Positions 1 through 39,371 of a stretch of DNA of 39,371 nucleotides are shown here, in pieces. How positions within the stretch are numbered: position 1 is the stretch's first letter; every line of letters starts with the position of its first letter. A program made the translations under genes and the position numbers. The notes below the pieces were generated by a model. That model was not told where the DNA came from. It searched no databases and saw only the letters and a list, made by a program, of their open reading frames with translations. Source of the stretch: a virus; IMG/VR virus record IMGVR_UViG_3300010885_082087, positions 1 to 39,371 of that record. One strand, written 5' to 3'.

Positions 1-430
1 GAGCCAACCAGTGACAAACCACCGCCGACAATGTTTTTCGCAAGGCTTGCGGTCCCGCTTATCGCAGAGCCAACCAGTGACAAACCACCGCCGACAATGT
101 TTTTGGCAAGGCTTGCAGTTCCGCTTATCGCTGAGCCAACCAGTGACAAGCCACCGCCGACAATGGTTTTGGCAAGACTTGCGGTTCCGCTTATCGCTGA
201 GCCAACAAATGACAAGCCACCGCCGACAATGTTTTTCGCAAGGCTCGCAGTTCCGCTTATCGCTGAGCCAACAAATGACAAGCCACCAGTAACAATGCTT
301 GCCGCACCGCTGGCAACGCCGCCTATTGCAGAACCAATCAATGACAAGCCACCAGTAACAATGCTTGCCGCACCGCTGGCAACGCCGCCTATCGCGGAGC
401 CAATCAATGACAAGCCATCACCGATAATGC
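1..430 (-). repeat. 66-bp tandem repeats in tape-measure gene
   Basis: Six full units of exactly 66 bp (1-66, 67-132, 133-198, 199-264, 265-330, 331-396) and a partial seventh, probably continuing past the window edge. Each encodes a 22-residue Gly/Ala/Ser-rich hydrophobic unit on the minus strand, of the type GSAISGTAS-LAK-IVGGG-LS. Units 1-4 form one subtype and 5-6 another, which suggests local duplication after divergence. Confidence 0.95.
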
Positions 431-3400
431 TTGTTGCTCCTGCCGCAGGTTTGCTTTCCGACAACGCGCCGGATAAATCTTTCGACGAGGATTTTTCCGG
501 TTTCACGGCATCGCCAGAAACGCCCGCAGGTTTGCTTTTCGACAATGCTTCGGATAAATCTTTCGACGAGGATTTTTCCGGTTTCACGGCATCGCCGCCA
601 GAAACGCCGCCGCCCATAGATCCACCGCCAGAAACGCCGCCGCCAATTTTTGGCTTGACGCTGTTTGACATCCCGGAAAGGAGAGCTATATCTCCGATAT
701 TCATAGACCCTAGATCCATTTCTGAAACACTCGAGATGGAGTCGGACAAGGTGCTCATTGCCGTTTTTATTGCGACTATCATCTCTGTGACCAATTCTAT
801 TCTCAGCAACGCCTCTTGAAGTTCTGTTGAGTTCGGAATGTTTTCCAATATCGGATTTATCAATCCATCCCTCAAGAATGTGGCGATGGCTTTGAAGCTT
901 CCGCCGAATTCCTCGGTGGATTTCTGGATTTCAGATATCGGGGAAGAAATGCCGCCTTCCATCATCGGGGCGAGCACTTCCATGAATGTCAGCATGGAAG
1001 TCCTGACACTTTCAATTACGTCGGAAAGCAATTCCGTTCTCGAGAGAACCTCTTTAAGTTCGGATGACTCTGGTAGGTTGTTGAGTATGGGGTTGATCAG
1101 ACCGTTGTTCAGGAACACCGTTATGTTGTTCCAGTATGTCCCGAAATCCTTCGTGGCTTTCTGCACGTTCGCTATCTCTGAATTGTTGATGAAGCCGCCT
1201 TTCATCATCGGCGAGATGCTGGAGGAGAATTTCTTTATGACGTTGACCACGTTGCCGATGATCCTGACTGTCATGGATATCCTGTCGTTGGCTTCCTGGA
1301 GGACCGCGGAGTTGGGGAGGTTTTTCATGATCGGATTTATGATGCCTTCGTTGAGGAATCTCGATATCTGCTTCCAGTACTCGGCGAAAACCTTGGTCTG
1401 CTTCTCGAGCTGTACTATCGGCAAATCGGAGAACCAGCCCTTGCTCGAGACGAGCGGGGTTATGGTCGACATGAGATAACCCACGACCTCGTTGACCACC
1501 GCCAGTATTTTTGAGACCCCGACTATTCGGTCGTTGGCTTCCGACAGCACCCTGGATTCCGGAAGGTTCATGATTATGGGTTGCACAATCCCGAGGTTGA
1601 TGAATTCGGATATCCCCATCCAGTAATCCCCGAATATCCTCGTCTGCTTCTCAAGCATCGATATCGGCAACGCCGAGAACCAGGTGTTGTTCGTCACGAG
1701 AGGAGCTATGTTCGCCACGAGCTGACCTATGACCTGTTGCACCGCTGGTATGATGTCCGATATGATAGACAGGCGGGTCTTGAGTTCCTCCATCTCCGTC
1801 GAGTCGGGCATCTCCCTGATCGGGTATATGAAACCGTCAAGCAGGCTCCTTGCTATTCCGCCGAACCAGTCGCCGACCATCTTTGCGTTCTTGAATATCT
1901 TGTAATCGAAATACTTCGAGTTCATGAGACCGTATATCGCGGTGGAAAGCCTCGACACGAATTCCGGAACGTTCTCTATGTTGACGGCGATGTTGTCTAT
2001 GGCTTCGCTGGCGGAGACTATCTCCTCCGGCGATACCGCCCCCTCGAGCAACGGCTCGACTATCCCGTGCCTCATGAACGTGGCGACCTCGTAGAACCAC
2101 CCGGCGAACTCGGAGGCGTGCTTGGACAGCGCCGCTATCGGCGAGTCCTTTATGCAGTCCTCCGGCTTCATAAGACCGAAAGCCTTCGCCAGCCTGCTGA
2201 TGAGCAACGGTATGATCCTGACTATCGAGCTCATAGCCCTCAGTGTCTTCCCGGCGGATTGTATGTCCTTGCCGTCGCCCATCTCGTCCAGGATTGGGTT
2301 CACGATGCCTTCCTTGAGGAACTTCGCTATCGACCTGAAGTACATCTCGAATTCCGCCTTGTTCTCCATGATCTTTTCCATCGGCGAGTCCTTCGTCAGG
2401 TCCTTGGACATCATCAACGGCATCAGACCTTCCGAGACTCCCCTTATGACCTTCGGTATGTAATTTATGACCTTGCTCATGGCTCTCAGGGTCTTCGCCG
2501 CGGACTGTATGTCCTTGCCGTCGCCGAGCTCCTCCAGGATTGGGTTCACGATTCCCTCCTTGAGGAACTTCGCTATCGTCCTGAAGTATGTCGCGAACTG
2601 GTCCTTGTTGTCCAGTATGGTCTCGAACGGCGTGTCCTTCTCCAGCCTCTTCCCGCCGAGCATCAGGGGCATCAGACCCTCGGAGACGCCGAGTATGACC
2701 TTCGGTATGTACGTTATGACCTTGTTCATGGCTTTCAGTATCTTCGCTGCGGTCTGTATGTCCTTCGCGTCGCCCATCTCGTCCAGGATGGGGTCCACGA
2801 TGCCTTCCTTGAGGAATTTCGCTATCGACTTGAAGTAAATCCCGAACTGGTCCTTGTTCTTCATGATGCTGTCGACGGGGGTGTCCTTGAAGAAGCTCTT
2901 GGAGTCGGTCATGAGGCTTATCGCAGCCGCCAGACCGGTTATGACCCTCGGCACAGCCCAGATCGCCTTCGCCATAGCCTTCAGTATCACGGAGGCAACC
3001 GTGATCTCCCTGGCGTCCCCGAACTCCGAGACCACCGGCTTTACTATGCCGTCGTTGATGAACTTCGATATCGCTATGAAAGACTCCTTGAACTTGTCCT
3101 TGTTCTTCATGATCTTGTCGACCGGGGAATCGAAGAATATGTATTTCGGGTCCATCATGCCTATCGCCTTGGCGACGCTCTCTATCACGCTGACCACGCT
3201 CTTCATTATCGACGACATCTGGCACAGCTTCATCGCCGTGTCCTTCAGCACCTTGGAGTCGCCGATCAGGGCGACGGGGGCTATTATGCCGTCCTTTATC
3301 AGCACGACTATGGAGTTGAACCACGTCCTGAACTTGCCCTTGTTCTTCATGATCTTCTCCATCGGGGCGTCCGAGAAGAACGACGTCGGGTCCATGAACC

Positions 3401-6400
3401 CTATGACCTTGGCTGTAGCCTCTATCATGGTCGCCGTGCTCTGGAGGATGACGGACAGAGCCGCCAGCCGTCTCGCGACCTCCTTGAGCTCCTTGCTGTC
3501 CGACATTTTTTCCATTACCGGCTTGATGATGCCGTCGCTGACGAACTCGGCGACCGACCTGAAGAAGCCGTCCATCTTGACCATGCCCTTCGATATCTTC
3601 TCGACCGGCGAGGCTGAGAAGAATCCCGGCTGGGTCATCGGGGCGATGTTCTCGGACATTATCTTCATCACCGGAGCCACGAGCCTCAGTATCTGAGCCA
3701 TCGCGTCTATCTTCTTAGCCGCGTCCCTCAGGTCCTTCATGTTGGAGAACTGCGACCTCACGGCGTCGACTATGCCCACCTTCACGAAATCGGCGACCTT
3801 CGCGAAGAACGCCTGGAACATCGGCATCGCCTTCTCGAGCTGGACCACTATGGAGTCGCTTATCCAGCCGACCTTCATCAGCGGGAGTATGTTCTTGTAG
3901 AGGTCGTTCACCACGCTCGCCACCGAACGGACAAGGTCTCCGATCATCTTCATGAGGTACGCGAGCTTCGCAGCCTCCTTTATGCTTACCTTCTTCTGAA
4001 GGTTTTTCGACATCGACACTATCTCGTCCAGGAACGTCATTATCGGAGGGGTCATCACCTTCAGCGCTTCGGTGCCGTAGCCCATCAGGCTCGACATGAT
4101 CCCGGAGAACATGTACAGCACGGAGAGAGCCGTGAGCATGTGCGCGCTCTTGACGATCTCGACCGCCACCAGGCTGCACGCGCGCATGACCTCGGCGACG
4201 CCGCTAGCCATGCTCGCAGCCATCCTCGGGTTCAGCTTGCCGCCCACGGACTTGGAGAAGCTCACGACGGAGTCGATGTATTCCTTTATCGGGGCGGAGA
4301 GGATGTTGAGTGTCATCACCCCGAGATACATCAGACCGGCGTACAGGAGAGCCATAGCTCCTAACCCGCCGAACGAGGCGAGACCCATGAGGAGAGGCAC
4401 GGCTTTCACGATCTCGACAGTCACCGCGGCGACCGCCCGCATCACCTCGGCGACTCCCTGACCCATCTCCGCGGCTTGTTTCGGGTTCAACGAAGAGCCG
4501 ACCGATTTCGAGAAAGCCACGACCGACCTGATGTAATAGCCTATCGGGGATGAGAGAATGTTCAGGGTCATGACACCAGCATACATCAGACCGGCGTACA
4601 AGAGGGCTAGAGCCCCCAATCCGCCCCATGAACCTAGAACCATGAGGAGAGGAACGGCCTTCACGATCTCGACGGTCACCGCGGCGACCGCCCGCATGAC
4701 CTCGGCGACGCCCTGACCCATGCTCGCCGCCAGTTTCGGGTTCAACGACGACCCCACCGATTTCGAGAAAGCCACGATCGAACTGATGTAATGTTCTATC
4801 GGAACAGAGAGTATGTTCAGGGTCATGACCCCGAGATACATCAGACCGGCATACAGTAGGGCTAGAACTCCCAACCCGCCCCATGAACCTAGAACCATGA
4901 GCAGAGGCACTGCTTTCACGATCTCGAGGGTCACGTCCCTGCACGCGGTCATCACGTCGGTTATGCCCTTGCCCATCTCCGCCGCCAACTTCGGGTTGAT
5001 TATAGACCCGACCTTCTTCGAGAAGTCGCGTATCGTGCGCACGTAATCGTATATCGGCTTGGAAAGTATGAACAGAGCCGCGATGCCGAGATACATCAGA
5101 CCGGCATAAAGTATAGCCCCAACACCGAAAACGCTCAACAACCCTAGAGCCCCGAGCAAGGCGGCTGATTTCACGATCTCGATGGTCACGTTCCTGCAGG
5201 CTGTCATCACGTCCGTGACGCCCTGGCTCATCTCCGCCGCGGTCTTGGGGTTCATGATCGCGCTCACCGCCTTGACGAAACCGAGGACGGCGGCGACATA
5301 CAGTATTAAAGGCACGGAAAGTATCGAGAAGGCGAGTACGCCGAGAAGAGCCATGAAGGCTATATCTTTCGCCACGGGAAGCAGCGCCCCCATGATCGAC
5401 ATCATGACCGACGACTTGATGACGGATCCCGTGATGCTGGCTGCAGCCGACATGACGGCGGTGATCGCCTCCGATATCTCTTTTGCTTTGTTGGCGTCCA
5501 GCTTCAGGACACCCAGGATGAACTCGCCCATCTTCACTATCGCCGCCCCGAGGAACAGCACCGGGGGAATGAGCATCATCAGGGTCTTGGCTCCGATCCA
5601 CATGAGCGGGACGTATCCCCATATGAACGCCGCCTGTGTTCCGAGAAGGGCTAGACCGACCATAGCCTTGGCTACGGTCATGGCTATCGAGCCCGCGCTG
5701 CTTATGATCGAGGCTACAGCCTCCCCTATCTCCTTGGCTTTCCCGGCGTCGAGGTCGAAGCCGCCGAGTATCTTCTCCCCCATCTTGACTATCGCGCCTC
5801 CCAGCAGGATGATTGCCGGGGTCGCGACCAACAGCACAAGGGCGCCGAGAGCCATCATCGGGATCGCCCCGGTTATTATCGACCACATGCCTCCGAGGGC
5901 GGAAAGACCGAACATCGCCGCTCCCACGGCGCCGGCTATGGTCGCCGCAGCCACGAGCACCGCCACCACGGCTGCTGATATCTCCGTAGCCTTGGCGGCG
6001 GTCAGGTCGAAAGCCCCGAGTATCTTGTCGCCCATGGCGACTATCGCCGCGCCCAACAGGATTATGACTGGTGTCGCGACCAGAAGTATCATTGCTCCCT
6101 TAGCCATCGGTTTTAGGGCTCTCTTTATAATTTCCCACATGCCTCCGAGGGCGGAGAGACCGAACATAGCCCCGCCGACCGCCCCGGCTATCATCGCCGC
6201 GCTTATGAGCACCGTCACGACCGCGGTCGATATCTCCGTAGCCTTTGCCGCAGTCAGGTCGAAAGCCCCCAGTATCTTGTCGCCCATGGCGACTATCGCC
6301 GCGCCCAACGTGATTATGACTGGGGTGGCGACCAGAAGTATCCCAGCGCCTATAGCCATCGGCGTAAGCGCCGCGTATATCATCGGCCACATGCCCCCGA

Positions 6401-9400
6401 GGGCGGAGAGACCGTACATCGCCCCGCCGACCGCCCCTGCTATTATCGCGGCACCCATCAGGACAGCCACGACCGCGGTCGATATCTCCGTAGCCTTCGC
6501 GGCAGTCAGGTCGAAAGCGCCGAGTATCATCTCGCCCATCTTCACTATCGCCGCCCCGAGGACGAGTATGACTGGCGTCGCAACCATAAGGACTTCTGCG
6601 CCTATAGTCATCGGCGTAATTGCCGCGGATATTATTTCCCACATGCCTCCGATGGTGGCGAGACCGAACATCGCCCCGCCGACAGCCCCGGCTATTATCG
6701 CGGCACCCAGAAGGACAGCCACGACCGCGGTCGATATCTCCGTAGCCTTCGCGGCGTTGAGGTCGAAGACGCCGAGTATCATCTCGCCCATCTTCATGAT
6801 CGCGGCGCCCAACAGTATGATGGCTGGCGTGAAGAGGAGCAGTATGGTTGCACCTTTTATGATGGTTTTTCTGTCTTTCATGATCGTTTTAGACATTCCG
6901 CCAACCAGCTTGAGACCAGCCATGGCAGCCAAGACTGCTGCGGCTATGATTCCGACGCCGACGCCTAGGGCGACTATCGTAGCCGTCGTGGCTGCTATGG
7001 CTGAAGGGTTGAGGTTCAGCCCGCCGAGTATCATCTCGCTCATCTTCATGATCGCCGCGCCGAGGATGATGATGGCGCCGGTTATCATCAGCAGGGACTT
7101 GCCGACGCTCATTATTGTTTTGACCGTTTTCATGGGCTTGCTTATCACGCTCATACCCTTGATCTTGTCCAGAACCATCGCGGTTCCCACGGAAGCCAAC
7201 ACTATTCCGGTGGTGGCTGCGCCCAGTTCCGCTATGACCATCGCCGTCTCCATCACGCTGGATGGCGACAGACCCAGACCCTTCAGTATCATGTCGGACA
7301 CCTTGACTATCATCGCCCCTAGAGCCACGGTGGCGATCGATATCAAAGCCAGAGACCCGGCAACCTTCGCGAGTTCCTTGGCTTTTTTTGGATTGGAAAT
7401 TTTCTTGATCGCTTTTTTGTTCTCCTCGAGCATGTCGATGAGTTCCATGGAAGCCATCGCTATGCCGACGGCTGCGCCGCCTATCGCGACTATGACTGCG
7501 GCTGTCTCCGCCACCGTCGCCAAGTCAAGGTTGAGAGCCTTTATGATCTTTGTGCCTATGAACATTATCGCGGCGCCGAGGATCAGGAGACCCACAGCCA
7601 TCGCCGCTATGATCGCACCGAGCTGCAGCATCTCCTGCGGCTTGATGGACTTGAGCATGCTCATTGTTTCCTCTATGAACGAGCTTCCCTTCGGAGACTC
7701 CACGTCGACGTCCTTGGTGTCGGGGCATGGGTCGCACTTCTTCTCTCCTTTGATGCGCCTCATGTCGTGAGCCATCTCCTGCCTCTGGAACTTCATCCTC
7801 CTCTTGGTGTGGTTCTCCTCAGCCCTCTCCAGAGACTTGTTGAACTTCTCGCCGCCTCCCGTCTTCGCAGCCAGCTTCTTCTGGTCCCTGAACCCGACCA
7901 CGCCACCCTGAATCGCCGACTCCTTCTTCGCGGCTATTCCAGCAGCCATCTTCTTCATGGCTTCATCGGACATCCCGCTCTTGCCGGCAGCCCTCAGCTC
8001 GCTGTCCTTCTTCTTCGCCGCCGACATCCCCAGGTCGTGGTGCTCGGACTTGAGAGGGTCGAACTTCGTCACGTTGAATCCGCCGCCACTTGTTCCGGCT
8101 CCAGCTCCGGCTCCAGCCTGCGACTTGGCGGATTTCAGGGTCGCAATGATTTCTTTCAGTAACTCTTCGGAGTTGACGTCATGCGTGTAGAGTGAACGTG
8201 CTTTCGTCGCATGGTGTTCAAGACTCTCGGTTGCTTTGGCGCCTCTCTCGGTTGTTTGTGGCAATCCAGACCTTGTAATGCTTTCAAACATGGCAGTAAC
8301 GTCGTCTTTCGCCTTGAAATAGTTGTAGATTGAGGCTAGGGATTGTACAGCCATCGCCCCGAAGGACACCACCAGACCCAAGGTCGCCAATATTCCGCCG
8401 AAGGAGGAACTGAATATGGCACTCAAGCCGCCGCCTACTAAATTCCTTATGCTGTCGTTTATCTCCTTGAGGCTCTGAGCCGACGCGGATGCCGGGTCGA
8501 GCTGAGCCTTGGAAGCGGTCGAAGCCTCCTGCTCAGCCTTCGTTATCTGAGCCGTCAGTTCCCTGATGGCAGCTGGGTCCTTGAGAGCCTTCTCTATCTG
8601 CGACGCGTCTATCTTGAGTTCTTTCTTGCCGGCATCCTTGAGCTGCTTGTTCACTCCCTGGAGCGATCCCTCTATAGCTTTCCTGGCGACGTCCGTCTCG
8701 GATGTCCATGCGACGCCAAGCGCGTTGAGGTCACCCTCGAACTCGCTCCTCTTCTTGCTGAAGCTCTGGAGGGCGTCACCCATGTTGGTGGCAGACGACG
8801 CAGCCTTGTCGAGGGCGGTGAGGACTTCCAGCGACTTGCCGAGCCTGAGTTTCCTCTCCTCCTCCGCTATGCCAGCTTTCTCGTCCAGGGTTATGTTCGT
8901 CTTCTTCTTGGCGTTGAGGTCGGAAAGCTTGTCGGCGAGGGTCTTGCTCGAGTTGGATATAGCCTCGAACTGCGATATGAGCTGCCCAGCCTCCACCCCT
9001 AGAGCCGACTCCAGAGATATGTTTATGTTCCTCTTCGTGGCGTCGTCGAGTTCCTCGAGGTTTTTCCTCATCTCCTCGGCTGTCTCTCCGGCTATGCCGA
9101 ACTGGTTGGCTATGCTCTTGAATCCTCCAGCCATTCCCTTCAGGCTGTCCTTGCTCTTCGTGATGCTTCCGTTGAGGAGTTCAGTCGTCAGACCAGCCCT
9201 CGAGGCGGATATGGCGAGCAGGTTGAACATCTTCGAGTCGGCAGCCAGCAGCTTGTTCGTGCTGGAAAGGGCTTCCATCATCCCTCCGCTTGTCTCTCCG
9301 ACCTTCGTAAGGTTCGCCTGGAGTTCCACGATGTTCTTGTAGGACGCGGTCGTCAGCGTCCCGGCTTTGCGCATGTTGTCCACGAAACCCTTCGAGCCAG

Positions 9401-10697
9401 AGATCACTGTAGCAAGTTCCTTGCCGGTCATGCCGGTGTTTCTGGCGACTTCCCTCATCCCCCTGCCGACTTCGGCGACCTGCGAGGAATTCATCTTCAA
9501 CTGGAGGTACATGTCCGAGAACGTGTCCTGCAAATTCCCCGCTTCAATCCCAAGCTGCTCTTCCGTGTTGAGCTGGGCGACGGCTATCTTCTGCGCCGTC
9601 TTGGCTTCCCTGATGCCCTTCTTGAGGTTGTCCACATATAATTTCTGGAATTCATCGCGAGTCTTTCCCGTCATGGCGGACGTCTTGCCCATGGCGTCGA
9701 ACGATTCGGTGAGGGCTTTGCTTCCCTTGGTGGCGCCATTTAGCTCGTAGGCTATCGCCCTTGTCTCCTGCACCAGCTTCCTCTCCTGGACAAGAAGTGC
9801 ATCCCAGCTTATGTATTTGCTCATGTCTATTCCCAAGAGCTTATTCGCTATTATGTCTTCCGTATCCTTCGCCCATCTTTCCGCCTGATAAGTGCTAAAT
9901 TTTACCGGCTTTCCTTTCTTCGCCTTTTCTTCCTTGGGTTCATTCTTGGTTTTTCCGACTATGTCATCCAGATGCTCCGAGGGATTCTTGCCCCCGGGCA
10001 TTTTCGGTGGTTTCGGTGGTTTCCCTCCCGGAGTCTCGGGATCTTTCGGCGGCGGCTTCTCCGAGACTACGCCCATCTTTTCCGCGACTTTGTTCAGGGT
10101 TGACGATATCTTGCGCAGTACCTTCCTAACCCCGGCGTCGTTGGTGTAGATGGATCCGGGCTTCATGCCCCTCAGAGCCATCTTCTCCAGGTTGTCCATG
10201 CCCTTGATTTCGACCATCGACGAGACAGCGCTCTCGACCTTGGTGGAGGAACTCTGCTGCATGGTCTTCAATGTGGTGCTTATCTCTGTCAGGGATTTCC
10301 TAGCCTCCTCGTCCTTCGTGTAGATGGACGTGGCGCTCATCGCCATCTTCGCGAACTGCTCCATGAACGACAGGTCCGCGACTTCGGCTGCCGAATCCTT
10401 CTTCTCCTTGCCGGTCTGTTCCTTCTTGTCCCTTATTTCCTCAAGCACCTTCTTCATGTCGTCGAGGTAGGTCTTGCGGTCATCGACATCAGCCTTGAAG
10501 TCCTTGACGTACTGGGTGAATATGTCGGATATATTCTGGAGCGCCGGATCCCCCGACTTTTCCTTGCCGAACGACTTGGCTTCTCCCACCGGGCTTTTCA
10601 GCTTGGTGCCGAGCATGTCCCTTATCTGCTCCAGGGTCATGTTGGCGGTGTTCTGAGCTGCCACTACTCTTCCTAGGTTGTCCGAAATTTGAGCCAT
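1..10697 (-). CDS. Giant tail tape-measure protein (3' end outside window)
   Basis: Sets tail length and sits inside the tail tube. The frame is open from the ATG at 10697 to the window edge (at least 3565 residues); I read many lines across it and found no stop. An AAAAGG ribosome site precedes the ATG. Residues 1-700 are charged, helical and tape-measure-like. A hydrophobic stretch (about 780-810) follows, then a Gly/Ala linker, then long arrays of 80-85-residue modules: Gly/Ala-rich membrane-like units (positions 7650-5500), units with a LNPK-like turn (5350-4200), and amphipathic units with a GIVxPIL-like motif (about 4000-800). The far end has a Lys/Ser-rich duplicated stretch and 22-residue Gly-rich repeats. 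No lytic domain is visible in the part present. T4 gp29 is only about 590 residues, so this tail is predicted to be very long. The tape-measure call rests on size, composition and repeat architecture. Confidence 0.82.
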   Translation of the reverse strand, partial: MAQISDNLGRVVAAQNTANMTLEQIRDMLGTKLKSPVGEAKSFGKEKSGDPALQNISDIFTQYVKDFKADVDDRKTYLDDMKKVLEEIRDKKEQTGKEKKDSAAEVADLSFMEQFAKMAMSATSIYTKDEEARKSLTEISTTLKTMQQSSSTKVESAVSSMVEIKGMDNLEKMALRGMKPGSIYTNDAGVRKVLRKISSTLNKVAEKMGVVSEKPPPKDPETPGGKPPKPPKMPGGKNPSEHLDDIVGKTKNEPKEEKAKKGKPVKFSTYQAERWAKDTEDIIANKLLGIDMSKYISWDALLVQERKLVQETRAIAYELNGATKGSKALTESFDAMGKTSAMTGKTRDEFQKLYVDNLKKGIREAKTAQKIAVAQLNTEEQLGIEAGNLQDTFSDMYLQLKMNSSQVAEVGRGMREVARNTGMTGKELATVISGSKGFVDNMRKAGTLTTASYKNIVELQANLTKVGETSGGMMEALSSTNKLLAADSKMFNLLAISASRAGLTTELLNGSITKSKDSLKGMAGGFKSIANQFGIAGETAEEMRKNLEELDDATKRNINISLESALGVEAGQLISQFEAISNSSKTLADKLSDLNAKKKTNITLDEKAGIAEEERKLRLGKSLEVLTALDKAASSATNMGDALQSFSKKRSEFEGDLNALGVAWTSETDVARKAIEGSLQGVNKQLKDAGKKELKIDASQIEKALKDPAAIRELTAQITKAEQEASTASKAQLDPASASAQSLKEINDSIRNLVGGGLSAIFSSSFGGILATLGLVVSFGAMAVQSLASIYNYFKAKDDVTAMFESITRSGLPQTTERGAKATESLEHHATKARSLYTHDVNSEELLKEIIATLKSAKSQAGAGAGAGTSGGGFNVTKFDPLKSEHHDLGMSAAKKKDSELRAAGKSGMSDEAMKKMAAGIAAKKESAIQGGVVGFRDQKKLAAKTGGGEKFNKSLERAEENHTKRRMKFQRQEMAHDMRRIKGEKKCDPCPDTKDVDVESPKGSSFIEETMSMLKSIKPQEMLQLGAIIAAMAVGLLILGAAIMFIGTKIIKALNLDLATVAETAAVIVAIGGAAVGIAMASMELIDMLEENKKAIKKISNPKKAKELAKVAGSLALISIATVALGAMIVKVSDMILKGLGLSPSSVMETAMVIAELGAATTGIVLASVGTAMVLDKIKGMSVISKPMKTVKTIMSVGKSLLMITGAIIILGAAIMKMSEMILGGLNLNPSAIAATTATIVALGVGVGIIAAAVLAAMAGLKLVGGMSKTIMKDRKTIIKGATILLLFTPAIILLGAAIMKMGEMILGVFDLNAAKATEISTAVVAVLLGAAIIAGAVGGAMFGLATIGGMWEIISAAITPMTIGAEVLMVATPVILVLGAAIVKMGEMILGAFDLTAAKATEISTAVVAVLMGAAIIAGAVGGAMYGLSALGGMWPMIYAALTPMAIGAGILLVATPVIITLGAAIVAMGDKILGAFDLTAAKATEISTAVVTVLISAAMIAGAVGGAMFGLSALGGMWEIIKRALKPMAKGAMILLVATPVIILLGAAIVAMGDKILGAFDLTAAKATEISAAVVAVLVAAATIAGAVGAAMFGLSALGGMWSIITGAIPMMALGALVLLVATPAIILLGGAIVKMGEKILGGFDLDAGKAKEIGEAVASIISSAGSIAMTVAKAMVGLALLGTQAAFIWGYVPLMWIGAKTLMMLIPPVLFLGAAIVKMGEFILGVLKLDANKAKEISEAITAVMSAAASITGSVIKSSVMMSIMGALLPVAKDIAFMALLGVLAFSILSVPLILYVAAVLGFVKAVSAIMNPKTAAEMSQGVTDVMTACRNVTIEIVKSAALLGALGLLSVFGVGAILYAGLMYLGIAALFILSKPIYDYVRTIRDFSKKVGSIINPKLAAEMGKGITDVMTACRDVTLEIVKAVPLLMVLGSWGGLGVLALLYAGLMYLGVMTLNILSVPIEHYISSIVAFSKSVGSSLNPKLAASMGQGVAEVMRAVAAVTVEIVKAVPLLMVLGSWGGLGALALLYAGLMYAGVMTLNILSSPIGYYIRSVVAFSKSVGSSLNPKQAAEMGQGVAEVMRAVAAVTVEIVKAVPLLMGLASFGGLGAMALLYAGLMYLGVMTLNILSAPIKEYIDSVVSFSKSVGGKLNPRMAASMASGVAEVMRACSLVAVEIVKSAHMLTALSVLYMFSGIMSSLMGYGTEALKVMTPPIMTFLDEIVSMSKNLQKKVSIKEAAKLAYLMKMIGDLVRSVASVVNDLYKNILPLMKVGWISDSIVVQLEKAMPMFQAFFAKVADFVKVGIVDAVRSQFSNMKDLRDAAKKIDAMAQILRLVAPVMKIMSENIAPMTQPGFFSASPVEKISKGMVKMDGFFRSVAEFVSDGIIKPVMEKMSDSKELKEVARRLAALSVILQSTATMIEATAKVIGFMDPTSFFSDAPMEKIMKNKGKFRTWFNSIVVLIKDGIIAPVALIGDSKVLKDTAMKLCQMSSIMKSVVSVIESVAKAIGMMDPKYIFFDSPVDKIMKNKDKFKESFIAISKFINDGIVKPVVSEFGDAREITVASVILKAMAKAIWAVPRVITGLAAAISLMTDSKSFFKDTPVDSIMKNKDQFGIYFKSIAKFLKEGIVDPILDEMGDAKDIQTAAKILKAMNKVITYIPKVILGVSEGLMPLMLGGKRLEKDTPFETILDNKDQFATYFRTIAKFLKEGIVNPILEELGDGKDIQSAAKTLRAMSKVINYIPKVIRGVSEGLMPLMMSKDLTKDSPMEKIMENKAEFEMYFRSIAKFLKEGIVNPILDEMGDGKDIQSAGKTLRAMSSIVRIIPLLISRLAKAFGLMKPEDCIKDSPIAALSKHASEFAGWFYEVATFMRHGIVEPLLEGAVSPEEIVSASEAIDNIAVNIENVPEFVSRLSTAIYGLMNSKYFDYKIFKNAKMVGDWFGGIARSLLDGFIYPIREMPDSTEMEELKTRLSIISDIIPAVQQVIGQLVANIAPLVTNNTWFSALPISMLEKQTRIFGDYWMGISEFINLGIVQPIIMNLPESRVLSEANDRIVGVSKILAVVNEVVGYLMSTITPLVSSKGWFSDLPIVQLEKQTKVFAEYWKQISRFLNEGIINPIMKNLPNSAVLQEANDRISMTVRIIGNVVNVIKKFSSSISPMMKGGFINNSEIANVQKATKDFGTYWNNITVFLNNGLINPILNNLPESSELKEVLSRTELLSDVIESVRTSMLTFMEVLAPMMEGGISSPISEIQKSTEEFGGSFKAIATFLRDGLINPILENIPNSTELQEALLRIELVTEMIVAIKTAMSTLSDSISSVSEMDLGSMNIGDIALLSGMSNSVKPKIGGGVSGGGSMGGGVSGGDAVKPEKSSSKDLSEALSKSKPAGVSGDAVKPEKSSSKDLSGALSESKPAAGATSIIGDGLSLIGSAIGGVASGAASIVTGGLSLIGSAIGGVASGAASIVTGGLSFVGSAISGTASLAKNIVGGGLSFVGSAISGTASLAKTIVGGGLSLVGSAISGTASLAKNIVGGGLSLVGSAISGTASLAKNIVGGGLSLVG
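444..605 (-). repeat. 81-bp tandem duplication in tape-measure gene
   Basis: Two adjacent 81-bp copies (444-524 and 525-605) encode the 27-residue unit GDAVKPEKSSSKDLS-ALS-SKPA twice. It is a hydrophilic Lys/Ser/Asp-rich linker between the amphipathic modules and the Gly-rich repeats. Confidence 0.9.
4200..5350 (-). repeat. 85-residue modules of the tape measure
   Basis: The plus-strand string atacatcaga (encoding LMY in the module) recurs at 5091, 4836, 4581 and 4326, exactly 255 nt (85 codons) apart. Units share SKSVGS-LNPK-AA-MGQGVAEVMRA-like segments and a hydrophobic LLYAGLMYLGVMTLNIL-like segment. Confidence 0.85.
5500..7650 (-). repeat. 84-residue Gly/Ala hydrophobic modules of the tape measure
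   Basis: The motif encoding KMGE-ILG-FDL recurs near 7538, 7281, 7022, 6770, 6520, 6268, 6016, 5764 and 5512. Spacing is about 252 nt (84 codons) for most pairs, 257-259 for the first two. Each unit contains an AKATEIS-like segment, a GAVGGAMFGLSALGGMW-like hydrophobic hairpin and an ILLVATPVI-like helix. DNA similarity between neighbouring units is high, indicating relatively recent duplication. Confidence 0.85.
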
Positions 10698-10767
10698 TTA
10701 TGAACCTTTTTTCCCTTTTACTTAATAGACTGCGAATCCCGCCGTTTACGAAAGCAAAAGACTAATT

Positions 10768-11307
10768 TCATGGCGTCGCCGCAGCCATCGGGTTAGTCAT
10801 TCGTGATATTTGTTCCCGCACAGATTTTCGGATCGCTTCAACTTCTGAAGGACTTATTGACCTTACTGAAGCGAGAACATTGAGAAGAAATGCGCAGTCC
10901 AAAACCTTAACCTGCCGTATGCCGCTTTTCTTGTACTGCCTAAAGGCACTTGTCAGGTTTATATATTGCCCCTGCTTCAAAGTATCGTAAGAAAAATTGA
11001 CGTTATTGCAGTTCGCCTGCAGCAGGACCCTGATGTCGTTGAAAGCCAGGTAATGCAGGTTCACCCCGCGCACGTCGAACCTGGTCGGGTTCCTGTACGG
11101 GACGGGATAGTCCCTGTCCGTCACGAGCACCATCGGGTACGGATCGTGGTTCGGCTTGTTGAAGGTGTACCTGAACACCATCAGGCTTCCCTTCTGCACG
11201 GTCTGGTTCGGCTTCATGACGGACTGGCTGACGTCCTTGGTGGGACCGTAACCGGTCTGACCATATGAGCTTGCGTCCATCGTAGCTGGCGTGAATAGGT
11301 CTGGCAT
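10768..11307 (-). CDS. Small probable virion protein, family not firmly identified
   Basis: A 179-residue protein upstream of the tape measure on the same strand. The central part has a short beta-like pattern (GSLMVFRYTF, then YPMVLVTDRDYP) followed by VRGVNLHYLAF. This G-x-NLHYL arrangement reminds me of small virion-associated proteins seen in many T4-like phages, but I cannot name the family with confidence. The C-terminus is helical and basic. I chose the ATG at 11307; the frame extends further upstream, but that extension would overlap the divergent gene. No clear ribosome site precedes 11307. Instead there is CATAAATA (11313-11320), like a T4-type late promoter, so the message could be nearly leaderless. 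Confidence 0.75.
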   Translation of the reverse strand: MPDLFTPATMDASSYGQTGYGPTKDVSQSVMKPNQTVQKGSLMVFRYTFNKPNHDPYPMVLVTDRDYPVPYRNPTRFDVRGVNLHYLAFNDIRVLLQANCNNVNFSYDTLKQGQYINLTSAFRQYKKSGIRQVKVLDCAFLLNVLASVRSISPSEVEAIRKSVREQISRMTNPMAAATP

Positions 11308-11312
11308 CCGAT

Positions 11313-11320
11313 TATTTATG
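11313..11320 (-). promoter_or_regulatory. NATAAATA late-promoter-like motif
   Basis: Reads CATAAATA on the minus strand, ending 5 nt before the ATG at 11307. T4 late promoters are TATAAATA and T4-like cyanophages use NATAAATA. With T4 spacing, transcription would start at about the start codon. A promoter role is inferred; an A/T-rich octamer may also arise by chance. Confidence 0.35.
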
Positions 11321-11348
11321 TTTACCGGGACAAAAAAAACAATATAAT
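11321..11348 (+). promoter_or_regulatory. Possible sigma70-type promoter for the AlpA/alpha-CTD gene
   Basis: A perfect TATAAT (11343-11348) lies 16 bp after a weak TTTACC (11321-11326), in the divergent gap, 42 bp before the ATG at 11391. The -35 match is poor, so this is tentative. Confidence 0.35.
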
Positions 11349-11390
11349 TGATGCGGTTGTCTTCCGTATTCCACTTGGAGGCTTTCAGAA

Positions 11391-11816
11391 ATGTTCCTAC
11401 GCAAAAAAGACCTCGTGACGATGCTGTCCGTTTTTCCCCAGGACATCGAAGAGCTGGTGTCGAGCGATGGATTCCCAAAGCCCATATATGCCTTGATGAA
11501 ATACCGGGAATCCAACGACATGGAGATGTACGAGATCAAGGCTGTCAACGAATGGCTCCTGGGCAGGAGGCAAACCGTCTCCGCCGAGTCTCGGGAGGAG
11601 ATACTCGACATGCCGGTGACGAACCTCGGGTTTTCCGCCAGGGCTAGGAAGGCTTTGCGGAGGATGAACGTGACCACCGTCGGGGAACTGACCAAGAAGA
11701 CAGAGATGGACATGAGGGAGGTCAGGAACTGCGGAGTCTCCACCATCAAGGAGATAAAGGACAAGGTCTCAAGCCTTGGTCTGGGCGAGGTTTTCGGCGA
11801 GCGAGCCGTTCGCTGA
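11391..11816 (+). CDS. AlpA-like DNA-binding domain fused to RNA polymerase alpha-CTD-like domain
   Basis: A 141-residue predicted transcription regulator. Residues 1-60 resemble the AlpA/excisionase (HTH_17) winged-helix family: LRKKDLVTML, then SDGFPKPI, then IKAVNEWLLGRR. Residues 74-135 match the bacterial RpoA C-terminal domain pattern: DMPVTNLGFSARARKALRRM, VTTVGELTKKTE, then NCGVSTIKEIKDKVSSLGL. In RpoA this helix-hairpin-helix domain binds UP-element DNA and activators. The combination suggests a protein that binds its own operator while presenting an alpha-CTD-like surface to polymerase or sigma, or to AT-rich promoter DNA. A GGAGG site precedes the ATG. It heads a co-oriented run of eight small genes. 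Domain calls come from recognisable motifs; the regulatory role is inference. Confidence 0.85.
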   Translation: MFLRKKDLVTMLSVFPQDIEELVSSDGFPKPIYALMKYRESNDMEMYEIKAVNEWLLGRRQTVSAESREEILDMPVTNLGFSARARKALRRMNVTTVGELTKKTEMDMREVRNCGVSTIKEIKDKVSSLGLGEVFGERAVR

Positions 11817-11874
11817 TAGTTTGGCACCCCATGGTTGTTCCAGAGTAAAACCAAAGAGAAAGACGGGGTCTGAC

Positions 11875-12300
11875 ATGAAATACAAATGCCCGAAATGCGA
11901 TGTTTCTTTCCGTTCCGACTACAGCAGGTACTCCATATGGGACTGCGACAGTTGCGGAGCAAAGTTCAGGGGTCTGCACTGCGACGCCGACATGTTCGAC
12001 TACTACCTCCACAACGTGCCCATATTGCCCCATTTCTTCCTCGCGGACGCGACATACAAGTTCGACCTCTATGGCGGCGGTCCAAACTACACGCACTGCC
12101 CACACTGCTTCTCCGAAATAAACGGCAGCAACGGCAAGTCGCGTGACGGGAACTGGCCGTCCGTTTGCCACTCATGCACGAACTCCCTGCAGACCTCGAA
12201 GCACGTGGAGAAGAAGCCGGTCGCAGAAGCCGAGGTCGTGAAGCCGAAAAAGAAAAAGAGCGAGTACGAAAAGCTCAGGGAGCTCATAGATAGGCTTTGA
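11875..12300 (+). CDS. Zinc-ribbon protein of unknown function
   Basis: A 141-residue protein with three CxxC/HCPHC-type metal sites: CPKC near residue 4, CDSC near 24, HCPHC near 73 and CHSC near 99. The tail is basic and Lys-rich (PKKKKSEYEK). Such ribbons bind nucleic acid or protein. The ATG at 11875 is chosen because the first CPKC pair follows at once; the longer upstream reading would overlap the previous gene. The ribosome site is weak. Followed 8 nt later by the next gene. No specific function recognised. Confidence 0.75.
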   Translation: MKYKCPKCDVSFRSDYSRYSIWDCDSCGAKFRGLHCDADMFDYYLHNVPILPHFFLADATYKFDLYGGGPNYTHCPHCFSEINGSNGKSRDGNWPSVCHSCTNSLQTSKHVEKKPVAEAEVVKPKKKKSEYEKLRELIDRL

Positions 12301-12308
12301 GGTGAACC

Positions 12309-12863
12309 ATGAGGAAAAAGGAATCGATATCGTCACTGTTCGGCAGGATCGAGAAAAAGACAATCGGGATAGTCTCGGCTTTCCGATCCGCCCACGACAA
12401 GGCTGAAAACCTCAAGAGGAGCGACAGGCTGGAGAGCGACATCAAGGATGCCGGTCTCGAGTTCGCGAGGCTTGAGGGTCACTACATAGAGGGCTACGGA
12501 TCGGATTCGCAGAAGGAGCCGAAGAGGGAGATATCTTTCCTCGTGTTCGGCGAAGACGGCGACGACGTTGGCAGCCTCAAGGGTTTCCTCAAGGACGTCG
12601 GGTCGAAGTACAACCAGGATTCCGTCCTTTACAAGCAGTACGACAACAAGAACGCGTACCTCATAGGCACTTCGGGGGAAGACGAGGAAGGCAACAGGAT
12701 ATCGTATCCCGGCATCGGCAAGGAAGTGAGCGTCGGCAGGTTCAAGCCGATGAGGATCGGCGAGTTCTACTCGAAGATGAAAGGTCACACCTTCGTGTTC
12801 GAGTGGGGATGCCCCAAAAACTTCTCTGACTATGTCGATTTCATGGAAAACAGTTTACTGTAG
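12309..12863 (+). CDS. DUF3293-like hypothetical protein
   Basis: A 184-residue protein. After a basic N-terminus it shows the order LEGHYIEG, EISFLVFG, then a YNQDSVLY segment and AYLIGTSG. This matches what I recall of DUF3293 proteins in phages and proteobacteria (a gly/tyr motif, an E..FLV strand, then a Q-x-[AS]-[IV]-x-[YF] strand). Function of that family is unknown. Preceded by GAGGTG close to the ATG and co-directional with its neighbours. Confidence 0.7.
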   Translation: MRKKESISSLFGRIEKKTIGIVSAFRSAHDKAENLKRSDRLESDIKDAGLEFARLEGHYIEGYGSDSQKEPKREISFLVFGEDGDDVGSLKGFLKDVGSKYNQDSVLYKQYDNKNAYLIGTSGEDEEGNRISYPGIGKEVSVGRFKPMRIGEFYSKMKGHTFVFEWGCPKNFSDYVDFMENSLL

Positions 12864-12905
12864 TTCGTTCGCCAGTATGATATGTTTAGGAAAGGAGTCA
12901 GAAAG

Positions 12906-13073
12906 ATGAAGACAATGATTTTCGCATTCGCAGCCTTGTTTGTAGCCGGGTGTTCCTCGACGCAAAGCTCCAGGTGGGAGAGTTCCGTCAACGGCAGCGC
13001 CAGAGTCTACACGGACAAGCCGCAGGCGGTCGAGTACGTCGACGTGACGGCGACGCTTAAAAGGTGTTGGTAA
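12906..13073 (+). CDS. Small predicted lipoprotein
   Basis: A 55-residue protein with a classic lipoprotein signal: MKTMIFAFAALFVAGC, with VAGC as the lipobox and Cys16 as the lipidation site. Mature part is only about 40 residues. AAAGGAG (12891-12897) is well placed for the ATG at 12906, so I prefer it to the in-frame ATG at 12882. Phage lipoproteins of this size include Rz1-type spanin parts and superinfection-exclusion proteins, but the mature part is not proline-rich as in Rz1. Role unknown. Confidence 0.75.
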   Translation: MKTMIFAFAALFVAGCSSTQSSRWESSVNGSARVYTDKPQAVEYVDVTATLKRCW

Positions 13074-13105
13074 GGATATAAGACAAATCGAGAAAGGATC
13101 GCAAT

Positions 13106-13603
13106 ATGTTGATAGACCAGATTGATGATTTGAAGAGAGTATCTAGGTCCGCGTTCGAGAGCGATGGCTCTCATGTCACGCTGTACATTCTCAACGTCAA
13201 TGGCGTGACGAGATTGCAGCCGTGCTTCTGGAAAAACCAGGACGAGAAAATGGAATCCATCGAGTCGCTGAAGAAAATGATAGCGAACGGGGAACTGAGG
13301 GAGTACGTGTTTATCGCGGAGGCTTGGCTCGTGGAGAAGCAGTTGCCTAGCTCGATCAAGGAAGTGACCGACCACATCGGCGAAATGGGGAGCTTGGAAG
13401 ACTATCCCGACAGGAAGGAATCGTTGATCATCGAGTACTCGAGCTTCAAGACCAGCAAGTCCTACGTCGCCGATATAAGCCGTGACGGCGACAAGGTGTC
13501 GCTAGGAGACTGGGAAACCTGGGACGAGAGCCATTCGTTGGGCGGTTTGGTGTACGGCAAGATGCAGAACCTGTTCGAGTTGTCGAAGGCTGGGTCGAAT
13601 TAA
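13106..13603 (+). CDS. Hypothetical protein
   Basis: A 165-residue soluble acidic protein with mixed alpha/beta character and a Trp-rich acidic region near the end (GDWETWDESHSLG). GAAAGGA lies upstream of the ATG. Its TAA overlaps the ATG of the next gene (TAATG), so the two are probably translationally coupled. No family recognised. Confidence 0.75.
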   Translation: MLIDQIDDLKRVSRSAFESDGSHVTLYILNVNGVTRLQPCFWKNQDEKMESIESLKKMIANGELREYVFIAEAWLVEKQLPSSIKEVTDHIGEMGSLEDYPDRKESLIIEYSSFKTSKSYVADISRDGDKVSLGDWETWDESHSLGGLVYGKMQNLFELSKAGSN

Positions 13604-13929
13604 TGAAAACTCTCGAGAAAAAGACGTTGTATCTTTGCGACGGGTGCAGGAAGATGGGCGTTAGGAGCAGGAGTTCCAAGGTCTTCGAGAGCTTCTTCTG
13701 CCCCAGGTGCAACAGGGAGACCACCCTCATACTCCCGGTTACTTCGATGCCGACGATCCCTCCCGTCGCCTCGACTCCACCGGTGGACGAGTGCGTCATG
13801 CCGGTCCCGGAGAAAGCCCCAAAGGCAGAGCCGCGAAACGCCGTCGTCGCAAAGCCGTTGTTTTCGATGGTCGATTTCTTCATATTCATGGCTGGTTTCG
13901 TTTCCGCAATATTAATCGTGAAAGGATAG
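13603..13929 (+). CDS. Zinc-ribbon membrane protein
   Basis: A 108-residue protein. CDGC near residue 12 and CPRC near 33 form a treble-clef/zinc-ribbon pair. A Pro-rich linker follows, then a C-terminal membrane segment (VDFFIFMAGFVSAILIV). Predicted to be a tail-anchored inner-membrane protein with the zinc ribbon in the cytoplasm. Its start overlaps the previous stop by one base. Function unknown. Confidence 0.75.
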   Translation: MKTLEKKTLYLCDGCRKMGVRSRSSKVFESFFCPRCNRETTLILPVTSMPTIPPVASTPPVDECVMPVPEKAPKAEPRNAVVAKPLFSMVDFFIFMAGFVSAILIVKG

Positions 13930-13933
13930 AATC

Positions 13934-14317
13934 ATGGCATCTAGATCCGAGACGGTAGCGCAGAGGTTCGTGAAGATGGTATTGCCCGTATGCGTCGACA
14001 TATCCAGCGGCGTCGAGGTCGACTACAACGACATCATCGTCATGCAGGACGTCTTCTGGTACATGGTCACCAACGACATGTTCTTCATAAAGAAACTGGA
14101 CGAGGAAAGCAAGAAGGACAAGGAGGATCAGATGGTCAAGTTCCTCGAGAGCGTCAACAATCTGGAGCAGAGCGAGGAAGGGAACGTTTTCGAGAAGATG
14201 CCGAAGCCGATAGGCATGGCGTACCTCTGGTGGGATTCGATGGTGAAGTCCATATTGAGGCAGAGACCAAACCTTCTCGACGAGATCGAGAAGAACGGCG
14301 AGATTTTCGGCGGTTAA
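13934..14317 (+). CDS. Hypothetical helical protein
   Basis: A 127-residue mostly helical acidic protein. GAAAGGA overlaps the end of the previous gene and serves the ATG at 13934. Notable segments are VDYNDIIVMQDVFWYMV and IGMAYLWWDSMVKSIL. Family not recognised; context suggests a small early or accessory gene. Confidence 0.7.
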   Translation: MASRSETVAQRFVKMVLPVCVDISSGVEVDYNDIIVMQDVFWYMVTNDMFFIKKLDEESKKDKEDQMVKFLESVNNLEQSEEGNVFEKMPKPIGMAYLWWDSMVKSILRQRPNLLDEIEKNGEIFGG

Positions 14318-14371
14318 TCAATGGCGTTACCTCGGCTGCTTCGAAGCGCCGTTATCTTAAGGAGATTCTTC

Positions 14372-14746
14372 ATGAAAATTGTATCCAACACTCTTGACAT
14401 TGTTTGGGAGACCTGGGAAGACCCTGGCGAATCCGGCGCTGGTTCCAGAGAGAGCGAGACATACCCGGTCATCAAGGGGCAAGTGATATTCGAAGCCGAG
14501 AATGAGGAGGAAATGGAAAAACTCGTGAACGATGGCATCTCGGATGAGATGGTCACTTACGATGATTTCAAGGAATTCATGGAAATGGCGACATACAGGA
14601 ACATCCATAAAATCAACTGGCGAGAAAAAATGAACGGCAACAGATGTACGGTCTTTGCCGAAAGTTGTGTCGCGGACAGGGCGTACGAGAGTGATTGCTC
14701 GGACGACGAAGACGATTACTCGGACGAATATGATTCGGATCATTGA
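14372..14746 (+). CDS. Hypothetical protein with very acidic C-terminus
   Basis: A 124-residue protein. The ATG at 14372 follows AAGGAG at the right distance; the longer reading from 14321 lacks this. The last 20 residues are almost entirely Asp/Glu/Ser/Tyr, a feature of DNA-mimic or charged tail segments, though nothing more specific can be said. Last gene of the plus-strand run; a hairpin follows. Confidence 0.7.
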   Translation: MKIVSNTLDIVWETWEDPGESGAGSRESETYPVIKGQVIFEAENEEEMEKLVNDGISDEMVTYDDFKEFMEMATYRNIHKINWREKMNGNRCTVFAESCVADRAYESDCSDDEDDYSDEYDSDH

Positions 14747-14758
14747 GCGAACGCCTCG

Positions 14759-14779
14759 ACCGCCGCGATTCACGGCGGT
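14759..14779. terminator. Hairpin between convergent genes
   Basis: Perfect 7-bp stem ACCGCCG/CGGCGGT with a 7-nt loop, exactly between the convergent ends of the genes at 14746 (+) and 14779 (-). There is no U-tract on either side, so termination may be weak. Confidence 0.5.
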
Positions 14780-15276
14780 TAGACTTTGCCCGTGACCATC
14801 GTGCTGTAGTCCTGGGGTGCGCTGAGGTCGCCAGCCCCGCCGGTCTTCAGCAGATACTGCGACTTCGCTGGCGAATCGGATATCTTCTCCTCGGCTTCCT
14901 CGGTCTTCTTGAAGAAAGTCCTTATCTCCCTTTTGGCGCTTAGCATCACCTGCTTGGCTGCGTCCTCAGCCTCGAGGTTGTCGCCCATGAAATCCGAGAA
15001 CATCCTCTCGAGGTCGAGCGAGTAAGCCTTTCCGTAGGGATGCGTGTCCTCCTCGTTCTGGACCTTGTACGCGAAGGTGTCGCCGCGGGGATACACCCTT
15101 ATGCCCTCGAAACTGAATGTCTCGTACGGCGATTTGATGTATATGTACGGGTCGTCGTCGTCGAAGAACGTCTTGATCTCGAACTTGTCGTTTCCGCTTT
15201 TCAGGACTCTGGCGAGGAGGGCGAGGTGTTCCCTGTCCTCCCTCTGCCTGTGGTTTATGAATTCGTTGAACTGCAT
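14779..15276 (-). CDS. Probable virion/internal protein with capsid-targeting-like N-terminus
   Basis: A 165-residue protein starting MQFNEFINHRQ, one of at least eight proteins here with this N-terminal pattern, which resembles the T4 capsid-targeting sequence. The middle is acidic and beta-rich (FFDDDDPYIYIKSP), the end helical with Lys/Glu. AAGGAG (15284-15289) lies over the stop of the upstream gene and supports the ATG at 15276. It is the last gene of a three-gene minus-strand set. Function unknown; internal capsid or scaffold role inferred. Confidence 0.75.
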   Translation of the reverse strand: MQFNEFINHRQREDREHLALLARVLKSGNDKFEIKTFFDDDDPYIYIKSPYETFSFEGIRVYPRGDTFAYKVQNEEDTHPYGKAYSLDLERMFSDFMGDNLEAEDAAKQVMLSAKREIRTFFKKTEEAEEKISDSPAKSQYLLKTGGAGDLSAPQDYSTMVTGKV

Positions 15277-15287
15277 TTTTGGTCTCC

Positions 15288-16598
15288 TTAACATTGTCTC
15301 ATGAGCAATTCCGTGGCGTTCGGGACGCACCGCATCAGAACCTTGAGGTCGCTCGGGTTCCCGTTGTACGGCGTCTCCTTCCACGAGAGACCGGTGAAGG
15401 AGGCTGCAGCCTCCTTTATTATCTTCTGTGTCGCCGTGAGGTACAGTATTCCGTCTATCCTCTCCATGAAGTCGTTCTCCTCCTTGACCGGCTTTCCGTC
15501 CTCGTCAAGTTCGCCCGTCTCCTTGATGTACACGACCTTGAGGTCGACTGAGGGTATGATCTTGCCGTCGTTGTCTATCATCGCCTCGGAGTTCTGCGAG
15601 AGGAGAGTCTTCACCATGAGCTTGCCTTCCGTGTAGGCGTTCCTCAGCGAGGTCGCCATGTCCCAACCGACCATGTTGATGGTGCCATCGGTGGATACCA
15701 CGTGGATCATGAACGCCCTTTTCCTGAAGGAATCGCCGATGCTCTCCATCACGATCCTCCTGCGCAGCACGTCCCTCTCTTCCGGGCTTCCCTCCTCCAG
15801 CCTCTTCTGTTCCGGTTCGGTCAGGTACTTGCCTGGATCCTCTTCCTTTAGAGCCCACTTGCCTATCTCGACCCTGCCCCACTTGTCGTTGAACCTGGTC
15901 GATATCCTGATGGAGTATTCCCTCTCGTTGTAGATGATGTCCTCGCTGTTGGCTCCGCTTCCTACCTGCACCGACCCGGTGAGGGCAGCCACGAACTTGC
16001 GGTGCATGTCGCCCTTTGCCCCGAGCAGACCCTTCACCTTGATGAACACGTTGTTGAGTTCCGGCATTGTCTGGAGCACCGAGCTTATGTGCTTCGACAG
16101 TGATCCTGCCGGGCTGTTCTGGTCGAGTTCGCCCTTCACCAGCTTGCGGATCTCCTTGCTAGCCTTGTCTATGTTCGAGTGCTGCCTCAGGAAGCATATC
16201 TGCAGGTTGTCCTCGATGAACTTCCTCGGGTAGGAGTCAAGATCATCGTCCCTTATCTGCTGGATCATGTCTATCAGCTTGTTGACGTCGCCCTTGGTGG
16301 TCTCCCTCATGAAACCGTCCTGCCACTCGTCGAAGTTCTCGCTTTTCTTCTCGTCCGGCATGTCCGGGGCTTCTGGGTCCTGCGACCTGTCCGGGACCTC
16401 GTCGTCAGGCGGCGGGCTTCCGGCGTCTTCCCCTGACTTCATGTTCGGAGGCGTGTTCGCCACGTTGGGGTCGCCCTCCGGGGCTACAGGGGCTTCCTGA
16501 CCCGGTGGCACTCCAGCGCCCACGGCTGGCGGATTTCCGGAAGGGTTCATGCTTGGTTCGGCTTCGTTGAGCAATTCCTGTATCGCTATGTTATACAT
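15288..16598 (-). CDS. Large hypothetical, probable structural or assembly protein
   Basis: A 436-residue protein. Residues 1-90 are Pro/Gly/Asp-rich and disordered after a short helical start (MYNIAIQELLNEAE). The rest is folded, with a helical part (about 95-190), a beta-rich part (IIYNEREYSIRISTRF, then FMIHVVSTDGTINMVGWD) and a helical C-terminus. Its start overlaps the end of the preceding gene by 8 nt and its stop overlaps the ribosome site of the next, so the three genes are coupled. No family recognised. Confidence 0.75.
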   Translation of the reverse strand: MYNIAIQELLNEAEPSMNPSGNPPAVGAGVPPGQEAPVAPEGDPNVANTPPNMKSGEDAGSPPPDDEVPDRSQDPEAPDMPDEKKSENFDEWQDGFMRETTKGDVNKLIDMIQQIRDDDLDSYPRKFIEDNLQICFLRQHSNIDKASKEIRKLVKGELDQNSPAGSLSKHISSVLQTMPELNNVFIKVKGLLGAKGDMHRKFVAALTGSVQVGSGANSEDIIYNEREYSIRISTRFNDKWGRVEIGKWALKEEDPGKYLTEPEQKRLEEGSPEERDVLRRRIVMESIGDSFRKRAFMIHVVSTDGTINMVGWDMATSLRNAYTEGKLMVKTLLSQNSEAMIDNDGKIIPSVDLKVVYIKETGELDEDGKPVKEENDFMERIDGILYLTATQKIIKEAAASFTGLSWKETPYNGNPSDLKVLMRCVPNATELLMRQC

Positions 16599-17127
16599 TT
16601 TTTTCCTTGTTGTTCTTCGCCTTGTTTATAGCCTCTATGAGGTTCCTTCTTGATCCGGACTCGTTGATGTTGATCGTGTTGTTCTGGTTTGTCGCCAAGT
16701 ATTTCGGGAAGGTGTCCTTCTCCTTGAGCTTGACCCTTGTCATCATGTCGGCTACCTTGGACATCTTGTCTGTCATGTCCACCTTTATCTTTATGAGGTT
16801 CACGAGAGCCTCCTTGCTTGAGGTGGTCGCGTCGCCGTCGTTTATGACCATCTCCGCCATGGTGTCTATGAAACCGCTCACCTGCTGCCTGTCTTCCTTT
16901 ATCAGACCGAGTATGTCGGCGTATATGCCGGTTATCTCCTCGTCCGATATTATGCTGTTCTCCTGGGGTTCGATCGACTGGTCGACGACCTTGGAGTTCA
17001 TGTTCGGGAGGACGCTCTGTATGTCCCGTAGTTCGTCGCGTAGTTCGTCTCCGACACTGTCGATTATCTCGATCGTGGAAAATTCTTCTGTTTTTTTCAT
17101 TTCTTCAATAAGGTCTCCGCTGTTCAT
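16591..17127 (-). CDS. Helical acidic protein, possibly terminase-small-subunit-like
   Basis: A 178-residue all-helical acidic protein. The central helices (IYADILGLIKEDRQQVSGF, then SKEALVNLIKIKVDMTDKM) recall the layout of T4-like gp16 small terminase proteins, where paired helices precede a DKL-type segment, but similarity is too weak to assign. The C-terminus is basic (NNKEKNV). Start uncertain: ATG 17127 has no clear ribosome site, and an in-frame ATG at 17100 is possible. First gene of the minus-strand set, divergent from the gene at 17166. Confidence 0.65.
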   Translation of the reverse strand: MNSGDLIEEMKKTEEFSTIEIIDSVGDELRDELRDIQSVLPNMNSKVVDQSIEPQENSIISDEEITGIYADILGLIKEDRQQVSGFIDTMAEMVINDGDATTSSKEALVNLIKIKVDMTDKMSKVADMMTRVKLKEKDTFPKYLATNQNNTININESGSRRNLIEAINKAKNNKEKNV

Positions 17128-17165
17128 GTAATATATAAGCTCGGAACACGAGAAATCTGAAACCT

Positions 17166-17564
17166 ATGACACAACAAAAAAGCAACTCCAGGCAGATAGA
17201 GGTCGACGCGGTCGACAAGAACATCCGCGACTCCATAGAGTCCGTCATCAACATGGTGTCGAGGATAGACGAAAGGATCAAGATCCTCTACGAGAAGGAC
17301 GACGAGTACAAGAGCAACCTGGATCTGGTGTCCGAAGACATAAGGTCGATACTACAGAGGGTCGCTTCGATTGAGACCACGATCCACTCCGACGACATAG
17401 AGGCTATACGGGCGAAAATGCACGAACTCGACATCAGGACTTCGAACCTCGACCTGTCCCTGTCGAACCATTCGGACAAGTGGTCAAAGACCGTCGACTG
17501 GATTTTCAAGATAGTTCTTACTTTCATATCCACCTACGCGGCGTACAAGCTAGGACAAAACTGA
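17166..17564 (+). CDS. Coiled-coil protein with C-terminal membrane anchor (XhlA-like)
   Basis: A 132-residue protein. Residues 10-100 are heptad-rich (INMVSRIDERIKILYEK; ILQRVASIETTI), followed by one C-terminal membrane segment (WIFKIVLTFISTYAAYKLG). This layout is typical of the XhlA/haemolysin-like family found next to phage lysis genes and in virions. No endolysin or holin is visible nearby, so a lysis role is only a possibility. Ribosome site is weak. Confidence 0.7.
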   Translation: MTQQKSNSRQIEVDAVDKNIRDSIESVINMVSRIDERIKILYEKDDEYKSNLDLVSEDIRSILQRVASIETTIHSDDIEAIRAKMHELDIRTSNLDLSLSNHSDKWSKTVDWIFKIVLTFISTYAAYKLGQN

Positions 17565-17594
17565 CATTCTTGTTTCAAAAATCGAGTCCGGAAA

Positions 17595-17602
17595 GATAAA
17601 TA
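17595..17602 (+). promoter_or_regulatory. NATAAATA late-promoter-like motif
   Basis: GATAAATA, 29 nt before the ATG at 17632. With T4-like spacing it would give a leader of about 24 nt carrying the GGGG ribosome site. Role inferred. Confidence 0.35.
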
Positions 17603-17631
17603 ATTTTGTATTTTTACTTTTGGGGAATCAA

Positions 17632-19098
17632 ATGAAAAACAAATTTTCACGTTTCATAGCATTCAGGGAACAAAACGAGACAAAGCCGAACAACACGGTC
17701 ATGTCCAAGGTCAGGCTCAGCAAGGACAGCGACTACATGCCGTTCAACGTCTCCAAGGGCAACAGGGCTAACCTCCGCATCCTCATGAAGTCCTTCGACA
17801 ACAGCGACAAGACGGGCATAGGGTACACGACCATAGAGAAAAGCAAGGGCGAGGTGGAGCCGACCCTCAAGAGGAAGTCGCTTTACCTGTCCGGCGGCTC
17901 GGTCAGGGACCACCTCAAGAACAAGACGCAGAAGAACTACAACCTCGTCACCGACGCCACCGCCAGCGAGATAAGGATGATCCTGAGCCACCCGGAAAAC
18001 TCGTTCGTCGAGATAAAGCCGAAGAACGAGAGCAAGGCTTCGTCCGAGAAATACGCGAAACTCCTCAAGGAAAGCAACAGGAACAAGTACTTCTACGCCT
18101 CCAGGTGGGACAAGGGCGGGAAGGAGTCGGAATTCACGATCGTCATAAACGGGGAGAAGTTCGAGCTCTCCACGATGTCCAAGTCATCCAAGAGCAAGCT
18201 GGTCGACCTCGATTCCTTCGAGGCTACCGGATCACTCGAGGACGACGCGAGCAACAGGGACTTCACCATAAACTCCATGTACATACCGCTGACCAACAGC
18301 GACGGCGACAACTCCGACCTAATAGACCCGTACGGCGGAGCGCACCACCTCAAGAACAGCCAGATAGTCAGCGTCAACGACGACTTCAAGTCGAGGATAG
18401 AGGAAGACCCGGGCACCGCGATGCGCTACGCCAGGATGCTTTCGAAATACGGCAACCCCGACGACGTCGCCAAGAAATACTCCAGCGCCATAAAGGGGAG
18501 CGAGAGGATGGGCGAACTTTCCAAGGACTACGCCAAGAAGGAGTTCTTCGGGAGCATCGAAGACCCGGACATAGACTCCAGGAAGTACCTCAAGCTGATG
18601 GACAGCCTCGGTCTGCTCCGCAACATCATGCCGGACTACTCTCTGGAAGACATGCCGACCAACATGAAGGGGGACAGGTGGCTGACCACGGCTTGGCTGA
18701 CCAAGGACAAGGATTCCGAGGAACTCAAGGGCATGCTTGTCGCCAACGGATGGTCGAAGCAGGAGGCTGGCGACATAGCCCACCTCGTGAGCCTCTACAA
18801 GTGGTCCAAAAGCAATTTCGACCCGTCCATGTTCTATGACCTCAAGAGCGCCAAGACTGGACTGACGAAGGGCAAGATCAAGGACTGGATGAAGATGGGG
18901 AGGTTCGACGGTCCGCAGATGGGCTCGTTCCTCAGCCATGACGACTCCGATTTGAGCCCCTACGTCGACACCGTCTTCGGAAAGAAGGTCAACCCGGCTT
19001 ATGTCGACATGCTCGGTCACAGCCCCAAAGGCGATGATTTCGAGCGGACGAGAAGGCATTTGTCCACAAAGAGGTTCCTGGACAATATTGGTTCCTGA
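17632..19098 (+). CDS. CCA-adding enzyme/poly(A) polymerase-like protein with altered catalytic site and capsid-targeting-like N-terminus
   Basis: A 488-residue class II nucleotidyltransferase-fold protein. The head-domain signature is clear: LSGGSVRDHL near residue 86, NRDFTINSMY near 207, DLIDPYGGAHHL, then EEDPGTAMRYARMLSKYG. In active enzymes the segment after GGxVRD reads K-D-x-D, with two metal-binding Asp. Here it reads KNYNLVTDAT, so both Asp are Asn. Either it is inactive and kept for RNA binding, or it uses another chemistry. The N-terminus MKNKFSRFIAFREQ matches the shared capsid-targeting-like tag, suggesting packaging into the head. ATG at 17632 follows GGGG; an in-frame TTG at 17620 is less likely. 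Confidence 0.85.
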   Translation: MKNKFSRFIAFREQNETKPNNTVMSKVRLSKDSDYMPFNVSKGNRANLRILMKSFDNSDKTGIGYTTIEKSKGEVEPTLKRKSLYLSGGSVRDHLKNKTQKNYNLVTDATASEIRMILSHPENSFVEIKPKNESKASSEKYAKLLKESNRNKYFYASRWDKGGKESEFTIVINGEKFELSTMSKSSKSKLVDLDSFEATGSLEDDASNRDFTINSMYIPLTNSDGDNSDLIDPYGGAHHLKNSQIVSVNDDFKSRIEEDPGTAMRYARMLSKYGNPDDVAKKYSSAIKGSERMGELSKDYAKKEFFGSIEDPDIDSRKYLKLMDSLGLLRNIMPDYSLEDMPTNMKGDRWLTTAWLTKDKDSEELKGMLVANGWSKQEAGDIAHLVSLYKWSKSNFDPSMFYDLKSAKTGLTKGKIKDWMKMGRFDGPQMGSFLSHDDSDLSPYVDTVFGKKVNPAYVDMLGHSPKGDDFERTRRHLSTKRFLDNIGS

Positions 19099-19185
19099 AG
19101 ATCTATTTATTTTTAATTGTTTATCGCTTATACTCCTTAATCGGCAAGATGATAGTTTCTCTGCCGTAAGCGTAAAGGCGACCCC

Positions 19186-20523
19186 ATGAAATACCTATCG
19201 GTCTGTTCCGGCATAGAAGCCGCGACCTCGGCTTGGCACCACATGGGCTGGGAAGCCGTAGCCTTCTCAGAGATAGAGAAATTCCCTTGCGAGATTCTCA
19301 AGACAAGATTCCCGAACGTACCAAACCTAGGAGACATGAATGAACATGAACGATGGGACATCGATCCAATCGACCTGCTCGTCGGAGGAACCCCATGCCA
19401 GAGCTTCTCAGTCGCAGGACTGCGAAAAGGGCTCAGCGACCCAAGGGGCGGTCTCATGCTCAGATTTCTTGAGATCGCTAGAAGTAGAAAACCTAGATGG
19501 ATTATCTGGGAAAATGTCCCCGGGGTGCTTTCGAGCCACGGAGGAAGGGATTTTGGAACCTTCCTCGGGGGGCTGGGGGAACTGGGGTACGGGTGGGCAT
19601 ACAGGGTCCTGGACGCTTCGGGGTTCGGAGTTCCGCAACGGAGACGAAGGGTGTTCGTTGTTGGGTGTCTTGGAGACCAGGAACGTGCAGCAAAAGTACT
19701 TTTTAAGTCAGAAAGCGTGTCTAGGGATACTGCGAAGAGCAGAGGAAAGAAAAAAGCAGCTTCCAGAGAAGCTCAAGAACGCTCTGGAGGCGGTGGCGAA
19801 CAAGACGGAGTGACCCTGTACAAGCCCCAGAATTTCGGAGACACCGGCGGCGGCTATGTCGAGACCGATGTGACGAACACGCTTGACGCCCTCCAGGGCA
19901 GCAAGCAGAGGCACGTGGCTGTCCAAGCCATACCCCTCGACCTCCGCAACGCCTGCCGGGACCCGAAAAAGATGGACGCGATGAACAGGCAGGGTCTCGG
20001 CGTAGGCTCCGAGGGCGACCCGTCCAACACCATAACCTCAGCCTGCGTGCACGGGGTCGCGCAGCCAGCGGTGGTGTACTCTTTCGACTCAAAATCGAGC
20101 AACTCGATGAAGTCGAGCAACCCGCACAGCGGCTGCAGGGAAGTGGAAACGATAAAGACCCTTGACACTTCGGTGCCGGACCCGAGCAAGAACCAGGGCG
20201 GAAGCCTCGTGATGCATCCGGCGACCTTCGAGCCGGGAGCCATGTCCAGGATGGGTGGCTACTACTGGGAGGACATATGCGGCACGCTGAGGAAGGAACC
20301 CGGCGACAACCAGATGTCTCTCCACCACTCCATGATAGTGAGGAAGCTCACTCCCATAGAGTGCGAGAGGCTGCAGGGATTCCCGGACAACTGGACCCAG
20401 ATACCATACAGGGGCAAGCCAGCCGAGGCATGCCCGGACGGTCCGAGGTACAAGGCTATCGGCAACTCCATGTGCGTAAACGTGATGCGCTGGATAGGCG
20501 AGCGGGTCGAGTCGGAAAAATAA
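19186..20523 (+). CDS. dcm: C5-cytosine DNA methyltransferase 1, multi-module
   Basis: A 445-residue complete C5-MTase. Motif I SVCSGIEA (residue 5), motif IV GGTPCQSFSVAG with catalytic Cys, motif VI WENVPGVL, motif VIII QRRRRVFVVG, motif IX LTPIECERLQGFP, motif X RYKAIGNSM. Between VIII and IX lie four short modules, each with a T[IL]xx-type core and ending in a V-rich strand (for example TNTLDALQGSKQRHVAV; SNTITSACVHGVAQPAVV; CGTLRKEPGD). This recalls the multi-target recognition region of phage enzymes such as M.SPR. Likely modifies phage DNA against restriction. AAAGGCG precedes the ATG. No restriction partner is visible. Confidence 0.92.
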   Translation: MKYLSVCSGIEAATSAWHHMGWEAVAFSEIEKFPCEILKTRFPNVPNLGDMNEHERWDIDPIDLLVGGTPCQSFSVAGLRKGLSDPRGGLMLRFLEIARSRKPRWIIWENVPGVLSSHGGRDFGTFLGGLGELGYGWAYRVLDASGFGVPQRRRRVFVVGCLGDQERAAKVLFKSESVSRDTAKSRGKKKAASREAQERSGGGGEQDGVTLYKPQNFGDTGGGYVETDVTNTLDALQGSKQRHVAVQAIPLDLRNACRDPKKMDAMNRQGLGVGSEGDPSNTITSACVHGVAQPAVVYSFDSKSSNSMKSSNPHSGCREVETIKTLDTSVPDPSKNQGGSLVMHPATFEPGAMSRMGGYYWEDICGTLRKEPGDNQMSLHHSMIVRKLTPIECERLQGFPDNWTQIPYRGKPAEACPDGPRYKAIGNSMCVNVMRWIGERVESEK

Positions 20524-20536
20524 AAGGAGATTCGCG

Positions 20537-22528
20537 ATGAAGTATTTGTCAGTTTGTTCGGGCATAGAGGCAGCCAGCGTAGCCTGGCACGATTTCGGTT
20601 GGGAGCCAGTTGCTTTCTCCGAGATAGACGCCTTCCCAGCCGCGGTTCTAGCCCACAGATTCCCAAACGTTCCAAACCTAGGAGACATGAATGAATACAG
20701 AAACTGGAATATCGGAGACGTCGACATCCTCGTCGGAGGAACTCCATGCCAAGCCTTCTCAGTCGCAGGACTGCGGCGCGGACTCGAGGACGCACGAGGA
20801 AGCCTCTCAATCACCTTCGTGCAGATCGCAGACAAGTTCAACCCAAAGTACATCATCTGGGAGAACGTGCCAGGGGTACTCAGCTCGAAGGACAACGCAT
20901 TCGGATGCTTTCTGGGAGCGCTTGCCGGCGAAGATTGTGAAATTCGACCGCCAGGGGGAAAATGGAAGGACTCTGGTTGTGTGTATGGACCCAAAAGAGC
21001 AATCGCGTGGCGATGCCTCGATGCCCAATATTTCAACCTGGCACAACGGCGCAAGCGTGTGTTCGTTGTCAGCTGTCCTAGAGACGGGGCAGATCCCGCA
21101 GAGATTCTTTTTGAGTGGGCGGGCGTGCAGGGGGATACTGTCGAGGGCGGAGCGCAGGGGCAAGAAACTCCCGCCGACTCTGGAGTCGGCTCTTCGGGAA
21201 GTCTCGACGAAAGATCCGGAGACGAAAGACCCAGAATAGATTCCCCGCCGAGCAGGTCCGAGACAGTCGGGACTCTGGCGTGCAACACCGGTCCGAACGG
21301 ACATGACGCTGGCAACTTCGCTTGCAACCAGGGCGTGGACGCAGGCTACATCCAGGCTGTGCCTCAAAAAAAAAGATTAGACTCGCCGCCGAAGAGGTCG
21401 GTCCAGGACTACTCGTCGAACAGCAAGGATGAGAACGGCGTCCTCCCGTTCGACACCACGCAGATAACCAGCGCGTCCAACTACAGCAACCCGAAACCGG
21501 GCGACCCTTGCCACCCGCTCGCCTCTGGCGCCCACCCGCCTGCGATAGCGGATTCCAACAGCCAAGGCAAGCCAGTCCCTTTCAGGGAGACGGCTGACTG
21601 CCTCACCGCCGCGTACGGCACGAAATGGAACGGAAACGCCAGCGCCGACAACGGGAGCCTTTTCGTCAAGCACCAGATCCCGGAGACAGCCGGGTGCCTG
21701 GACACGCAGTGCGGCGGGGGCAAGCTGACCCACCAGTCGATCATGAACGGACACATCATAGCCACCGAACGCGCCGGAGAGACCAACGTGTCCACTCCCG
21801 AACTGAGTCCGCGCCTTAACACCAAGAACAGCAACCTCCTCGGGGCTCCGTGCACGCAGGCTTACGTGGTCGAGCCGGAATGCATGCGGGAATCCGGTCA
21901 CGGCTACTGGGTGAAGGACGAAGTCTCCGGGACGCTCCGAGCCGAGGGAGAGAACCGACCCAGCAGACCCAGCCATGTCATCAAATCCGCGTTCCAGCAG
22001 AACACCCGTGACGAGGTGAGATTCATATCAGGCGACGGGCAGATAGCCGGGGCTTTGGCTGCGGAGTCCGGGGCGAAGCAGACCAACTACATTCTCGAGC
22101 AGAAGCAAGAAGCCATGGCTTTCGACGGATACAATCAGACGCTGTCCACGACCTCGCAGACGATCCGAACCGGGTCGGACTGCGACAAGATGGGCATGGT
22201 GCTGCTCGAGAAGGAGAAAGAAGTCCTCGCGTTCGACGGATACAGCCAGACGGTGAGCGACACCTCGCAGACGATACGCGCCAGCAGGTCGGACGGCGAC
22301 CACGTGGGCATGGTGTTCCAGCACATGGTGGTGCGGAGGCTGACCCCGATAGAGTGCGAGAGGCTGCAGGGCTTTCCCGACTTGTGGACCAAGATACCAT
22401 ATAGGAAGAAGGACGAGGACAAATGCCCCGACGGTCCGAGGTACAAGTCTCTCGGCAACTCCATGGCTACCAATGTCATGCGGTGGATAGGTCAGAGGGT
22501 GGCGATGAAGGATGGCGGTCAAATATGA
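20537..22528 (+). CDS. dcm: C5-cytosine DNA methyltransferase 2 with long array of recognition-like modules
   Basis: A 663-residue C5-MTase with motif I SVCSGIEAAS, IV GGTPCQAFSVAG, VI WENVPGVLSS, VIII QRRKRVFVVS, IX LTPIECERLQGFP and X RYKSLGNSM. The segment between VIII and IX is about 370 residues and I count roughly nine modules of 28-45 residues, each ending in a hydrophobic strand (YIQAV, LFVK, HIIA, AYVV, HVIK, YIL, MVLL, MVF). The last two are a recent tandem duplicate: AFDGYNQTLSTTSQTIR and AFDGYSQTVSDTSQTIR. AAAGGAG precedes the ATG, 13 nt after enzyme 1; the two share near-identical DNA blocks. May recognise several targets. Confidence 0.92.
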   Translation: MKYLSVCSGIEAASVAWHDFGWEPVAFSEIDAFPAAVLAHRFPNVPNLGDMNEYRNWNIGDVDILVGGTPCQAFSVAGLRRGLEDARGSLSITFVQIADKFNPKYIIWENVPGVLSSKDNAFGCFLGALAGEDCEIRPPGGKWKDSGCVYGPKRAIAWRCLDAQYFNLAQRRKRVFVVSCPRDGADPAEILFEWAGVQGDTVEGGAQGQETPADSGVGSSGSLDERSGDERPRIDSPPSRSETVGTLACNTGPNGHDAGNFACNQGVDAGYIQAVPQKKRLDSPPKRSVQDYSSNSKDENGVLPFDTTQITSASNYSNPKPGDPCHPLASGAHPPAIADSNSQGKPVPFRETADCLTAAYGTKWNGNASADNGSLFVKHQIPETAGCLDTQCGGGKLTHQSIMNGHIIATERAGETNVSTPELSPRLNTKNSNLLGAPCTQAYVVEPECMRESGHGYWVKDEVSGTLRAEGENRPSRPSHVIKSAFQQNTRDEVRFISGDGQIAGALAAESGAKQTNYILEQKQEAMAFDGYNQTLSTTSQTIRTGSDCDKMGMVLLEKEKEVLAFDGYSQTVSDTSQTIRASRSDGDHVGMVFQHMVVRRLTPIECERLQGFPDLWTKIPYRKKDEDKCPDGPRYKSLGNSMATNVMRWIGQRVAMKDGGQI

Positions 22529-23061
22529 TTGAGAAAAAGAAAAACAGCATCTCCTGCGTTCCCCTGAAGGACCCGATGGACCTTTGCGCGCTTTCGCCGA
22601 CCAGGAAGCAGCCGGCTGGGTGGGGCAAAGCTGGGGAACCGGCTTTCACGCTCAGGACCGCGGTGATCCCTGGAGTGGCGGTTGTGAAGCAGGAATTCGT
22701 CTACGCTCCCGAGGTATCGGCTACGCTCATGGGAAGATCGAGCCGTGGCGGTGGTCAGACGAACAGCCCGGGTCACAACGCGGACCAGTCCGTGGTCGCA
22801 GTTAAACTAGAGTCGACCGTGACCGAGATGTACATCAGGAGGATGACCACGACCGAATGCGAGAGACTGCAGGGATTCCCGGACAACTGGACGCTTGTAC
22901 CGTACAGGAACAAACCAGAAGACAAATGCCCCGACGGTCCGAGGTACAAGGCTCTGGGAAACTCGATGGCTGTCAACGTCATGCGGTGGATAGGCAAGAG
23001 GATCTCGAGCAAGGATCAGGAAATACGCGACGCCAAGCTTTGCGGAAGGAAGGATTTCTGA
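22525..23061 (+). CDS. Orphan methyltransferase C-terminal piece with two recognition-like modules
   Basis: A 178-residue protein lacking motifs I-VIII. It has two modules (PAFTLRTAVIPGVAVV; VSATLMGRSSRGG...VVAV), then motif IX (MTTTECERLQGFPDNWT) and motif X (RYKALGNSMAVNVMRWIG). Its ATG overlaps the stop of methyltransferase 2 (ATGA). It cannot methylate alone. M.AquI is a natural split enzyme in which the beta subunit carries the recognition domain with IX-X, so in-trans use is conceivable; it may also be a recombination donor. Confidence 0.85.
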   Translation: MIEKKKNSISCVPLKDPMDLCALSPTRKQPAGWGKAGEPAFTLRTAVIPGVAVVKQEFVYAPEVSATLMGRSSRGGGQTNSPGHNADQSVVAVKLESTVTEMYIRRMTTTECERLQGFPDNWTLVPYRNKPEDKCPDGPRYKALGNSMAVNVMRWIGKRISSKDQEIRDAKLCGRKDF

Positions 23062-23387
23062 TTGAAATCGAGCAGGTGGTATTCCAGAATATCTCCGACA
23101 CCATAACCTCTTGCTTCTACAAGCATCATGGCGCCAGTGGCGGGAAAGATTCCCTGCCGAGGATGCACATCGCCGTGGGCGGCAAAGTGAGACACCTTAC
23201 GGCAGTCGAATGCGAAAGGCTGCAGGGATTCCCGGACAACTGGACTCAGATACCCTACAGGGGAAAGCCATCCGAGGTCTGCCCAGACAGTCCGAGGTAC
23301 AAGGCTATCGGCAACTCGATGGCTACCAACGTCATGAGGTGGATAGGTCAGAGGATCAATTCACGGCACGGAACCAGTAGCCGATAA
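23058..23387 (+). CDS. Second orphan methyltransferase C-terminal piece, non-ATG start
   Basis: About 109 residues: one module (VFQNISDTITSCF...MHIAV), then motif IX (LTAVECERLQGFPDNWT) and X (RYKAIGNSMATNVMRWIG). No plausible ATG exists upstream of the homologous part. A CTG at 23058 overlaps the previous TGA in the same -4 arrangement as the ATGA upstream, and GGAAGGAAGGA lies just before it, so CTG is my preferred start; ATT at 23061 or GTG at 23076 are alternatives. Alternatively it is a decaying remnant, though motifs IX-X are intact. Its end overlaps the convergent gene by 27 nt. Confidence 0.7.
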   Translation: MIEIEQVVFQNISDTITSCFYKHHGASGGKDSLPRMHIAVGGKVRHLTAVECERLQGFPDNWTQIPYRGKPSEVCPDSPRYKAIGNSMATNVMRWIGQRINSRHGTSSR

Positions 23388-23585
23388 TCGCGGATGGCGA
23401 AACTCGAATCCGTCACAGGTGTGCCTCCTGCTTGGCACCATCGGCGGCATGTTTCCCGAAGACCTATCGTAGTTCCTCGGTTCCGTGCATCGCAAGCCGA
23501 TCCCGAGCGCTATTCCCCAGAGCAAATGCTTGCAGTTGCAGCACACACGCTCGTCACTTCCTGTTTCATCCTGCTTCAATGTCAC
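23361..23585 (-). CDS. Small Cys-rich (zinc-binding-like) protein, GTG start
   Basis: A 74-residue protein. The GTG start overlaps the TGA of the upstream gene (GTGA), a coupled arrangement; the frame continues upstream but only as a shadow of that gene. CCNCKH near residue 15, Cys near 33 and HTCDGFEFR near 57 form a pattern common in small phage proteins of unknown function that probably bind zinc. Confidence 0.7.
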   Translation of the reverse strand: MTLKQDETGSDERVCCNCKHLLWGIALGIGLRCTEPRNYDRSSGNMPPMVPSRRHTCDGFEFRHPRLSATGSVP

Positions 23586-24169
23586 TTCTTCTGCGCCGGG
23601 GTTTTCGCGGTCGACTTCTGGATCGTCTGTACGCCCTTGCATTTCTTCCCCTCCTTCACAGCCTTGCCGAACCAAGCCTTCCACAGGAAAGCTATGGAAC
23701 TCTTGGTGTCCCTGTCGTGCGTGATCATGGGACCGAAGTCGACGAAGTTCTTGCCACCCAGGTAGAGGTTGCTTATCTGCACCAGGCTGTATCTGGCAGC
23801 CTGGCTGACCAGAAGCTCGTCCGAGTCGATGTTGGAGATCAGGTCTTCGAGGTACTTCTCCTCGTACTTGTGCGCTATAGCCAGAGCCGCTGACTTGACG
23901 CGCCTGTCGCTCCTGTTAAGCGCCGCCTCGAACATGGTCTGGTCCATCGTGACCAGTTGCCTGGCGAGGTAGACCATGTACTTGTAGTCGTCCTCCAGAC
24001 GGAGCCTGTCTCTCGTGTCCAGCCCGTCAAGGTTGCCGTATCCGCCGACCGGCGGGGGAACGACAACGAAACCGTTGTCGTCGTTTCAGCCAGCCTCGAG
24101 CTTGGGAGAAACCCCAAGGTAGAGGATGGACGCCACCGCCACCGCCAATGTCAATGTCAAAGCTTTCAT
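23582..24169 (-). pseudogene. Secreted HEAT-like protein interrupted by an in-frame UGA (broken or recoded)
   Basis: From the ATG at 24169 (good AAAGG site) the frame encodes a signal peptide, MKALTLTLAVAVASILYLG, ending LEAG. A TGA at 24086-24088 is codon 28. The same frame then continues for 167 codons to 23582: Pro/Gly linker (VVVPPPVGGYG), then helical pairs typical of HEAT-like repeats (DRRVKSAALAIAHKYEEKYLEDLI; SQAARYSLVQI) and a Lys-rich tail. A perfect 9-bp hairpin begins 4 nt after the UGA. An internal restart at ATG 23977 (GGAGG 14 nt upstream) would give 131 residues without the signal peptide. Nonsense mutation, readthrough and assembly error are all possible. Confidence 0.65.
24060..24081 (-). 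promoter_or_regulatory. Perfect RNA hairpin just downstream of the in-frame UGA
   Basis: ACGACAACG/CGTTGTCGT, 9 perfect base pairs with a GUUU loop on the minus-strand transcript, 4 nt after the UGA at 24088-24086. A stem-loop closely following a stop codon is a feature of programmed readthrough and of selenocysteine insertion elements, but it could equally be an attenuator or chance from the repetitive codons. Confidence 0.45.
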
Positions 24170-24239
24170 GTTCAAACCGCCTTTCTGATTACATTTTAGT
24201 CGTTTCCACACTAATTTAAACATAACAAAGGAGATTTTT

Positions 24240-25097
24240 ATGGATTTTTTCGTGAGTGCTGATCTTGACCCTCAAAGTCAGTGGCAGCTTGAGCTTATGA
24301 TAGAGAGCTTCAAGACCATAGGGCTGGAGGACAAGCTCCTGATATGCATCGCCTCGGAAGGCGACCCGAAAATCTTCCCGGAATTCTCGTCCAACATGAA
24401 GAGCCACGCCAGGACGCTTGTGCACACGAACATAGGCGCGACCAGGGGGTTCGAGCCGCTCAACAAGCTTTACGCGGTCAGCTTCGCAATGAGGGACAAG
24501 GCTCTCTCCGACCAGTTCGTCATGCTCGACCTCGACTCCGTAATATTCAGCAAGCCCCAGGAAGTCCAAGAGCAGGTTTTCTGCCGTTTCCAGATCGACC
24601 CGTACTTCACCCCGGAACTCATAGACGGGAAAACCGGCTTCAAGGAACACTTCGGCATCGACCCCAAGGAGTTGACTTCGGACAAATGGCCGAGCGCGTA
24701 CGGGTCCATGCTCTTCGGCGGCTTCCCGAGCGAATTCTTCGACGAGACCATAAACCTTTGCGAGCAGTACGTGTTCAACCAGATCAAGTCCGGCAAGACG
24801 CCCTGGTCCGAAAGCGTAACCGCAGCCATCAACGTGCAGCTCCACAAGTACGTCGGCAAGTACAGCGCGATGGGAACCTACGAACTCGACTGCGACCTTT
24901 TCAGCAACCACCCGAAAAACTTTATAAGCTACAGAAACGGATACATGCCGATATTCAGCAAGGGCATGTTCGGATTCAAGCCGCCGGACTACTTCTCGTT
25001 CGGGAACCCGTTCAAGGTTCTGTCCGAATACTCGCCGACAATGGCGTTCATGAGGATGTCGAACGTGGCGAAGTCCTACCTGGAAAAAGCGAGGTGA
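24240..25097 (+). CDS. Glycosyltransferase-like protein (GT-A type)
   Basis: A 285-residue protein. It has the GT-A layout: an N-terminal strand (MDFFVSADLD), a GATRGFEPLNKLYAV segment, then VMLDLDSVIF, whose DLD fits the DxD metal/nucleotide-sugar site. Later aromatic segments (SAYGSMLFGGFPSEFFDE) would shape the acceptor site. Sugar and acceptor are unknown: DNA bases, virion proteins or host surface are all possible. AAAGGAG gives a clear start. The next gene follows 1 nt later. Confidence 0.75.
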   Translation: MDFFVSADLDPQSQWQLELMIESFKTIGLEDKLLICIASEGDPKIFPEFSSNMKSHARTLVHTNIGATRGFEPLNKLYAVSFAMRDKALSDQFVMLDLDSVIFSKPQEVQEQVFCRFQIDPYFTPELIDGKTGFKEHFGIDPKELTSDKWPSAYGSMLFGGFPSEFFDETINLCEQYVFNQIKSGKTPWSESVTAAINVQLHKYVGKYSAMGTYELDCDLFSNHPKNFISYRNGYMPIFSKGMFGFKPPDYFSFGNPFKVLSEYSPTMAFMRMSNVAKSYLEKAR

Positions 25098-25098
25098 C

Positions 25099-25710
25099 AT
25101 GCACAAGACGATAAAAGTGGACAAAGCCATCAAGTGCAAGCTCGAGGAACTGATGGACCAGCCGGTCGTCATCAGGGTCAAGAATTTCTCAGGGACATCG
25201 TGCCAGGACTTCTCGGAACAGATGGACAAGGCTTCCAACTCCGGTCAGCCGTTCATCCCAATAGTCGTAGACTCGTACGGCGGCGAGGTCTACAGCCTGC
25301 TTGAGATGGTCGGCAGGATAGAGACGTGTCCGCTCCCTTGCCACACCATAGTCGAGAGCAAAGCCATGTCGTGCGGAGCCATACTGTTCGCCATGGGCGA
25401 CAGGAGGTACATGTCCCCGCACGCGACCCTCATGATACACGAGGTGTCGTCGAGGTCGTTCGGCAAGACGGAGGATATAAAGGCGGACGCGAAAGAGACG
25501 GACAGGCTCAACAAGCTCATATTCAGGATCATGTCGAAGAACTGCGGGAAGAATGCCGGGTTCTTCCTCGAGATGCTCCACGACAAGAACAACGCCGACC
25601 TTTTCCTCACGGCTGCGCAAGCCAAAAAAGTCAACATATGTACCGACATCGGAGTCCCCACGATGACGGTCAGCGTGGCGGTCGAATACAAACTGGAAAA
25701 AAACTCCTGA
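25099..25710 (+). CDS. clpP: ClpP-like serine protease
   Basis: A 203-residue protein of the ClpP/S14 family. VVDSYGGEVYSLLEMVGRIE matches the region before the catalytic turn; AMSCGAILFAMG holds the nucleophile Ser, ATLMIHEVSS the catalytic His, and ADLFLTAAQAKK the region with the Asp. In phages such proteases mature the head or process scaffold, or act as an accessory protease; none of the T4 gp21-type is visible in the window. GAGGTGA directly precedes the ATG. Paired with the glycosyltransferase-like gene. Confidence 0.88.
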   Translation: MHKTIKVDKAIKCKLEELMDQPVVIRVKNFSGTSCQDFSEQMDKASNSGQPFIPIVVDSYGGEVYSLLEMVGRIETCPLPCHTIVESKAMSCGAILFAMGDRRYMSPHATLMIHEVSSRSFGKTEDIKADAKETDRLNKLIFRIMSKNCGKNAGFFLEMLHDKNNADLFLTAAQAKKVNICTDIGVPTMTVSVAVEYKLEKNS

Positions 25711-25784
25711 TTGCCATTGATTTTGTTTCCGTCGCTGGTAACCTACTGCCTATCGGCAACACTAAAATGAAAGGAGTGTTTTTC

Positions 25785-26189
25785 ATGGATTCGAGAAAGA
25801 TTTTGGTCGCTTCGTGCGCGGCAACCTTGGTTTCCCTGGCTTTCGCAGCCTACAAGGACTACGACGCCAGAAGCGCGAACCTGTATTCGCAGATACTCAA
25901 GTTCGAGAACTCGTTGATGGCGAACGAGATAGGCTCCCTGCAGACCTCGCCGTCCTACAACGAAGGGTACAGGGACGCCCTCATAAAAATGGGCGGACCG
26001 CAATCCCCGGGATCTTTCCAGGACGGATGGGACTCGGCGCTGAAGGTCGCGGGAACGGCTTCGTACGCCGACGGATACCACACCGCCATAAAGCAGTTCA
26101 ACTTCACGAAGGAAGGTCATGCCCGCTGGATGGTCTCCGAGCCAGTAGCCGTCCCCGAAGAGAACAATCAACCGAAAACCAAGAAGTAG
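25785..26189 (+). CDS. Membrane-anchored hypothetical protein
   Basis: A 134-residue protein with an N-terminal signal anchor (ILVASCAATLVSLAFAAY), then an outside domain with related segments (YNEGYRDALIKMGG; FQDGWDSALKVAG; YADGYHTAIKQF). These look like three copies of an xxDGYxxAxK motif. AAAGGAG supports ATG 25785 over the upstream in-frame ATG. Function unknown. Confidence 0.75.
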   Translation: MDSRKILVASCAATLVSLAFAAYKDYDARSANLYSQILKFENSLMANEIGSLQTSPSYNEGYRDALIKMGGPQSPGSFQDGWDSALKVAGTASYADGYHTAIKQFNFTKEGHARWMVSEPVAVPEENNQPKTKK

Positions 26190-26200
26190 AGGACGCTTCA

Positions 26201-26458
26201 ATGTTCAAAGAGGAAGAGTCCAGCAAGTCCGAATTGTTGGGCATGGGTGATAATGTGGTGAGGTTCGTCGACAAGTCCACCGGAGAATTGATATGCCACA
26301 TAGGTCACGACGAAGACGAAAGGCTTGTTTTCTTCAGCAAGCCAGTCACCACGTCCGTGATACTCACACTGTGCGAGATTCTGAGTAAAAAGAAGATGAG
26401 AAAAGCCCTCGGAAAGGGAGACTACAAGAAAGCCCAGAAAATAGCCGAGGGGTATTGA
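26201..26458 (+). CDS. Small hypothetical protein
   Basis: 85 residues with a beta-rich front (VVRFVDKSTGELICHIG) and a basic helical tail. GAGGA precedes the ATG, 11 nt after the previous gene. It is directly followed by a strong intrinsic terminator, so it ends the transcription unit that begins at 24240. Confidence 0.75.
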   Translation: MFKEEESSKSELLGMGDNVVRFVDKSTGELICHIGHDEDERLVFFSKPVTTSVILTLCEILSKKKMRKALGKGDYKKAQKIAEGY

Positions 26459-26460
26459 AA

Positions 26461-26499
26461 AAAAAGACCAGTCCGAAACAAGGACTGGTCTTTTTTTTT
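26461..26499 (+). terminator. Rho-independent terminator
   Basis: Near-perfect stem (AAAAAGACCAGTCC with GGACTGGTCTTTTT) around a 7-nt loop, ending in a run of nine T. Starts 2 nt after the stop of the gene at 26458. The A-run upstream makes it usable from either strand. Confidence 0.95.
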
Positions 26500-26544
26500 G
26501 GAATTTTTCCGGGAAATTTACCTCTTCCGATTCTTCATACCTAT

Positions 26545-26880
26545 ATGGAGAACATAATAGTATTGATCGTTTTTTTCCTTTACGGAATATCGATGTCGCT
26601 GTCCTACAACGACTCCTTCAGAAATACATGGTACTACGTGCCGGTATGCGTTTCCTTCAGCCTCGTCTGCGGCACCATGTGGGCTTTCGGCACCAGGATC
26701 ACGAACGGCAACGAAAGGCTGCTCATGTTCAGCCTAGCCTGGGAGTTCTCGGTCATACTCGTCGACGTCATCGTGCCATACCTCATATACGGCATAACCC
26801 CGACAAGGGGATTCTTTCTTGGTTCGATGATGGTTGTCATCGGCATGGTCGTGATGAAGCTCAGCATGCGCCATCCGTGA
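26545..26880 (+). CDS. Small membrane protein, four predicted helices
   Basis: 111 residues with about four membrane segments (ENIIVLIVFFLYGISMSL; VPVCVSFSLVCGTMWAFG; SLAWEFSVILVDVIVPYLIYG; FLGSMMVVIGMVVMKLSM). Size and layout resemble small multidrug-resistance/DMT-type proteins, but no defining residue can be confirmed. The ATG at 26545 is preferred because earlier in-frame starts fall inside the terminator hairpin; no clear ribosome site. Confidence 0.7.
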   Translation: MENIIVLIVFFLYGISMSLSYNDSFRNTWYYVPVCVSFSLVCGTMWAFGTRITNGNERLLMFSLAWEFSVILVDVIVPYLIYGITPTRGFFLGSMMVVIGMVVMKLSMRHP

Positions 26881-26971
26881 GATTGTTGCGAAAGTTGTTT
26901 GACTAGGCTAGGCTTCGATGATATATACATTCAACGGATTGATCTTCAGGCAAGGATGCCTACATAAACAT

Positions 26972-27703
26972 ATGATAAACGAGATGGAGAAAATAATTTT
27001 CATACACCCGCCGAAAACCGGAGGGTGGTCGATAATAGACCTTTTCGGCAATTGCTCCGTCATCAACGAATTGGGCAACACGGAATGGTCGCCGCTCCAC
27101 TATTCGATGCAGCACTACCGCAACAAGAAGATAAACCTCGAAAACTACCTCGTGTTCGCCAACACGAGGAACCCTTGGGAGAGGATGGTTTCAGCATACT
27201 TGTACCTCCTCGATAACCAAAGCGTGTCCATGAACGGCAGGAGCAAAAGAAAAAGCGAAAAGCACATATCGGAAATGACCATGGAGGACTACATCGCCAT
27301 TCAGACCGACGACGAGATCCACATGGAACACGACGAGGACAACCGGTATTGGTTCTACCTCAGTCCGGTCATGGACTGGGTTACAGCCGACGGTGAGATC
27401 CTGGTCGACTACTTCTGCAGCATCCACACCTACGAAGATGACTTCAAGCTCGTGTCCGACATCACGGGAAACAGGAAAAAGCTCCCCCACGCGAACAGGA
27501 GCAAGCACGAGGACTACAGGACATACTACACGGACAAGACGGCGGAAATGGTCGGAAGCGTATACAGGAAGGACATCGAATATTTCGGATTCGAATTTGA
27601 CGACAGCAGCAAGTCGAACTTCAGAAGGGAAGTCAACCCGGAAAAGATCGGGAGGTACATGGAGAAGAGGAAACTCCTCGTGAACGGCGTTACGAAGCTG
27701 TAG
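26972..27703 (+). CDS. Sulfotransferase family protein
   Basis: About 243 residues. FIHPPKTGGWSI is the 5'-phosphosulfate-binding loop of PAPS-dependent sulfotransferases, and FANTRNPWERMVSAYLYL is the 3'-phosphate-binding motif; the C-terminal HANRSKHEDYRTYYTDKTAEMV also fits the Sulfotransfer_2 family. Acceptor unknown: a glycan, lipid or protein. Start uncertain: ATG 26918, 26972 and 26984 are all in frame, and none has a strong ribosome site. It converges with the next gene with one base between. Confidence 0.85.
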   Translation: MINEMEKIIFIHPPKTGGWSIIDLFGNCSVINELGNTEWSPLHYSMQHYRNKKINLENYLVFANTRNPWERMVSAYLYLLDNQSVSMNGRSKRKSEKHISEMTMEDYIAIQTDDEIHMEHDEDNRYWFYLSPVMDWVTADGEILVDYFCSIHTYEDDFKLVSDITGNRKKLPHANRSKHEDYRTYYTDKTAEMVGSVYRKDIEYFGFEFDDSSKSNFRREVNPEKIGRYMEKRKLLVNGVTKL

Positions 27704-27704
27704 G

Positions 27705-28535
27705 TCAGACTCCCCCGAAGCCCAATACTTCCACGCACCACCTGCGACCGAAATAGCCAACCATGAAAGACCTCAACTCAGCGGCGTCCGCGTTCCCGCG
27801 AAGCTTCGCCAGATATTCCCCGGCTTCCCTCTCGCCGTTGTAGAGGCTCATGCTCCTCTCGACGTTCCACCTAACGAAGTCCTTGAACCCGCCGGAGGAA
27901 TATCCAGGCTCTAGGTCCTCAAGGACTTTCGCCAGCGTCATGACGTAGACGTCGAACTCTAGCATGTAGAGGACTGTCTCAGCCCTCCCGGACATCCCAA
28001 GGTCCTTGCGGACAGCGCTGCCGTTCGTGTAGCAGACCCACTCGTCCAGGATGTACAGAGCCCTGTCTCCCCATGTCGAAGCCTGCTCGACCATGTACAG
28101 CTTATAAACCCCGCCCCTGAGGCTGCGCGGCACCTCGCGGGCGACAACCTCTATCCTGGTTTTAGGCTCGTCGAGAACGGAAACCTTTCCGTCAAGGCAG
28201 TAGAACGCGTTTATCGGCTTGCCCTTGTAGAGCCTGTTCCTGACCATGGAGTTTATCCCGTGGGTCGTCTCGTGACCCGAAGTCACCTTGTCGCCGTCGT
28301 CGTAGTAGCCCCCGTCGCTTATGTGCGACCTTATGTCGGACAGAACCGCGCCGAGCCTCAGATCCTTCTTGCCTATGACGTCCTGGATGTACCATATTGG
28401 CTGCGGATACGCGACTATGTCCTCGGTCTCGCCCCCATCTTCCGGCTCGACCTTCCCGACCGAAGTCTTGAGGGCTATGCCCAAAAAAGATCCAGCGGCG
28501 AAAGCCAGAAACAACACAAACGTCATTCTCTTCAT
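27705..28535 (-). CDS. Secreted HExxH protein (putative metallopeptidase)
   Basis: A 276-residue protein with an N-terminal signal sequence (MTFVLFLAFAAGSFLGIAL) and a zincin motif in SGHETTHGINSMV (HETTH, followed by Gly). Further Cys and Tyr-rich segments lie downstream. The predicted location is the periplasm or outside. The third zinc ligand is not obvious. GGGAG is 8 nt from ATG 28535; the GTG at 28544 overlaps that site and is rejected. Possible roles are host envelope protein cleavage or toxin-like action; peptidase activity is inferred from the motif only. Confidence 0.72.
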   Translation of the reverse strand: MKRMTFVLFLAFAAGSFLGIALKTSVGKVEPEDGGETEDIVAYPQPIWYIQDVIGKKDLRLGAVLSDIRSHISDGGYYDDGDKVTSGHETTHGINSMVRNRLYKGKPINAFYCLDGKVSVLDEPKTRIEVVAREVPRSLRGGVYKLYMVEQASTWGDRALYILDEWVCYTNGSAVRKDLGMSGRAETVLYMLEFDVYVMTLAKVLEDLEPGYSSGGFKDFVRWNVERSMSLYNGEREAGEYLAKLRGNADAAELRSFMVGYFGRRWCVEVLGFGGV

Positions 28536-28639
28536 TTTTTTCACTCCCTGGTAAACATCAACATATCAGAGTGATGTCGGGACACTCTTCTAAAGGGCGT
28601 CACAAAACAACAACAGCCAGAACAAGCGGGAGCTATACC

Positions 28640-29272
28640 ATGACCATTTCCTACCTAGCCACGGACAAGCACGGAAGGCATTTCTCCGGTCTGGAGATCA
28701 AGCCGGGGGAATCGTACGAAACCGACAACCCCAACTACATATTCACGCCATACAAGGACCTCAACGTGGCGGAGCTTATGCAGCCAAGCTTCGAGGGACT
28801 GCTAGAGCCTAGATTCTGGGAAGTCGAGTCGTTCGAGAAGATAGGCGAGGACAAGGCTAGGCGCCACTACTCCAAGATAAGGTGCGTCGCCGAATCCGCC
28901 AGACCTAACATAACCGACCAGCAGCGATTCAGGTTCGCCGCGCTCCTGTGCCTCAACATAGTCGGCAACAAGGAAGTCCGGAACTGGGTCTTGGGATGCC
29001 TCGACGAGTCGAACGTCTCGCCGGAAACAGCCAGGTCTTTCTCCGGCAGGCTCATGTCCATGATATCCGAGGACCTGGACCCTTCCGAGGCTTACATCTC
29101 CCCAGCCCACCCGCTATCGAACGCCGTATCCTCTGGTGACTACGTGAGGATGTGCGCCTACTCGTCGCATAGGTCGGCATGCGACTCTCCAGACATCCTG
29201 GACCTGCAGGCTTTCGCCAAGGCTTCTGTCAGCATGACGAAGGATCAGGTGCTGCGGTCCGCCGGGGCTTGA
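28640..29272 (+). CDS. Hypothetical protein
   Basis: A 210-residue soluble protein. GGGAG is well placed for ATG 28640. The N-terminal 50 residues are beta-rich (YLATDKHGRHFSGLEI; ETDNPNYIFTPY), the remainder helical. No family recognised. Its 3' end overlaps the convergent methyltransferase fragment by 28 nt. Confidence 0.7.
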   Translation: MTISYLATDKHGRHFSGLEIKPGESYETDNPNYIFTPYKDLNVAELMQPSFEGLLEPRFWEVESFEKIGEDKARRHYSKIRCVAESARPNITDQQRFRFAALLCLNIVGNKEVRNWVLGCLDESNVSPETARSFSGRLMSMISEDLDPSEAYISPAHPLSNAVSSGDYVRMCAYSSHRSACDSPDILDLQAFAKASVSMTKDQVLRSAGA

Positions 29273-29565
29273 CCCCTCAATATCCTCTTGCCTATCCACC
29301 GCATGCAAGTCACAGCCATGCTGTTGCCGATAGCCTTGTACCTCGGACCGTTGGGGCATCTCGCGGCTGGCTTGCCGTTCTGCGGGACCATAGTCCAGTC
29401 GTCCGGGAAACCCTGCAGCCTCTCGTATTCCCTCGGCGACATCCTCCTTATCTCGCCGGAAGCCAAGAACACGGACTCGACCTGAGCCGTGACCTCGCTG
29501 GACTGCGGGCTGCGGCTCGGGTCGTTCGTGGCGGTCAGGGTCGGCGCGACGATGTTGTCTCTCAA
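29245..29565 (-). CDS. Detached orphan methyltransferase C-terminal piece, TTG start
   Basis: 106 residues: one recognition-like module (VAPTLTATND...VESVFLAS), motif IX (MSPREYERLQGFPDDWT) and motif X (RYKAIGNSMAVTCMRWIG). It lies 5.9 kb from the main methyltransferase cluster and on the other strand. GAGGGA is 7 nt before a TTG at 29565, which I take as the start; a GTG at 29607 is in frame but lacks a ribosome site. Same arrangement as the two orphans next to the full enzymes. Confidence 0.78.
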   Translation of the reverse strand: MRDNIVAPTLTATNDPSRSPQSSEVTAQVESVFLASGEIRRMSPREYERLQGFPDDWTMVPQNGKPAARCPNGPRYKAIGNSMAVTCMRWIGKRILRGQAPADRST

Positions 29566-29627
29566 TATTATTCCCTCGAAAAAATTACGCTCGATTATAT
29601 ATAACACACACGAGCAAAGGAGAACCA

Positions 29628-30089
29628 GTGAGAAAATTCAACGAATGGATGAGCTTCCGCCAGACGGCAGAGGAAACATCAGACAGCTACGGATTCATAG
29701 GCACGTACAACAGCGAGAACCTATCGAACCTCGAGGAGAACAGCGAGAGGATCGAGGTGGAGAGCGCGATGAGCCTCATACCTCAGTCCTACAGGGGTCA
29801 GTTCCAGACATGCGAGGCGGTTTCCGCAGGCAAGTCGAGAAGCGAAAACAACGCCGAGATAGTCTGGATCACGAACAACGACCAGGGCATAACATATATC
29901 TTCGAGAAAAAAGAAGGCGAGGAAAAGAAATTCATCCTCAAAGACCTTACAGGTCGGGGAATAGCCAGCACCGTGACCGCCTCCAAGCTTAAAACGCTCG
30001 ACTACGATTTCGAGGACGGCTGGATCGACTCATGCGAAAAAGGGGATTCCGTCAAGATCGATGACGTGAAGGTGACCTGCATAGGGTAA
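29628..30089 (+). CDS. Hypothetical protein with capsid-targeting-like N-terminus
   Basis: A 153-residue protein starting MRKFNEWMSFRQ at a GTG with AAAGGAG upstream. After an acidic linker (NLEENSERIEVE) it has a compact beta-rich domain (AEIVWITNNDQGITYIFE; SVKIDDVKVTCIG). The IEVE segment would fit the [LI]-x-E cleavage rule of the T4 prohead protease, so the tag could be removed during maturation. Function of the mature domain is unknown. Confidence 0.72.
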   Translation: MRKFNEWMSFRQTAEETSDSYGFIGTYNSENLSNLEENSERIEVESAMSLIPQSYRGQFQTCEAVSAGKSRSENNAEIVWITNNDQGITYIFEKKEGEEKKFILKDLTGRGIASTVTASKLKTLDYDFEDGWIDSCEKGDSVKIDDVKVTCIG

Positions 30090-30093
30090 GGAA

Positions 30094-31362
30094 TCAAGCC
30101 AAGCCGTCTCCGCGACCCTGCCCGGCGTCGACGACCTTGTTTATCTCGTCCTTGAAAACGCCTATGAGCTTTTTTAGGTCCTTGGCGTTGTCCAGGGTGT
30201 TCTTCATCTGCTGCACGTCCTTGCTGAACTTGCCCGTGTTCTTGTAGAAATAATGTATCATGGCGTTGGTGTCGCCGTCGCCCATCTTGAAATCGTTCGA
30301 CTTGAGCTTCTGGTAGGTCTGCGGATTCTCCGTCTTGATATTTCCCAGGTATGTCTGCTTCATCCCGGCGATCCTAACGCCTATCTCGTTCTGGTCCGCC
30401 GAGTACCTTTCCAGGTCATTAAGGTCTCCGATATTGTAGCCGCCGCTGTTGTCGTCGAGGTAGCTGCCGCTGCCGCGGTTGTCCTGCGTCGTGTGGCGAA
30501 GCTCGTGGGCAAGGGTGTGTATTTCGCTCTCCCTCTCGACTACGCAGAACTTCTGAACCTTTCCATTGATGTACAGTGAGTCGCAGAACCCGCCGACGTT
30601 CTGTATGCCGAAATCAGAGGCGTTGGCGAAAACCACCGGGATCGGGTCGTCCATCTTGTCCGCCATGGTCGTGACCGGGGAGTTCAACGCGGGAATCTCA
30701 ACCCCATGGACATTCTGCGCGCCCTGCTCCTTGGCTGCCGTCCTGGCGACCTTCTCGTAGTCCTCGTCGCCGTAGAGCTTCTTCAGTATCTCAGACGGCT
30801 TGATCATCTTCATGGTCTTGAGCTTAGCCTTGCCTTCCGGCGACAGCTTGTATTTGCTCTCTATAGCCTTTGCTATCTTGATCCCGTCCTTCCCGGCTAG
30901 CACGCCGATACCGCCGTCGTGGGAGTGGTTGCCTCCGTCATGGGAGTGGTCGCCGCCGTCATGGTCGTAGTCGTGCTGCACGGTCGGGGCGTGAGCCTTG
31001 CCGGCGGCGCCGCCCATCGCGACCAGACCTACCGTCCCTAGGATGATACCCAGCTTCCCGAGTTCCATGAGCGTGTCTTTGTGCCTGAGACCCTTCTCCC
31101 TCATGAGCGTCACCAGCTTGGGGGTCAGCCCACCCTTGTCGTAAATCCCCTTTATGCTCTTGAAGTCAGCGGAGAACTCCCCGATCTGGCTTTTCAGCTC
31201 GGACATGAAACTCGATGCGAAGTCCTTCGTCCCCTGCCAAGCCTGACCGACCATCTCCTTGCCCCTCCTGTAGATCCCGGCTAGGTCTTCGTTGATGATC
31301 TGGGCGTGCATCGAAGGGTCTCGGCGCTCAAGGTACTCGATGAATGTCATGACTCTCGCCAT
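30094..31362 (-). CDS. HExxH zincin-like protein with His/Asp repeats and capsid-targeting-like N-terminus
   Basis: A 422-residue protein. The N-terminus (MTFIEYLERRDPSMHAQ from Met5) matches the shared tag. A hydrophobic segment (LGIILGTVGLVAMGG) precedes a metal-binding-like run of DHSHDGG-type repeats (about residues 130-150). The C-terminal half has HTLAHELRHTTQD, a classic HExxH zinc protease helix, followed by an acidic Gly/Tyr-rich segment. Predicted to be a metallopeptidase loaded in the head and ejected, or acting in the virion; both inferred. AAAGGAC precedes the ATG. Confidence 0.78.
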   Translation of the reverse strand: MARVMTFIEYLERRDPSMHAQIINEDLAGIYRRGKEMVGQAWQGTKDFASSFMSELKSQIGEFSADFKSIKGIYDKGGLTPKLVTLMREKGLRHKDTLMELGKLGIILGTVGLVAMGGAAGKAHAPTVQHDYDHDGGDHSHDGGNHSHDGGIGVLAGKDGIKIAKAIESKYKLSPEGKAKLKTMKMIKPSEILKKLYGDEDYEKVARTAAKEQGAQNVHGVEIPALNSPVTTMADKMDDPIPVVFANASDFGIQNVGGFCDSLYINGKVQKFCVVERESEIHTLAHELRHTTQDNRGSGSYLDDNSGGYNIGDLNDLERYSADQNEIGVRIAGMKQTYLGNIKTENPQTYQKLKSNDFKMGDGDTNAMIHYFYKNTGKFSKDVQQMKNTLDNAKDLKKLIGVFKDEINKVVDAGQGRGDGLA

Positions 31363-31392
31363 AGGGGTGTCCTTTGATTGTTTGCTGGATAT

Positions 31393-32058
31393 TTAAACGT
31401 CAGTACCGAAGCTTGGTTCTGGCTCGGGAGAATATCGGATTTCATTCGGCGGCTTCCTCAGAAATCCAACGGGTTTTCTGTGCTTCGCCTTTTCTCCCTT
31501 TATTTCCTTGACCCTTTGGGACCATTCTTCCTCGTGTTCCCCCCTTGGTTTCGGGAAATGATCCTTCATCATCTCGAATATGTCCCTTCTCACGAAAAAC
31601 TTCGTGTCACCCGACGCGTGTGCCAAGGGATAGGTTTTGCTGAGGAAACCGTCGTAGAGAAGCTTGTATGGGACGTTCATCTTCTCGTTGGCTGGACCGA
31701 ACGTCAGGAAATCCGGGTTCCTCTGGGAGGTGTAGCCATAGACCGCCTTTGCCAGGTTGGCGTAGACCTCGGTCGGGTTCTTGCTTGTCCCGGTCAGGGA
31801 GAACCCTCTTGGACCGGTGAAGCTTATGGACACGCCGTTGAACTCCTGGTCCCCAAGCGCCGGATTGACCTGTTTGGCCGTGATCGTCGTGGGCGCGAAC
31901 GACGCGAAGAAGTCCTCTCCGTCAACGGAGAAATCGACCTTGCCGTTCTTGATCTCGATGCTGTTGGGGTCGAACGGGACCCACTTGTCTGAAGCCTTGT
32001 CGTATGTCTTGGTCGGGTCCAAAGCCTCGTCCAGAACCAGCCATTCTTTGAATCTCAT
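31393..32058 (-). CDS. Hypothetical protein with capsid-targeting-like N-terminus
   Basis: A 221-residue protein starting MRFKEWLVLDEALDP. The central part is beta-rich (KVDFSVDGEDFFASF; GVSISFTGPRGFSLTG), the C-terminal third basic (EKAKHRKPVGFLRKPP). No family recognised. It lies directly upstream of the HExxH protein on the same strand (30-nt gap), so they may be co-expressed. GGGTGA lies before the ATG. Confidence 0.73.
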   Translation of the reverse strand: MRFKEWLVLDEALDPTKTYDKASDKWVPFDPNSIEIKNGKVDFSVDGEDFFASFAPTTITAKQVNPALGDQEFNGVSISFTGPRGFSLTGTSKNPTEVYANLAKAVYGYTSQRNPDFLTFGPANEKMNVPYKLLYDGFLSKTYPLAHASGDTKFFVRRDIFEMMKDHFPKPRGEHEEEWSQRVKEIKGEKAKHRKPVGFLRKPPNEIRYSPEPEPSFGTDV

Positions 32059-32216
32059 GTTGTTTCACCCCATTATAAGTTTTCCAGCCTTACCGATATC
32101 TATGTGCCCAGAAGGGAAATCATCCGACCATAATGCGGAAAACCATATTCTCCTGCCGACGCGGATATGATATTTTGGTGTGTCGGCAAACGACCACGTT
32201 AGATAGAGGGAGCCAC

Positions 32217-32408
32217 ATGGACATGGACATCGACAACATGCTGTCGGAAGTCGTCAACGACCCGAGCCTCGGCGAGGCGGAAAGGCTTTTCCTCGCGTCC
32301 CTGCGGAAGGAGGCTGCGAGGAGGACTTCGGCGGGCGAAGAATCCGTCTCGGTGATGGTCGACATTGCGGAGAGGATCTTGGACAAAAGCCTCGAAAACA
32401 AAAAATAA
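32217..32408 (+). CDS. Small helical hypothetical protein
   Basis: 63 residues, acidic and helical (LGEAERLFLASLRKEAARR). GAGGGAG gives a strong start at 32217; an earlier in-frame reading from 32133 lacks this. Function unknown. Confidence 0.68.
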   Translation: MDMDIDNMLSEVVNDPSLGEAERLFLASLRKEAARRTSAGEESVSVMVDIAERILDKSLENKK

Positions 32409-32471
32409 CCGTTGTTTTCCATCCGAAAGACATACATAATTCATCAAATGTTTTTAAAAAAAGGTGTCGTC

Positions 32472-33131
32472 ATGATGAATTTCTACGAGTATCTGCAACT
32501 CAGGACCAACGAGGCTGGCGAGATTCCGCCAACGGCAGGAGCAGCGCCAGCGCAAGCTCCGGGAGCAGCACAAGCACAAGCCCCAGTAGAACCAGCTGGA
32601 GTCGATATAAACTCCATAGCTTCATCCATGAACTTCCTTCCAACCACAAAGAAGAAGCTGACATACAATTTCGCAAACAGCACCAGCGATATGCCTCCTA
32701 TGTCATATGCGGTAGCAAACGAACAAGAAGAGGTTGTCACTGCGACCATGGATGGCAAAGAAACCAAGAACACAGCCATGCCCGACGACATCATCATGAG
32801 CGGTCCTTCAAAAGAGAGGTATGTCGTTAAGGCGGCGAAGTTCCCTAAATTATATTCTGGAACAATAGGAAGTCCGGTTATCCCAGAGCAGAGCCCAAGG
32901 CAAGTAGCGTTGTATTCTGGAAAAGAAGCTGTAAACTTCAAGGCTCCTTGGGGCGAAGACATGGTTCTTAAGCCGGGAGACTATTTGGTGAAAGAAGCAG
33001 AGGGCAAATACTACAGAATCGCAAAACATGAATACGAAATCACATACAGCCAGCCAGGCAAGAACGAGTCGTGGATGCGTGGAATTTTCGGCGAATCCCC
33101 GAGCAAGAAGAAATACGACGGGATCAACTAG
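32472..33131 (+). CDS. Probable virion protein with capsid-targeting-like N-terminus
   Basis: A 219-residue protein starting MMNFYEYLQLRTNEAGE. A Pro/Ala/Gln linker (GAAPAQAPGAAQAQAPVEP) separates the tag from the rest. The C-terminal part has KPGDYLVKEAEGKYYRIAKHEYEITY, a PGDYLV-type domain I associate with assorted phage proteins. Codons here use A/T at third positions more than neighbours, hinting at different origin. AAAGGTG precedes the start. Confidence 0.73.
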   Translation: MMNFYEYLQLRTNEAGEIPPTAGAAPAQAPGAAQAQAPVEPAGVDINSIASSMNFLPTTKKKLTYNFANSTSDMPPMSYAVANEQEEVVTATMDGKETKNTAMPDDIIMSGPSKERYVVKAAKFPKLYSGTIGSPVIPEQSPRQVALYSGKEAVNFKAPWGEDMVLKPGDYLVKEAEGKYYRIAKHEYEITYSQPGKNESWMRGIFGESPSKKKYDGIN

Positions 33132-33212
33132 CGGACTTGGTCCTGCCAAGTCGGACAAAAAAATGATATGGGGCGAACAACCAATGAAATTTTTTTCTGG
33201 AAAGGAAGACAT

Positions 33213-33557
33213 ATGCCAATAAAGATCACAGACAAGGCTGCCGCGGAGATAGCTAGGGCTATAGAGGAGCAGAAGTCGCAAGACCAGTCCGCGGGAGAAA
33301 TGCACATAAGGCTGAAGGTGGTCGGCGGCGGCTGCTCCGGCTTCCAGTCCAAGATAACCGTGGAGACGGAGTTCAACGAGAGGATCGACGAGCGGCACGA
33401 GGTCAACGGGGTCAAGATCGTCCTCGACAAGAGGAGCGCCATGTACATCGGCGACGCCACCGTGGACTTCGTCGACGACCTCAACGTCAGGGGTTTCAGG
33501 ATAGACAACCCGCAAGCCAAGTCGACCTGCGGCTGCGGCAGTTCCTTCAGCATGTAA
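33213..33557 (+). CDS. A-type iron-sulfur carrier (IscA/ErpA/HesB family)
   Basis: A 114-residue protein with the full family signature: VVGGGCSGFQ near residue 44 and CGCGSSFSM at the C-terminus, giving the three conserved Cys. Length matches IscA/ErpA (about 107-115). IscA-like genes occur in T4-like cyanophages, where they may help keep host Fe-S enzymes active. AAAGGAAG supports the ATG at 33213; the upstream in-frame ATG at 33168 has no ribosome site. Confidence 0.93.
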   Translation: MPIKITDKAAAEIARAIEEQKSQDQSAGEMHIRLKVVGGGCSGFQSKITVETEFNERIDERHEVNGVKIVLDKRSAMYIGDATVDFVDDLNVRGFRIDNPQAKSTCGCGSSFSM

Positions 33558-33568
33558 CTGGGAAAAAA

Positions 33569-34231
33569 ATGAAAAACCAAGACCCTTTCGCGAACCCGAA
33601 CATCGCGAAAACAATAAGGGACAGATACCACGACAGGAACCACAACAACGACTACGCCAAAAACAACCTCGGGTTCGGTCTTTTCCACTACGCCTTCATC
33701 CGCAACATAAGACCGGCAAATGTCCTGGTCGTCGGGTCGCAAAGGGGATACGTGCCATCGATATGCGGCGTAGCCTGCAGGGACGAGGGAGCCGGGACCG
33801 TCGATTTCGTCGACGCGGGCTACAGCATCGACGAGACGAACGCCTGGGGCGGGGTCGGCATCTGGAAGACAGCCAATAAAGACTACTGGGAGCCAGTCGG
33901 ATGCCAGAACATCATAAGGATACACAACATGAGGCTGGAGAACTTCTCCTCGCCCGCCAAGTACCAATACATATACATCGACGGCGACCACTCGTACGAA
34001 GGCGTCAAGCACGACTTCCATTTCTGCGAGAAACTCCTAGCCCACGACGGATACATGGCTCTCCATGACATAACGGTCGAGAAAGAGACGAAATACGGCA
34101 AGTGCGGGGTCAAGCGGTTCTGGGAGGAAATCACGGCTGACCACGAGGCGAGAAAAAGTTTCGAGTTCCTGTCCATACCGTTCGCCGCAGGTCTGGGATT
34201 CGCAAGGCGAACCGGTCAGCCGACCCCATAG
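33569..34231 (+). CDS. Class I SAM-dependent methyltransferase-like protein (Methyltransf_24 type)
   Basis: A 220-residue protein. NVLVVGSQRGYVPSI is a motif-I-like strand and loop (GxxxG variant). YIYIDGDHSYEGVKHDF is the hallmark D-G-x-H-x-Y segment of Methyltransf_24/cephalosporin-hydroxylase-like proteins, followed by LLAHDGYMALHDI. The substrate is probably a sugar, small molecule or capsule component. It starts 12 nt after the Fe-S carrier gene and overlaps the convergent methyltransferase by 16 nt. Confidence 0.8.
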   Translation: MKNQDPFANPNIAKTIRDRYHDRNHNNDYAKNNLGFGLFHYAFIRNIRPANVLVVGSQRGYVPSICGVACRDEGAGTVDFVDAGYSIDETNAWGGVGIWKTANKDYWEPVGCQNIIRIHNMRLENFSSPAKYQYIYIDGDHSYEGVKHDFHFCEKLLAHDGYMALHDITVEKETKYGKCGVKRFWEEITADHEARKSFEFLSIPFAAGLGFARRTGQPTP

Positions 34232-34779
34232 ATGTTCATCACCCTCTTGGCGACGCACTCCCTCTTTATGCCCGAATCGAAAGCCTCGGAAGCCAAAAGC
34301 CTGTACTTGCTGGCGACACGCTCGTTTATGGAGTCCCAATGGTGCGGCAGCTTGGCAGCCTTGATGCGGTCGTAATGACCGGCGCACATCTCCAGAATGA
34401 CCAGCGAAGGCGAACAAGCCCATATTATCCTCGAGTCCACCTCCGTCTCTATCTTGCTGTCCGTCTCCCTCTCCCCAGCCGATATGCCAAGGTGGATGAA
34501 GACGTCGATCTTGCCGTCGAACGAGAACTGGCTGTCCCTGAGGGCTTTCCAGTTGCCCCTCGGGAAATCCCTCCTGAGGCTCGATATAGCCTCCTCGCTC
34601 GAGTCGTAGCCGAAATATTCCCTGTCAGCCATGTGCTTGTGCAGCGGGGCGAAGCCGCAGAACACGTCCAGCACGACCTTGTGCTCCGGCAGCAGGAAAG
34701 GCTTGATCATCCCGAAAGTCACCGAAGACCTCGGCTCTATCTCCATCAAATGTTTCCAATTATATTTCCACATGACCAT
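34216..34779 (-). CDS. SAM-dependent methyltransferase-like protein
   Basis: A 187-residue protein. VVLDVFCGFAPLHKHM is motif I and YFGYDSSEEAISSLR carries the acidic residue after strand 2; VFIHLGISAGE and SLVILEMCAG are later strands. The fold call is fair, substrate unknown. Start is at ATG 34779 or 34773; neither has a ribosome site, but an AT-rich TATATATGG stretch lies there. Confidence 0.7.
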   Translation of the reverse strand: MVMWKYNWKHLMEIEPRSSVTFGMIKPFLLPEHKVVLDVFCGFAPLHKHMADREYFGYDSSEEAISSLRRDFPRGNWKALRDSQFSFDGKIDVFIHLGISAGERETDSKIETEVDSRIIWACSPSLVILEMCAGHYDRIKAAKLPHHWDSINERVASKYRLLASEAFDSGIKRECVAKRVMNIYGVG

Positions 34780-34838
34780 ATATATTCAGTATAAAATCAA
34801 TAGCATGATCGATCGGATCGAAAAGGAAGAATTCTTCA

Positions 34839-35561
34839 ATGTATAACAAAGACAACATCAAATACAGGCTTTACCTAGCCGGCATAATCACGGAGAGCCA
34901 GTACCGCGAGGACGCCGAGGAGAGGAAGACCATATTCGTCCTGGTCGGTCCGCCGGCGGTGGGGAAATCGACATGGATCAAGGAAACCTTCCGTGACGAG
35001 CCCTACATCATCAACCGCGACTCCATAGCCGAGGAGGTGGCTAGGGGGATGGGCATGACCTACGACGACATGTTCTCGGCGCCCCCGGAAGGGTCCATCG
35101 AGGGCTCTGAGGACGGCAAGTACGGCAGGGTCGTCAAGTCACCCCCTTCCGTCCCATGGCAGTCGCTGTCATACTCGAAGATACTCGCGGCAAACTCGTC
35201 CATAAACGGACAGCTCAAGGGCAAGATGGCGGGGGCTGCCACCTCCGGCAGGGACATAGTGGTCGACATGACCAACATGACCGCGAGGGCGAGAAGCCAG
35301 GCTCTCTCCGCCGTCGACGGGAAGGACGAGATGTTCCGGAAGGTCGCCGTGGTGTTCCCTTTCGAGGGGGCTGAGGAGGTCATTCAGAAAATAGCGTTCA
35401 AGAGGTCGAGGGAGATAAAGTTCCAGGGGGGATCGAAAACCATCCCGCCAGAAGTCCTCGAGAGAATGATGAAGTCGTTCGAGAAGGTATCGAACGAGGA
35501 AGGATTCGACGACGTCGTCAACGTGGACAACAGGGAGAAGCTCAGGATGTTGGCTCGTTGA
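34839..35561 (+). CDS. P-loop kinase, polynucleotide-kinase-like
   Basis: A 240-residue protein with Walker A GPPAVGKST near residue 38, then YIINRDSI and IVVDMTNMTARARSQAL, the order seen in AAA_33/T4 Pnk-type 5'-kinases (hydrophobic-DxTN motif binding substrate, then an Arg-rich helix). No C-terminal phosphatase domain of the T4 Pnk type is present. The N-terminal segment (YRLYLAGIITESQYRED) is unrelated to the kinase fold. AAGGAAGA precedes the ATG. Nucleic acid repair or nucleotide metabolism is likely. Confidence 0.82.
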   Translation: MYNKDNIKYRLYLAGIITESQYREDAEERKTIFVLVGPPAVGKSTWIKETFRDEPYIINRDSIAEEVARGMGMTYDDMFSAPPEGSIEGSEDGKYGRVVKSPPSVPWQSLSYSKILAANSSINGQLKGKMAGAATSGRDIVVDMTNMTARARSQALSAVDGKDEMFRKVAVVFPFEGAEEVIQKIAFKRSREIKFQGGSKTIPPEVLERMMKSFEKVSNEEGFDDVVNVDNREKLRMLAR

Positions 35562-35576
35562 CTTCCTTGCGACCGG

Positions 35577-35591
35577 CATATTAACTTTTCT
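35577..35591 (+). repeat. 15-bp repeat, copy 1
   Basis: catattaacttttct, present exactly again at 36190-36204. Both copies are intergenic and flank the gene at 35647-36165. It contains TATTAA, so a promoter role for the downstream gene is possible, but copy 2 has no plus-strand gene after it. Confidence 0.6.
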
Positions 35592-35646
35592 ACTCGATTG
35601 CACATACATACAAGCATACGCCAAAACACTAGGAGAAGGTGCAGAC

Positions 35647-36165
35647 ATGATCGCGTTCAACGAATTCCTGCGGGAGAGAGACCAAGACCTGTACAGCGAG
35701 ATAAACCTGCGGCAGTTGGCTGCCGGGGGGCTCGCGGCTTTCGGGGCTTTAGCCGGGGACGCCTCCGGAGCCGAGCCGCAAGCGCAGCCGCAGAAGCCGG
35801 GGTACTCCCACGTTCTGCCAGCCGCAGCCCCAGCCAGGCTCCAGGAGGAGCAGTACTCGGCGAAGGCGAGGGACCTGATGGACCACTACGCCACGGAGAA
35901 AGGGTTCGAGGCTCTGATGCGCAAGGGCGGCAGCCAAACCCTCCACGGCGCCGGGTTCCCGAAACTCGACCTCGGCGAATACCAGTTCAACGTGCTGGCG
36001 GTCAAGCACTTCGGCTCGAAGAACAAGTTCCTCGACAACACCAACGCCATCAAGGAGATCGAGGAACTGAAGGACAGGTCAAGCAGGGATGACGGGTTCG
36101 CCCTGTTCAGCATGAGCAAGCGGACGGAATTCGGCACTTTCGTCATAACGGTCACGAAGAAGTGA
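35647..36165 (+). CDS. Hypothetical protein with capsid-targeting-like N-terminus
   Basis: A 172-residue protein starting MIAFNEFLRERDQDLYSE, followed by a hydrophobic Ala/Gly stretch (LAAGGLAAFGALAGDA) and a Pro/Gln linker. The rest is a small alpha/beta domain (SAKARDLMDHYATEKGF; FGTFVITVTKK). The tag plus hydrophobic stretch resembles the layout of the HExxH protein at 30094. AGGAGAAGG precedes the ATG. Flanked by the 15-bp repeats. Function unknown. Confidence 0.73.
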   Translation: MIAFNEFLRERDQDLYSEINLRQLAAGGLAAFGALAGDASGAEPQAQPQKPGYSHVLPAAAPARLQEEQYSAKARDLMDHYATEKGFEALMRKGGSQTLHGAGFPKLDLGEYQFNVLAVKHFGSKNKFLDNTNAIKEIEELKDRSSRDDGFALFSMSKRTEFGTFVITVTKK

Positions 36166-36189
36166 CGACGGGCGAGCCACCCGCGGGTC

Positions 36190-36204
36190 CATATTAACTT
36201 TTCT
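36190..36204 (+). repeat. 15-bp repeat, copy 2
   Basis: Exact copy of catattaacttttct (copy 1 at 35577). It sits between the convergent ends of the genes at 36165 (+) and 36207 (-). Confidence 0.6.
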
Positions 36205-36206
36205 GT

Positions 36207-36569
36207 CTATTTGCCCCGCCCCAGCCCGAGACCGGGGAATTTCGCCCCCTTGTCCCTCACGCTAGCCTCGTAAGCCTTCCTCGCGGCAGCCTTGGCGTAG
36301 TGGTCCGCCGCCAGCGCCGCCGTCCTTGCTCCGCTCGCCGCCGCGTCCGCTTCGGAAGAGTCGGACTCCGCTTCGGCTAGGGCTGAGAGGTTCTCCCCCG
36401 AGCGGTCCGTCTCGCAGTTGAGTGAGGCGATGACGACCTTCAGGTTGCACCTGTACGAGGCTAAGACCGCGTTGGAGTAGGAAAGGTAGGCGTCGTGCGC
36501 CACGTCGGAAGCCTTGGCTGACGCCCTGGCTGCCTCCGCGGCTTCAAGAAGGTTGCTCATCTTCGACAT
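36207..36569 (-). CDS. Ala-rich helical protein
   Basis: 120 residues, strongly helical and Ala-rich (LLEAAEAARASAKASDVAHD; AADHYAKAAARKAYEAS), with a Gly/Lys tail. Two Cys in the middle. Could form a coiled coil. GAGGA precedes ATG 36569. Last gene of the minus-strand operon that starts at 39093. Confidence 0.65.
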   Translation of the reverse strand: MSKMSNLLEAAEAARASAKASDVAHDAYLSYSNAVLASYRCNLKVVIASLNCETDRSGENLSALAEAESDSSEADAAASGARTAALAADHYAKAAARKAYEASVRDKGAKFPGLGLGRGK

Positions 36570-36592
36570 CTGGGATTCCTCGTTGCAAGGTG

Positions 36593-36736
36593 TCAGGCAA
36601 GTAAAAAAAAGAGCGCAAGCGCGGTCCCGGCGAACATGGCTGCCGGCAGGGCGGTAGCCCAGTTGCGCAGGAGCCACAACAGCGGCTCCGTGAGCGCATC
36701 ATACGCCAGTTCCTTGAAAAACTCAACCTTGTTCAT
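36593..36736 (-). CDS. 47-residue membrane protein
   Basis: Starts MNKVEFFKELAYDALTE and has one hydrophobic segment (WATALPAAMFAGTALALFFL) ending at the C-terminus. AAAGGA is 8 nt upstream, and the ATG overlaps the stop of the HNH gene (ATGA), so translation is probably coupled. Small phage membrane proteins of this type include holins and exclusion proteins, but no assignment is possible. Confidence 0.68.
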   Translation of the reverse strand: MNKVEFFKELAYDALTEPLLWLLRNWATALPAAMFAGTALALFFLLA

Positions 36737-37206
36737 CGCGAAATCCTTTCGGTCGCCGCCGGCGTAGGTGCCGGCTCGGGATAGGTCAGTGGGAAAACTG
36801 GGTGGAGACCACGGGGAAACCGCGGGCGCGCCTTCCTGTTCCGCGTGTTCGCCGACTTGGTGTCCATCCTCAGGTTCTCAACCCCGTTGTCCAGCGGGTT
36901 GCCGTTGGCGTGGTCGATCTCGAGTTCTGGGTCTATCCCCCCCTCCTTCAGAAGCCAGACGACGCGGTGGGCGTACAGCTTGAACACCTTCTCCCCGTAC
37001 TTGACGTCGACCCTCCACGTCTCCCTCTCCGTGTTCTTGGAGGCGTGCCTGTAGCCTGCAGCCTTCCCGGCGTACCTGGTGTTCCACTGCTTGGGGGCGG
37101 TCTCCCTGGGTTTCCATGTGAGACCGGTCTCGCTGCCGGGGTCTATCTCCAGCACGGAACGGATGTACGCAGCCGGTATGTCGTTTATGAAGGGCGATGA
37201 CGCCAT
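36733..37206 (-). CDS. HNH endonuclease 1
   Basis: A 157-residue HNH protein: YAHRVVWLLKEGG, ELEIDHANGNPLDNGVENLR and NTRNR are the consecutive parts of the HNH motif as found in phage homing-type enzymes. The N-terminus (IPAAYIRSVLEIDPGSETG) is shared with HNH protein 2 at 37817. The tail is Pro-rich. AAAGGAGAG directly precedes the ATG. Free-standing HNH genes in phages often drive their own spread or assist packaging; homing is likely here because two related copies occur close together. Confidence 0.88.
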   Translation of the reverse strand: MASSPFINDIPAAYIRSVLEIDPGSETGLTWKPRETAPKQWNTRYAGKAAGYRHASKNTERETWRVDVKYGEKVFKLYAHRVVWLLKEGGIDPELEIDHANGNPLDNGVENLRMDTKSANTRNRKARPRFPRGLHPVFPLTYPEPAPTPAATERISR

Positions 37207-37216
37207 GTTCTCTCCT

Positions 37217-37375
37217 TTATAAAGCCTTGCTTGTTTCGAGGGTCTGGAGCCTCAGCTCTATAGCGCGGAGTATCTCCTCGTACAGGGGCAGGTCCTCGTT
37301 CCTTATCTGCTCCATGATCAGGACGAGGTGGGGGGCGAGCGCGAGGCTCACCGGGGATGGCTTAACGTTCTGCAT
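37217..37375 (-). CDS. Small hypothetical protein
   Basis: 52 residues, helical (LVLIMEQIRNEDLPLYEEIL; AIELRLQTLETS). It overlaps the end of the upstream gene by 14 nt and leads into HNH gene 1 after 10 nt; the AAAGGAG for that gene lies across this gene's stop. Ribosome site for this gene is only a G-run. Too short for certainty. Confidence 0.55.
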   Translation of the reverse strand: MQNVKPSPVSLALAPHLVLIMEQIRNEDLPLYEEILRAIELRLQTLETSKAL

Positions 37376-37580
37376 TGTGTCGCGCCCCCGGTTCGGTCTG
37401 GGAATACGTGTATTCGCTGCGGTTTATGGCTTCCCTGCATTTGACGCACGTGTGGAAGTGGGTCCCGGTGCAGCAGACGATGTGCTCGAAGCACATTTTC
37501 GTCTCGCCGCATTCCCAGCACCTCGCCAGCACCTTGTCGGGCTGCTCGTGGGGCGGCGACGCGTTCTCGAAAGTGTCCAT
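37362..37580 (-). CDS. Small Cys/His-rich zinc-finger-like protein
   Basis: 72 residues with CWECGE near residue 21, CFEHIVCC, HFHTCVKC: enough Cys/His for two zinc sites in a cross-brace (RING/treble-clef-like) order. AAGGAG precedes the ATG. Function unknown. Confidence 0.7.
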   Translation of the reverse strand: MDTFENASPPHEQPDKVLARCWECGETKMCFEHIVCCTGTHFHTCVKCREAINRSEYTYSQTEPGARHNAER

Positions 37581-37595
37581 GTGAAACTCCTTTTC

Positions 37596-37820
37596 CTAGC
37601 TGTCCTTGGTTTCTCTGATCTCGTCCCTGTTCTGGATGTCGAAAGTCGGGTTCGGGAGGAACCTGAACTGACCGCTGCGGTAGTGGCGCAGCACGCCGTC
37701 CGACTCGGAGACTATGGCGAACACGTCGTTGGAGAACACGCCGCCGTCCCTCACGTACACCAGCATGCCGTAGCCAAGCGGCGTCTCCACCGGCATGGGG
37801 TTCCTGAACTCGTGTATCAT
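37596..37820 (-). CDS. Small beta-rich hypothetical protein
   Basis: 74 residues: ETPLGYGMLVYVRDGGVFSNDVFAIV, then LRHYRSGQFRFLPN. This looks like a small SH3-like barrel of the kind found in many phages, with no known function. Its ATG overlaps the stop of HNH gene 2 (ATGA). Confidence 0.7.
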   Translation of the reverse strand: MIHEFRNPMPVETPLGYGMLVYVRDGGVFSNDVFAIVSESDGVLRHYRSGQFRFLPNPTFDIQNRDEIRETKDS

Positions 37821-38401
37821 TTCACCCTCCCGAAATCGCCGTGCATCTCTCTCCTGGCTTCCGTAGCCACCCTGACGGCTTCATCCTTGTCGCCGTACGT
37901 GCCGAAGTGGCGGTATTTGCCGTCAAGCTTTACCGCCACGTACCACTTGAGACCGCACCTGGTGCGGAACACTCCCTTGTGACCCGAGGTGTTGTCCTTC
38001 CTCAGCTTGCTGTACTGGGCGTTCTGGGAGCGCGTGCATTCCCTGAGGTTGCCCGGGTCGTTGTTGAACGGGTCGTGGTCGATATGTTGAACGAATATAT
38101 TTTTGGTTAGGTAGCCATTGTGTAACAGGAATATGATATTGCTACATTTAAAACTTACATATTTTCCAAGATAACGGAATCCTATGTTCCAGCTCAGGCA
38201 TTTTTGGATAGAAATATGTTTGCTGCCAGCCTTCTTGTTGGCGTGCTTGGCGTTCCACGACTTGGCTTGCCGCGACACGCCCCCCCTCGGCAGCCACGTC
38301 AGCCCGGAAGGGCTGGCTGGGTCCACCCTCAATATCGACCGGACGTGTTCCAAGGGAATGCCTTTTATGGAATGCAGCCTCATTTTTATACTTCGACCCA
38401 T
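37817..38401 (-). CDS. HNH endonuclease 2 with AP2-like domain; chimeric composition
   Basis: A 194-residue protein. N-terminus IPLEHVRSILRVDPASPSG is homologous to HNH protein 1. HIDHDPFNNDPGNLREC carries the HNH core; the preceding segment, where an HR..W helix is expected, reads FKCSNIIFLLHNG and lacks the His-Arg. The C-terminus (HKGVFRTRCGLKWYVAVKLD, then FGTYGDKDEAVRVATEARRE) is an AP2-type DNA-binding domain. DNA of about 38080-38220 is AT-rich while both ends are GC-rich, as if the middle were replaced. It overlaps both neighbours (16 nt and 4 nt). Confidence 0.85.
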   Translation of the reverse strand: MGRSIKMRLHSIKGIPLEHVRSILRVDPASPSGLTWLPRGGVSRQAKSWNAKHANKKAGSKHISIQKCLSWNIGFRYLGKYVSFKCSNIIFLLHNGYLTKNIFVQHIDHDPFNNDPGNLRECTRSQNAQYSKLRKDNTSGHKGVFRTRCGLKWYVAVKLDGKYRHFGTYGDKDEAVRVATEARREMHGDFGRVK

Positions 38402-39093
38402 TTCCCGTTTTCGGGCACATAGTTGTCAACAGACCAATTGTCGCCATACACTTCTATCTCTTCCATTTCGCAAGGATCTTTGCTGTAAATTGCCAAAGTG
38501 CCTTGATGCTCATGAACTGCCACGACGTTTTTCATGTGTTTTACTAGTTCTATTGCCATTAAAACCCTTTCGTCCATATCTTCGTCATAGATGAACCCTA
38601 TGCCGGACAAGGAACCATGGGGTTCTTTTGGCAGAGGAGGATACAATGGGTCATGCTTGTATCTTGTTACTGAAGATTTGAATTTTTCCATTTGCCCATC
38701 TTCATTCGAATCAATTCCAAAAGCATCTCTTTCGGTTTCAATATCATGATAGGTAAGACACATCACAAATTCTACAAATGACAGTTGCTTGTTTTCGTTA
38801 ACTGCCATTTGAATGTTCGGCATTAATCTTTTTGCATCTTTCCCAGTGGTAAGATACATTAAAAGTTTGTTTTCATTTAAACATGTCATGTCGCGACATG
38901 TGATGATCGCAAATTCTTTGTCGCCCTCTGTGTATGATGTCGACAAAACTTCTGTTTTATTGAATTGTCCATTGTACTTTTCGTTTATAAAATTTATATT
39001 CTTGTCGAGTGTTCCAATGGGATCAAAATTTTCCGGATTACAGATTGATTCATCGCTACCAATGAGGCGTCTGACATTTTCTTTTGAATACAT
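38386..39093 (-). CDS. Hypothetical protein of AT-rich composition
   Basis: A 235-residue acidic protein with mixed fold and no recognised motif (segments FAIITCRDMTCLNENKLLMY; VVAVHEHQGTLAIYSKDP). Codons end mostly in A/T and Arg/Ile codon use differs sharply from the rest of the window, so recent acquisition is likely. AGAAAGG precedes the ATG. It overlaps the start of HNH gene 2 by 16 nt, so the two may have moved together. Confidence 0.7.
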   Translation of the reverse strand: MYSKENVRRLIGSDESICNPENFDPIGTLDKNINFINEKYNGQFNKTEVLSTSYTEGDKEFAIITCRDMTCLNENKLLMYLTTGKDAKRLMPNIQMAVNENKQLSFVEFVMCLTYHDIETERDAFGIDSNEDGQMEKFKSSVTRYKHDPLYPPLPKEPHGSLSGIGFIYDEDMDERVLMAIELVKHMKNVVAVHEHQGTLAIYSKDPCEMEEIEVYGDNWSVDNYVPENGKWVEV

Positions 39094-39260
39094 GACATTG
39101 TTACCTTTCTTTTTAAAACCGCATTGGGCAGCAACAACACATTGCTTCTTGAGAACACCTGCCTAGTCATTCTTCATCCCAACGCGATGCGTGAAAATAA
39201 CAAACTTGAAATTTATTGTCAATGTAGCTTTATATTTTTCCAAATATCAAATCATTTATT

Positions 39261-39268
39261 CATAAATA
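39261..39268 (+). promoter_or_regulatory. NATAAATA late-promoter-like motif
   Basis: CATAAATA, 4 nt before the ATG at 39273, the same arrangement as at 11313-11320 (-). The surrounding DNA is AT-rich, so chance occurrence is more likely here. Confidence 0.3.
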
Positions 39269-39272
39269 AAAT

Positions 39273-39371
39273 ATGAACTTTAAAAAATGGTTTGAAAACG
39301 AACAAGAAATACAAAGTCATTACACTGGAATAAATCCATTGTATCACGGCACTAATAACCCAAACCTAACC
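39273..39371 (+). CDS. Start of a capsid-targeting-tagged, ADP-ribosyltransferase-like gene (cut by window edge)
   Basis: Only 33 residues are visible. They begin MNFKKWFENEQE, matching the shared N-terminal tag, and continue to NPLYHGTNNPNL. A [LI]-[YF]-H-G-[TS] segment is the first strand motif of many ADP-ribosyltransferase-fold enzymes, where the His-Gly contacts NAD. T4 Alt is a capsid-packaged, ejected ADP-ribosyltransferase, so the combination is suggestive. No ribosome site is seen. The catalytic Glu would lie outside the window. Confidence 0.55.
   Translation, partial: MNFKKWFENEQEIQSHYTGINPLYHGTNNPNLT

Follow-up and report, generated by a model that had tools for sequence, protein, structure and literature searches.

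The window, by which we mean the whole stretch of DNA analysed (a virus record of 39,371 bases), carries a small gene, P0001, whose product joins a putative winged helix of the AlpA/excisionase type to an RNA polymerase alpha C-terminal domain (alpha-CTD). The gene and its surroundings are laid out as follows:

10768..11307, minus strand: T4 gp2-like DNA end protector, a divergent late gene on the conserved flank (phrog_429, E 7.7e-6)
11321..11348, plus strand: predicted sigma70-type promoter of the accessory cassette, TTTACC-N16-TATAAT (sequence; comparison with relatives)
11377..11381, plus strand: Shine-Dalgarno GGAGG, 9 nt 5' of the P0001 ATG (sequence)
11391..11816, plus strand: P0001, a 141-aa fusion protein (open reading frame, homologue, dN/dS)
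11391..11570, plus strand: putative AlpA/excisionase-type winged helix (remote), residues 1-60, with an FPKPI signature at residues 28-32 and an acidic recognition helix (profile, hhalign, guided model, charge count)
11589..11786, plus strand: RNA polymerase alpha-CTD domain of P0001, residues 67-132 (Pfam, PDB sequence match, model, residue comparison)
11875..12300, plus strand: zinc-ribbon protein, the second cassette gene (profile search; relative in L162)
12309..12863, plus strand: S-adenosylmethionine (SAM) lyase, likely anti-restriction (PF23780, E 3.2e-14)
12906..13073, plus strand: short putative lipoprotein of the cassette (sequence)
13106..14746, plus strand: four further small cassette genes, at 13106-13603, 13603-13929, 13934-14317 and 14372-14746 (open reading frames)
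14779..15276, minus strand: conserved late gene on the other flank of the variable gap (synteny)
15288..16598, minus strand: conserved late structural-type protein, used as the clade-finding query (54% to LR756511)

P0001 heads a cassette of eight co-directional genes on the strand opposite to the flanking late genes, which bears out the preliminary description's view of it as the head of an operon of small genes. The SAM lyase of this cassette is of the T3 SAMase kind, with kin in cyanophages, Lak phages and Campylobacter phage CP220.

P0001 is a real gene. A full-length homologue with 94% protein identity lies in IMGVR_UViG_3300049009_000811 (115,719 bases), and the fusion is a single frame that is intact in both genomes, which excludes an artefact of two joined reading frames. 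Between the two copies dN is 0.028 and dS 0.077 (dN/dS about 0.36), values by which the frame shows moderate constraint only. Protein-based scans for close relatives, conducted with the whole protein, its N-terminus and its alpha-CTD, returned this homologue alone, and PHROGs offered no credible family; the fusion is known from two sequences that, at 94% identity, are too alike for the conservation of its surfaces to be judged over any depth.

The late genes on either side of the cassette are syntenic with those of LR756511.1, an uncultured phage of 595,163 bases, and of 23 further viral loci; the window, with LR756511 as a relative, falls in a clade of huge phages. Across the clade loci, the gap between the gene at 14779-15276 and gp2 ranges from 80 to 4,552 bases, and P0001 is absent from the equivalent locus in all 24 others; no genome but that of the window and its near-identical relative has it there. 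A search of 17 other clade records and LR756511 with PF03118 revealed no convincing alpha-CTD; the single hit barely over the cut-off, which fell inside a 697-aa frame and covered profile positions 25-63 only, was rejected. Found in two near-identical genomes and missing from 24 loci, P0001 was, on this distribution, gained recently or sporadically at a variable accessory site. As for the polymerase that transcribes these genomes, LR756511 encodes two sigma-region-4 proteins and gave no match to RNA polymerase beta and none above cut-off to a T7-type polymerase, so that the clade very likely relies on the host enzyme.

The late gene block of this clade is a hot spot for accessory cassettes of 0.1 to 4.6 kb (L060 at 16828-18721; the pre-gp2 gap in L161-L184); in LR756511, for example, the other strand carries a DNA methyltransferase gene there. 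Elsewhere in the window, a reading frame of 3,565 residues or more, containing numerous membrane-like repeats (3-10697, minus strand), holds the tape-measure position beside the gp2-like gene and runs past the window edge. Two long C5-cytosine methyltransferase genes and, after them, three or more short ORFs lie within 19186-23387 and 29245-29607; the short ORFs repeat the C-terminal motif only (ECERLQGFPDNWT..IPYR.KP..CPDGPRYKAIGNSM..NVMRWIG), possibly through decay or as a recombination array. The window also encodes a poly(A) polymerase/CCA-type nucleotidyltransferase (17620-19098), a ClpP-like protease (25099-25710), an IscA-type iron-sulphur protein (33168-33557) and two HNH_3 endonucleases, likely homing endonucleases (36733-37206 and 37817-38401).

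The preliminary description had also proposed that the operon may have a promoter of its own. Although promoter counts in the window show no excess over chance, we consider the predicted cassette promoter credible because relatives carry sites in the same direction. In L002 the promoter is identical save for one spacer base, and in L162, the closest relative, TTTACA-N17-TATAAT stands at the equivalent position, with the zinc-ribbon gene as the first cassette gene behind it, directly beside the gp2-like gene. Comparable same-direction promoters adjoin the gp2-like gene in L162, L163, L164/L178/L182 and L181. In the clade as a whole, strong sigma70-type sites adjoining gp2 face the cassette in seven loci, which represent five distinct sequences with this species among them, and face gp2 in none.

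The C-terminal half of the protein gave a clear identification. Residues 67-127 match PF03118, the Pfam model of the RNA polymerase alpha C-terminal domain, at an E-value of 2.4e-17, which excludes chance as an explanation (62.8 bits, where the cut-off is 23.8), and the closest PDB sequences are Bacillus-type alpha-CTDs (best E 4.5e-12). Modelled with AlphaFold, this half reaches a pLDDT of about 83-91 over most of its length and fits the 1z3e alpha-CTD, from a complex with Spx, at 1.0 A over 64 residues. Taken together, the Pfam, PDB sequence and model matches establish this half as an alpha-CTD by descent, more than a generic helix-hairpin-helix (HhH); its similarity to alpha-CTD proper is far greater than that to other HhH families. 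No RNA_pol_L or alpha-NTD match was found in the 141 residues, indicating that the protein is without the N-terminal dimerisation and assembly domain of RpoA. Hits in Listeria, Enterococcus and Staphylococcus phage records (unannotated, matching in the alpha-CTD only, 39-42% identity) were set aside because such matches are expected of host rpoA fragments. Scanning 84,980 genomes with an alpha-CTD alignment yielded 80 loci, one of them an end fragment, which were essentially all ordinary RpoA and nearly all from Bacillota; since the search pattern held Bacillus residues, this bias says nothing firm about the donor of the domain.

The N-terminal half is more remote from known families. Residues 1-70 had no Pfam match at E ≤ 10, no NCBIfam match and no PHROG match of credible E-value, and PF05930 (AlpA) matched nowhere in the record at E ≤ 1. 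Since AlpA sequences, when aligned jointly with the whole of P0001, were misplaced onto the alpha-CTD, we handled the N-terminus alone, using a profile custom-built from 25 viral AlpA-type proteins. Its score, with similarity spanning residues 2-33, exceeded those of all 20,000 shuffles of the same N-terminus, the seeds having been found partly with an FPKPVKLG pattern. When FPKPI was held fixed, about 22 of 20,000 shuffles reached the score (p about 1e-3), so that much of it is owed to this motif. Comparison with the AlpA alignment by hhalign gave a probability of 91%, a score that was reached by none of 400 full shuffles and none of 400 in which FPKPI was kept. AlphaFold modelled the N-terminus poorly without AlpA rows (pLDDT about 46-58), and as a winged helix with a core pLDDT of 81-87 when guided by them. 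The guided model best matched the GIsul2 excisionase 8c3t (Z 8.3, 1.5 A, 56 residues), with the packaging-redirecting protein 6hn7 at Z 7.5 and many MerR-type domains matching as well. We regard the winged helix as likely, stopping short of certainty because the model was guided by AlpA rows, and on this remote evidence the domain is probably of the AlpA/excisionase type. Hence, of the fusion originally proposed from the reading frame, the alpha-CTD part is firmly established, by domain search and structure prediction alike, while the AlpA part is probable, being absent from Pfam and NCBIfam and recovered by the custom profile, hhalign and the guided model.

A peculiarity of this N-terminal domain is the charge of its recognition helix. 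The corresponding stretch reads FPQDIEELVSS in P0001 and LPHDIDEMVSS in the homologue, in both cases with a net charge of -3, three acidic residues and no basic one, whereas the 25 AlpA proteins range from 0 to +3 and never have more than one acidic residue. This acidity makes ordinary AlpA-style operator reading by the protein doubtful.

We then compared the surfaces of the alpha-CTD, in E. coli numbering, with the 80 sampled RpoA, a reference drawn nearly entirely from Bacillota. What these determinants do is well established in E. coli, where the 261 determinant touches sigma region 4 and the 285-288 patch is the surface used by activators such as CRP. R265, N294, G296 and E302 are retained in P0001, as is the T285/E286/D288 patch, which most alpha-CTDs keep. 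Of the seven UP-element residues (R265, N268, C269, G296, K298, S299 and E302), four are altered (N268K, C269A, K298S and S299T), and all seven are unchanged in 80/80 sampled RpoA. The acidic 261 determinant is lost, D259 being replaced by N (S in the relative) and E261 by G. Helix 1 (SARARKALRRMN) carries a net charge of +5, against +3 to +4 in the 80 RpoA and between -1 and +3 in the remaining viral alpha-CTDs; the net charge of the whole domain, +6, is at the top of the compared set. Arg265 is crucial to UP-element and activator contact and is the target of T4 Alt/ModA (PMC2988021). The altered UP-element residues lower the functional equivalence of the domain to a cellular alpha-CTD and leave its homology untouched.

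To place the protein among other viral sequences, we scanned viral contigs with alpha-CTD alignments, a survey in which few of the resulting contigs were individually checked for host contamination. L004 (7461-8198) encodes a phage or prophage protein with sigma-70 region 4 (E 8e-15) followed by an alpha-CTD (E 2.3e-23), on a contig that carries a phage integrase; this sigma-alpha hybrid may surpass the window's protein in interest. L020 (4726-5619) and its close relatives L021 and L022 combine DUF6891, an alpha-CTD and a sigma-region-4 helix-turn-helix (HTH) in one protein, with the alpha-CTD ahead of the HTH, and L065 and L071 place an HTH_17-like winged helix (below the Pfam cut-off) before the alpha-CTD. 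In L017, L024 and L066 the alpha-CTD is joined to domains of no assigned family, and in L005 it stands alone. The N-terminal domains of L065/L071 bear no recognisable relationship to that of P0001, which suggests separate fusions, and a scan of this pair against 84,980 genomes gave no confirmed relative. Most of these other fusions retain N268, C269, K298 and S299 better than P0001 does. The preliminary description knew of no phage protein with this domain order; a literature search, which covered few subscription journals, likewise found no description of a phage alpha-CTD fusion, yet the HTH and alpha-CTD proteins in other viral contigs deprive the arrangement of its uniqueness. The fusion of an HTH to an alpha-CTD is apparently a recurrent and undescribed phage architecture, of which P0001 is one variant.

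We propose, with a probability of about 45% for the explanation as a whole, that P0001 serves a huge phage dependent on host RNA polymerase as an accessory regulator specific to its lineage. It would be expressed from the sigma70-type promoter heading an accessory cassette of the host-takeover type. Its alpha-CTD-derived domain would most likely dock on DNA near promoters through the strongly basic helix 1 with Arg265; the basic helix and the kept R265 suggest that this part still grips DNA, and the alteration of four of the seven UP-element residues makes that docking uncertain too. The domain would perhaps also contact host activators through the kept 285-288 surface, and probably does not grasp sigma region 4. 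Specificity would come from the N-terminal winged helix, for which a protein partner is more likely than the reading of a normal AlpA operator because the recognition helix is acidic. We thus infer, from sequence, both these activities and the regulatory role, with the tasks of the two domains partly swapped: the alpha-CTD on DNA, and the winged helix on a partner. The net effect would be a shift in the sites of action of host polymerase or of its activators. More generally, and as a tentative suggestion that we hold to be possible at best, phages may repeatedly graft a captured host alpha-CTD onto an HTH or sigma region 4 to make single-chain regulators, with inverted roles in this huge phage, where a basic alpha-CTD without sigma contact would hold DNA and an acidic AlpA fold would hold the partner.

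Several other explanations would account for parts of these observations. The one originally offered, which has the AlpA domain recognise a particular operator and the alpha-CTD bring in host polymerase through its normal interactions with sigma region 4 and UP DNA, suits the domain order, the intact alpha-CTD fold and a clade apparently reliant on host polymerase. It fits the residues poorly, however, given the lost 261 determinant, the changes at N268, C269, K298 and S299 and the acidic recognition helix, and such simple recruitment is unlikely. The erosion of these polymerase-specific surfaces, with the fold core and basic helix retained, and the excisionase-type N-terminus could instead speak for a generic HhH grip on DNA in a non-transcriptional protein, active in genome organisation, recombination directionality or end protection beside the gp2-like end protector. 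This we consider somewhat unlikely, as alpha-CTD proper is far better matched than other HhH families and the gene lies together with a SAM lyase in an accessory cassette on the opposite strand, away from replication genes.

The retained 285-288 patch would also suit a decoy, a copy of the alpha-CTD that titrates activators or other alpha-CTD-binding factors off host polymerase and so silences host genes. Yet nearly all alpha-CTD relatives keep this patch, which may therefore be structural, activators need R265 plus residues that are altered here, and the N-terminal domain would be superfluous, making such a decoy quite unlikely. A decoy of another kind, a counter-defence protein imitating the alpha-CTD-like domain inside BREX PglW and acting with the adjoining SAM lyase, is suggested by NCBIfam and PADLOC PglW models that match the domain (E 4.5e-7 and 4.5e-8, respectively) and by the presence of that lyase in the cassette; it is hardly credible, since the PglW match is weaker than the true alpha-CTD match and expected from shared homology.

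Set against known systems, the protein shares with the bacterial alpha-CTD (PF03118) homology, fold and R265, N294, G296 and E302, and differs from the alpha subunit in being without its N-terminal domain, in its altered UP-element and sigma-contact residues and in the placement of the domain behind a winged helix. Likewise, it remotely resembles the AlpA/excisionase winged helices (Xis, RdfS, PICI Rpp) in profile similarity, FPKPI and guided-model match, but lies below Pfam detection, has a wing six residues longer, an acidic recognition helix and a C-terminal alpha-CTD. The viral fusions L004 and L020-L022 (Sigma70_r4) and L065/L071 (HTH_17-like) similarly join an HTH module to an alpha-CTD on a viral contig.

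The alpha-CTD is the main docking point of bacterial activators and a known phage target. In T4, it is likewise a point of transcription takeover through Alt/ModA (PMC2988021), yet these are enzymes that ADP-ribosylate the host's Arg265, whereas P0001 carries a copy of the domain. Sigma appropriation by T4 MotA/AsiA, in which a small phage protein pair redirects host polymerase (PMC2988021), acts through sigma region 4 and, unlike P0001, involves no alpha-CTD homology. Phage proteins built on a copy of the alpha-CTD would thus be a distinct way to hinder or borrow host transcription, and the joining of this domain to a winged helix, to sigma region 4 or to other domains provides several small, testable proteins, the altered residues of which lead to clear predictions.
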